DNA of 64,000 bases from Sialis fuliginosa (Eukaryota; Arthropoda; Insecta; Megaloptera; Sialidae). Where the stretch lies: positions 32,934,267 through 32,998,266 of the forward strand of contig OY540809.1 in assembly GCA_961205875.1 (NCBI GenBank), given 5' to 3'. A program made the translations under genes and the position numbers. Of the stretch, positions 1 to 64,000 are shown piece by piece. The notes below the pieces were generated by a model, which worked only from the letters and a program-made list of their open reading frames with translations, did not search any database and was not told where the DNA came from. Each line of letters starts with the position of its first letter. Within the stretch, counting starts at the first letter, position 1.

Positions 1-440
1 CCTCTGAGGTCGCTACTTACATCATAAAATAATATATATTAGAGTGGAGCGAAACATTTTTTGTTATATTTTCGAATTTTTATAAAATTTGCATAAGCGA
101 ATTTTAAATGCGGCGCCCCTACAAAAGTTAGTATAGAGCATAGGGTGTCAAGAAGTCACAAAAAAATGTTCAATGAAATTCGTGATGATTTTAGGTTAGC
201 ACCAAGCGATCAAATACATGACATGAAAATGTGAATACCTAAAATATTTAAAAAGATTCGGCAGAACGTCAGAAGAATGGAATTAAATGAATAGTTAACT
301 GAACATGATTGGTACAACAACAAGTTATCATTATAGACCGTTTCCGTGAACTTAACCTCAAAAACCTAGGTAACTGAAGGTCAATTGCTCACTTTTTAGT
401 GTTTAAAGTACTCTGCTTCTCGAAAAACTTGCAATAAGTG
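1..440. other. Unassigned AT-rich sequence
   Basis: No open frame of note and no repeat partner recognised elsewhere in the window. It lies just left of the point (about 441) where the R1 inverted repeat begins, so it may be the sequence into which a truncated R1 arm runs. Confidence 0.4.
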
Positions 441-2201
441 ATATTCCATTAATTATAACTTCTACACCATTAAATAGGTATTTGATGTTTTCAGAGACGG
501 TTTAAGGGGAAATCTCGGCCCCGGTGTTTCTGTGAAAAATTGACACATTTACTGTAATTATATGCAATTTATACATACTAAGTCCTTAATTTCCAGTCTA
601 AAAACATAGTTTGGTGAATTTTCACAGGGAAATACCTAAACAGCTACAATAGATGGATACAAACACACGGCGCAAAAATAGAGAAGCGCAAAATGGAATT
701 TTAAAACGATTCATTACTTCATTAATAGTAATGTAGGCACCGTAATTATTTCATATTCTTACATATTTTGTTCAATTCTCTTAATTTTGTATCATATATT
801 TTTAATAACTAAGGATTTTGTATTAATGATCTAAATATAATAACCCCAATCATTACATAATAATGTAATAAGGCGGTCAAGCCTTCATTGATATTTTAAA
901 AATACAGTTCAAAAATTGTAATATTTCCGTAAAATAGTTCTTGTTTAATAAATAGTAAGTACAGAAAAAAAATCTATTTTAGTTCAACCTTGTCTATCCA
1001 ACTACTAGTAATATCAAATTATTTTCTTTTTCTCATTCCAAATGAGACTAAAGCAATTTTTGTATTCGCCGTAGTTATATAGACATGATTAAACTAAAAT
1101 CGATTTTTTTTTGTATTTACTATTTATTAAACAAGAACTATTTTACGGAAATATTACAATTTTCGAACTGTATTTTTAAAACATCAATGAAGGCTTGACC
1201 GCCTTATGACATTATTATGTAATGATTGGGGTTATTATATTTAGATAATTAATACAAAATCCTTAGTTATTAAAAATATATGATACAAAATTAAGGGAAT
1301 TGAACAAAATATGTAAGATATGAAATAATTACGGTGCCTACAATACTATTAATGAAGTAATGAATCGTTTTTAATTTCCATTTTGCGCTTCTCTATTTTT
1401 GTGCAGTGTGTTTGTATCCATCTATTGTAGCTGCTTAGGTATTTCACTGTGAAAATTCACCAAACTATGTTTTTAGACTGGAAATTAAGGACTTAGTATG
1501 TATAAATTGCATATAATTACAGTAAATGGGTCAATTTTTCACATAAACATCGGGGCCGAGATTTACACTTAAACCGTATCTGAAAACATCAAATACCTAT
1601 TTAATGGTGTAGAATTTATATTTAATGGAATATCATAATGATTTGAACATTTTACATCAATTCTGTAGTAGGAAGATATCTATATACAATAATGTGGGGG
1701 TTAAGAATATTAACCCTCTATCCTTTACAATTATACTAATCTTGATGTTTTTGGTCTTATTATACGCACAAATATATGATATTTCATAAATATTCTATAC
1801 AAAATTTTCATAATAGCATCTAAAGTCAAGTAAAGTTAAAAATAATTCGAAAAATTATTTTCTCAGTTTTCTATGATTTTAAAAAACTGGCACTTCTTGT
1901 GTTATTTTTAAACCGATATTAACGAACTTGGACTTATTTTAAATAAAATTTTATGCTCTACAAAAAAAAGTTTTTTACACCGTATTTGTAAAATGAACGG
2001 TTTCAGAGAAAAACGCGAAAAACTATGAAAAAATGTAACCCGTCCGCAATTTTATCAAGATGGCGGCGGTAGCACAACTCGGATCAGCTCGGACTTTTTG
2101 TGGGATGATCAGGGACACTAGTAGAACGTTTCAACAAAAAATCATTTTGGTCCGAATTAGTTCCTTATATCAGGTAACTTCATGCTTATCTTACTGGACT
2201 A
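441..2201. mobile_element. R1: foldback element with TAGTCCAG-type end, left part truncated
   Basis: Positions about 441-986 reappear inverted at about 1100-1640, around a centre near 1030-1090. The right side then continues to 2201, where it ends with the inverse of TAGTCCAGTAAGATAAGC. The same end (TAGTCCAGTAAGATTAGC) opens R2 at 25988, and R2 repeats this sequence along most of its length. The left arm stops at about 441, short of the expected terminus, so this copy is truncated or unequal. It contains no coding frame. It supplies two empty sites: 1856-1864 corresponds to the target of the 26168-30424 insertion, and about 1690-1705 to the target of the 30599-32996 insertion. Confidence 0.75.
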
Positions 2202-2574
2202 TACAGGAAAACCAAAATAACGTTCATATAAATTTTATACTAATGGTGTGAAACTCCGCTGTGTTTTTTAAATGTAATTTCACCACAAATGTAACAAAAC
2301 TTGTCAGGGTCATTTTTACACTTTCTTGACATTATTCAAGAATCACTTAACTTGGCAAACATAAAACACAACCTATATGAAAAACAAAACATCCAAAATC
2401 AGAAAAGCTAAGTAAAAACGATAAACATACAATTTTACTGGTATTAGCTGTAACACAAAAACCAGACCTGATCGAATCAAAATAAATATGGTTTTATAAT
2501 GAGGGTAGTTAGATATTTCAAAATTAGTAAGCACCTTTCTTGTTACAAAATTTTGTTAACCAGTGTAATTCGTA
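2202..2574. other. Spacer between R1 and H
   Basis: AT-rich sequence with no credible frame and no repeat partner that I could identify. Confidence 0.35.
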
Positions 2575-3188
2575 TATCGAATTTGATGGCGCTTGTAGTA
2601 GGTATATACAGAGTGATTTACAACTAGTGTAAAAAATTTAACAGTAGATCGAGGATGTTATTTTAAGCAAAAAACCTTATGTGAACCTATGTCCGGAAAT
2701 TCTTCGTGAGGGAGCTACATTTTTTTACCCAAAACTAGTATTAATTTAATATCTAGAGAACCCATTGTGGTACAGATGAAACTTGATATAGAGTTTGGTA
2801 TTAATTAAGTATTTTCGATTTCCAATATCAAATAATAATAATTTAGACCAGGGGGGTCAGTGGGTCCACCGAATTTTATCAAGTATTTTTTTTATCTTTA
2901 ATTTTTTCCTGAGTTGGGTACTTGTAGAAGATTATATGACACAAAATACACAAAAATATACTTTCATTTGTCATAAGATCAACCGTTTTCGAAAAATATC
3001 GAAAAAAAAGTACTGCAGAACTTTACTTAATACGGATGTAATGCTTCAAATTACATTAAATACGTTTATATTTTTGTTATATGATAAAATATAAGATGAA
3101 AAGTTAATATAAATATACCTCCAAAACTGCATTTTTAACAACAAACAGCCATTTATAGTTTCGTTTTTTAATCATGTTAGTAAAATAC

Positions 3189-4150
3189 CGGGACAGGTCA
3201 ACTCGGCGCATCCAACTCGGCGATGGTCAACTCGACGACGGTCAACTCGGCGACGGTTAAACTAGGCGACGGTCAACTCGGCGATAATAATAATTATTAG
3301 TAAATATATTTTTTGACTTGAATTTGCCCGCGGCTTCACACGCGTGTATTATATATAAAATAGTTTTATCGGCCCGTATTTTAACGGGAGGAATGGTGGT
3401 ATGAAGCACGAGTGGAAAAAATTAATGCTTATTTTTTAAATAAAAAAAATTATAACAATATTTCTGCCAAAAAATACAAATATATTGGTAGAGTTAGCAA
3501 TTTTTATAATGTTTGTTATATCTAAATGCAACTTTTTGTAAACAATTAAATATTAAGCAGCTGCAATAGTTAATTGTTCAATTTGAATAAAAAAAGCACA
3601 TTTTTTTGTTATTTTATGACAATGAGAAAAGTCACCAAATTTCTTTAAAACTAAATACGTTTTTGATATTACTATTAAATTATATGCTATATTCATCGTT
3701 TTTTCATAATTTTGTATAATCTGAAATATAAGTTTAATTTCAAAAAAATGATTGTTGCAAATTATAATATGTAGATTTTAAATTAAAAAAAAAAAACGTC
3801 ACAAATCAAAGATTGTAGATGAAAATAGGCGGCTAATTCAAAATTATATAGTTCGATTAAAAATATAGAAATGGTCACTAATTAAAACAACTAATCAAGT
3901 AATGTAAAGTATTTACATGGCACTGTTTACTTTTATGTATGTATATTATTTAATAAAAAAATAAGCATTACATTTTTTCATCCATACCCCCATCCCTCGC
4001 GTTAAAATACGGATCGATAAAAAAATTATACATAATACACGCGGATGAACCCGCAGGCAAATTTTAGTTAAAAATATATTTACTAATATTAATTTTTATC
4101 GCCGAGTTGACCGTCGCCGAGTTTGGCCATCGCCGAGTTGACGCGTATCC
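3189..4150. mobile_element. MULE-like foldback with 9-bp target duplication
   Basis: It is flanked by GTAAAATAC at 3180-3188 and again at 4151-4159. Both ends have 8 nt followed by GTCAACTCGG, so the TIRs align in register. Each end carries short tandem units of about 15 bp around GGTCAACTCGGCGA. The inner arms pair 3330-3420 with 3965-4075 and include a GC-rich stretch around CCCGCGGCTTC of a kind common in insect repeats. A 9-bp duplication fits Mutator-like elements. No transposase is inside. Confidence 0.75.
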
Positions 4151-4481
4151 GTAAAATACGTGTAACAGAACACAGCTGGCTACAACTCTATGATGATAAA
4201 TATTAGGAGGTATATTTATATTAACTTTTTATCTTATTTTGAACTATAGAACAAGAATATAAATTTATTTAGTGTAATTTGAAGCATCCGTGTTAAGTAA
4301 AATTCTATTGTATTTTCTTTTTTTCGATATTTTTCGAAAACGGTTTATCTTATGACACTTGAATAAAGTATATATTAGTGTATTTTGTGTCATATAATTT
4401 TCTGCAAGTACCCAACTCAGGAAAAAATTAAAAGAACAAAAAAATATTTGATAAAAATTGGCGGGCCCACTGGCCCCATAC

Positions 4482-5382
4482 GGCACAAAATCACGGAGGT
4501 GGCGAATTTCAAGTTTGAGTTTTTGATGAAAATAATTTCATGTTGACTTTAAAAAATAGTTAAGATCATTGCAACACTAGTCATTAAACATTAATTAAAA
4601 GGAGTAAGCTAAGAATTATAAATTGTTGAAATAAGAGTAATAAAAGAGCAACGCGTAAAAAGAGCTTAAAATAATTAATTTAAATTACAAACAGACATTT
4701 CAATTTTATTTAAATATATCTAATAAGCCTTAATTACTCATTAAATTATAAATATCAATTACAGACATTATTCTGGAGACGTCACAATCATTAAGGAAAT
4801 GCGTTTCAAACCGAAGAACGTTCCCCGAATGACTTTAAATGTTCCCTTAATGACTTTTTTTAAATGAACGCGCGGTGGTATAAGCATCCGCCATTTTGGA
4901 TACACCTTTTCATGATCAATGAACAGCGGATTACAATAGTTTTAGAGAAATGTACTTCGATATCATGTTATTAATCATTTTAAAACAATTAAATGCGTTC
5001 TCTTTATGATGCTGTATTGAGGTACGGTGTTTAAATACTGAATCAAAATGTACTTACCACTTAAATCGTAGTAATTTTTTTCGGAGAAAAACGATTGACA
5101 GCCATTAACACTGAATTATCTAACACGACAATGATGCGTTTATTGGCGGACAAACTTTTTACTAATTTTCTATTTGGAATTAATTATATTATTAATGCCA
5201 GATGAAAATATAGTTTTGTAGAACAATGAATAAAGCTTACAAGAACGTTAAAAGCATAAAAACTTCTTTTTGCTACTTATTTTAATTTTTAATGCGTTAA
5301 ATTATTGAATTTCGAAGTCAATTAATTTTTTATCATTTTATGAGCTGCCATAGCAAATTCGCCACCTCCGTGGTTTTGTGCC
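4482..5382. mobile_element. 901-bp non-autonomous element, TSD ATAC
   Basis: The TIR begins GGCACAAAAYCACGGAGGTG, with about 28 bp matching at both ends. It is flanked by ATAC at 4478-4481 and 5383-5386. The A2 copy (around 22600, read inverted) has the unoccupied site: CCCCATAC continuing directly into the right-flank sequence. The interior is AT-rich and shows no frame. The superfamily is not recognised; a 4-bp duplication excludes simple mariner and hAT assignments. Confidence 0.75.
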
Positions 5383-6559
5383 ATACACCTCTGGTCTAAA
5401 TTATTATTATTTAATACTGGAATTCGAAAACACTTATTAATACTAAACCCTGTATCAAATGTCATAACTGTACCACAATGGGTTAACTAGATATTAAATA
5501 AACACTATTTTTAGACAAAATACTGTAGCTCTCTCACGAAGAATTTCCGAACATAGGATCACATAGGTTCACATAAGGTTTTTGCTTAAAATTACATCCT
5601 CGATCTACTGTTAAATTTTTTTACACTAGTTGTAAATCACCCTATATAGAGGTACTTATGACTCGGAGGTAATTTTATTACGATCCTCTGTACATAGTAA
5701 ACCAGAAAAAAAAAATTCGGAGGGCAACCACCATTTTTTTAAATAAAATATACCTTGTATATACCCAAACAAAATATCAAAATCCCAAACTGATTTAAAG
5801 GGTATAATATACTCGTATAAATTTGCATGCGGTTGTATCGGCGCGGCGCGGGTGTCCAATCAAGTTAGATATTCAAATGGAATAAATATTCGGCTGAATA
5901 ATTTTAGTGTCGATCGATGGCTAATGATGTCCTTAATAAAATATTAAATTTGCAAGGTTGTGGGCTTCCGGGAAATACACACAAAAAAATAAAAACAAAA
6001 AAACTTGACCGCCGCTTATGTTTAAATCATCGATGCACCGAAAACGATGTGAGCTAGAGCAAAACTGAACAGGACCCATTTAATAGAGAATAAAATTTCC
6101 TATAAAAAATATTAAAGTTCATATCTCTAAAGTTAATAGTTTTTGAGTGATGGTCGTCGAAAATCTCATGACTAAAATGTAATTTTTGAAAAATGTCCCG
6201 ATCAGCTGTAAAAAGGAATAAGGTAAAGACACCAGTGGTGGCCTCTATAAGAGCAAGTTTTCAGTATTTTTGGATTAATGGGCTTGTTTTTTGTAATTTT
6301 TACGAACTCATGTTACTAATAAAACAAGTACCCTAACTCTTTGTTTAATCAATTTAATTACCAAAGTCCGCAAATATAATTTGTATTTTAAATTATAGCC
6401 TTTTATTTTGATCATGTTTTTTCTCCAGTAGTGGCAAAGGTAAAACCAGTAATGGCAACCCAGTGATGGCAAAATGATATTTCTAGTACTTTTTTATAAA
6501 TTTTTTTTTTAAACTAAAGGTAAATATCATGAAATGTCATACAATAAATAAATAAGTAA

Positions 6560-7270
6560 ATAGATTTTTTTTAATTAGGGCAGGGTCGTATTAAGTAAAA
6601 TTTATAGTTAATATTTAAAAATAAATCATTAATTAAGTAATTAAATACTAAGCAATGGAACTTTTGATATCGATGTAATTAAACCGATAGTGTTATTGAA
6701 GCACGTATTAAGAAAAATTTATAATTAATATTTTCCAATAAAAACTGTATAAAAATAAAACCATTAAACAATGACAGTAATGACATTGATGTAGTTAAAC
6801 GGAAAATGTTTATACGAATATTTTAGTCAGGAACGTATTAAGAAGAATTTACAATTAGTATTTTCTCATAAAATTTGTTTAAAAATCAACATGTTAACCA
6901 ATGGAAGTTGTTATATCTATGTAATTAAACTAATAATGTATATTGAATATTGAAGCCAGGCACGTATTAAATAGAATTTATAATTTATTTTTTCCAATAA
7001 AAACTGTATAAAACAAACCATTTAGCAATAAGTTATGGCATTAATGTAGTTAATACGAAAATGTATATATGAATATTTTAGTCAGGCACGTATTAATAAA
7101 AATTTATAATCAGAAAATTTTCCGATAAAAATTCTATAAAAATGAAAATATTAAGTAATTTCATGTTACTAAACCACAAAAGTATATGAATATTTAAGTC
7201 AGGAACATATTTAGGACAATTTATAGTTAATTTTTTCTCACAAAAAATGTATAAAAATGCAATTATTAAC
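6560..7270. repeat. Tandem array of about 125-bp units in D1
   Basis: Five to six degenerate units built around GTCAGGCACGTATTAA, AATTTATAATTAATATTTT and a GATGTAGTTAAAC-like segment. The array is absent from D2, so it is a local expansion or D2 is a deletion. Confidence 0.7.
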
Positions 7271-7639
7271 TAAGATCCGAGATATTTACGATTTTTTATA
7301 AGTAATGAATTAAAATAAAAACTTTTTTGTTCATCCCCTGTCACGTATGGAGGGTTGTAATTAGTTTCATTCGATTCGGTGGGAAAAATACTTCATGGTA
7401 GGAGGTTCTAGGGAAAAAAACAACCGCCTATCTCGCATAGGAGCCGAGATATTTACGATTTTGTATAATTAATAAAAAAATACAAAATACAAAAATGTAC
7501 ACGCGTAAAGGATTGTAATTGATCCGTAATATTTATGATTTTGTATATAACTATGTATGCATGTGTATTAATAAAAAGCAAAAAATAAATAAAAAAATAT
7601 ATATCATCCCCTGTCTTAAAATATTTTTATTTATGCTGT

Positions 7640-8190
7640 TAATTGTAAAAATTGTAAAATGTAAATTTTTGTTAATACAGGCCTGCCCAAATTGCACAAT
7701 TCTATATTTTAGTTTGATTATATTTTCTTTAATTTTTTATATATTTTTAATATAAAATATTATTTGTAATTTTTCGTTAATACGGGTCTGCACAAAATGA
7801 CCAATATTATAGTTTGGTTGAATTATGTTACCTAACATTACAACTTTTTTATTTTATCTTTACATTTTTGTATGTTTAATATAAAATATTATTAATAAAT
7901 TTTCATTAATACAGGCCTGCCTTAATTTTTTTCAATATTATAATTTGTATAGTCAATGTAACAACTTTCTTCCATTTATTTACCTTAGTACATAGTTTTT
8001 TTGAAAATAACATTTAAATTTCTTCCTTAATACGGATCTGTCTTAATTGTTTAATATTTTTTTGTACATTATACTATTCACGCACACATAACACGTACCT
8101 TAAATTTAACTTTATATTTTCATATATTTTTGCATAAAATAGTATCAATTGTAAATTTTCCTTAATACTAACCTGATCTAATTTAAATAT
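7640..8190. repeat. Second tandem array of about 130-bp units in D1
   Basis: Four degenerate units marked by TTAATACAGGCCTGCC-like words followed by an AATATTATAGTTTGG-like segment and TATAAAATATTATT. It is distinct in sequence from the preceding array. Confidence 0.65.
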
Positions 8191-8666
8191 ACTAATTCCA
8201 AATTTATCATTATAATTATAATTCACTATGTATTAATAATTTCAACCTGCTTGCTTAACATTATTCACACCTAGTAATGAAAACAACATTTGAAAACATC
8301 GTAGCCACTATTGGGTATTAGTGAAAAATGAATACCCAGTAATGGTTATTGAACACAAAACCCCTCCTAGAACAATAAAATTATTGTTGGCCGATTGTCA
8401 TCAAATCACGCTGTAAGACAGTTAAATGTATATAGATTAATATTCAGAAAGAGTAGTAATCAAATATCATCACATATTTCAAATTCAGGACATTTAATAA
8501 AAAATTTGCCACCACTGGGGTGCTTGCCAAGACTGGTGCTGTTACCTTATTGCTATTTAAGGATTAATAAAAAATTTCAAAAAATTCACTGTTTAACTAG
8601 ATACTATATAGAAGTTATTTATGGGTTCAAAAATGGTTTTCACTTTGAATTGTAACTATAGAAGCT

Positions 8667-9082
8667 CAGTGGTGTAGCAAGCATAATTGGCGCCCGGGGA
8701 ACGATACCTTTTTGGCGCCCCCGAAAAACATAAAGTAATATAATATATAGAATATTGTCGTCTTGTGCAAGCTTGTCCAACTCCCGAGTATGTTTGGTGC
8801 GCCCCTTATCAGAAAATTTAAAAAAATAATAATAATTTTCTTCAGTTTTTGTTTTACCTAACCTTATTTATTAAATAAAATTAGAAATTCAAATTGACAC
8901 GACCAAGAAAAAAAAAGGTCTTCAATTGCATATTCTGACCTATGGCCCTTAGTAACTTGGGTTTATGCTATGCGGTCCAAAAGGGTTCAAAAAGTTGGTC
9001 TTAAAGACCATTTGGCGCCCTTCTACAAGTGACGCCCAGGGCATGATATACCCCCTTCCCCCCCCCCCTCGCTTCGCCACTG
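8667..9082. mobile_element. hAT-type MITE, 8-bp target duplication
   Basis: Ends are CAGTGGTGTAGC and its near inverse GCTTCGCCACTG. Flanks are TAGAAGCT (8659-8666) and TAGGAGCT (9083-9090), 7 of 8 identical. The other arm of C, read inverted near 9680, shows the empty site with a single TAGGAGCT. The interior contains GGCGCCC-type words seen in related insect MITEs. No transposase. Confidence 0.85.
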
Positions 9083-9427
9083 TAGGAGCTACATCAAGAG
9101 ATTTTTTTGTAATGTTTTGCCTTTTTTTGGTACTACGTATTTTTAAAAACTATCCAAAGTAGAATAAAAAAATATAATGCATTTTATAGGTGATTTTATT
9201 CTCTGCAAATTGAATCTCTTAATATGAAGTTGTAAGTATAACCGTTTGCCCACAATGTTTAAATAAACACAAAATAATGTATTTTACAACATGGATTGAT
9301 TATTTCAGTTTTTCAGTTGCATCTTTCAAAGTATATTTTAGATGACTTTTATTACATCATTGATTTCATATTTTAAAATGGAACAATTTTAATAATTATG
9401 GGTACCAATTATTTATATGTGCTAGCA

Positions 9428-9608
9428 ATGTTTACCAATGTTAAAATCCCCATGTACCCCTTTTGAGAGTTAAGTGTTACCGACGTACTCCCTGGCGTAT
9501 CCTTAAGGGCAAGCTACGGGTGGGGAGGGGTAATTTTTGAGATAATGCATTACAAATCGCAATTATCTCTCAAAAGAGGTACATGGGGATTTTAACATTG
9601 GTTAACAC
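9428..9608. repeat. Small hairpin in the centre of C
   Basis: About 40 bp at 9428-9470 (containing AATCCCCATGTACCCC) is inverted at 9568-9608. A partial third copy of AACCAATGTTAAAATCCC lies at about 9630-9650. Confidence 0.6.
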
Positions 9609-9806
9609 TGCTATATGTGCTAGCAATGTTAACCAATGTTAAAATCCCAAAAAAATTACAAAAAAAATCTCTTGATGTAGCTCCTATAGTTACAATTCAA
9701 AGTGAAAACCATTTTTGAACCCATAAATAACTTCCATATAGTACCTAGTTAAACAGTGAATTTTTTGAAATTTTTTATTAATCGTTAAATAGCAATATTC
9801 TTTTTT

Positions 9807-11000
9807 TAGGGTTCCGAGGAAACCCTATTAATCTCACTTTGTCGTCCGTCCGTCCTTTTCACTCAAAGCTAAATAGCTCGTAAACTATATAAGCTGTAAA
9901 CATGAAATTTTTACTGAACATGTAAAACGACACCCTCTAGTTAAATATGTACAAATTTATTGAATAAATAATTTTTCGGGTGGGGTAATAAGAAGCTAAA
10001 GCTAGTTAAAAAAAATATTTTTTTTATACCAAGGCATGTGGCACGTTAAAATGTATAACCAAACAAGCGGAATTTTACCCTTTTTCTATTTTTTTTTCTA
10101 AATAAAAAATGGTGCCTGTAGGGGGCTTTATAGTAAATCCAAAAAACAAAAAAATTGTATACCAAGACGTCAAAATGTACATCTCAGTTAGTAGAATTTG
10201 ACCATATTTTTTATTTTTTTTCTAACTCAAAAATGGCGCCGGTAGGGGGCTAAAAGCAGTATTTTATTTTGTCCCCCCCCCCTCTAACTCTGTAACTACC
10301 GGCTCAAAAAATCTTAAAATAATTTGGTAACGAGGTATTGTTGGGACTACCAACGACAAATACTAAAGTCAACAATTTAATTTTAAATTTTGGAATAATA
10401 GGGAGGGGTGTAATAGAATTTTAAATTTTTATTTTCATATCTAGGCATGTGGTATGTCAAAATGTACATCTCAATTAGTAGAACATGACCATATTTTCAA
10501 TTTTTTTTCTAACTCAAAAATGGCGCCTGTAGGGGGCTAAAAGCAATGTTTTATTCTGCCCCCCCCACCCCTCTAACTCTGTAACTACTGGCTCAAAAAA
10601 TCTGAAAAAAATTTGGTAACGAGGCTTTAGTGGGACTACCAACGACAAATACTAAAATCAACAATATAATTTTAAATTAAGTAATTATAGGGAGGGGCGT
10701 CATAGAATTTAAAATTTTTATTTTCATATCTAATCATGTGATATGTTAAAATGTACATCTCAATTAGTAGAATTTGACCATATTTTTTATTTTTTTCTAA
10801 CTCAAAAATGGCGCCGGTAGGGGGCTAAAAGCAGTATTTTATTTTCCCCCCCCTCTAACTCTGTAACTCCCGGCTCAAAAAATCTGAAAATAATTTGGTA
10901 ACGAGGCTTTGGTGGGACTACCAACGACAAATATTAAAATCAACAATTTAATTTTAAATTTTGGAATTATAGGGAGGGGCGTCAGAATTTTTTATTTTTT
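9807..11000 (+). mobile_element. E1: GGGTTCCG-class insect repeat with about 278-bp units
   Basis: Begins TAGGGTTCCGAGGAAACCC followed by GTCCGTCCGTCC. From about 10140 it holds three tandem units, each with an AAAATGGCGCC word, a run of C of variable length, CTCTAACTCTGTAACTAC, then a CCAACGACAAATACTAAA segment. The same element is present at 47266-48452 (inverted) and 45402-46881. No credible coding frame. The class (GGGTTCCG start, CGTCCGTCC run) is familiar from many insect genomes; its transposition mechanism is not visible here. Confidence 0.7.
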
Positions 11001-11268
11001 TAAATCTGATCGGGACATAAAGCGACATTTTTCAAGAATTACATTTTAGTCATGAGATTTTCGACGACCATCACTAAAAAACTATTAACCTTAGAGATAT
11101 GAACTTTAATATTTTTTATAGGAAATTTTATTCTCTATCAAATGGGTCCTGTTCAGTTTTGCTCTAGCTCACATCGTTAAGCGGCGGTCAAGTTTTTTTG
11201 TTTTTATTTTTTTATGTATTTCCCGGAAGCCCACAACCTTGCAAATTTAATATTTTATTAAGGATATC

Positions 11269-11471
11269 TGTTGAAATATGGACAACTTATTCTATGTTAT
11301 GTTGGTATCACTGTATATGTTTGATCTATGTAATGTATATGATTGTAGTCGATGTTGTAACTGACGAAGTCACGAAGAAAGTGTACTATTTTGCTCCATA
11401 TATTTTTTCTCTAAATAAATTACATAAAAAGCTAACTTGTTATTGTGTTATTAAAATACGCCAAAACAACA
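11269..11471 (+). repeat. 5' LTR of copia
   Basis: Begins TGTTG and ends CAACA, a perfect 5-bp terminal inverted repeat. No difference from the 3' LTR was seen by eye. The stretch CTCTAAATAAATTAC may supply the polyadenylation signal (AATAAA). Confidence 0.95.
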
Positions 11472-11485
11472 GGTTATGGGCCCAG
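11472..11485 (+). promoter_or_regulatory. Primer binding site, half-tRNA initiator Met
   Basis: GGTTATGGGCCCAG directly follows the LTR. It is complementary to the anticodon-loop region of insect initiator tRNA-Met rather than to its 3' end. This is the copia-type mode, where a cleaved 5' half-tRNA primes minus-strand synthesis. Confidence 0.9.
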
Positions 11486-11616
11486 AGCGCAACCGTATAA
11501 AGTATTTAAAAGTGTTTACTCCGTTAACTGAACATAAAGTGAGGTTAAGTGAGCACGAGGTGTAACAATCGAAAATATATTATTAACAATTATCGCAAGT
11601 CCGTTCTTACAAGAAG

Positions 11617-13239
11617 ATGGCTAATAGTAATTTACCGGCTGTAGAGAAACTGAAAGGGAGAGAAAATTACAACACCTGGACGTTCGCAATGAAAAGCTAC
11701 CTGGAGCTTGAAGATTTGTGGTCATGTATACAAGGAAGCGATACATCTGAAGATGCAGCAAGGCGTGACATCAGAGCAAAAGCAAAATTGATTTTAATGG
11801 TGGATCCGATCAACTACGTCCATATCCAAAATGCAGCAACAGCTCGAGAAGTTTGGAATAATTTAAAATCTGCTTTTAACGATACTGGTTTATCACGCAA
11901 AGTAAGTCTTATGAAGACATTAATTACTACGAAATTAGAAAATAATGTGTCAATCGAAGAATACATAAACACCATTATGGTTACCGCTCAAAGGTTAAAT
12001 GACGTAAACTTTGAGATAAACGATGAATGGATAGCTACGTTCTTATTAGCTGGTTTATCTGACGACTACAAACCGATGATAATGGCCCTTGAAAATTCTG
12101 GTTTAACGTTAACTGCCGATTCGATAAAAACGAAACTATTGCAAGAAATACAAGTGAAATCTTCGGCAACAGTTGCATTATACAATCGTACTAAACCAAA
12201 GAATTTCCGCAATAAAGGACCACGTTGTTTTAATTGTAACAATTATGGACATGTGTCAAAACATTGTAACGTGAAGAAGAAATCTAATCCTGTTAATACA
12301 ATTCAAAGTTCAAGTAAAGACGTATCTTTATATTCTGTGTTTAATACAAGTGAAACTAATAACTGGTACGTTGATTCCGGAGCGTCAGCCCATATGACGA
12401 GGAATGTTAATTGTTTAACAAGTACAAGATTATCTCCGCAGAAAGAAATCATTGTTGCAAACAATCAACACATTAAAGCAACAGAAGTAGGTAATGCTCA
12501 TTTAAATATTAACAATAAAATTGTTACTGTCAAGAACATTTTGCATGTACCTGACCTGGCAACAAACTTATTATCCGTCAGTCAAACTGTAAAAAATGGA
12601 AATTCAGTAATATTTAATAAGTTTGGTTGCAAAATTTATGATAATAATAAGTCAGTGATTGCAACTGCAAGTTTGGTAGATAACATGTACAAACTTGATT
12701 GCACTGAAACTGAAACAAGTTTTTCAAGTAAAGTTGAAGATTCAAATTTATGGCACCGACGCCTTGGCCATTTAAATTTTAATTATTTAAACAAATTGAA
12801 AACAATGGTGGATTCACCGAGCATTTTGAACACCAATATCAAGGAAACTTGCATTGTTTGTTTAAAAGGGAAACAGACAATTCAGCCGTTCAAAAACAAT
12901 GGAACTCGTGCCACAGAGATATTAGAATTAATCCACTCTGATTTATGTGGACCGATGGAAGTTAATTCTATAGGCGAAGCAAGATATTTTTTTACTTTAA
13001 TAGATGACTACTCGCATAAAACTTTTGTTTACTTATTGAAGACAAAAGATGAGGTAACTCAGTATTTTAAAGAATTTAAGAATTCCGTAGAAAAGCAGTC
13101 AGAAAAAAAGATAAAAATATTGCGTACAGACAATGGGCGCGAATATTGTTGTGAAAATTTAACTAGTTATTTAAAAAAAGGAAGGTATAAGGCATCAGTT
13201 GACAACGGTTTATACTCCGCAGCAAAATGGTCTAGCTGA
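11617..13239 (+). CDS. copia Gag, protease and integrase (upstream part of Gag-Pol)
   Basis: This frame encodes the capsid, protease and the start of integrase of the copia polyprotein. It starts at an ATG 145 nt after the LTR. An N-terminal copia Gag domain spans roughly residues 10-185. A CCHC zinc knuckle (C204, C207, H212, C217) follows, then the aspartic protease active site DSGA at 253-256. The integrase HHCC zinc region starts near residue 380, with the first catalytic Asp in HSDLCGP near 442 and the second in TDNGREY near 505. The frame then runs off into unrelated residues because of a one-base excess in an A7 run around 13172-13178, and stops at 13239. All motifs before this are intact. 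In copia proper, gag and pol form one frame, so the break is probably a mutation or homopolymer error. Confidence 0.93.
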   Translation: MANSNLPAVEKLKGRENYNTWTFAMKSYLELEDLWSCIQGSDTSEDAARRDIRAKAKLILMVDPINYVHIQNAATAREVWNNLKSAFNDTGLSRKVSLMKTLITTKLENNVSIEEYINTIMVTAQRLNDVNFEINDEWIATFLLAGLSDDYKPMIMALENSGLTLTADSIKTKLLQEIQVKSSATVALYNRTKPKNFRNKGPRCFNCNNYGHVSKHCNVKKKSNPVNTIQSSSKDVSLYSVFNTSETNNWYVDSGASAHMTRNVNCLTSTRLSPQKEIIVANNQHIKATEVGNAHLNINNKIVTVKNILHVPDLATNLLSVSQTVKNGNSVIFNKFGCKIYDNNKSVIATASLVDNMYKLDCTETETSFSSKVEDSNLWHRRLGHLNFNYLNKLKTMVDSPSILNTNIKETCIVCLKGKQTIQPFKNNGTRATEILELIHSDLCGPMEVNSIGEARYFFTLIDDYSHKTFVYLLKTKDEVTQYFKEFKNSVEKQSEKKIKILRTDNGREYCCENLTSYLKKGRYKASVDNGLYSAAKWSS

Positions 13240-15421
13240 ACGAATGAATCGAACAATCGTAGAAAAGGTACGATGTATGCTCTTTGACGCAAAGCTGAAT
13301 AAAGAATTTTGGGGAGAAGCAGTGGCGACAGCAGTTTACTTAATAAATAGATCTCCCACAGGATTCCTGAAAGACAAGACTCCGGAAGAAGCATGGTCAA
13401 ATAAGAAACCAAATCTAAGTAATTTAAGAATATTTGGATGTAAGGCGATGATGCACATACCTAAACAAAAACGGAAGAAATTAGATTCAAAATCTGAAGA
13501 GTGTATATTTGTTGGTTACAGTCAAGAATCAAAAGGTTACAGATTATATCAACCTTCAAACAATCAGCTGCATATAAGCAGAAATGTAGTATTTGTAGAA
13601 AAAGGACTTGACGAAGAACAAAAGAACATCTCACTTGATTATAATCTAACAGATTCTTCAAATAATAAAATAGTTTCAATAGAGGATATGAAAGATGATA
13701 AGTCTGAAATCGATTCAGAAACTGAAGAAAACATATCAGAATATGATGATTCGACAGAAGACGATGAAATATTTGAAGCAGATAATTTAAGACGTTCTGC
13801 AAGAATACCGCAACCAAAGAAAATGGATGATTATTATCTTTATCATGCTGTTACTCATGACATTTCTGACCCACTAACCGTAGAAGAAGCATTGAACAGA
13901 CCTGATGCACAATATTGGAAGAAAGCTATGAATGAAGAGTTTGAATCATTAAAAGAAAATAAAACATGGACCCTGACAGATCTTCCGAAGAACAGAAAAG
14001 CGATCGATTCAAAATGGGTTTTTAAGACAAAACCTATGTTTGACGGAAATGTTAAGTACAAAGCTAGATTGGTAATTAAGGGGTGTGCACAGAAACCCGG
14101 CATCGATTATGATGAAACGTTTGCACCAGTCGTAAGATTTAGCTCCATCAGATATTTGCTTTCATTAGCTGCAAAGTATGATTTAGATATTCATCAAATG
14201 GATGCAGTCACTGCATTTTTACAAAGTGATCTAAATGAAGTCATTTATATGGAACAACCGGAAGGTTTTTCCACTGATAAAAGAGTATGCTGTCTAAGGA
14301 AAGCAATTTATGGACTAAAGCAAGCAAGTAGAACTTGGAACAAAAAATTACATAATGCTTTGATAGAAATCGGTCTGAAATGTTCAAAAACAGATCAGTG
14401 CGTATATTACAAAATATATGATGATAAAAAGATGATATACGTCGCAGTCTATGTTGACGACTTGTTGATTTTTTCAAATGACAAATCAATGAAACAAACT
14501 TTAATGAATGAATTGCACAAAAGATTCAAGATGAAAGATGTAGGAGAAGCAAACTATTGTCTCGGTTTTCATATTGAAAGAGATAGAGAAAAAGGAAAAA
14601 TCTGGATTGATCAGGAAGAATACATCAAACAGATTCTATCACGGTTTCATATGAAGGAATGCAATCCGGTGGTGACACCCGTAGATCCAAATCAGAAACT
14701 ATCTAAAGAAATGTCACCCAAAACTGAAGAAGAGATAGAAGCGATGAGAAATATTCCATATCAACAAGCTGTAGGAAGTATTTTGTATGCAGCTCAAGGT
14801 ACAAGACCTGATATTACATATGCGGTGAGTTTAGTAAGTAGATTTAACAATAACCCTGGAAGAGGACACTGGAATGCTGTAAAAAGAATATTTAGATACC
14901 TCAAAGGAACTGTTTCAATGAAAATTGAATATTCTCAGGATGCAGATCCAAATATTGTTGGATATTCAGATGCTGATTGGGGAAGCGATGTCGATGAAAG
15001 ACGTTCAGTTACCGGGTACGTGTTCATATCTCAAGGCGGACCAATAACTTGGAATACAAGAAAACAGCAGACTGTAGCTTTATCCACAGCCGAAGCGGAA
15101 TATATGGCAATCTCAGCAACTATTCAAGAAGCTTCGTGGTTAAATAAATTTAAAATGGAATTTAAACTGGATAAACCGAATACTACTGTCATTTACTGTG
15201 ATAATAAAAGTGCTATAGACTTGGCATCGACTAATAATTATCATTCGCGAAGTAAACATATAGACTTAAGACATCATTATGTGCGGGAAAAAGTGAACAC
15301 TAATGAAATATGTTTAAAACCGATTAGCACCGATGATATGATAGCAGACATTCTAACAAAGGGTTTAGTGTATAAAAAACATTTGAACTGTGTTAAAGCT
15401 ATGAATTTAAAAAATTGTTAA
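13199..15421 (+). CDS. copia integrase C-terminal part, reverse transcriptase and RNase H
   Basis: This is the downstream part of Gag-Pol in the next frame. It has no natural start codon; coding simply continues after the A7 run, and 13199 is where the listed frame opens. It begins in integrase just before YTPQQNGLAER, which leads to the third catalytic residue region. The reverse transcriptase follows, with KARLVIKG and the YVDD active site near residue 419. RNase H has YSDADWG, the ALSTAEAEY motif and DNKSA. It ends ADILTKGLVYK and stops 20 nt before the 3' LTR. All catalytic motifs are present, so only the frame break argues against autonomy. Confidence 0.93.
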   Translation: MTTVYTPQQNGLAERMNRTIVEKVRCMLFDAKLNKEFWGEAVATAVYLINRSPTGFLKDKTPEEAWSNKKPNLSNLRIFGCKAMMHIPKQKRKKLDSKSEECIFVGYSQESKGYRLYQPSNNQLHISRNVVFVEKGLDEEQKNISLDYNLTDSSNNKIVSIEDMKDDKSEIDSETEENISEYDDSTEDDEIFEADNLRRSARIPQPKKMDDYYLYHAVTHDISDPLTVEEALNRPDAQYWKKAMNEEFESLKENKTWTLTDLPKNRKAIDSKWVFKTKPMFDGNVKYKARLVIKGCAQKPGIDYDETFAPVVRFSSIRYLLSLAAKYDLDIHQMDAVTAFLQSDLNEVIYMEQPEGFSTDKRVCCLRKAIYGLKQASRTWNKKLHNALIEIGLKCSKTDQCVYYKIYDDKKMIYVAVYVDDLLIFSNDKSMKQTLMNELHKRFKMKDVGEANYCLGFHIERDREKGKIWIDQEEYIKQILSRFHMKECNPVVTPVDPNQKLSKEMSPKTEEEIEAMRNIPYQQAVGSILYAAQGTRPDITYAVSLVSRFNNNPGRGHWNAVKRIFRYLKGTVSMKIEYSQDADPNIVGYSDADWGSDVDERRSVTGYVFISQGGPITWNTRKQQTVALSTAEAEYMAISATIQEASWLNKFKMEFKLDKPNTTVIYCDNKSAIDLASTNNYHSRSKHIDLRHHYVREKVNTNEICLKPISTDDMIADILTKGLVYKKHLNCVKAMNLKNC

Positions 15422-15434
15422 GAATAAGTTTCTA

Positions 15435-15441
15435 GTGGGAG
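15435..15441 (+). promoter_or_regulatory. Polypurine tract of copia
   Basis: GTGGGAG abuts the 3' LTR. It is short and broken by a T but lies at the required place for plus-strand priming. Confidence 0.65.
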
Positions 15442-15644
15442 TGTTGAAATATGGACAACTTATTCTATGTTATGTTGGTATCACTGTATATGTTTGATCT
15501 ATGTAATGTATATGATTGTAGTCGATGTTGTAACTGACGAAGTCACGAAGAAAGTGTACTATTTTGCTCCATATATTTTTTCTCTAAATAAATTACATAA
15601 AAAGCTAACTTGTTATTGTGTTATTAAAATACGCCAAAACAACA
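15442..15644 (+). repeat. 3' LTR of copia
   Basis: Length and sequence match the 5' LTR with no difference seen. It is followed by the target duplication ATATC and then the resumed arm of C. Confidence 0.95.
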
Positions 15645-16677
15645 ATATCATTAGCCATCGATCGGCACTAAAATTATCCAGCCAAATATTTATTCCATTT
15701 GTCACCTATAGAAAATTTTTAATTTTATTGGACTATAAGGTGTGCAAGTGTCTTAATACTTTTAAAACATCTATAATTTGTTGCTAAACAGGGTTGAACT
15801 AGCCCGATGGATACCGGAATTTTAACGGGGCCCATGGCCTGACAAAGACAAAATATAGAGACCGTAGGGAAAGTATGGGAACTGTGTCATTCAATAAAGA
15901 GCATGCCCCCGAGAAAAGTGGGGTCGATATTTTTTTTATAAAAAGGTAAAAGATACCCTTCTACAAACTTTTGGGCCCCTGTGCTCACTAATTTTCCGGG
16001 AAATATGAAAAATGTGATTTCGAAAAAAAACATTGTTTTGCTGTAACGACCTTATAAATGTTGATCTCTGCGATATATGTTGTAGCTATACCTTAGTAGT
16101 ATCATATCTATTTTTTTAATAATCTCCAATCAAAAATAAGTAGAAATTTTCGATTCCAAAATTTTCAAACAAATTTTTTTTTTGCTTAAATGGCCTGGTA
16201 CGCCTACGAAATTTTTTTCATAAATACCCCTTATTATGCACAAACACATATATTTTTTTCAAATTTCTACTTTGGGTAAAATTAAATATGTTTACTGACC
16301 TCTATTTCTATAGTTGATTTGCATATAATTTGTAGTATGGTGGGTTAAATTAAGGAAACTTTCGCGGATTGAAACGTAATAGTTCCTTCTATAATATTCA
16401 ATAATAAATATCATATTCAGTCAATAAATATCTTGAGATTACGCATTAGGTCTAAAATTTCGAAAATTTTATCAAAAAAGTGAATTTTACGTTTTAAAGA
16501 AATTCTCATAAATACCCTTCACTATGCACTAACACATATTTTTTTTATTTTTTCCTTTAGTTGGGCGGGAAGGGACGGGGGTAAAAATGCGTCACAGAAC
16601 ATAAAACACATTTTTTTTATGTAAAATGATATATAATATTTTAACAGATCTGTATTTCTGGTATTGATTCACATATA

Positions 16678-17532
16678 CAGGGTGGGGCATTTAAAGTGTT
16701 ACAGTTGATTATCTCAGAACCATCGCATATTTGAAAAAAATGTTTCACCCAAAAAATGTTTGGTTGTAAGGGGGTAATCGAATAAATATTTATTTGCTAT
16801 TTCAACGTGGCCTTCAAGGGTATTTGAAGGTCAACGTCATTTTTTTAAATAGGAACCTATAGTTTTTTTAGTAATCTTATTCTACGTGAAAAAACACGAA
16901 TCTTTCATTGAAAACTTTTTTTGAACAACCCAAGCTTTCCAAGGTATCTAACAAAATAATTCGAGATTTTGAACTTTCAAGAATTTTTTACTTAGAAACC
17001 ACAAACTTTAGAAAAAAAGTACAAGATACACAAAATATTTATTTTGGTCTAATAAAGCTTGGAGAAATATTTCAAAAATTTAAAAAACTTTTTTTATTTA
17101 TTTTATTTTAGCAAAAACAAAAAAAAGTACGAAATGTTAAAAAAATTCTAGAATAATTCTCTAAGTTTCATTAGACCAAAATAAACATTTTTTGTATCTT
17201 GTACTTTTTTTCTAAAGTTTATAGTTTCTGAGAAAAAAATTCTTGAAAGTTCAAAATCTCGAATTATTTTCTTAGATATTTAGGATAGCTTGGGTTGTTC
17301 AAAAAAAGTTTTCAATGAAAGATTCGTGTTTTTTCACGTAGAATAAGATTACTAAAAAAAACTATAGGTTCCTATTTAAAAAAATGATGTTGACCTTCAA
17401 ATATCCTTGAAGGCCACGTTGAAATAGCAAATAAATATTACTATTCGATTACCCCCTTACAACCAAACATTTTTTTCAAATATGCGATGGTTCTGAGATA
17501 ATCAACTGTAACACTTTAATTGCCCCACCCTG
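16678..17532. mobile_element. G1: TA-flanked palindromic MITE
   Basis: Ends are CAGGGTGGGGCATTTAAAG and its inverse, flanked by TA. The arms pair through most of the 855 bp, with the centre near 17105. A second copy is G2 (41540-44259). The open frame at 16908-17111 is arm sequence. Tc1/mariner-type by its TA flank and CAGGG-like end. Confidence 0.8.
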
Positions 17533-17543
17533 TATAAGCAGTA

Positions 17544-20500
17544 GAGTCATTCCATTTATAATCATCAAATTTATTAAAATATAGAAGTTGCACCATTTTT
17601 AATTTTGATGAAAGTTTAATCAGTTGTTATTATACTTATTAGATAGCAGAAACTGTACTTAGAAAAATTTTAATGGCCATAGTTCGGGGGTGGTGACCGT
17701 TTTACTCTCTTAAGATATGAAGATTTCGTCGATTTTCAACGTTTTTTCAACTCGCTATAGCACGCGTTCTAATAAAACAATTAAAACGAGCTTAATGTCA
17801 TTTGAAAGAATAAAGAATCTAGTTTCAATTGATCTAGCACAATTTAAAGTTTAAATTTTTTTTTTTGTAGATAGAGGCTTTTCAAATTTATTAATAAAAT
17901 TGTCATTTTTTCTATTTTTCGAAATTTATTGTGGCTCTAAGGTTAAACTGAGAAAGCTATAATTATGTGTAAGTTATGTTCATTTATAGTACTCAGTACC
18001 CACAAAAAATCAGCTTGATTGATGCACATCTTTTATTAATAAAATTTAGTTAAATATCGCAAAAATCACGAAAACACCAAAATCAGCTGTTTTCGACGCA
18101 AAAAAAAGTTATGTGGGGGACGAGATAAAATTCTGAATTTTTTTTTACAAATGCTCTAAATAGTTATCTTTGAAGGCCTTATAGATTCGTTTTGTTATTT
18201 TCATTTTTATAGCAATCAGAATTTTTTTTTTAATTTAAAAAAATACGAAAACTTCAAAAACGGTTATTTTTAAACATAATACAAAAATATGTTGGGCACG
18301 AGATAGAATTCTGAATTTTTTTTTACAAATGCTCTAAATAGTTATCTTTGAAGGCCTTAATGATTCGTTTTGTTATTTTCATTTTTATAGCAACCAGAAT
18401 TTTTTTTTAAATTTAAAAAAAATACGAAAACTTCAAAAATGGCTATTTTTTAAACAATTCAAAAATATGTTGGGCACGAGATAGAATTTTGAATTTTTTT
18501 TTATAATTGCTTTAAGTAATTAACTTTAAAGGCCAGTTGGCTTTTTCATGTTATTTTCATTTTTCTAGTCACCAGACTTTTTTTAAATCCTTAAAAGTGT
18601 AAAAACTCTAAAATCATGTATTTTCGAAAATAAACAAAAAAAAATTATGTGGAGCAAAAAATAAAATCTAGTTGTTTTTAACAGATACCTTAACTAATTT
18701 TTTTAACGGTCAATTGGTTTTTGAAGTTATATTTATTTTATAAATTTATTAATAATAATTTATTTAAATTTAAAAAAAAATTCTGGTTGCTATAAAAATG
18801 AAAATAACAAAACGAATCTATAAAGCCTTCAAAGATAACTATTTATAGCATTTGTAAAAAAAAATTCAGAATTCTATCTCGTGCCCAACATATTTTGTAT
18901 TGTTTAGAAAATAGCTGTTTTTGAAGTTTTCGTATTTTTTAAATTTAAATAAAAAATTCTGGTTGCTATAAAAATGAAAATAACCAAACGAATCTATAAG
19001 GCCTTCAAAGATAACTATTTAGAGCATTTGTAAAAAAAAATTCAGAATTCTATCTCGTGCCCAACATATTTTTGTATTATGTTTAAAAATAACCGTTTTT
19101 GAAGTTTCGTATTTTTTAAAATTTAAAAAAAAATTCTGGTTGCTATAAAAATGAAAATAACAAAACGAATCATTAAGGCCTTAAAAGGTAACTATTTAGA
19201 GCATTTGTAAAAAAAAATTCAGAATTCTATCTCGTGCCCAACATATTTTGTATTGTTTAGAAAATAGCTGTTTTTGAAGTTTTCGTATTTTTTAAATTTA
19301 AATAAAAAATTCTGGTTGCTATAAAAATGAAAATAACAAAACGAATCATTAAGGCCTTCAAAGATAACTATTTAGAGCATTTGTAAAAAAAAATTCAGAA
19401 TTCTATCTCCTGCCCAACATATTTTTGTATTATGTTTAAAAATAACCGTTTTTGAAGTTTTCGTATTTTTTAAAATTTAAAAAAAAATTCTGGTTGCTAT
19501 AAAAATGAAAATAACAAAACGAATCATTAAGGCCTTCAAAGGTAACTATTTAGAGCATTTGTAAAAAAAAATTCAGAATTCTATCTCGTGCCCAACATAT
19601 TTTTGTATTATGTTTAAAAATAACCGTTTTTGAAGTTTTCGTATTTTTTTAAATTAAAAAAAATTTCTGATTGCTATAAAAATGAAAATAACAAAATGAA
19701 TCTATAAGACCTTCAAAGATAACTATTTAGAGCATTTGTAAAAAAAAATTCAGAGTTCTATCTCGTGCCCAACATATTTTTGTATTATGTTTAAAAATAA
19801 CCGTTTTTGAAGTTTTCGTATTTTTTAAAATTTAAAAAAAAATTCTGGTTGCTATAAAAATGAAAATAACAAAACGAATCATTAAGGCCTTCAAAGGTAA
19901 CTATTTAGAGCATTTGTAAAAAAAAATTCAGAATTCTATCTCGTGCCCAACATATTTTTGTATTATGTTTAAAAATAACCGTTTTTGAAGTTTTCGTATT
20001 TTTTTAAATTAAAAAAAATTTCTGATTGCTATAAAAATGAAAATAACAAAATGAATCTATAAGACCTTCAAAGATAACTATTTAGAGCATTTGTAAAAAA
20101 AAATTCAGAATTCTATCTCGTGCCCAACATATTTTTGTATTATGTTTAAAAATAACCGTTTTTGAAGTTTTCGTATTTTTTAAAATTAAAAAAAAAATTC
20201 TGGTTGCTATAAAAATGAAAATAACAAAACGAATCATTAAGGCCTTCAAAGATAACTTTTTAGAGCATTTGTAAAAAAAAATTCAGAATTCTATCTCGTG
20301 CCCAACATATTTTTGTATTATGTTTAAAAATAACCGTTTTTGAAGTTTTCATATTTTTTTAAATTAAAAAAAAAATTCTGGTTGCTATAAAAATGAAAAT
20401 AACAAAACGAATCTATAAGGCCTTCAAAGATAACTATTTAGAGCATTTGTAAAAAAAAATTCAGAATTTTATCTCGTCCCCCACATAACTTTTTTTTGCG

Positions 20501-21044
20501 TCGAAAACAGCTGATTTTGGTGTTTTCGTGATTTTTGCGATATTTAACTAAATTTTTTTAATAAAAGATGTGTATCAATCAAGCTGATTTTTTGTGGGTA
20601 CTGAGTACTATAAACGAACATAACTTACACATAATTATAGCTTTCTCAGTTTAACCTTAGAGCCACAATAAATTTCGAAAAATAGAAAAAATGACAATTT
20701 TATTAATAAATTTGAAAAGCCTCTATCTACAAAAAAAAATATTTAAACTTTAAATTGTGCTAGATCAATTGAAACTAGATTCTTTAGTCTTTCAAATGAC
20801 ATTAAGCTCGTTTTAATTGTTTTATTAGAACGCGTGCTATAGCGAGTTGAAAAAACGTTGAAAATCGACGAAATCTTCATATCTTAAGAGAGTAAAACGG
20901 TCACCACCCCCGAACTATGGCCATTAAAATTTTTCTAAGTACAGTTTCTGCTATCTAATAAGTATAATAACAACTGATAAAACTTTCATCAAAATTAAAA
21001 ATGGTGCAACTTCAGCACCTTGATGATTTTATATGGAATGACCC
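17544..21044. mobile_element. S: satellite-bearing foldback with GGGTCATTCC end, TSD AGTA
   Basis: Ends are GAGTCATTCCATTTA and, inverted, GGGTCATTCCATATA. It is flanked by AGTA at 17540-17543 and 21045-21048. Outer arms 17544-18110 and 20480-21044 pair closely. Inside is a tandem array that is inverted across a centre near 18700. No coding frame. Confidence 0.8.
18085..20490. repeat. Tandem array of about 178-bp units inside S
   Basis: About ten units from 18780 to 20470 in one orientation, each containing CAGAATTCTATCTCGTGCCC, AATAACCGTTTTTGAAG and GGTTGCTATAAAAATGAAA. Two to three units at 18110-18650 lie in the opposite orientation. The array is therefore asymmetric: one arm has expanded much more than the other. 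Confidence 0.85.
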
Positions 21045-21528
21045 AGTAATAAGTACTTGTGTCCGACCGATCATTCGACTTCGGTCACCTTCGGCCAAAA
21101 TCAGGCCGAAAGTTTTGCTGAAGCTGAAGGTTAAATATTTACTATTTTTATATTTTTCTCAGACAAATGTTTCTTTTAATGAAAAATATTGTTCATCATT
21201 ATTTAAAAAAAAAATTGAAACAACACATAAAAAATCCCCACTTATAAAAGATAAAAAAATCACCCGATATAATTCAAGTCTTGAGGCTTCCGCGGTGATC
21301 TTGATATGGATCTTGGCTTCTAGGTGTAAACAATTATGAAATATTCGTATTTAACATAATACAATATTTATAAAAAAAATCTGTGCTAAATTAATATAAT
21401 TAGCAGTTTTATTTGTTTATTCTTTTTATTTTTGTATTTGGTTTTATAAGAACCCAAAATTGAAACTAGGAAAAAAAACAATCTTCTAAGTCACAAAATT
21501 AATATTTTATTATATTATATCGGGTGGA

Positions 21529-21668
21529 TCTTGGCTTCTGGGTGTGAGCCGCGTCAATTTGGTTGTGTTATCAACCAACGTTTCGTCACACATTACAGTG
21601 GACATCTTCAAGGCTTTTCTAAAAGTCGATAACACGACCAAATCGAAGCGGCTTACACCCAGAAGCCA
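21529..21668. repeat. Hairpin at the centre of P with a CGAAACGTTGG-type motif
   Basis: GATCTTGGCTTCTGGGTGTG at 21530 is inverted at 21649-21668, giving a 140-bp hairpin. The loop side holds TTGAAGATGTCCACTG, inverted, next to CAACGTTTCGTCACACA. A related outer pair (GATCTTGATATGGATCTTGG) extends it. Confidence 0.65.
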
Positions 21669-21943
21669 AGATCCATATCAAGATCATCGCGGAAGCCTCA
21701 AGACTTGTATTATATCGGGTGTTCAAAATAAAACGTTAAGATTTTTTTATCTTTTATAAGTGGGAAATTTTTATGTTTTGTTTCAATATTTTTTTTAAAT
21801 AATGATGAACAATATTTTTCATTAAAAGAAACATTTGTCTGAGAAAAATATAAAAATAAATATTTAACATTCAGCTTCGGCAAAACATTCGGCTTGACTT
21901 TGGCCGAAGGTGACCAAAGTCGAATGATCGGTCGGACACTAGT

Positions 21944-21981
21944 GCTTATTACTGCTTATATATATATAAGCAGTAATAAGC
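21944..21981. repeat. Perfect 38-bp palindrome at the P/K junction
   Basis: GCTTATTACTGCTTATATA and its exact reverse complement meet with no spacer. It joins the right end of P to a second copy of the same end word. Confidence 0.9.
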
Positions 21982-22348
21982 AATATGTGAATCAATACCA
22001 GAAATACAGATCTGTTAAAATATTATATATATCATTTTACATAAAAAAATGTGTTTTATGTTCTGTGACGCATTTTTACCCCCGTCCCTTCCCGTTCAAC
22101 TAAAGGAAAAAATAGAAAAAATATGTGTTAGTGCATAGTGAAGGGTATTTATGAGAATTTCTTTAAAACGTTTTTAAAAATTCACTTTTTTGATAAAATT
22201 TTCGAAATTTTAGACCTAATGCGTAATCTCAAAATATTTATTGACTGATCAAAAAAAAATGTTTTCCTTATGTATGTATTAATGAGAAGGAACTATTACG
22301 ATTCAATCCGCGAAAGTTTCCTTAATTTAACCCACCATACTACATATA

Positions 22349-23517
22349 CAGGATGATTTAGTGCTGTCGTGCCAAACTTGTACAGTAAATTAAGAGAAAT
22401 ATTTTAAGAAAAAAACATTATATGAACATGTGTCCGGAAATTTTTTGTAAAGGGGCTACAGCCTTCCAAAGATTTTATTCAAAATTAGTTTTTATTTAAT
22501 ATCTGGAGACCCCATTGTGCAAAAGTTATGAAATTTGATACAGGGTTTAGTAAGTGTTATCGATTTTTAGTATTGAGCAATAATAATTTAGGTCAGGACT
22601 GTATGGGGCCAGTGGGCCCATCGATATTTATATAGTATTTTTATGTTATTTAATTTTTTTCTACATTAAACATTTGAATAAGATTGTATGGCACAAAATA
22701 CACAAAAATATTCTTTGCTCATTTATCATAGGATAAACCGTTTACGAGAAATATGGATGCAAAAGAAAGAATGCAAAATTTTACTGAATACGGATGCTTC
22801 AATTACAAAAAATATTTTTATATTCTTGTTCTATGATAAAAAAATAAGACAAAAAGATAATAAAAATATACCTCCAAAAATTCTTCCTTACCAACAAATA
22901 GCCATTTTAAGTATCGCTTTCTAGTTATGTTAGTAAATTACTTGCAACATTAATAGAACTGGCTATAGCTCTAAGAGGACACGTATTAGATGATATATGT
23001 ACATGAACTTTTTTCTTACCTTTAATCAAAGAACAGTAATATAAATTTATTTTGTCTAATTTGAAGCATCCGTATTAAGTAAAATTCTGCATGCTTTATT
23101 TTGCATCGAAATTGCTCGTAAACGGCTTCTCCTATGATAAATAAAAAGTATATTTTTGTGTATTTTGTCTCATACAGTCTTATTCAAGTTTTTAATTCAG
23201 GAAAAAATTGAAGAACAAAAAATACTGGATAAAAATCGACGGGCCTCCTGGGCCCATACAACCCTGGTCAAAATTACTATTGGTTGATACTGGATATAGA
23301 TAATACTTATTAATACTAAACCCTGTATCAAATTTCATAACTATAGCACAATGGGTTCTCAAGATATTAAATAAAAACTAATTTTGAGTAAAATCTTTGG
23401 AGAGCTGTAGCGCCCTCATGACAAATTTTCGGACACATGTTTATATAATGTTTTTTGCTTAAAATATTTTTCTCGATGTACTGTTCAAGTTTGGCACGAC
23501 AGTGCTGAATCACCCTG
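22349..23517. mobile_element. A2: palindromic MITE without nested insertions
   Basis: Ends CAGGATGATTTAGTGCTGTC and its near inverse CACCCTG, flanked by TA. The arms meet near 22950. The K left arm around 16325-16345 gives the approximate unoccupied site. It is the simple version of A1 and shows where A1 was invaded. Confidence 0.8.
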
Positions 23518-24627
23518 TATGCAAATCAACTATAGAAATAGAGGTCAGTAAACATATTTAACCCATAACCACCCAAAGTAGAAATTTGAAAAAAATATAT
23601 GTGTTTGTGCCATAATAAGGGGTATTTATGAAAAAAATTTCGTTGGTGCACCAGGCCATTTAAGCAAAAAAAATTTTTTTTGAAAATTTTGGAATCGAAA
23701 ATTTCTACGTATTTTTGATTGGAGATTTTTCAAAAAAATTGATATGATACTAATAAGGTATAGCTACAACATATATCGCAGAGATCAACATTTATAAAGT
23801 CTTTACAGCAAAAAGAAATATTTTTCGAAATTACATTTTTCATATTTCCCGGAAAATTAGTGGGCGCAGTGGCCCAAAAGTTTGTAGAAGAGTACCTTTT
23901 AGTCATACCTTTTTATAAAAAAAATATCGACCCCACTTTTCCAGGAGGTAGATCGCCCATGCTTACCCTGCCATGTTCTTTAAGTATTTTTTTTATAGGT
24001 TGCTTTTTAAGTAAAATTAAATCGCCTTAGATGTCTTATGTTCATTGTTCATGTTTGCTGAGAACATTTTTATTTTGAAAAAAAATCTTGTCTATAGTTT
24101 TTAACGCAAGAAGTTTCACTATATAGTACGTCTGGTTCGTGGCAAATAAAGCCAAAACGCTGCACTTTTTGATTGGGGTATGCCACTTTCTGTGGTCATA
24201 TATAAGTTCAAATGAAAGATTTTCAGATAGGGAGCCACTTTAAAATCCGTGTAGAACACTGTTATATCGGCTATTAAAGATGGCCCCCACGGTTTTTATT
24301 AAATTGGCTGTATCTCAGCTCCTAATCATCCGATTTCAATTTTATTTTGTTTATTTTAAAGTTGTTATTAAAAAAATCTTTTTTATCATTATTAATTTTT
24401 CTCTAAATTTTAAGGGTTCCCCACAATTTTCCGAAATCTGAAGATTTCACTTTTCTTACAAACTTAATTGTTATATAACTTGTTTATTGTGCCCAATAAA
24501 GTTTTTTTACTTCATATAAAAAAGAAAGATATTTTTTTCTGCGTTCCATTGATAACTAGATAATACTGTTTTAATTAACAACTTCTTTGGAAATAGCGTG
24601 TTAAACTAAGAAAAATAGATTATTTTT

Positions 24628-25493
24628 GGATCATTCCAAGTCAAGTTTACCTGTATTGGTTTCTCGGATTCGAGATTTTGATAGAAATGTCCATTTATAC
24701 CTTCCCTGAATCAATTCTGACTATTTTTATCATCATGTCTGTCTGTCTGTCTGTGTGTGTATCTGTTTGTCTGTAAACGTTGGAACTCAAAAATGGCAGT
24801 ACATAGAGGGGTAAAATTTTATATTAAGGATTAATTTGTTTTAAGAATGAAAACCAGATGTTTTTAAAACCGGAAACGAATATTTACTCTTCTAATTTTT
24901 GTAATTATTCGAAATATTTCCGAAACGGTACGTGTTAATAATAATAAATTATTGAAATAAAAGTTGTAGAGTACGTTATTTTCTATAGTTTATGTTTCAT
25001 TAATTTTTTGTATCTCTTACCAATTAAAAAAAAACTTTTTAATTTAATTTTTTATTTTTTTCCATTTTTTTTAACAAGTTCATGGCAGAATGAAATGTTT
25101 ATAACAAAAAATGTAGAGAACGTTATTATCTATAGTTTATGTTCCATTAATTTTTTTGTATCTCTTACCAATTAAAAAAAATCTTTTTTATTTAATTTTT
25201 TATTTTTTTCCATTTTTTTTAACAAGGTCATGACAGAATGAAATGTTTATAACAAAAAATGTATAGAACGTTATTATCTATAGTTTATGTTCTATTAATT
25301 TTTTTATTTCTGTCATCAGTAAGCCAAAATTATTTGTTTTATATTAGTAGATACACGTACATTTTTTTATTGTATAAGAAAGTTGAGTGACATCCATGAC
25401 AGATTTTTCAATTTTTTAGCTATACCATATGAGAAAATTGATCCCAACATAAAATTTCATATGATAAAAGGTAAACTTGACATGGAATGATCC
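24628..25493. mobile_element. GGATCATTCC-ended inverted repeat inside B1
   Basis: GGATCATTCCAAGTCAAG at the left is inverted at the right end (CTTGACATGGAATGATCC). The terminus matches that of S and of the 41980-43820 element except for one base. The flanking T-run and A-run are themselves symmetric, so the target duplication cannot be read. Confidence 0.55.
24960..25340. repeat. Tandem repeat of about 147 bp
   Basis: About 2.5 units containing GTTATTATCTATAGTTTATG, TTTTTGTATCTCTTACCAATT and AATGAAATGTTTATAAC. Confidence 0.8.
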
Positions 25494-26167
25494 AAAAATA
25501 GTCAATTTTTCTTAGTTTAACACACTTTTTCCAAAGAAGTTGTTAATTAAAACAGTATTATCTTGTTATCAATGGAACGCAGAAAAAAATGTCTTTCTTT
25601 TTTATATGATGTAAAAAAATGATATTGGGCACAATAAAAAAGTTATATAAAATTAAGTTCGTAAAAAAGTAACATTTTCAGATTTTCGAAAATTGTGGGG
25701 AACCCTTAAGATTTAGAGAAAAATGAATTATGACAAAAAAAAATCTACTCAATAAGAACTTTAAAACAAACAAAAGAAAATTGAAATCAGATTACTAGGA
25801 GCTGAGATACAGCCAATTTAATAAAAACGGTGGAGGCCATCTTTAATAGCGGATATAATGGTGTTCTACACGGATTTTAAAGTGGCTCCCTATCTGAAAA
25901 TTATTCTTTCGACCTTATCTATGAGCACAGAAAGTGCCATACCCCAATCAAAAAGTGCAGGGTTTTTTTACGTACCAGACGTACTAATAGTCCAGTAAGA
26001 TTAGCTTGAAATTCACCAAAATGATTTTTGGTGGAAACGTTCTACTAGTGTCCCTTTTTTTGTAGAGCATAAAATTTTCTTTAAAATAAGTCCAAGTTTG
26101 TTAATATCGGTTAAAAATTAACACAAGGAGAGCCAGTCTTTTTAAATCATAGAAAACAGAGAAAATA

Positions 26168-29100
26168 ATGTCCTGGAAGTTGCACCAGCCAAATCAGCCC
26201 AATCAAATAAAAGTACTTGGGTTTTTCTTACTTTTTTTTTACTAATTTATTACCACTAAAGATATTTTATTACCATTTCCGGTATCGAGTTACAGCCGTG
26301 TGATCTAGATTCGTCCGTAAGCTACACCAGCCATAGTGTTTCATGTGTTCATTTTATGCGTTCAGAATGAAACCTATGCCATTTTTTATTACTTTTTTTT
26401 TACTCTCGAACGAAACCAAGAAAACAAAACAAAACAAAAATTTCAACCCTTAAACCAAAATATTAACTTTTAAGACAAAAATCATTAGCAAGCGTTAAAT
26501 AATAACTATATAATAAATTTAATATATCAATTATCTAGAACAGTGGTTCCCAAACATCTTTTGTCGCTGAACTCCTACAGGTTTTTTCATAATTTGAAGG
26601 ACACTTATCCTAAAAAGAATTTTTTTTACCGATTTCAATTATTTCAAATAAAAAAAATACTTAAAACGTCCAAAACAATTTATTACCCCAGTCCAATCAA
26701 CTAAAATGTATCCATACAAGTTGTTTTATACCTAGATAATAACATTATAATAAAAATAACCGTTTAGCGATGGCCAATAATATTTTTTACCGATTTTACT
26801 CATTTCAAATAAAAATAAAAATCTTTAAAAATTCTAAAACAATTTATTACCCCAGTCCAATCAACTTAAATGTATCCATACATGTTGTTTTATATCTAGA
26901 TAATAATATTATAATAGAAATAACTGTTTGGTGATGGCCTGTAATTTTTTTTACCGTTTTCAATTATTTCATATAACAGTTTAGCCATGGCCAATAATTT
27001 TTTTTATCGATTTTAATTATTTCAAATAAAAAAAATCCTTAAAACGTCCAAATTATTTATTATCCCCAGAACAATCAACTAAAATGTATCCATGCATGTT
27101 GTTTTATATCTAGATAATAATATTATAATAGAAATAACAGTTTAGCCATGGTCAATAATTTTTTTTTACCGATTTCAATTATTTCAACTAAAAAAAATCC
27201 TTAAAATGTCCAACACAATTTATTACCCCCAGCCCAATCAACTAAAATGTATCCATGCATGTTGTTTTATATTTAGATAATAATATTATAATAGAAATAA
27301 CAGTTTGGTGATGGCCAGTAATTTTTCTTACCGATTTCAATTATTTCAAATAAAAAAAAACATAAACGTCCAAAACAATTTATTACCCCCAGCCCAATCA
27401 ACTAAAATGTATCCATGCATGTTGTTTTGACCTATATAATAATTTTATAACAGAAATAACCTTATAGCGGTGGCCAATAATTTTTTTACCGATTTCAATT
27501 ATTTCAAATAAAAAAAATCCTTAAAACGTCCAAAACAATTTATTACCCAAGCCCAATCAACTAAAATGTTTCCATACTTGTTGTTTTATACCTAGATAAT
27601 AATATTATAATAAAAAAAACAGTATGGTGATGACCAATAATTATTTTTTAACTATTTTCAATTATTTCAAATAAAAAAAAATCCTTAAAACGTCCAATAC
27701 AATTTATTACCACCAGCTCAATCGACTGAAATGTGTTCAGAAATTATTTACTATGTTCTCCAAATATGATTATAAAAGAACTTACAGTATAGCGGTGGCC
27801 AATAATTTTTTTTACCGATTTTAATTATTTCAAATAAAAAAAGTTCTTAAAACGTCCAAAACAATTTATTACCCCCAGCCCAATTATCTGAAATGTGCTC
27901 AGAAATGTTTTACTATGTACTCCTAATATTATTATAAAAGAACTTTATTACAGTTTTAATTTTTATTTTACAGCTTAGCGATGGTCAATATTTACCGATT
28001 TAAATTATTTCAACTAAGGATTTTATTTACTGGCCATCACCAAACTGTTATTTCTATTATAATATTATTATCTAGATATAAAACAACATGCATGGATACA
28101 TTTTAGTTGATTGTGCTGGGGGTAATAAATAATTTGGACGTTTTAAGGACTTTTTTTATTTGAAATATTTAAAATCGGTAAAAAAAATTACTGGCCATCA
28201 CCAAACTGTTATTTCTATTATAATATTATTATCAATGTATAAAACAACATGCATGGATACATTTTAGTTGATTGTGCTGGGGGTTATAAATAATTTGGAC
28301 GTTTTAAGGATTTTTTTTATTTGAAATAATTAAAATCGGTAAAAAAAATTACTGGCCATCACCAAACTGTTATTTCTATTATAATATTATTATCTAGATA
28401 TAAAACAACATGCATGGATACATTTTAGTTGATTGGGCTGGGGGTAATAAATTGTGTTGGACGTTTTAAGGATTTTTTTTAGTTGAAATAATTTAAATCG
28501 GTAAAAAAAAAATAATGGTCATCACCAAACTGTTATTTCTGTTATTATATTATTATCAAGGTATAAAACAACATACATGGATACATTTTAGTTGATTGTG
28601 CTGGGGGTAATAAATAATTTGGACGTTTTAAGGATTTTTTTTATTTGAAATAATTAAAATCGGTAAAAAAAAATTACTGGCCATCACCAAACTGTTATTT
28701 CTATTATAATATTATTATCTAGATATAAAACAACATGCATGGATACATTTTAGTTGATTGGGCTGGGGGTAATAAATTGTGTTGGACGTTTTAAGGATTT
28801 TTTTTAGTTGAAATAATTTAAATCGGTAAAAAAAAAATACTGGCCATCACCAAACTGTTATTTCTATTATAATATTATTATCTAGATATAAAACAACATG
28901 CATGGATACATTTTAGTTGATTGTGCTGGGGGTAATAAATAATTTGGACGTTTTAAGGATTTTTTTTATTTGAAATAATTGAAATCGGTAAAAAAAATTA
29001 CTGGCCATCACCAAACTGTTATTTCTATTATAATATTATTATTTAGATATAAAACAACATGCATGGATACATTTTAGTTGATTGGGCTGGGGGTTATAAA

Positions 29101-30424
29101 ATGTGTTGTACGTTTTAAGGATTTTTTTAATTTGAAATAATTAAAATCGGTAAAAAAAATTATTGGCCATGGCTAAACTGTTATTTCTGTTATTATATTA
29201 TTATCAAGGTATAAAACAACATGCATGAATACATTTTAGTTGATTGTGCTGGGGGTAATAAATAATTTGGACGTTTTAAGGATTTTTTTTATTTGAAATA
29301 ATTGAAATCGGTAAAAAAAATTACTGGCCATCACCAAACTGTTATTTCTATTATAATATTATTATCTAGATATAAAACAACATGCATGGATACATTTTAG
29401 TTGATTGGGCTGGGGGTAATAAATTGTGTTGGACGTTTTAAGGATTTTTTTTAGTTGAAATAATTTAAATCGGTAAAAAAAAAATACTGGCCATCACCAA
29501 ACTGTTATTTCTGTTATTATATTATTATCAAGGTATAAAACAACATACATGGATACATTTTAGTTGATTGTGCTGGGGGTAATAAATAATTTGGACGTTT
29601 TAAGGATTTTTTTCATTTGAAATAATTGAAATCGGTAAAAAAAAATTATTGGCCATCACCGAACAGTTATTTCTATAAAAATATTATTATCTAGATATAA
29701 AACAACATGTATGGATACATTTAAGTTGATTGGGCTGGGGGTAATAAATTGTTTTAGAATTTTTAAAGATTTTTATTTTTATTTGAAATGAGTAAAATCG
29801 GTAAAAAAAATTATTGGCTATCGCTAAACGGTTATTTCTATTATAATGTTATTATCTAGGTATAAAACAACTTGTATGGATACATTTTAGTTGATTGGAC
29901 TGAGGTAATAAATTGATTTTGGACGTTTTAAATATTTTTTTATTTGAAATAATTGAAATCGGAAAAAAAAATTATTTTTAGGATTAGTGTTCTTCAAATT
30001 ATGAAAAAACCTGTAGGAGTTCAGCGACAAAAGATGTTTGGGAACCACTGTTCTAGATAATTGATATATTAAATTTATTATATAGTTATTATTTAACGCT
30101 TGCTAATGATTTTTGTCTTAAAAGTTAATATTTTGGTTTAAGGGTTGAAATTTTTGTTTTGTTTTGTTTTCTTGGTTTCGTTCGAGAGTAAAAAAAAAGT
30201 AATAAAAAATGGCATAGGTTTCATTCTGAACGCATAAAATGAACACATGAAACACTATGGCTGGTGTAGCTTACGGACGAATCTAGATCACACGGCTGTA
30301 ACTCGATACCGGAAATGGTAATAAAATATCTTTAGTGGTAATAAATTAGTAAAAAAAAAGTAAGAAAAACCCCAAGTACTTTTATTTGATTGGGCTGATT
30401 TGGCTGGTGCAACTTCCAGGACAT
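26168..30424. mobile_element. MULE-like foldback with 9-bp duplication GAGAAAATA
   Basis: Starts ATGTCCTGGAAGTTGCACC and ends with its inverse. Flanked by GAGAAAATA at 26159-26167 and 30425-30433. The R1 copy at 1856-1864, read inverted, has exactly one such word in intact sequence, proving the insertion. The outer about 430 bp are unique inverted arms; the rest is a mirrored tandem array. No transposase frame. The 9-bp duplication and long TIR suggest Mutator-like transposition. Confidence 0.85.
26600..29980. repeat. Mirrored tandem array of about 160-165-bp units
   Basis: Units contain ACCGATTTCAATTATTTC, CGTCCAAAACAATTTATTAC, a CCCAATCAACTAAAATGTA word and TGTTGTTTTATATCTAGATA. About eight run forward from 26600 to 28020, then about eleven run inverted to 29980. 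The turning point is near 28023. Confidence 0.85.
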
Positions 30425-31407
30425 GAGAAAATAATTTTTCGTATTATTTTCAATTTTACTTGACTTTCGATGCTATTATGAAAATTTTATATATAATATT
30501 TATGAAATATCATATATTTGTGCGTATAATAAGACCAAAAACATCAAGATTAGTATAATTGTAAAGGATAGATTGTTAATATTCTTAAGTCCCACATTTA
30601 GTCCAGTAACTTTGTCGCCTGAATTTATGGGGTAGTATGCGTTAAATCCGGTAGTTCTGATTTTTTGCAGACTTGTTTATGATGTTGGCCTAATGAATAA
30701 TCCAAGTTTGTGACCTCGAGCGCCGAACGCAACTTTGTCAAAAATCGAAAAAACCGCGAAAAAATCGTTATTTTTTCAAATTTTGGCGATTATAACCCTA
30801 AAGGACTAGTTTTTGAAAAAACTTTTTTAGAACGTTCTTAAAGTAGACTAAATTTGCTACAAAATGATACTAGAATTGTCTCTGTAGACCCAATAGTTTC
30901 CGAGATTAAGCCTTTCGAAGTTTATCATTTTTTTCGAACTTCGTAATTTTTTGCAATATTTTAGACGTCACTCGAATAACTCTAGCGGGATGAAGTTCCA
31001 ATTACCTCCGACGGAGTGTGCTAGTATTGCTCGTGTGAAGTCACGAATTGGAACCTAGCAGCTGGTCCCCAGTGCTCCGCCATCTTGTCTATTTTGCTAC
31101 CTTACCGTGGTTACAGAGACAGCATTAAATATAGAGTTGATCATTCCAGGATCTCTTCTAGTGAGTCGTTCACAATTATCTCTGATAATGAAAACATGTC
31201 AACATTGTCGTCACGTAATATTAGATTAAGATTAAATAAACTGTTAAAGTTTTAATTTTTGTCTTCTTAGATAAACTTAGAATTTAATTTATTATTATTG
31301 GCATACACTATTTATTATTATTATTATTAAATAGTTATAATACAACAGAACATTTAAAATATTATATGGTATGGTGATGAACTATAAAGGCAAAATTTCA
31401 TGCCTAA

Positions 31408-32444
31408 GTACTCCAAGCAGAGGAAGATGCTGATAGGCTCATCATCACTACAGCTGTAACTGCTGCCTCTACCTATGATATAGTGGTAGTCATTGGTGAG
31501 GACATTGACTTGCTGATCATCCTTACTGCGATCTCAAACCAACGTGAATTTTTTTACAATAAATGTGGAAGAGGCAAAGCATCAGATGTCATGTATTCCA
31601 GCATCGCTTCTTCAAAATCCTCTTTGAAACCAGAGCTTTTCCTCTTCATCCATGGTTGTGACTCGACATCCTGCTTCTTTGGCTTAGGGAAGATGCAAAT
31701 GATGTCCATAGTCGAAAAAAATCCGGACGTTGAAAAGCAAGCTGCGATTCTTCTCGATATCAACGCTACACCTGACGAGATAGCAGCAGCAGGAGAGCGA
31801 GTCATAATTGCTCTATACGGAGGCAACCCCAACACCCATAACTTTGACGAGCTGCGGTACCAACTATTCACCAGGGATGCGACGAAAACCAGCTTCAATC
31901 TAGCCAGGTTACCTCCTACACGAGACTCTGCTCGATTTCACTCCTTGCGGACATACCATCAGGTAAAAATTTGTCCTTGCATCAATTACATATCATTCAT
32001 AATTTTCTATTCTCATGTACAATCTTCTTAAAGGTACAGGCGTGGTTGGGAGTCACACTGAACCCTCTCTCCTGGGGGTGGATATCCACGCCACAAGGCC
32101 TCAACCCCAAAATGATGACCAGAGATGCAGCCCCACAACACCCCTTGCGGATGATTTCTTGTGGCTGCACGAAGGGTTGTGGGAACCCGTGCAGCTGCAG
32201 GAAGGCAGGATTAAAATGCTCATCAGTCTGCAGGCACTGCAGCGGAGCCTCTTGTGACAATATACCTGATGTTACAGAAGTAGATATCCCAGAAGGCGAC
32301 GATCTGTCCGATGTCGAAATGGAGGATGACTTGTGGGCACAAGACGTCGACGATTCATCACCATCCCCTGATGGGGATATGCCACCCCAATACGTCCAGA
32401 TACGGACGAACCTCAACCGGGACCTTTCAAGAGGGCTAAATTAA
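31408..32444 (+). pseudogene. C-terminal exons of a transposon-borne protein with a CXC (tesmin/TSO1-like) domain
   Basis: Open coding runs from about 31408 to 31962, then a 71-nt intron (GT at 31963, AG at 32032-32033; an alternative AG at 32038-32039 is also in phase), then 32034-32444. It opens with VLQAEEDAD, then VVIGEDIDLLIIL and FLFIHGCDSTSCFFGLGK, a pattern recalling nuclease-like Asp clusters. The second exon has a cysteine cluster CGCTKGCGNPCSCRKAGLK followed by CSSVCRHCSG, the spacing of CXC DNA-binding domains. An acidic tail ends at TAA 32442-32444. The frame has no stop, but there is no start: 31483 is a GTG and TAA at 31405-31407 precedes. I infer it is the 3' end of the gene type begun at 61969; the two pieces do not overlap, so this rests on my recollection of the family architecture. 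It may still be transcribed. Confidence 0.7.
31963..32033 (+). other. Intron of the CXC gene fragment
   Basis: Donor CAG|GTAAAAAT, pyrimidine-rich 3' part, acceptor TTCTTAAAG. Removing it joins two frames in phase 0. Its survival shows that this copy moved as DNA, not through a spliced RNA. Confidence 0.8.
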
Positions 32445-32484
32445 TTTAATTTTTTGATTTTGAATATTACTCAATTTCCTAACA

Positions 32485-32490
32485 AATAAA
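32485..32490 (+). terminator. Polyadenylation signal after the CXC exon
   Basis: AATAAA lies 41 nt after the stop codon and before the right TIR. Confidence 0.6.
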
Positions 32491-34800
32491 CTTATTAACT
32501 TTTGTTGTACTTATCTTTTTTACTTCATTATTCGTAGCTTAGCTTAAACATCATCGTTCACACTTCTCATTTTCTTTTTTAACATCCCATCATAAAAGTA
32601 CAGGGCTTCGATAATATAATCAGGGTCAAAATTCATTCAGAACGACAGAATTGCAAAAAATTGCGAAGTTCGAAAAAAATGATAAACTTCGAAAGGCTTA
32701 ATCTCGGAAACTATTGGGTCTACAGAGACAATTCTAGTATCATATTGTAGCAAATTTAGTCTACTTTAAAAACGTTCTAAAAAAGTTTCTTCAAAAACTA
32801 GTCCTTTAGGGTTATAATCGCCAAAATTTGAAAAAATAACGATTTTTTGCGGTTTTTTCGATTTTTGACAAAGTTGCGTTCGGCGCTCGAGGTCACAAAC
32901 TTGGATTATTCATTAGGCCAACATCATAAACAAGTCTGCAAAAAATCAGAACTACCGGATTTAACGCATGCGGTGATGTATAAAGTTACTGGACTAATTA
33001 GTGTATATCAGAACAAGATATCTTCCTACTACAGAATTGATGTAAAATGTTCAAATTATTATGATATTCCATTAAAAATAACTTCAACACCATTAAATAG
33101 ATATTTGATGTTTTGAGAGACGGTTTAAGGGGAAATCTCGGCTCGGGTGTTTCTGTGAAAAATTGACCCATTTACTGTAAATATATGCAATTTTTACATA
33201 CTAAGTTCTTAATTTCTAGTCGAAAAACATATTTTGTTCAATTTTCACAGAGAAATACCATGCAAAAATAGAGAAGCGCAAAATGGAAATTAAAAACGAT
33301 TCATTACTTCATTAATAGAAATGCAGACATCGTAATTATTTCATATTCTTACATATTTTGTTCATTTACCTTAATTTTGTATCATACATTTTTAATAACT
33401 AAGGATTTTATATTAATTATCTGAATATAATAACCCCAATCATTACATATTAATGTCATAAGGCCGTCAAGTCTTCATTGATGTTTTAAAAATACAGTTC
33501 AAAAATTGTAATATTTCCGTAAAATAGTTCTTGTTTAATAAATAGTAAGTACATAAAAAAAATCTATTTTAGTTCAAAAAGTCAAAAATTGCATTAATCT
33601 CATTTGGAATGAGAAAAAGAAAATAATTTGATATCACTCTTATTCAATCTTATTATTATTCTAATGTACTAAAGAAATCATATTCTGTTATTATTTGAAT
33701 GATAACCGCGTATATCTTGTACAATATAATTATTTTAAGTTGTCTTAAATGTCATAATTGTTAATGTGTTTGGCAACTGAAGACCATTTACTTACTTTAG
33801 GATTACTTTACTTACATAGGATTGGCATTATGGAGATTCACGCAAGCTTCGAAGTATCATCTCAAAATTATTTTAAGTCCTTAGCAATGAAAAATTTATA
33901 AGATGCAAAATAAAGATAATATAATTAAACAAAATATGTAAGAATATGAAATAATTACGATGCCTGCAGAAATGCAGAAAATATTAACAAACATGAACTT
34001 ATTTTAAAGAAAATTTTATGCTCTACAAAAAAAGTCCTTTACGCCGTATTTGCAAAATTCACTGTTTCAGAGAAAAACGCGAAAAACTATGAAAAAATGT
34101 AACCCGTCCGCCATTTTTTCAATATGGCGGCGGTAGCACAATTCGGATCAGCTCGGACCTTTTGTGGGATGATCAGGGACACTAGTAGAACGTTTTCACC
34201 AAAAATAATTTTGGTCCGAATTAGTTCCGGGTAAAAGTCTTATGGACTATAGTTCGCAGCGGCAATGTAATTTATTTGTTACTACTAAAGACGATTCTAA
34301 AAATTTCGAAACTATTTGGGGCGATTTAATTTTAAAAAGCAGCCTATGAGGAAAATATTATTTAAATTGATTCAATGGTACAGTTGCCATACTTTCCCGG
34401 CTACAGCCTCTATATTTTATCTTTGTCAGGCCATGGGCCCTATCAAAATTCCAGTATCCGTCCGGGCTAGTTCAATCCTGTTTAGCAACAAATTAAAGGT
34501 ATTTTAAAAGTATTAAGAGTCCGCTCGCACCACGCCCGATACGACCGTATGTGAATTTATACGAGTATTGAGTATGTTATACCATTTTGTTGTTTGGGTA
34601 TACAGGGTATATTTTATGATAAAATAGTGATTGCCTTTCTAGAACTACATGGTGTTTTTTATTTTTAAAATTTTATTAATATTTTTTCTGGTTTACTATA
34701 TACAGAAGATCATAATAATACCTCTTATAAGTCATAAGTAGTATCATAGAGTCATCAAGGTATCATATACTACAAGCGCCATCAAATTCAATTGACGGAT

Positions 34801-37733
34801 TATAAAAAAAAAAAAATTATTTAAAAATATGTTTTTCGTAAACTATAAATTTTTGAAAGCTAATAGCTATAGCCTTTATCTTAATACTTTAATAGCAATA
34901 TCTTTTTCACGACTTTTCCGGAAAATCACCAATTTTTATTGTTTACGGTTCGATTTTTCGCGCATATCTCGGCTTCTACTTGATTAATATAGATAAAAAA
35001 TAAGTTTACTCGTAAGGAATCTTTCTACCAATATGTGGTGGCTGTATCGGCTTTAAAGGGGGGGCGAACCAGGGTGACTGTCCGAGGCGCCAGGCCAAGT
35101 GGGGCGGCGCAAAATGAGGCATACGTGACTTTTTTTATTCAAATCAGTGTACAGGCTGTAATTTTTGAGTAAACTTTTTTTTTAATCTTTAATTTTTTTG
35201 TTAAACCCGATTTAACAAAAAAAATATTGCTAAATATAAACAATGTTAATTTTAAAATTTTTTTTTAGAAAAATCGATTATTTGATAGCTGCTAATTAAA
35301 AAATCCTTATTCAGCAACCCAGAAAACTTTATATAAGATATTTTACGGCAAGAGTTAAAGGTTGATGTTTATTTTTTCAAACTATCTCTTTTTCTTAAAT
35401 ATTTTCTTCAATTTCTTGTAAAAATGATTCATTTTTATGAAAAAAGTACAAGCACTGTTATGCCAATCCCCAGAGCTACAAAATATATTAGAATAGGCAC
35501 ACATATGTACGATTTTTCACGTTTTGCGTTTTAACTGCAATTCTATCGCGAAATCCATCAAAACTGTAAGTAATTTTTGTTCTCTATAAAATTACAAAGA
35601 AAATAAATTCAAAATGAACTCACTATGATTATTTGTTGTCAATCATTTTAGTTTTGATTTGTTAAATTACGTCCTATAGATTGCTCACATATAGGTATAC
35701 TTATAATGCACGGAGACCCAATTTCACGACGACATATCTCCGGTTCTGTTAGTGGTAGAAAGTTCAAACTGAGCTTATTTTATTCATTATGTAGTCTAAT
35801 ATAAATTAAGTTCTATGATTTTTTTTTCATCAGAGTCGTTAAAAAAATGTGTAAGATGATATACTGAGATATTAACTATTAACTTATTTGTTAATTTATC
35901 ATTTTTAATTTGTTAATAAGAGGGGAAGGGGGTCTCGACGGTCTTAGAGCATTTGTTGTCTTAAAGTTAAGATAGAAGCTATATTTAAAAAAAACTGAGA
36001 TATTACCTATTCAAATTTGTTAATTTATCAATTTTAATTGACATTTTCGTTGATTTTTGAATATTTTTTAGGGGGAGTGGGGGCGGAAAAATAAATCTCG
36101 CCAAGGGCACCAAACTTTCTGTGGAGGATACTATTACAGAATTTCTAGCCTCAAAAGAAATTACAAACTGCTCTTATAAGAGATTTTTTTTGTTTTGTCT
36201 CTATTACTTTGCAACAAATACGAATATTTTGATAAAAATTAGGCAAAATGTACTTCTTATGATCCCGATTAAATCTACCATGTTCAATTTTAAAATAATA
36301 AAAAAATACTGCTAAAAACATAGATTTTCAAAAGGATACAACAACAATTTCAACACGAACATTTCAAGTTCTACTTATTTACTCGTTTTACTTCATTACA
36401 GACAGCGATTTTATTAGCCCGAGAGTAGGAATAGCTAGTAAAAGAGCCAAGTGTTTAACTCCACTCGATTCGGTAAAACGAAGGACGAGTTAACTAGCCA
36501 ACACGACTCGGTTAGTTTCATAGCGCCTAGTAAATTCGCTAGTAATCTCACTCTATCTAAAATCAGACAACTTTGCTACCAGCGACTGAATCGCCACATC
36601 GAATAGTTACACATATATATGTAGCTAGCTACTATGTATTCTAATTATTTACTCGCGAGAGAACACAAAACAAGAAATATATAGAAAACACACAGAAACT
36701 GCCTTCTCACATACTTGATCATGGCGACTAGGTCCTATCAAGAACAACAACAATTCAAATAACCGCGAATGTTTTTAGCCGTTACTTATTGTTAGTATAG
36801 TAGCGGCGACTAACCTGTCAAGCAAAGTTGCCTCGTGTCACCCGAGCTTAATCTAAACCATTGGTTCCCAAACTGGCAAATTTTAATAACATGTATTGAA
36901 TTATCTCATTTATTTCAACAGTAGATTACCATTCTTAAATTTTTTACGATCAGCCAATCCAAAATTTTTGTTTTTTAACAATTCATTAAAAAACGCGATT
37001 TCTTTTTAGTACCCCTAATTATAATTTTAATTGTGATTTCATATTATTATGGTTTTATTATATGTATTACTAGTATCGCCTATGGTCGAAATCCATCAAT
37101 ATTTTACCTGCCATAACGACAACATACACACATGATTTTTATTGTGCACACATATTGCACAGTACCTAAACTAACCTAACCTATAATTGAAAATAATAAA
37201 TTAAAAATTGGAAACTTATTTCATTTTCTATTATTAATTGTAAGCGTAAAAGCTTTTACAAGCTTTACGTTTGACAGAAACCCAAAACTATTTATATTTG
37301 CCGCTTGGTGGCGTCGCTATACAGTTGAACGTGTGAGGGGAAATAAATAAACAGCGAGAGGGGAAATCATGTGTGTATGTTAGCTTTATTTTACCAGCCT
37401 TAACGGCAACATACAAACATGATTTTTTTGTACATCTATGGCACAGTACCTTTTGTATGGCGTAAGTATCATTCACCTCCTTTTATAATAAATACTAAAA
37501 AAACGTACGACAATTTTATATTATTATTATTATATAACACTAGATATGTACATTGTACATAATATATGAAAAAATGTTCACTACTGATAATGTTAATTAT
37601 CAAGGGGTCTTATGATTTTTTATAGCTGAAAAGGGGGTAGTGGGTCAAATAAGTTTGGGAACCTATGATCTAGCTAGAGTCTAGAATATAGTTATTACTG
37701 TAATATAAACTTTTTAGTACTCAGAAACAGTGA
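34801..37733. other. Non-repetitive AT-rich stretch with few features
   Basis: No convincing exon was found on either strand. Around 35041-35130 there is a GC-richer remnant (GGGGGGGCGAACCAGGGTG, GGCGCCAGGCCAAGTGGGGC) like the inner part of hAT-type MITEs, without clear ends. The small frames at 36121-36315 and 37288-37476 lack motifs. This and the adjacent region are the most likely places for host intron or intergenic DNA. Confidence 0.45.
37102..37456 (+). repeat. Direct repeat of about 60 bp, 290 bp apart
   Basis: ATTTTACCTGCCATAACGAC...CATGATTTTT...GCACAGTACC at about 37102-37164 recurs at about 37388-37451 with a few changes. Confidence 0.65.
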
Positions 37734-38325
37734 TATAAGATACTGGCACCAGTTATGGCCGCTATAGAGCAAGGTTTACTGTTTTTGTGATTAACAGGCT
37801 TCTTTTTTGTAATTCTCATGAACTCATGTTACTAATAAAACAAGTAACTCTTTATTATTATTGTCAATTTAATTACCAAAGTCCGCAAATAAAGTTTTTT
37901 TTTATTATAACCTTTTATTTTGTTTATGTTTTTTCTCCAGTAATGGATAAAGTAAAACTAATAATGAGCACGCAGTTGTGAACACTTGCTAATGATTAGA
38001 AAATGATAAGTACAAAAGATATAAAAGAAATAATCGTCTTTGAAACAATGTAAAGCAGTTGTCATGGTAATATTATTATAATAATAAATAAATAAATTAT
38101 ACTAATAATTAGTATAAATGTCCAGCATTTTGACACCTATTGGCCAAATCTCATCAAATCACGCTGTAAGACAGTTAAATGTATTAATTAATTATATTAT
38201 TATTATTATATTAATATTCAGAAATGGTAGTAATCAAATATCAACAAATATTTCTAATTCAGTACATTTAATTTAAAAATAGCCATTAGTGGGCTCATAT
38301 CCAAGACTGGTGCCAGCACCTTATT
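37734..38325. mobile_element. D2: short copy of element D
   Basis: Shares with D1 the start (GGCACCAGT, later AACTCATGTTACTAATAAAA and ATTACCAAAGTCCGCAAATA) and the end (AAATCACGCTGTAAGACAGT, AAGACTGGTGC). It lacks both tandem arrays, so it is about 0.6 kb instead of 2.3 kb. Confidence 0.75.
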
Positions 38326-38717
38326 TGTAAGATCTGTCCCCTTGGCCAAAGACTTCGGTCCTATACTATTTTTTACTCTAACATATGCATAAAATGTTAG
38401 TTTTGAACACACGAAGTTTATTATTCTCGTAATTTTTAATATTCACTAGTCCAGTACTTTTGAGGGCAAACCGCTGCAAGGACGCTCCACCAAGGACAAG
38501 TTGCCCTTGATTAAATACGTTACTACTGAAAACATCAAAATAAATAAAAAAATAGTAGTAACCAACATATTTTAAATTTCTACGTCGTTTGTGTCCGCAT
38601 TTATGAAATGGCCTTTGCCGCACTGCTCCATCCAATTTACTGATTGGATAGGTTGGTGGTAATAACATAAGGGAGTAACAAAATGGATTTTTAATTATTA
38701 TATATTATTTCACGTAC
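38326..38717 (-). other. Probable intron 3' of the astacin exon
   Basis: Minus-strand sequence after the donor GTACGTGAAA. An open stretch at 38378-38668 has no recognisable protease homology and is not called. A word TAGTCCAGTACTTTT at 38448-38462 resembles the TAGTCCAG transposon ends but has no partner. Confidence 0.4.
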
Positions 38718-38896
38718 CATTCATTATATTATCACGAAATATTTGAACGTGGTGGTCTCTATCGGGTCGAGTGTGTTCGTGCCAGAAGCCCACTACATGT
38801 CCAAGCTCGTGTACAACAATACCGAACTTGTCACAGTTTTTTCCAATGCTGATCGCCTGCGCGCCATTTCCACGTTTACCGACAAAGGAACAACAC
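38718..38896 (-). CDS. tld-like: Exon of a tolloid/BMP1-like astacin metalloprotease
   Basis: This is a single 179-nt exon encoding the catalytic core of a secreted zinc metalloprotease. It has acceptor TTTTCTAG|G and donor AATG|GTACGTG. The 59 full codons include [16 protein letters not shown] and the zinc site [18 protein letters not shown], where three His bind zinc and Glu is the catalytic base. The residues around it are those of tolloid/BMP1 proteases, which process procollagen and cleave chordin/Sog to release BMP. It ends in RDNIMNG, where fly tolloid exons also break, as far as I recall. No neighbouring exon was found within the window, so the rest of the gene lies across long repeat-filled introns or outside, or the exon is a stranded fragment. 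All zinc-site residues are intact and there is no stop. Confidence 0.88.
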
Positions 38897-39343
38897 CTAG
38901 AAAAGAGTAGGTTATTATTATATCTACTGGCTAGGCATTTTCAAATTAAATATTCTTTAAAATTATTCAAGAACTACCTTTGGGGCGAGTTCAGAAATAG
39001 TGCTACCTTCACGTAGTTTTTTATTTATTTATTTTTGCGTAAAAGTACACTTCTTCATAAAACGCCGAAATGTCAAGAAAAATTAAGAAAGAACACCTTT
39101 AAATTACATATTATTTAATAACACCCAGCAATGAAGTAACAATTATTTTTATCAATTGGATGTAGTAACGCCCAATACATTTCTCAAAAATCATCAAACC
39201 TTCGCTAGTCGCAATAAATTTGAGAGATACATACATGGGTACCATCCGTACCATATTTATTTATTTGAACACCATTAATTTACGGTAGCAGTGGAGAGGA
39301 TGACACTTCGTTTAGCCTCGTATCGCACAGTGATTTTTAGTTA
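38897..39343. other. Intron or intergenic sequence 5' of the exon
   Basis: No further exon recognised on the minus strand. The open frame at 38771-39016 (plus) is the antisense of the exon. Confidence 0.4.
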
Positions 39344-39756
39344 TACAGTGTATTCCAAGTTGATTAAGCCATAGGAAATTTAACATGGGGACAATTAGAA
39401 ATGTTGTAGTAGCCTTTGGTCAAATTTAACGATGTGTGATTGGTGCATTTTGAAATGCCGCCTCGGAACTATCTGATACATTTTAAATTAATCAACAGTA
39501 TTTTGTTTTCAACTTTAGTAAAGAATAAAATACATTAATGAAATTAAAGTAAGCATCCTAGATAAAATTATAATAATATTTTTTGGCAGATATAAAATTA
39601 AAAATAAAATACTAATGACAATTTTACTAAATTTTGTGGCGGCATTTCAAAATACACCAATCACACATCGTTAAATTCGATCAAAGGTTACTACAACACT
39701 TCTAATTGTCCCCGTGTTAAATTTCCTATGGCTTAATCAACTTGGAATATACTGTA
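39344..39756. mobile_element. 413-bp TA-type palindromic MITE
   Basis: Ends TACAGTGTATTCCAAGTTGA and its near inverse. Arms of about 125 bp pair almost fully, with a loop of about 150 bp of simple AT sequence. Flanked by TA. Confidence 0.85.
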
Positions 39757-39771
39757 TATATAGTTATTATA

Positions 39772-41528
39772 TACACTCATCCAAACAATTAAAGGAACTA
39801 GAAATTAAACCTTTTTTTGGGTGTTTTTTGAAGTGCTGTATCTTTGTGAAAAATGGCAGTATCGAAATAAAACAAAAAGCATTTTAAAGCTTCAAGTTTC
39901 TAGTTTTGAGATTTTTTAGAATAATTTTTTTTGAGTTACGGTTATCGCGCAATCAAAAGAAATAGTGCGACACAAAAATTTTCCAATTAATTAAATTTTT
40001 TTAAGGGTCCGCGGGCTCGGGATTTTTTTTTTCAGTTAAACCAATGCATTGGTCAGTTAACTTGCTTATTCAGCTTTAATTTGTTTTTTTTTCTTGGTCT
40101 CTCTCAATTTTTTTTCCGTGATATCTGACATTAAATGAAAAATGATTCTTTTGTCTTCGATCATCAATATATCCAGTAACTAATGATTAAATAGTAAATT
40201 TAAGGGCAGTTTTAAAAACTTGAATAAATTTCCTACAAGACCCTTTCATGCCTTTATTAGAAAAACATTTTTTTTTACCCTCACCATTAGTTTGAAAAAG
40301 TACAACAAAATGACCTTTTATGTTCTTTTAGTAAATCTATCGCTACTTTACAAATATTGATGGGAAGACTAATGTTGCCAGGTATTTTTACAGCTTAATG
40401 TACCCCCAACAGTCCTGTAAATTTTGAAATTGATCCATCGAACCGTTTTTCCGGACCGATTGATCAAAGTTTTACAAAACACTTAAAGGAACAAGTGTAT
40501 TGTGTAACAGACTGGAACATAACATTGTGTAATCATCAACTATTTTCGATTTTTTATTTTTTTTACAGTTTTGCATTAGTTACTTGTTAAATTTGAAATG
40601 GAGAAAAAAAATTCAAAAAAATTAAAAAAATATTTTTTTAATTTTTTTTCAAAATTTTTTAAACATTTCAAGAAACAATACTGACTCATTTTTGACACGA
40701 TTCAGCTTTTGCGTACCATAATTTTACTCATCTTGAATTAATTGCATTAATTAATTCTTTCGCAGCGGGAACCGTACGAAATTGTAAAATAATTTTGTCT
40801 CGCATGCTGGAATCGAATTAATACGCAAGCAAAATTTGATCACTCGGTTCGGAAAAACGGTTCGATGGATCAATTTCAAAATTTACAGGACTATTGGGGA
40901 TACATTAAGGTGTAAAAATACCTGGCAACATTAGTCTTCCCATCAATATTTGTAAAGTAGCGATAGATTTACTAAAAGAACATAAAAGGTCATTTTTTTG
41001 TACTTTTTCAAACTAATGGTGAGGGTAAAAAAAAAATGTTTTTCTAATAAAGGCATGAAAGGGTCTTTAGTAAATTTATTCAAGTTTTTAAAACTGCCCT
41101 TAAATTTACTATTTAATCATTAGTTACTGGATATATTGATGATCGAAGACAAATGAATCATTTTTCATTTAATGTCAGATATCTCGGCAAAAAAAATTGA
41201 GAGAGACCAAGAAAAAAAAACAAATTAAAGCTGAATAAGCAAGTTAACTGACCAATGCATTGGTTTAACTGAAAAAAAAAATCCCGAGCCCGCGGACCCT
41301 TAAAAAAATTTAAAAAAATGGAAAATTTTTGTGTCCCACTATTTCTTTTGATTGCGCGATAACCGTAACTCAAAAAAATTATGCTAAAAAATCTCAAAAC
41401 TAGAAACTTGAAGCTTTAAACTGCTTTTTGTTTTATTTCGATACGGCCATTTTTCACAAAGATACAGCAATTCAAAAAACACCCAAAAAAAATGTTTAAA
41501 TTCTTGTTCCTTTAATTGTTTGGATGTA
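39772..41528. mobile_element. 1.76-kb TA-type palindromic element
   Basis: Ends TACACTCATCCAAACAATTA and an inverse missing two bases. The two arms pair nearly end to end (for example ATCGCGCAATCAAAAGAAAT at 39944 and its inverse near 41350), centred near 40650. Open frames at 41158-41608 are arm sequence. Confidence 0.85.
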
Positions 41529-41539
41529 TAATTGTTGTA

Positions 41540-44259
41540 TGGTGGGGCATTTAAAGTGTTACAGTTGATTATCTCAAAACCATCGCATATTTGAAAAAAA
41601 TATTTCAATCAAAAAATGTTTGGTTGTAAGGGGGTAATCGAATAGTAATATTTATTTGCTATTTTAACGTAACCTTCAAGGATATTTGAAGGTCAACATC
41701 ATTTTTTTAAATAGGAACCTATAGTTTTTATTTACTTATCTTATTTTACGTGAAAAAATACGATCTTTCATTGAAAACTTTTTTTTGAACAACCCAAGCT
41801 TTCCAAGGTATCTAACAAAATAATTCGAGATTTTGAATTTTCAAGAATTTTTTACTCAGAAACCATAAACTTTAGAAAAAAAGTATAAGATACAAAAAAT
41901 GTTTATTTTGGTCTAATGAAACTTGGAAAATTATTCTAGATTTTTTTTAACATTTCGTACTTTTTTTGTTTTTGCTAAAGGGTCATTCTTAGTCAACTCT
42001 ATCAGAGAAAAACGCTACTTTTACGGATTTTCATAATATTCACATATGTTGTTAAGCTTGTTCAAAAAATATAAGCTTCAATCATCATTTCGCAAAATTT
42101 TGCGGTTTTTGAAAATTACACGTATTTTAATTTTTGAAGAGATGACGCATATGCATTTAAATAATAATTTTTATCTCCGGATGTACTTATCGTAGCGAAA
42201 TGATTTTTTTTAGTTTTGTTCACAAAAGAACGGTCTTTTTGGACATATTGTCCGTTTTTAAGTAAAACAAAAATTTAAATTATTTTTTGTAAAATCATTT
42301 TTTTTTTTGAAATTTGAAGATGTGGTCGGGTGTTTAAAAATCTGAAAAAAATCACAAATATTGCTTATAGTATTCTCTATCATCCCTGCAATTTTTAAGG
42401 TGGACATATTTATAACGGCTTCAAAAAAAATAATTTAAGATTGCTATATAGAGGTCACGCGCACTATACATTGATGTGCCGTAATGAATTCGAATGTAAA
42501 TGTTAAAATATTGTTATTTGTGTGTAATCTATAGAATTAGTAAATAGATTTAGAAATAAAGTAATCATACAGTGGGTTTCAAACTGTTTGTTTCACATAT
42601 CCACAAAGGTATACATATATACATATATACATACATTTCAACTGATTTTTATTTCTGTTTCTTTTCAGAATCTAAAAAGTTGACTATCATATACATATCG
42701 CAAGATTATCACTTTAAAAACGACTCATATAATTAATTTTAATTAATAAATACGAATAAACCAAAAAAATTAAATTAAATTTGGGAGTTTGGATGGATTT
42801 TTTAAAATTTTAAGAAAATATAATTTACTTAAAAGTTTTTCTATTAACCCTCTCTCAACATAACATATTGATCACGTTAAACTCAGTTATAAGAAATGTT
42901 TTTTTTTAAACAATTAGAATACACGAATCATTAATATAAAAAGTGGATGTTGGTGGATAATTTTATAATATTGCTCTGTTTTATCCCTGAATATTAAATA
43001 GATCAAATTAGTTTTAATTGAAATGAAGGGTTCTATGCGTATTTTTTGGCTAACAATAATTGAAACAGCTTCTAAAGTGACCACATGTCATTTTCAGAGA
43101 TAATAACTAACACAAGAGACGATATAATTAATTTTAAAGGTTTTTTTAATACGATAACATTCTTAATTTTAAGAATTTTTGAGAATTTACATACATTAAT
43201 TCTGAATTTAAATACCTTATTAGATATGTGAAACAGTTTGAAACCCACTGTATGATTACTTTATTTCTAAATCTATTTACTAATTCTATAGATTACACAC
43301 AAATAACAATAATTTTAACATTTACATTCGAATTCATTACGGCACATCAATGTATAGTGCGCGTGACCTCTATATAGCAATCTTAAATTATTTTTTTTGA
43401 AGCCGTTATAAATATGTCCACCTTAAAAATTGCAGGGATGATAGAGATATTTGTGATTTTTTTCAGATTTTTAAACACCCGACCACATCTTCAAATTTCA
43501 AAAAAAAAAATGATTTTACAAAAAATAATTTAAATTTTTGTTTTACTTAAAAACGGACAAAATGTCCAAAAAGACCGTTCTTTTGTGAACAAAACTAAAA
43601 AAAATCATTTCGCTACGATAAGTACATCCGGAGATAAAAATTATTATTTAAATGCATTCTCTTCAAAAATTAAAATACGTGTAATTTTCAAAAAACGCAA
43701 AATTTTGCGAAATGATGAATGAAGCTTATATTTTTTGAGCAAGATTAACAACATATGTGAATATTATGAAAATCCGTAAAAGTAGCGTTTTTCTCTGATA
43801 GAGTTGACTAAGAATGACCCTAAAATAAAATAAATAGAAAAAGTTTTTAAATTTTTTTAAATAATTCTCCACGCTTTATTAGACCAAAATAAATATTTTG
43901 TGTATCCTGTACTTTTTTTCGAAAGTTTGTGGTTTCTGAGTAAAAAATTCTTGACAGTTCAAAATCTCGAAATATTTTGTTAGATACCTTGGAATGAATG
44001 GGTTGTTCAAAAAAAAGTTTTCAATGAAAGATTCGTGTTTTTTCAAGTAGAATAAGATTACTTAATAAAAACTATAGGTTTCTATTTAAAAAAAATGATG
44101 TTGACCTTCAAATATCCTTGAAGGCCACGTTAAAATAGCAAATAAATATTACTATTCGAATACCCCCTTACAACCAAACATTTTTTGGTCGAAACAATTT
44201 TTTGAAATATGCGATGGTTCTGAGATAATCATCAGTAACACTTTAAATGCCCCACCCTG
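41540..44259. mobile_element. G2: copy of G split by a second palindrome
   Basis: Ends GGTGGGGCATTTAAAG and CCCCACCCTG as in G1. G1 is 855 bp; G2 is 2.7 kb because 41980-43820 is inserted in it. Confidence 0.85.
41980..43820. mobile_element. GGGTCATTC-ended foldback, TSD TAAA
   Basis: Starts GGGTCATTCTTAGTCAAC and ends with the inverse. Flanked by TAAA at 41976-41979 and 43821-43824. G1 around 17105-17115, read inverted, has the single-copy site TTTGCTAAAATAAAAT. Arms pair over about 600 bp, down to TACAGTGGGTTTCAAACTG at 42567 and its inverse at 43255. The middle 600 bp are unpaired and have no frame. Confidence 0.85.
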
Positions 44260-44272
44260 TATATAGTTATTA

Positions 44273-45160
44273 TATAGTTTCGCCATGTCTGTCCATCCGT
44301 CCGTCCTCAAAAATTTTAGACCGATTAAGATGAAATTTGGTATACGGACGAAGACTGAAAACCCAAAAACAGAAATGAAAACATTTTTTTGACCCCCTTT
44401 TCATAGACTGAAAAGAATATTCAAAAAATATTTTTCACTTAATCCATTAAGTGGGGTGTCTTTAGATAGGTCTCCTAAAATGCAATAAAAAATGTTAAAT
44501 GACCTTTTGATTTTAATGCTTCAGTAACGATATATTTGCGTTCAAAGTCGTGCTTAGAGCGTCCCCTCCCCCCTAATTTCTAAACTATCAATTCAAAGAA
44601 TCTGAAAAAAATTCAGAATGTAGCTTTTAATTAGTACTTTCACTGAAAATTATAACGAACACTGTCAAAAAAATTTTGGACCCCCCTCCCATAGACTGAA
44701 AAGTGAAGTCACATTTTTTTCACTTATCCCATTGATTGGGGTGTCATTAGATAGGTCTCTTAAAATGAAATAAAAAATGTAAAATGATCTTTTGATTTTA
44801 ACCCTTCAGTCACGATATATTTGCATTTAAATGTCGATATCAGAGCGTCCTCCCCCCCCCCCCTAATTTCTAGACTATCAATTCAAAAAATCTGAAAAAA
44901 ATTTAGAATATAGCTTTTAATTAGTACTTTCACTGAACATTATAACGAACACTGTCAAAATAATTTTGGACCCCCCTCCCATAGACTGAAAAGTGAACTC
45001 ACATTTTTTTTTTCACTTATCCCATTGATTGGGGTGTCACATTGTAGCTGGAATAGTTTATAAAAAAATTTGAAATAACTCTTGTTTATAAATCGTAATG
45101 ATTACGGAAACCTACCATGTGCGTGCCCAACACGCACTTGGCCGTTTTTGTTTGTTAATG
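44273..45160 (+). repeat. Repeat related in layout to E, with about 290-bp units
   Basis: Begins near CTGTCCATCCGTCCGTCC and ends near GTGCGTGCCCAACACGCACTTGGCCG. Between lie about 2.3 units containing CCCATAGACTGAAAAG, GATTGGGGTGTC, a run of C, and CTATCAATTCAAAAAATCTG. The order of motifs (C-run, then TCAAAAAATCTGAAAAAAAT) parallels E, though most bases differ. Confidence 0.65.
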
Positions 45161-45401
45161 ATGTAACTTTAGTATAAGGAGTTTGTAAACGACATACAGC
45201 TAATTTGTATCTAGTAGACACATTGCGACTATTTACGTAATGTAGTAGATGTAATAATATAATGTTCACAATGTAGCCAATGTGAAAAACATCTTTGCTT
45301 AGAGTCCTAGAGCTGGGCTGGCCAAACGAATGTTCTTCTAATAAAAATTAATGGAAGATTAATAAAAATAAATATTACTAAATTAAACTGATTATAATCT
45401 C
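45161..45401. other. Spacer
   Basis: No feature seen. Confidence 0.4.
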
Positions 45402-46881
45402 AGATTGTCCGTCCGTCCGTCCATCCTTTTCACTCAAAGCAAAATATCTCGTAAACTATACAGTGCGTTCATGATGAAAGGAACAAATTCGCTTGAAATT
45501 CAGGTAATTATTTTGTGCAAAAACGCTCGTACACATCGATTAGTATTTTTACTTGCGGATTTTTTGACATAAGAAAATTGAATACAGGGTTATATTTCAA
45601 ATGGAACACCCTATATATTATACCATTTTTGAATTGTACGATGTATTCTGAATACTTTTTGTACAACATACCATATCTCTAAAATCAGTGGTTTTCGGAA
45701 TAATTACGTTTGAAAATTGACATTTTGAAATACACACGTAAGTCAAATAAAATGTTTAAATTGAACATTTTTTTAAAAGCTAACAAAAACATCCTGTTAT
45801 GGCATAAAAATATTGAACTTTTTTTCTGTTTTTTTTTCTTTTTTTTGTAATACCAGGTTGTTTTTGTTGACTTAAAAAAAAGTTCAAGGTGTATTTGTTC
45901 AATTTAAACATTTTATTTGACTTGTGTCAATTGTATCAATTTTCAAACATCATTATTCCTAAAACCGCTATAAGCGTATAAGCTAGAAACTTGAAATTTT
46001 TACTGATTATGTAAAATAATGTACTCTAGTTAAAGTTGTACAAATGTTGAAAAAATAATTTTATAGGAGGGGCACTAAGGAGTTAAAGCTAGATAAAAAA
46101 TATCTTTTTTTTATACCAATTTTATATCTGCAAGCGCCATTTGATTTAGAAAAAAATAAGAAAGAGGGTCAAATTCCGCTGATTTGGTTATAAATTTTAA
46201 TGTGGCACGTTAAAATGGCGCTTGCAGGGGGCTTTAAATTGTATACCAAGGCGTGTGGGGTGTCGAAATTTAAATGTAGAATATGAAGATATTTTTTTAT
46301 TTATTTCCTAAAAATGACGCCTGTAGGAAGCTTCAAGTAGGATTTTATCCCCCCCCCCTTTTAACTCGGCAACTACCGGCTGAAAAGAATTGAAAAAAAT
46401 TTTGTAACAAGGCTTTGGTTGGACAAATCTAAAGTCAACAATATTATTTTAAATATTGGAACAGGGAGGGGCGTCATAAAAAAATATTTTTATTTTCATA
46501 TCTAGGCATGTGGGGTGTCGAAATGTTGATTTCAATTAGTAGAATATGATCATATTTTTTATTTATTTTCTAACAGGTACCTGCGGGGGGCTCCAAGCAG
46601 TAATTTATTTATTTTCCCTCTCTATGTAGCTCGGTAATCTGAAAAAATATTGATAACGAGACTATCTACCAACGACAAATACTAAAGTCAAAAATATAAT
46701 TTAAAATTTTGGAGAAATAGAGAGGGGCGTCATAGATTTTTTATTTTTATTTTCATATCTAGGCACATGGGATGTCAAAATATAGATCTCAATTAGTAGA
46801 ATATGACCATTTTTTTCTAACTCAAAAATGGCGCCTGTAGGGGGCTCCAAACAGTCCACGTAGTACGACTTCGGAACCCTT
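45402..46881 (+). mobile_element. E2: copy of element E with an insertion
   Basis: GTCCGTCCGTCCATCC start and CGGAACCC end as in E1. Two 278-bp-type units lie at about 46230-46850. A foreign block (about 45461-45977) interrupts ATATCTCGTAAACTATA, which is continuous in E1. It contains its own inverted repeat (GTCAAATAAAATGTTTAAATT and inverse near 45910). Confidence 0.6.
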
Positions 46882-47265
46882 ACGACATACACTGTATGTC
46901 TTAATCGAACTATTTTTATTTTTTGTTATTCTGTTGCAATAATAATTATTTTTGTTATTAAAAACTTTTTAATAAAATACTTTAAAACAATGTAGAATAA
47001 CTTATTTTTGACCCTATTCCTCAAAATCAATATTTAAAAAAAATTTTTTTTGTCTTCTAGTTCCTTTTTTTGTAAGCTTGGTTTTTAACTAATGTATCTT
47101 TGCAATCTATGGGGTACACTGCACCAATGAGGTACCTTAACGTATTGGAGGTTAAAAATAGATAAACAAACAATCGAGTTTCATTTTTATGTTTACATTT
47201 GCCTAAATTAATAAAGTCAGCAGTATACAAAAATAATTCGGGCAAGACATACACGAGTGTATATA
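46882..47265. other. Spacer between inverted E2 and E3
   Basis: E2 and E3 face each other across these 384 bp, and GACATACACTGTATG-like words occur at both edges. It may be the loop of a compound foldback. No gene. Confidence 0.45.
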
Positions 47266-48452
47266 AGGGTTCCGAAGTGAGTACTACGTGAAATGGTTGG
47301 AACCACTTACAGATGCATTTTTAATTTAGAAAAAAACATATAAAAGTGTCAAGTTCTACTAATTGAGATCTATATTTTGACAACCCACTTGCCTAGATAT
47401 CAAAATAAAAAATTCTATGACGCCTCTCCCTATAATTCCAAAATTTAAAATTATATTGTTGATTTTAATATTTGTCGTTGGTAGTCCCACCAAAGCCTCA
47501 TTACCAAATTTTTTTCAGATTTTTTGAGCCAGTAGTTACAGAGTTAGGGGGGGGGGGGGGCAGAATAAAACATTGCTTTTAGCCCCCTACAGACGACATT
47601 TTTGAGTTAGAAAAAAAATAAAAAATATGGTCATATTCTACTAATTGAGATGTACATTTTGACATACCACATGCCTAGATATGAAAATAAAAATTTAAAA
47701 TTCTATTACACCCCTCCCTATTATTCCAAAATTTAAAATTAAATTGTTGAGTTTAGTATTTGTCGTTGGTAGTCCCACCAATACCTTGTTACCAAATTAT
47801 TTTCAGATTTTTTGAGCCGGTAGTTACAGAGTTAGAGGGGGGGGGACAAAATAAAATACTGCTTTTAGCCCCCTACAGGCGACATTTTTGAGTTAGAAAA
47901 AAAAAATATGGTCATATTCTACTAATTGAGATGTACATTTTTAGATACCACATGCCTAGATATGAAAATACAAATTTAAAATTCTATTACACCCCTCCCT
48001 ATTATTCCAAAATTTAAAATTAAATTGTTGACTTTAGTATTTGTCGTTGGTAGTCCCAACAATACCTCGTTACCAAATTATTTTCAGATTTTTTGAGCCG
48101 GTAGTTACAGAGTTAGAGGGGGGGGGGGAATAAAATACTGCTTTTAGCCCCCTACAGGCATCATTTTTTATTTAGAAAAAAAAATAGAAAAAGGGTCAAA
48201 TTCCGCTTGTTTGGTTATACATTTTAACGTGCCACATGCATTGGTATAAAAAAAATATTTTTTTTAACTACCTGAAAAATTATTTATTCAATAAATTTGT
48301 ACATATTTAACTAGAGGGTGTCGTTTTACATGTTCAGTAAAAATTTCATGTTTCTAGCTTATATAGTTTACGAGCTATTTAGCTTTGAGTGAAATGGACG
48401 GACGGACGGACGGACGACAAAGTGAGATTAATAGGGTTTCTTCGGAACCCTA
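47266..48452 (-). mobile_element. E3: copy of element E, inverted
   Basis: Ends with GGACGGACGGACGGACGAC and CGGAACCCTA. Three tandem 278-bp-type units have G-runs (minus-strand C-runs) of differing length. Very close to E1 in its outer 200 bp. Confidence 0.75.
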
Positions 48453-48577
48453 AAAAACACGTAAGAGATTTCACAGATTTTCCTGACAGCTTAAATAGCC
48501 TTCCGAAACTTGTAACGGCCGTTACGGTTGCTTAATGAGCATTTTACAAATCTAATAATGGGTGCAGGGTTCTCTTT

Positions 48578-49230
48578 TAGAGTTGGGCATTTTAGTTCAT
48601 GACAGAGAGCGCTCCCTATAGTTCAGTAATCTTTAATGAACTAGTTCGTTCTTCTAGTTCTTTTAGTTCATAGAATTTTTTTCCGAACTATACGATGACA
48701 AAATTTATTGATTTAGATATATTGGATTGGATAGAAATGCAAACTGCTGCAATTTTGAATTCGTTATTAATTTATAGACAAGATCGATATTTTTAAATGT
48801 ATATATTTGCAATAATCTTCTTTTTTTTAAATCGAACCCTCGATATATATGAATATTTTGAAACATTATTTACTGTAGAGTAATATAAGCAATATATTTA
48901 AATTTCATTAAAATCTGTGACATTCCTTTTTGTTGATTGTCATAAAATAGTATAAAAATCACGTCCTTTTGAAAGACATATTGCATTCATGTGAACCAAA
49001 AAAATTCAATATAATATATCTTTATAAAAATAAATCCAAATTAGTAATAAAGTATTGAAAACGTAAATTATTAAACATAAAAATCGTACAATCTCATTTT
49101 TAGAACAGTGTATTTTAAGTGTATCGGGAACTATCGAACTAAAAGAGCGGAGCGCATACGAACTAGTTCCTCTAGTTCTCGTGTGGGAGCGCTCTTTTGA
49201 ACTAGTTCGTTCGTGAACTACACAAGTCTA
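48578..49230. mobile_element. hAT-type element, TSD TTCTCTTT
   Basis: Ends TAGAGTTGGGC and inverted TAGACTTGTG, with subterminal GAACTAGTTCGTTC and GAGCGCTC words on both sides. Exact 8-bp duplication TTCTCTTT at 48570-48577 and 49231-49238. 653 bp, no frame; non-autonomous. Confidence 0.88.
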
Positions 49231-50084
49231 TTCTCTTTTAACATAGTTAAATTGATAAAAATCAGTCCCTTTTTAAGTATTATTTCATGTTATAAATTTA
49301 TATTGTTATCAAAAACATCGTTTTATTTAGCATAAACTTGTAACTCCCGTTTCAATGGCCTCGCACTTTGGTGAATTTAGCACGAGGAAGTTGTTGGTAG
49401 ATTTTTTTTACAATGGTATTTTTGGTCATGAAAGTAATAGTCCAGCCAATGAAGCAGAAAAAATGGTCAAATGGGAAATTTTCCGGAACAGCAATTTTAT
49501 GGTTGATTCTTATAGATTTTGAGCCGCTGAACACGAAAAAAATAACGCGCCCGCGTGAGGAGTGGGGCTTCACCTCTAAAAATGGGGTAAAAAAGTGAAT
49601 ATCAAGTTTTTTTATCGTTTTTTCGATTTATTTCAAAAACTAAATCTACGATGGGGTTATATTATGGTTGAAATGAAATGAATCAATTAAGACCAGTTAG
49701 ATAAAATTTAACCAAAAAACACCTTTTCCAGAGGGTGAAAATGCCGTAAAATTGTTAATTTTCGGTCCTAATCAGTAAAAATTGAATAACTCTGGGGCAC
49801 ATCATCGCAGAGACTCGTATATTGGCTTAAATTCTTCCTAAAACTCCAAAGAATTGAGATCAACCATAAGATAACCAAATATGAATAGATTTACCAATGA
49901 TATTTGCCAATATTTAAGGGTGTGTCACAAAATATTTGTAAAAATTTGTGTTGCACTAAAAACCAAGTAAAAAAATCAGGAATCAATATTTTTTTACAAA
50001 ATTGCACTTGCAGCTTCTATTTATACCTACGATCAAGGCTGCATAAGAAAAAAAGTTTTTCATGCACATAAATGCATTTAAAAG

Positions 50085-51550
50085 CTGGCCCCCACTGGTG
50101 TTATCAAATTGGCTGTATCTTAAGCCTAGCTCACACGACGATAGATTTGCCACTGGATTGCTTGCTTGATTTTGTAACTGGGTTCCAAGCGAGCTGTCGC
50201 GCTGGGTGTTGTGATGGTTTCTATGCGATGTTTGCTGCACACGATGCAGGGTCGCTAGATGGCTCCGATACGTGCAAAATTACAGTTTAGAAAAATGGAC
50301 GCGGTTGCATTAGAAGTAATTCGTCGTAGACGATTAGTAATAAGCGTGTTTTAAAAAAGAAAAAAAAGTTCATCAAAAATAGAGCAGGGGACATAACAGT
50401 GCAGATTTTGGTAACAAATTTTATGAAAATAAAAATAAAAAGAATAAAATAAAAATAAAATAGATAAGATAAAATAAAAAGGGGTCTTCATTTACATCTC
50501 AGGGTTTACCAAAACTAAAATCTGGTCACCCTATTTGTAATGGTTATTATTATGAAATATAACCAAATAAATTTTGTAATCAAATAAATAAATTAATTTA
50601 CAATTTCGGCTTGTTGATTTGACATTATTTTTTTATACTTTGGCACCAAAATACTATTCTGAAAAGATATTCGAATATTCAAACGTCAAATTATATGTTA
50701 GGTATTATGAATATCAAACAAAATTCCGTGGAATAATAGCTATGCTTACTAATAATAATTCTATACTATAGTTATTGCATTATAATAATCATCATTAATA
50801 TCACAGAACATATTAATATTAATAATAAAATTTATGAAATGTTTTTACATATGTATCTATCGTTGATCCTGATACAGCCACCTTAAAACTACCACCGGTC
50901 GTAAAAAACACGTGCGGCGTTTCTATTGGTTAACATAAAATCTAGCAACAAATCTATTACGAAAAATAGGACATGAACTATTACAGAATTCTACCTAGCG
51001 TCCACGTAAGGCAGCCAGTAGTAACGTCATTTTCCATTACAGTAACCATCGTAGTGGCAAATCTATCGTCGTGTGAGCTAGGCTTTAGCTCCTAGTTACC
51101 CGATTTCAATTTTCTTTTGTTTATTATAAAGTTCTTATTGAGAAGAATTTTTTGGATAATATTTATTGTTCTCTAAACATCGAGAGTTCCCCACAACTTT
51201 AGAAAATCTAAAAATTTCACTTTTTTCGAATATTTTTGCTGATTAAATTATTTTTGAAAATTGTGGGCAACCCTCAACACTAAGAGAAAAATAAATAGTA
51301 TCAAAAAAAATCTTATTAATAAGAACTTTACAATAAACAAAAGAAAATTGAAATCGGATAACTAGGATCTGAGATACAGCCACTTTGATAACACCGGTGG
51401 GGGCCATCTTTGACAGCCACCATTTTGTGTCCTGCAGGGATTTTCATGTAGCTACCTATCTAAAAATTTCCCTTTTGACTCTATCTATGACCATTGAATG
51501 TGGCATATTCCAATCAAAAAGTGTATCGCTATTTTACGTACAAGTCGTAC
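50085..51550. mobile_element. B2: copy of palindrome B, interrupted
   Basis: Matches B1 at GGGGGCCATCTTT, GCTGTATCT...AGCTCCTAGTTACCCGATTTC and the right end GTAC|TA. The left terminus is missing. Split by 50123-51085. Confidence 0.7.
50123..51085. mobile_element. 963-bp TIR element, TSD TTA
   Basis: The first 31 bp, AGCCTAGCTCACACGACGAT onward, are perfectly inverted at the right end. Flanked by TTA at 50120-50122 and 51086-51088. B1 at about 24315 has the site without it. A TWA duplication fits PIF/Harbinger-type MITEs. No frame. Confidence 0.85.
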
Positions 51551-52224
51551 TATAGCTATTTATTACGTTTTCTTACATTTTATTATGAAAAATGCATTTT
51601 GTGAATTTTTATGAGTTGATAAGGGTGAATATAAAAGTGTTAGGTTGTTATGAATCAATATACGCACATTAAATAAATTTTTATAGTTTATTTCTCGAAA
51701 ATACCTTTTTTAATTTTTTACGACAAAATGCGGTTTGATGCATTTTGATATGTATTTTAAATGCATTTATGTGCATAAAAAACTTTTTTTCTTACGCAAC
51801 CTTGATCGTAGGTATTGATATGCCCCTCCCTCACCGGACAATGAAATTTCGTCCGCCACGCTCTGAAGAATCTTTCCAGCTGTCGAATGACACCTCACCG
51901 ACGATTCTAGCTCAAACGGATCGCCGGCAAAACCCAACACTAGGGTAAACCGCCATCCGAACGCCAACACGTCAGTCCATCCTTTCTTAATGAAAGGGAG
52001 AAGGGTGAAGTTGCGAGTTGGCTCTCACCAACGAAGCGCAACCGTGGGTTGTATAAAGCCTCCCGATTTTGATGCAAAAGTAAGAAGTCCAGAAGTGAAC
52101 TCGAAGTCAACTCCAGGGACAAGTGCCTTATCTACCACTGCTGCCGAGTTTAATACTTGGCAGCAGAGGTGCTCTGAGATGCCACTCCAGTGTCGCTGAT
52201 TGACGACCACTGACACCACCACCT

Positions 52225-52510
52225 CACGTTGAGGACCACTGCCGCCACCGAAGGAGACGCCCACCGTCTGACGTTGACGACCACTGCCGCCCGCCGAAGG
52301 AGACGTCCACCACCGGACGTTTGAGGACCACTGCCGACTCCCGGAGACGCCCACCACCTCACGTTTGAGGACCACTGCCGCCCGACGAAGGAGACGCCAC
52401 CGCCTCACGTTGAGGACCACTGCCGACCGCCGAAGGAGACGCCATCGCCTCACGATGAGGACCACTGCCGCCCGCCGAAGGACGCCGCCGTCACCTCACG
52501 TTGAGGACCG
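52225..52510. repeat. GC-rich tandem array, about 45-46-bp units
   Basis: GAGGACCACTGCCG recurs at 52231, 52276, 52323, 52367, 52412, 52457 and 52503, each followed by a CCGAAGGAGACGCC word. About six units. Confidence 0.85.
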
Positions 52511-52854
52511 CTGACGCTCACCAGAGACGCCCGCTGCAGCTGTGACGCCCAAATTCACAGGCACGCACCCGAAGACAAGCGCCGTCTCCGGATCCGACAA
52601 GAACTCTGACCGCTGACGCCCGAAGAAGAACGTCGCCCGCTGAAGTCCGCCAAGAGACGTCCGTCGCCGCTGTGACACCCAAATACACAGACGCGCACCG
52701 GAAGCCGAGCGCCGTCTCACGACCAGAGACCACTGACGCTCCGAGAAGAACGCCGCCCGCCGAGAAACGTTCACCGCCACTGTGATGCCAAACTCACAGA
52801 CGCGCACCGGAAGCCGAGCGCCGTCTCACGACTAGACATAGCTTCCACCGAGAA

Positions 52855-53275
52855 GCCCGCCGTCATCTTCATGACGCCAACACAGCTTTCAGCGCGAAGC
52901 CCGCCGTCATCTTCATGACGCCAACACAGCTTTCACCGCAAAGCCCGCCGTCATCTTCATGACACCCAACACAGCTTCCACCGAGAAGCCCGCCGTCATC
53001 TTCATGACGCCCAACACAGCTTCCACCGAGAAGCCCGCCGTCATCTTCATGACGCCCAGCACAGCTTCCACCGAGGAGCCCACCGTCATATTCATGATGC
53101 CCAGCACAGCTTTCACCGCAAAGCCCGCCGTCATCTTCATGACGACCAGCACAGCTTCCACCGCGAAGCCCGCCATCATCTTCATGACGCCCAGCACAGC
53201 TTCCACCGAGAAGCCCGCCGTCATCCCAAATGACACCCAATCCAGCTTCCACCGAGAGGCCCACCATCACACGAA
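52855..53275. repeat. 45-bp tandem array
   Basis: About nine units of GCCCGCCGTCATCTTCATGA plus CGCCCAACACAGCTTCCACC. The 45-nt unit is 15 codons, so frames on both strands stay open, giving a repeating MTPNTASTEKPAVIF on the plus strand. A translated product is not supported. Confidence 0.9.
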
Positions 53276-54093
53276 TGACGTCTGCCCCATTGACATCTGA
53301 AGGATCGCACCGGCCCAGCTGATCCCAACATCAGCCCAGCCGATTCCAACGACACTGGAATCCCCGTCGATCCCCGTCAAGACAGAAAAGACGCCCCCCC
53401 CCCTTCCATTGTTAAATAACTGTATATTTTGTATGTAAATATTAACGACGAAATAAATATTCCTTCCTAAGCCAACATTGTTTTTATTTCCCGCTATAAA
53501 ACACAAACGCGGGGTACAATAGAAGATACAAGTGCAATTTTATAAAAAAAATATTGATTCCTGATTTTTTTACTTGGTTTTTAGTGCAACACAAATTTTT
53601 ACAAATATTTTGTGAGACACCCTTAAATATTGGCTAATATCATTGGTAAATCTATTCATATTTGGCTATATTATGGTTGATCTCAATTCTTTGGAGCTTT
53701 AGGAAGAATTTAAGCCAATATACGAGTCTGTGCGACGATGTGCCCCAGAGTTATTCAATTTTTACTGATTAGGACCGAAAATTAACAATTTTACGGCATT
53801 TTCACCCTCTGGAAGGGGTGTTTTTTGGTTAAATTTTATCTAACTGGTCTTAATTGATTCATTTCATTTCAACCATAATATAACCCCATCGTAGATTTAG
53901 TTTTTGAAATAAATCGAAAAAACGATAAAAAAACTTGATATTCACTTTTTTACCCCATTTTTAGAGTTGAAGCCCCACTCCTCACGCGGGCGCGTTATTT
54001 TTTTCGTGTTCAGCGGCTCAAAATCTATAAGAATCAACCATAAAATTGCTGTTCCGGAAAATTTCCCATCAAATTGCTTCATTCACTGGACTA

Positions 54094-54539
54094 TAATACT
54101 GATACTCTGTTCACATAACTGATATATTCCAATAATAACAAAAACATTCATTAAAATTTCTCGTAAAACAAAGACCCTCGCCACGTCTGACTGTACTGTG
54201 TCTGTCTGTGCATGATTTTCTCAGTAAAAGGATATTATTCCGGTTTTCACTAATGGATAGAGTGTTTCACGAGGGGGGTTAAGATGCACAATTTGTAGAT
54301 ATTTTGTGTGAATTTCATGCAATCGGAAAAAAATTGTCGGATATCTTTACGTAAATAGTTAACGATAAGTGAAAACAATGTTTAATAGGTTTATTACAGA
54401 TTAAAATTATATCCCCCAGGTAACACCGGGTTTAATGCTCTAGTTAATAACTAAATGTCACCGTTAATTCTTTTTTACAAAAAAATTGTAAATATAATGA
54501 ATAATAACGGCGAAATGCACGATCATGATAGGTTCCGTA
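54094..54539. other. Spacer between T4 and the old copia
   Basis: No feature recognised; the outer edge of the copia LTR may lie somewhere inside. Confidence 0.35.
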
Positions 54540-54786
54540 GTCATTCTCACTACGATTTATGATAATTATTTAAACTGGTGATTGGGTTTCGTTTTATTAA
54601 TACTTCTCTTAATACTTTGCTATATTTTATTCACATAATTTTTTTTATTTCAATTATCCTTTATTAACAACGTGCCACATTTTCTGTTACATTATTACAT
54701 TCTCTTTTCATAGATTACCTTCTATATCTACTCACTCTTACTTCACCCCTAGATAACTTGCAAACCCGCGATGCCAACCTTCAACA
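54540..54786 (-). repeat. 3' LTR (outer end uncertain) of the old copia
   Basis: On the minus strand GAGGAAGAG (purine tract) is followed by TGTTGAAGG at 54786. AATAAA-type signals occur near 54600-54635. The outer end was not located. Confidence 0.55.
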
Positions 54787-54812
54787 CTCTTCCTCATCGC
54801 CGTTTGTAACTT

Positions 54813-54901
54813 TCACAATTTTAACAATCCTTTTACATTTTCTATTAACCCTAACTCTTTCACAAAAAACTCAAAATCCTTTTTATTTAACGGTTTTGTA
54901 A
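54813..54901 (-). pseudogene. C-terminal tail of copia Pol beyond the MULE-like insertion
   Basis: The reading frame interrupted at 57248 resumes exactly here, once one copy of the 9-bp duplication is counted, with the typical TKPL copia ending, and stops at TGA (54815-54813). This proves that the 2.3-kb block between is an insertion. Confidence 0.85.
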
Positions 54902-54959
54902 ATGACCATGAACTTAGCGAAGCACCTATTGCTAATCAAAACGAAATTAGGTGGATTAT

Positions 54960-57190
54960 TTGTTGCTAATTAGTTACGCTGATTTTGATTTTGTTGCTCA
55001 ATTTTTTCTTTAAATAGCTTCAGACAAATCAGAACACGGCTGAGAATTTGTTGCTAATTAGTTGCTAATTAGTTACGCTGATTTTGATTTTGTTGCTCAA
55101 TTTTTTCTTTATTTTTTGGGGTTTTTCGCTAAGTTCATATGAACTTAGCGGAGCACCTCCCTTAAATAAGCTTCAGGCGAATCAGAACACGGCTGAAAAT
55201 TTGTTGCTAATTAGTTATGCTGATTTTGATTTTGTTGCTCAATTTTTTTTTTTTTTGGGGTTTTTCGCTAAGTTTATATGCAGTTTGCGAAGCACTCCCC
55301 CTTAAATTAGCTTCAGACGAATTAAAACACAGCTGAGAATTTGTTGCTAATTAGTTACACTGATTTTGATTTTGTTGCTCAATTTTTTCTGTATTTTTTT
55401 GGGTTTTTCGCTAAGTTTATCTGCATTTTGCGAAGAACTCCCCTTTAAATTAGCTTCAGACGAATTAGAACAGAGCTGAGAATTTGTTGCTAATTAGTTA
55501 CGCTGATTTTGATTTTATTGCTCAATTTTTTCATTATTTTTTGGGTTCTTCGCTAAGTTCATATGAACTAATATTCATAATACAATTAAACTAATATTTA
55601 TAATACCAAGGCGAGTTTTATTTCTGACCAATTCCATTTAAATTTTTCATATTCATATTAAAAAAATATTCACATAAACTATAACCTGATTTTGATTTTG
55701 TTGCTCAATTTTTACTGTATTTTTTGGGGTTTTTCGCTAAGTTAATATGCAGTTTGCGAAGAACTCCCCCTTAAAATTGCTTCAGACGAATCAGACCACG
55801 GTTGAGAATTTGTTGCTAATTAGTTGCTAATTAGTTACGCTGATTTTGATTTTGTTGCTCAATTTTTTCTTTATTTTTTTGGGTTCTTCGCTAAGTTCAT
55901 ATGAACTTAGCGAAGCACCCCCCTTAAATTAGCTTCAGACGAATCAGAACACAGCTGAGATTTTGTTGCTAATTACAAAAAAAAAAATTGCCGTAAGTAA
56001 AATTTTTCGATGCGCTTGTGCATGTCGATTTTTTTAACATTAAAACATATTATTGTTATTGTATATACCTGTATGTACTGTTAGACATGATAAAGCTAAT
56101 TTAAGGGGGAGTACTTCGCAAACTGCATATAAACTTAGCGAAGCACCCAAAACAATAAAAACAAGCTTGGTGTGGGGTCAGTGGCGTATTTACCATGGGG
56201 CCATGGTCTAGGGCGGCAGGCTGAGAGGGGCGGCAGATTTATTTAGTTTCTTTTAGTTTAATACAGAATATTAAAAACAATAGGAAGACAAAAAATTAGT
56301 AGTGAAAAAAAAGGTCCCCAGTTTTTAATTTTTATTATATTTTGTTCTACAGCGCTTATAAAAACAGTTATCACTTTTATCAAAAATTAATTATATTTTC
56401 TCTTGGTACAGGGGCGGAAATTTTTTTTTGCCCAGGGCGGCACTTAAGGTAAATACGCCACTGGGTGGGGTGAAACCCTTTAGGTCCACACAATCAACTT
56501 CCCAACACAGTATGATTATAAATATTTGAATACTGATTATTTATTGTTTCCGTATAGTTTATGTGAATATTTTTTTAATATGAATATGAAAAATTTAAAT
56601 AGAATTGGTCAGAAATAAAACTCACCTTGGTATTATAAATATTAGTTTAATTGTATTATGAATATTAGTTCATATGAACTTAGCGAAGAACCCAAAAAAT
56701 AATGAAAAAATTGAGCAATAAAATCAAAATCAGTGTAACTAATTAGCAACAAATTCTCAGCTCTGTTCTAATTCGTCTGAAGCTAATTTAAAGGGGAGTT
56801 CTTCGCAAACTGCATATAAACTTAGCGAAAAACCCAAAAAAAATACAGAAAAAATTGAGCAACAAAATCAAAATCAGTGTAACTAATTAGCAACAAATTC
56901 TCAGCTGTGTTTTAATTCGTCTGAAGCTAATTTAAGGGGGAGTGCTTCGCAAACTGCATATAAACTTAGCGAAAAACCCAAAAAAAAAAAAAAATTGAGC
57001 AACATAATCAAAATCAGCATAACTAATTAGCAACTAATTAACAACAAATTTTCAGCTGTGTTCTGATTCGCCTGAAGCTTATTTAAGGGAGGTGCTCCGC
57101 TAAGTTCATATGAACTTAGCGAAGCACCTAAAAAAATAAAGAAAAAATTGAGCAACAAAATCAAAATCAGCGTAACTAATTAGCAACAAA
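54960..57190. repeat. Mirrored tandem array of about 142-bp units
   Basis: GATTTTGATTTTGTTGCTC recurs at about 54979, 55079, 55221, 55361, 55506, 55680 and 55846, and inverted from about 56710 to 57170. Spacing 100-174, mostly 140-145. Each unit includes the hairpin AAGTTCATATGAACTT. Confidence 0.8.
56179..56463. mobile_element. 285-bp hAT-type MITE
   Basis: Ends CAGTGGCGTATTTACC and its inverse. Flanks TGTGGGGT (56171-56178) and GGTGGGGT (56464-56471), 7 of 8 alike. Inner GGGCGGCA words on both sides. Confidence 0.88.
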
Positions 57191-57247
57191 TAATCCACCT
57201 AATTTCGTTTTGATTAGCAATAGGTGCTTCGCTAAGTTCATGGTCAT

Positions 57248-57675
57248 GTTTTGTAAATATGTCAGCTATCTGACTTTTAGTACATAAATATGATATATTA
57301 ATAATTCCCTCTTCTACCTTCTGTTTTATGAAATTATATTTTATATCTATATGCTTTAATCTCTTTTGATCTGGATTTTTAACAGCTTTTATTGTACTCT
57401 GATTATCTTCAAAAATAGTTATTTGGTTAATTTCTATATTTAAATCTAATAATAATTTTTTAAGTCAACAAGCCTCCATTGAAGCTTCACATAAAGATAC
57501 AAATTCAGCTTCAGTGGTACTTAAAGCTACTGTCGCTTGTTTTCTGGACTTCCATACTACTGTATTATTATAAACCTTAAACAAATATCCTGTAACTGAT
57601 TTTCTATCGCCTTCACGCGCCCAATCGGCATCGGCATAACCTACTATAGGTACACTTTCGTTACATTTTGTATAC
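57248..57675 (-). pseudogene. RNase H domain of the old copia
   Basis: Encodes the RNase H part of Pol: GYADADWAREGDRKS, then ALSTTEAEF, and, after an in-frame TGA where a Trp codon is expected (about 57464-57466), the DNQST and KHIDIKYNFIKQ segments. The frame is otherwise clean to the insertion at 57247. Roughly 35 residues that normally link the RT to this domain are missing upstream. Confidence 0.85.
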
Positions 57676-58795
57676 CGGGTGTTCCAGACCACCCGTCCAC
57701 TATGTTTTACGACCAAACTATTGAAGATAGAGTTTTATGATAAAAAAATTACTATATATATCGACCCTAAAGAATTTCAGGAAAATGTTTTCAACCCCCT
57801 AAAACTCCTCCTTGGGGGGTAGTTTGAGGGGTACATGCCCGTTTCTCAGCAAAATCAAATGGAACGGTATATCCAAAAGTAGATAATTTTAAAGATCATA
57901 AAAAAGTAAGAAACTTTTGTAGAAACATTTTTTTCATACATTCAATTGTTTAGAAAATATAGCGACTTGATCCTAAATTTTAGGGTTTTACTAAAATTGC
58001 TCTAGTTTCGTTAAATATTAATGAAATTTTATTTTTAAAATTTGTTTTGAAAGTAGAAATAACGAACTTTCTAATGATGTATGATTATTTGAGGTTTGGA
58101 TAATTTAAAGTGTCATACGCGACATATCAAAAATTTAAAACTTCAATTGGGGATAATTCAAAAATTTTAAATAGAATGGTATATCAATTAGCACTTTATC
58201 TAAAAAAATATATTTAAATTAACAACTTTTGTTAAGAAAATTTTAAATTATAATTTTTTTTTTTTTTGTAAATAAAATTTATAATTTTCTTAACAAAAGT
58301 TGTTAATTTAAATATATTTTTTAAGATAAAGTACTAATTGATATACCATTCCATTTAAAATTTTTGAATTATCCCTAATTAAAGTTTTGCATTTTTGATA
58401 TGTCGCGTATGACACTTTAAATTATCCAAATCTCAAATAATCATACATCATTAAAAAGTTCGTTATTTCTACTTTGATAATAAAATTTTAAAAATAAAAT
58501 TTCATTAATATTTAACGAAACTAGAGCAATTTTAGTAAAACCCTAAAATTTAGGATCAAGTCGCCATATTTTCTAAACAATTGAATGTATGAAAAAATTT
58601 TTCGTATAAAAGTTTCTTACTTTTTTATGATCTTCAAAATTATCAACTTTTGGATATACCGTTCCATTTGATTTTGCTGAGAAACGGGCATGTACCCCTC
58701 AAACTACCCCCCAAGAAGGAGTTTTAGAGGGTTGAAAACATTTTCCTGAAATTCTTTAGGGTCGATATATATAGTAAATTTTGTATCATAAAACT
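57676..58795. mobile_element. Palindromic element inside the RT-RNase H junction
   Basis: Arms 57735-58240 and 58285-58788 pair well (for example TATCGACCCTAAAGAATTTC, AAACGGGCATGTACCCCTCA). The left side continues to TACCGGGTGTTCCAGACC at 57673, a TA-type terminus, but the right side lacks the matching 55 or so bases. The right end has therefore been deleted together with part of the copia gene. Confidence 0.8.
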
Positions 58796-60142
58796 TGGTT
58801 TTGACTGAAATCTACTTAAATAATATACAGATGTTGTTAGGTCAGGTCTAGACCCTACAGTTGCATACATAAGTGACCCTATTAAGGATCTACATTGTTT
58901 TTCATAAGATTGATCAATTTTACATAAATCGTCTATTTTAAAGTTTACATCCATAGGAGTGTTTACCCCTTTGCAATCATACATTCCAAATTTCTTTAAT
59001 ACACCTTTTAAATATTTTGATTGATCTATTACAATACTATTAGGCTTATTATTTATTGCTATACCCAAATACATTAAATTTTCATGACCCATATCTTTCA
59101 TTCTGAACTGTGTTGACAAAAATTCTTTTACTTGTTTTATTTCTTTTAAATTACTACCCAAAATTAATAAATCATCTACATATAATAATAAATACAAATC
59201 CCCTTTCTTAAACATACAGTAATCATTTTCAGATCTTCTAAAACCATATTCCATAATAGTCTCATTAAAATGTTCATACCAATATTTCGGTGATTTCTTT
59301 AATCCATATAATGATTTTGTCAATTTTAATACATTTCCATTTTCAACATTAACTCCTTCTGGAGGTTTCAAATACACTTCTTCATCAATTCTTCCATATA
59401 AAAAGGCTCCCTTTACATCCATTTGATGTATATGATAGTCTCTATAATTTGCTACAGATAACAATATCCTCAATGTTTGAAGTTTTAAAACTGGGGAATA
59501 AATGTCAACTAAATTTTCCTTTTGTTGAAATCCACGAGCTACTAGTCTAGCCTTGTAAATCTTTTCATCTCCTAAATTTGTCTTTGCAAATATCCACTTA
59601 CTATCTATCAATTCTACTTTTTCAGGTTTTGGAACTATTTTCCATGTTTCATTTTCTTTTAATACCTTTATTTCTTCATCTACTGCTTTCTTCCATAGCT
59701 TTTTGTCTTCTCTGTCTTCAATTTCTTCATAGTTCATTGGTACATCGTCATGACTTCCTAATAGAGTACACAGCGCATCATTATTTTCATTTCTGTTGAA
59801 ATCCATTACATAATCTCTTTGCCACGTTGGTTTCTTTGTGTTTCTTTTTACTCTTCCTGTTTCTTGCCTTTCTAATACTATGTTCTCATTTCTTTTTCTA
59901 CTTGTGTTTTCTCTTTGTACATCTTCTTCAATTTTCCTCGTTTCATATGTTATTTCATTTTCATCTTTTCTTCTATCTTCATTTTTCATATTAACTTTTG
60001 TTTCTTCATTTTCTGGCAAATAAGCAAGCTCTTCCTTATTCTTTGGTCTTTCATCAAATATAACATTTCTTGCTGTTACTACTTTGTAATTTTCTTCATC
60101 CCATAATTTATATCCTCCTTGACAATATCCGATCATTATCAT
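58796..60142 (-). pseudogene. Reverse transcriptase region of the old copia
   Basis: A 449-codon open stretch: linker with many Lys/Glu/Asn, KARLVARGFQQ, QMDVKGAFLYG, and the polymerase active site YVDDLLILG near 59165-59190. It ends in YYLSRFQSKP, after which the palindrome begins. No stop within. The frame changes at about 60140 relative to the integrase piece. Confidence 0.88.
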
Positions 60143-60327
60143 TTTCTATCGTCTAATTTCTTTCTCAACTCTTTAGGTACATGGTTATATGCATTGCATC
60201 CAAATACTCTCATATTTGACACATTTGGTTTTCTTCCTTCCCACATCTCACTTGCAGTTACTTCCTTCCCTGCTGTTGGACTTCTATTTGTTACATAATT
60301 TGAATATAATACAGCTTCTCCCCAAAA
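60143..60327 (-). pseudogene. Integrase C-terminal part of the old copia
   Basis: Reads FWGEAVLYSNYVTNRSP and MRVFGCNAYNHVPKEL in one frame. An in-frame TAA (about 60328-60330) separates it from the upstream piece, and a frameshift near 60140 separates it from RT. Confidence 0.8.
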
Positions 60328-61189
60328 TTATTTTCCTATGTTTGAATCGATAAGTAATGTTCTCGCTTTGTCTAATAATGTTATATTCATTCTTTCTGCT
60401 ACTCCATTCATTTCTGGATTATAAGCTACTGTATATTGCAATCGTATCCCATTTTCTTCACAAAATTTCTGAAATTCACCCGTAACATATTCTCTACCAT
60501 TGTCTGACCTTAATTTTAACATGTTCGTATTAAAATGTCTTGTTGCATAAAAATAAAACTTTTTAAATTTTTCAAAAACTTCTGACTTATGTCTTATTAA
60601 ATACGTTATTACAAAGTGTGTGCAATCATCTATGAATGTGACAAAATAGTTTTTCCCATCCCACGTTTCAGGAGTGATTGGTCCACAAACATCAGTATGG
60701 ATTAATTCTAGTGGCTTTGTTGCCCTATACCCTTTTTTATTAAATGGTTGTCTTATCATTTTGCCTAAAATACAAGATTCACATAACTCATTTTCTAATT
60801 TTTTATTTTCAATTTCTTTCATACCATCAACCAAATCTTTTTGTACTAATAATTTTATGTTATTTAAACTTAAATGTCCATATCTTATATGCCACAAATC
60901 TACTACTTTATTTTCATCATTTGATAAATAGTTACAGTTTGGTACTTCGCTAAATGTATCCACAATAAATAAACTACCCTCTTTATTTTCTATCATTGTT
61001 AACATATTATTTTTAAACACTCTTACTTTGCCACAGACAAATTCCACTAGCCTCTATTCTGGATACTGACATTAAATTTTTTCGTAATTCAGGTACATAG
61101 TACACATTTGTTATTGTAAAATAATGTTTTCTATTTCCTATCAAATTATATAATCTTAAATTTCCTATACCTATCGCCTTAAGGACTAT
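60328..61189 (-). pseudogene. Protease tail and integrase core of the old copia
   Basis: 61189-61013 holds the pre-integrase segment ending in YVPELRKNLMSVS. A frameshift near 61040 leads into 61047-60328 with the integrase zinc region (WHIRYGHL, CESCILGK), first Asp in HTDVCGP, and SDNGREY. The third motif region MNGVAERM is intact. Protease active site and gag are absent. Confidence 0.85.
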
Positions 61190-64000
61190 TAGCCCAGTCA
61201 TATTAGGTAAAAAAAGGGGTCAACCTCGGAATGAAAGATAATAAGCTGCAAATTGGTATGAACCTTTGTTTTGTCATTCTAAATGTTGTCTCAAAAGTCA
61301 CAATCGTTATCGTGTCCGCGTCTCAAGATATTCAAGGTCAAAGGTCACAAAAATCGGTTTTTCGCGAATATCTGGCTTCCTATCGGTTAAATGAGATTTG
61401 CATTTATTATAAAAGTTGTAGACTATAAAATTCCCTACAACTTTTGTTTAAACTTTTTTTTCATACGACCAACCGTTTTGAAGGTAGAGCGCGAAGAGTG
61501 CACATCGTACAGTCATATACGGCCTAATGCAAGGTCAAGCGTGAGTTATGGTTATCAGTACGTTATAAAGTCAATTATTTACTTGGAAATTATAATTATT
61601 AAACAATGCCTATTATTTATGTACTAACTATTAATTATTTATATTTAATTAAAGTAAGTAACTTGATTATTTATATATAATTATTCATATTTAACTATTT
61701 AAGTATAAAATATTATTAATTCTGGATTATATATTTTAGTTTTATTTTAAGTTAACACGACATTATATATCTTTTCTTTAAAACGCGTAAATTTCTCAAT
61801 ACTTATATACCTGGAAATACTTGTCCCTACCCTATGCCCTTTTCTATTCATTGCCGGGACAGATGTTCTATAGTATTCAAGGCCACTCTCTCCACTTTGT
61901 ATGAGTCAAGATTATTCGTTAGTTTGAAATTGTACCGTTGCAACTACGGACGTACGGTTTTAAGAGCTATGGCTGATTTGTGTTTTATATGTGATAAGAA
62001 ACTTTCAGAAGGTGTTTCTGTGAATGTCGTACGTGGTTTACAAACTTTAAAAACTGCAAGTATTGAAAGAAATGATGGACATATAGACTATTTAAATACT
62101 TTAAGTTCTGTAAATGTGCATTCCGAGTGTCGAAAAGTGTACACGAGTAAAAATGTTATTATTGCATCAAAACGACGCACAGATGAGAGTGAACCTTCAA
62201 CGTCAAGTGCACCTCGTAAAAAACGAAATGAAGTCTTTGATTTTGGAAAGTTATGCTTATTTTGTGGCCAAGAAGCTGATGAAATAGCAGAAAAGAAAAA
62301 AAAATTAAAGTATAGACGGACAATAAGTAATGTAAGTACTCTTGCATTCAAAGACAACGTAATTAAGAGAGCAGAAGAACGAAACGATTCCTTAGGAGAA
62401 TTAGTAAAGGAACGTATATATTACGAGTATGATTTGATCGCTGCTGAAGCAAAGTATCATACTATTTGCTATACCAACTTTTTAACCCGAGTACCATCTG
62501 CAGATAAAAAGCCTCGCCAAGATGATCAAGTCACTCAAGCAATGAAGGAGATTTTTTATTATATAGAAAATAATGAAGATTCTCAATTTACTTTGAAAGA
62601 ACTTAAAGATGTCCCTACGGAATACATACCTGACGATAAGACAATTATTACAAAATTACAACAAAAGTATTTAACTGATATAATAATCACAAAAAAAAAT
62701 GGATCATTTACAATTATATCTTTCCGTGATACACAGCTTAACGTATTATCAAAAGCTTGGTACGAAAATAAAAAAAGTACTCCTGTAGAAGAACGTCTAC
62801 GGATTGTAGAAGCTGCTGCGGCTATTATTAGGGAAGACATCAGATCATCTGTAGTTGAAACAAAAACGTATCCACCTCCGAATAAAATGCTAGATTGTAT
62901 TAATGAAGAAATACCAAAAACATTATCACATTTTTTGGAAGAAATGATATTAAAAAATAGAAAAGGACAAGTAGATCATTTAAAAACGAAATGCACATCT
63001 ATTAGCCACGCAATAATGGCTTCGATACGAGAACGTTCATTTTCATCACAGCTACTGTTGGGCCTTTCCGTATTTCTTCACAGAAGATATGGGTCTAAAA
63101 AATTGTTGGATGTTTTATCATCTTTAGGATTTGCTGCATCATATAGTAATACCATACAGTATGAAGTTTCATCAGTTTACCATCCACAACCTCGTATTTT
63201 ACCATCAGAGTCTGGTGCGTTGGTACAATATGTTGGAGACAATGCAGATATTAATGTCAGTACTCTTGACGGTAATAATACTCTTCACGTTATGGGAATG
63301 ATAAAAATAATTACTCCGAAAGATGCTGTAATTTATGATGATCGCATAAAAAAATGTACAACTAAACCGAGTGCAAAAGAGTTAGCAGCAATATCACATG
63401 TATCTCTTTTAGCATATGAAAAGCCAGTTGTACCTGGGTACAGCAAGATTCAAGTCCAAAATCTACATGATGATCAAGTACTGATTGAAAAAAAATTTAA
63501 TGCAGTTGATTTGTTGTGGTTATACGGAAAATGGAAGAATCTTTCACCGTTGCCAGGGTGGAATGGCTATCTTCAACAACTTACGAAAAATAATCAAAAT
63601 TTTTCAACTTCTCAGGTTATATTTCTACCTTTCATTGATCATCCTGCCAGTAATTTAGACACAATTTATACAACTTTACATAGTGCTATAAATATTGCCA
63701 AGTCACATCAACAAAAAACGTGCATAATTACATTTGATCAGCCCCTGTACTCAAAAGCACGTGAAATGGTTGCTGCGTCAGATGCAAACTCAGACTTGTC
63801 TAAAACAGTTGTCAAACTTGGAGGATTTCATATGCTCATGTCTTTTCTTGGATGCATAGGACATGTAATGGACGGTAGTGGTCTCAAGGAAGCTTTAAGT
63901 AAAATATATGCTACAAATTCGGTCGACAAAATGTTGAATGGTCACGCTTATGCAAGAAGTATCAGAGGCCATATATTATTACGACTTGCATTATCAATAA
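61190..64000 (+). mobile_element. Putative autonomous transposon, right part beyond the window
   Basis: Starts TAGCCCAGTCATATTAGG, one mismatch from TAGTCCAG at the first eight bases, immediately where the old copia sequence ends; the preceding TAT could be a 3-bp duplication. 780 bp of non-coding sequence with foldback-like style precede the ORF at 61969. The right end lies outside, so the TIR pair and duplication cannot be verified. Confidence 0.55.
61969..64000 (+). CDS. Large zinc-module protein, candidate transposase (N-terminal 677 residues, open at window end)
   Basis: The first ATG opens a frame that continues 677 codons to the window edge without a stop, in AT-rich DNA, so it is under or recently under selection. 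Two zinc modules come first: C5, C8, H51, C54 and C96, C99, H164, C167. A Lys/Arg/Ser-rich linker with RKKR (about 83-86) may be a nuclear signal. Then come a helical region and GDNADINVSTLDG (Asp424, Asp427, Asp434), TFDQPLY (Asp590), LGGFHMLMSFLG (His621) and GSGLKEAL (Glu641), which could be an RNase H-like D...D...E core; this is inference. The closing NGHAYARSIRGH motif is Arg/His-rich. I recall this architecture from uncharacterised multicopy genes of insects and cnidarians ending in a CXC domain like that at 32160-32260. Product name unknown; no intron is seen here. An alternative is a domesticated or multicopy host gene of nuclear function. Confidence 0.8.
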   Translation, partial: MADLCFICDKKLSEGVSVNVVRGLQTLKTASIERNDGHIDYLNTLSSVNVHSECRKVYTSKNVIIASKRRTDESEPSTSSAPRKKRNEVFDFGKLCLFCGQEADEIAEKKKKLKYRRTISNVSTLAFKDNVIKRAEERNDSLGELVKERIYYEYDLIAAEAKYHTICYTNFLTRVPSADKKPRQDDQVTQAMKEIFYYIENNEDSQFTLKELKDVPTEYIPDDKTIITKLQQKYLTDIIITKKNGSFTIISFRDTQLNVLSKAWYENKKSTPVEERLRIVEAAAAIIREDIRSSVVETKTYPPPNKMLDCINEEIPKTLSHFLEEMILKNRKGQVDHLKTKCTSISHAIMASIRERSFSSQLLLGLSVFLHRRYGSKKLLDVLSSLGFAASYSNTIQYEVSSVYHPQPRILPSESGALVQYVGDNADINVSTLDGNNTLHVMGMIKIITPKDAVIYDDRIKKCTTKPSAKELAAISHVSLLAYEKPVVPGYSKIQVQNLHDDQVLIEKKFNAVDLLWLYGKWKNLSPLPGWNGYLQQLTKNNQNFSTSQVIFLPFIDHPASNLDTIYTTLHSAINIAKSHQQKTCIITFDQPLYSKAREMVAASDANSDLSKTVVKLGGFHMLMSFLGCIGHVMDGSGLKEALSKIYATNSVDKMLNGHAYARSIRGHILLRLALSI

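Follow-up and report, generated by a model that had tools for sequence, protein, structure and literature searches.

A complete and very young DNA transposon, probably of the AcademX kind, in the genome of the megalopteran Sialis fuliginosa

The Academ superfamily of DNA transposons and its AcademX lineage reportedly go back to Kapitonov and Jurka (2010) and Kojima (2020). The nuclease of Academ elements is of the XPG type, and we know of no Academ element that has been tested and found active. PMC10045372 relates the length of the duplication to the enzyme encoded: AcademX elements carry a nuclease and have duplications of 3 or 4 bp, and AcademH elements carry a helicase and have duplications of 9 or 10 bp. 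Curated Academ elements of molluscs, chiefly bivalves, have a mean length of 5,565 bp (PMC10294476), and PMC6327564 reports Academ in all arthropods investigated.

Here we describe a DNA transposon that begins near the right edge of a 64,000-nucleotide stretch of the S. fuliginosa genome (contig OY540809.1, positions 32,934,267 to 32,998,266; hereafter the window, whose numbering is used throughout). The element is 5,917 bp long and runs from 61190 to 67106, its right part lying beyond the window. Its features within the window are as follows.

61187 to 61189, no strand: target-site duplication TAT on the left, its right-hand counterpart being at 67107-67109, past the window edge; a single TAT is present in two empty sites
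61190 to 64000, plus strand: the first 2.8 kb of the transposon (5,917 bp in full); 11 copies share identical boundaries
61190 to 61775, plus strand: left terminal inverted repeat, spanning element positions 1-586 and 95.9% identical to the inverse of element positions 5337-5917
61834 to 64000, plus strand: putative transposase ORF, first ATG at 61834, probable start at ATG 61969, stop at 66409-66411 past the window; 1,525 aa from 61834
61981 to 62472, plus strand: double Cys/His region CFICD...HSECRK...CLFCG...YHTICY (residues 50-213), conserved in relatives, probably the end-binding domain
63238 to 63249, plus strand: first acidic motif, DNAD, with D469/D472 as candidate first catalytic residue; invariant in three of three aligned sequences
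63736 to 63738, plus strand: D635 (in TFDQPLY), candidate second catalytic residue; kept in three of three sequences

Aligned over 590 columns, the two ends are 95.9% identical, and the terminal inverted repeats are thus ~590 bp long and 96% identical. The left end reads TAGCCCAGTCA; the right end is its inverse, ...TGACTGGGCTA, and is followed by TAT. The first-pass annotation, made from the window alone, had anticipated that the ORF-bearing element would end past 64000 with the inverse of TAGCCCAGTCA and a TAT, and both were found in the sequence beyond the window. The 677-codon ORF that it had placed behind TAGCCCAGTCA is also present, starting at ATG 61969 and still open at the window edge. 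An upstream ATG at 61834, in the same frame, would lengthen it to 722 codons within the window. The probable start is residue 46 (ATG 61969), that of the 677-codon frame, and an ATG occupies the corresponding position in two relatives, L020 and L030. The next longest ORF in the 5,917-bp element encodes 104 aa.

We then searched the 392-Mb assembly (20 contigs) with the ORF protein; of 95 candidates, 65 were scored, and these yielded 67 matches. Among the scored candidates, 11 matches were 100% identical at the precision printed and lie in an open frame of 1,551 codons. Genomic copies were collected and their ends compared, as had been proposed earlier for this locus, yielding 11 full-length copies on 8 contigs, each of 5,917 bp, beginning with TAGCCCAGTCA, ending with its inverse and having the same left and right boundaries. 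In all 11, the 3 bp on either side of the element match exactly (TAT, ATT, TTA, TGT, TAG, TAA, CTA, TTA, ACA, CAG and GTA), and none of the 11 has flanks that match at 2 bp or at 4–8 bp.

The window copy is inserted in a Copia-type element. To its left, on the minus strand, lie RVT_2 reverse transcriptase, integrase core and GAG-pre-integrase domains, and to its right is a gag-like frame, read by eye. The 300 bp to the left of the copy have three matches, one being the window itself; the other two are 95% identical. Both of these other sites, read in place, are uninterrupted and carry one TAT, compared to two in the window. The 61190 element is a real and complete transposon, and a very young one.

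Relative to the window copy, eight copies differ by one base and two by two bases (of 5,917). The difference at element base 1510 occurs in the window copy alone and hence recurs in all ten comparisons, so that the whole 11-copy set contains just three differences, each in one copy (the window copy, L010 and L019). Three differences in 11 x 5,917 bases amount to roughly 5 in 100,000, which, at an insect mutation rate of around 3e-9 per base per generation, corresponds to an age on the order of 15,000 generations, as a rough figure only. A genome search with the left 200 bp returned 40 matches (40 scored of 228 candidates), 22 of which are 93–100% identical, followed by matches at 80% and below. 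The 22 are exactly both ends of the 11 copies, and hence there are no solo ends, shortened derivatives, relics or older copies of the 61190 family among the 40 scored of 228 candidates. Near-identity of the copies, together with the lack of relics in the scored matches, suggests that the family arrived or burst very recently. The observed copy pattern would be expected both from a recent arrival, which may have come from another species, and from the revival of one last copy. We see an even chance that the 61190 family is a newcomer to this lineage, probably acquired from another species, and that it can still move, in which case it would be a candidate for showing the role of the Academ nuclease.

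The motifs of the encoded protein follow a definite order. The zinc-finger region is succeeded by DNADINV (from residue 469), TFDQPLY (633), LGGFHMLMS (662) and VIEQSLMK (875), and the C-terminal part contains YIIDGGFLL (1096), VVVFDGY (1135), QARDDADVL (1208), IIGEDIDLL (1233) and SGCDTTSA (1292), with a CXC-type motif from residue 1439. Profile searches of the full protein against Pfam, helicase families included, gave no family at E up to 10, and no match was obtained against the sequences of solved structures. For the 722-aa part in the window, matches to Pfam were at chance level only (DUF4674 0.074, euk_SelB_III 0.1). When compared with L020, the protein has dN values of 0.21–0.34 in all five segments, well below dS (1.1–1.8 in four segments and saturated, i.e. 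infinite, in one). These ratios, which are rough at such distances, point to past purifying selection on all five parts, the nuclease part included.

The conserved acidic motifs that precede the nuclease region could be a DDD/E centre. Beyond the two candidate residues in the window, the candidate third residue is E877 (VIEQ.LMK), which lies past the window edge and is kept in three of three sequences. A profile of this region matched structures at chance level only (0.45), and structure prediction for window positions 62866-63999 alone was unusable (mean pLDDT 38.4), with no fold obtained.

The region further downstream is, with moderate confidence, read as a PIN domain, probably of the FEN/XPG type. 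Four aligned sequences share eight invariant acidic residues, of which six fall within DDAD, GEDID and GCD; the DGG and FDGY motifs are covered by two sequences of that alignment plus L020 in a separate one. TIGR00305 (PIN family) was matched by two of the four sequences, with a best E of 0.0003, under the curated cut-off. PIN_4 (0.05) and NYN_YacP (0.024) were each matched by one of four, close to the chance level of the same scans, in which chance-looking matches in the E range of 0.02–0.5 stood beside the PIN ones (DUF3800 0.47, sunset 0.11, blaNDM 0.24, PRK06764.1 0.073). Four PHROGs of unknown function matched the nuclease region at 0.019–0.13. No match to the XPG family of Pfam was seen in the full protein or the PIN region, and a profile of the PIN region matched structures at chance level only (0.94). 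With hhalign, comparison to five FEN-type 5'-nucleases (phage T5 D15, the PolA 5'-nuclease domain and three phage exonucleases) gave P 0.0043 at a probability of only 8%. This comparison pairs DGG, DAD and EDID with the DG, EAD and D-x-D of the FEN/XPG-type enzymes and stops before GCD, which resembles their GD by eye only. Unlike those 5'-nucleases, the region here is embedded in a putative transposase, and overall similarity to them is weak.

The window contains other elements with related ends. The sequence TAGTCCAG occurs seven times, compared to 0.68 expected, and a count of seven was reached in 0 of 100 shuffles. The ends that had been listed at 2201 (inverted), 25988, 30599, 32996, 49438, 54093 and 61190 lie where the first-pass annotation put them, whereas the one that it called 'C' is at 15735 (inverted) rather than 15749. 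Two pairs of TAGTCCAG ends, 30599/32996 and 49438/54093, bound elements with 3-bp duplications, referred to here as the CXC element and T4.

30596 to 30598, no strand: ATT duplication to the left of the CXC element, repeated on the right at 32997-32999
30599 to 32996, plus strand: CXC element, non-autonomous, 2.4 kb, bounded by TAGTCCAGTAAC; interpreted as derived from a related family by internal deletion
31414 to 31968, plus strand: C-terminal part of the putative PIN-type nuclease region of the CXC element, 35% identical to the 61190-family protein
32160 to 32261, plus strand: CXC motif (CGCTKGCGNPCSCRKAGLKCSSVCRHCSGASCDN) of the CXC element
49438 to 54093, no strand: T4 foldback, with arms of ~585 bp that are 95% identical, and TAA at 49435-49437 and 54094-54096

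The CXC element had been taken for a derivative of the 61190 gene itself. Its nuclease-CXC tail is only 32–35% identical to the 61190 protein, and it therefore belongs to another family of the group. When its left 200 bp were used to search the genome, 40 of 165 candidates were scored, and the 40 resulting matches are all 99–100% identical. Duplications are 3 bp in six of six copies read (TAC, TTA, TCA, TTA, AAA and GAA), or seven of seven when the window copy is included. T4 copies within L020 (AAA) and L042 (AAT) likewise have 3-bp duplications, making three of three complete copies at hand with that of the window, and the T4 boundary falls at TAGTCCAG in all 12 of the best-scoring loci fetched (40 scored of 1,035 candidates). 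The earlier claim of 3-bp, A/T-rich duplications thus stands as to length; a restriction to A and T does not, since CAG, TGT, GTA, ACA, TAC, TCA and GAA occur too.

No convincing partner end was found for the ends at 2201 (searched in bases 1-2200), 25988 (26001-36000), 38447 (38501-48000) or 15735 (6001-15700). Their best candidate partners have 4–6 mismatches, and that of 25988 is the CXC element end at 32996. Of the complete autonomous/non-autonomous set that had been proposed, we could identify the copy with one long ORF, the deletion derivative with the other end of a related gene and the T4 foldback; the ends at 2201, 25988 and 15735 remain unpaired. Collectively, the shared ends, TAG(C/T)CC(A/G)G, and the 3-bp duplications support a transposon group. 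Rfam gave no matches in the window at gathering scores.

Relatives of the 61190 protein are found elsewhere in the genome. L020, ~61% identical, is interrupted by stops, frameshifts and a T4 insertion; L021 is 40–47% identical, with one frameshift. Both, although decayed, keep the protein motifs with some substitutions; L020 is missing the CXC cysteines. The coding region of L020 has TAGTCCAG on both sides (at 649 and 8786), yet the inverted repeat reaches beyond these points and no duplication fits. Ends of L021 were looked for and not found. Further matches of the ORF protein search cover the zinc-finger part only, and three such loci were fetched. L031 and L032 are 1.9-kb elements with ~700-bp arms and TAGCCCGGTCAAA ends, and their duplications are 3 bp (TAT) and 4 bp (AAAT), respectively. 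L030 contains more of the gene, also matching residues 273-339, and hence is not a zinc-finger-only element; no clear ends were found for it. Scans of collections of viral and prokaryotic contigs revealed no relatives outside the insect's own genome.

We also considered a repressor-like role for the zinc-finger-only ORF, on the model of the KP product of P elements. In the one pair compared, L031 versus L030, dN (0.048) is close to dS (0.042), giving no sign of selection on the zinc-finger protein, and the idea was dropped. Separately, the arthropod telomere motif TTAGG is abundant in this assembly, in keeping with an arthropod genome: a 30-base (TTAGG)n pattern has at least 2,420 forward and at least 3,473 reverse matches, compared to 0 for the reversed control, and among the matches listed a long (TTAGG)n run begins ~1.7 kb from the end of contig C1.

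Because the group combines duplications of 3 and 4 bp and a nuclease-like region with no helicase match, we filed it as AcademX-like. The 61190 element is most probably an autonomous DNA transposon of the AcademX kind, an assignment based on architecture and duplication length as compared with published descriptions. Duplications are 3 bp in the 61190 family (11/11), the CXC element (7/7), T4 (3/3) and L031, and 4 bp in L032; terminal inverted repeats are present; and the PIN-type region is a moderately supported candidate for the second nuclease of AcademX. The first-pass annotation had recognised no named superfamily with this combination of features, a view that gives way to AcademX, the Academ lineage in which a nuclease goes with duplications of 3 or 4 bp (PMC10045372). 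Length is alike as well, at 5.9 kb here versus about 5–6 kb (PMC10294476). No tested feature differs from AcademX, and what is noteworthy here is the set of 11 near-identical copies and the ~590-bp inverted repeats. AcademH belongs to the same superfamily, yet its 9- or 10-bp duplication and helicase contrast with 3 bp and no helicase match at this locus. It is unlikely that we are dealing with a cut-and-paste transposon of an unnamed superfamily, Academ-like only by duplication length and nuclease domain. In favour of this reading, the transposase part has no usable library or structure match, and the likeness to Academ is one of description; against it, a nuclease with 3–4-bp duplications and no helicase match is the AcademX combination published in PMC10045372, and Academ is present in all arthropods investigated in PMC6327564.

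That a host gene should merely chance to lie behind a TAGCCCAG sequence, the case named at the outset as the one that would overturn the transposon reading, has a negligible probability. Nothing was found in its favour, and we rejected it because 11 near-identical copies on 8 contigs are each bounded by inverted repeats and duplications. Placement in another known superfamily is very improbable. A 3-bp duplication is also made by superfamilies such as Harbinger, CACTA/EnSpm and Zator, and a C-terminal CXC-type cysteine motif is found in Zisupton/KDZ; against this, the full protein has no Pfam match at E up to 10. Harbinger elements have their own Pfam-recognised transposase type and a Myb-like protein, whereas the element here has one long ORF with no Pfam match within it. 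CACTA/EnSpm ends begin CACT(A/G), as opposed to TAGCCCAGTCA and TAGTCCAG, both of the TAG(C/T)CC(A/G)G form. Zisupton/KDZ elements differ in their ends and in their longer duplications of 8–9 bp.

For an AcademX-like element of this architecture, we infer movement by cut-and-paste rather than copying, and the family may still be active. A single protein would bind the long inverted-repeat ends, probably via its N-terminal zinc-finger region, with the CXC motif probably adding DNA binding. A putative DDD/E centre of RNase H-like fold, with D469 or D472, D635 and E877 as candidate residues, would cut and join DNA, the target strands being cut 3 bp apart (4 bp for one or more related elements). 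While the element is excised or the gap is processed, the PIN/FEN-like nuclease would most likely trim or cut either the other strand or a 5' flap; alternatively, it may act after excision, in gap repair, and the data fit either. The CXC element, T4 and the zinc-finger-only elements, all non-autonomous, are presumably moved by proteins of the same group, given their common end motif and duplication length.

What is of interest here is the youth and testability of the 61190 element; its probable kind, AcademX, already had a name, as a little-studied group. The exact extent of the element is fixed by eleven near-identical full-length copies, their clean duplications and two empty sites, so that its activity, excision products and the role of its nuclease are directly testable. 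With no older copies among the scored matches, the family is a good case for a search for horizontal transfer in related arthropods. Moreover, single modules of such proteins (the zinc-finger part and the nuclease-CXC part) sit in separate, multiplied non-autonomous elements. If the family did enter recently and is still mobile, its putative DDD/E and FEN-like protein could reveal the part that the nuclease plays in Academ transposition.

Across the 40 scored genome matches to the left end of the CXC element family (window 30599-32996), out of 165 candidates, identity was 99-100%. This family is non-autonomous, and no autonomous source sharing its ends was identified. An additional TAGTCCAGTAC, absent from the ends listed in the first-pass annotation, occurs at window 38447; no partner end was found for it within the searched stretch, 38501-48000.

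Elsewhere in the genome, at loci L031 and L032, foldback elements carry a loop that codes for the zinc-finger part alone of an Academ-like protein, with a 3-bp duplication at one and a 4-bp duplication at the other:

L031 851-2739, foldback element
L032 839-2730, foldback element

At locus L020, a decayed relative bears a T4 insertion and is surrounded by a ∼1.4 kb inverted duplication of 99.6% identity, which spans L020 2-1405 and extends into L036.

The window also contains the following repeats, the large inverted-repeat structures not being assigned to the TAGTCCAGTAC-ended group:

11617-15421, Copia-type retrotransposon (copia-type gag, integrase and RVT_2), whose two long ORFs (540 and 740 codons) overlap
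17546-21042, large inverted-repeat structure
26168-30424, large inverted-repeat structure
39778-41526, large inverted-repeat structure
41541-44256, large inverted-repeat structure
54902-57247, large inverted-repeat structure
51801-53400, GC-rich insert within the T4 foldback element

GC content in this insert is 50-67%, compared to about 30%, and two tandem arrays of 45-bp units are present (52212-52517 and 52836-53269). In the window T4 copy, the insert has the appearance of captured DNA, either genic or from a foreign repeat.
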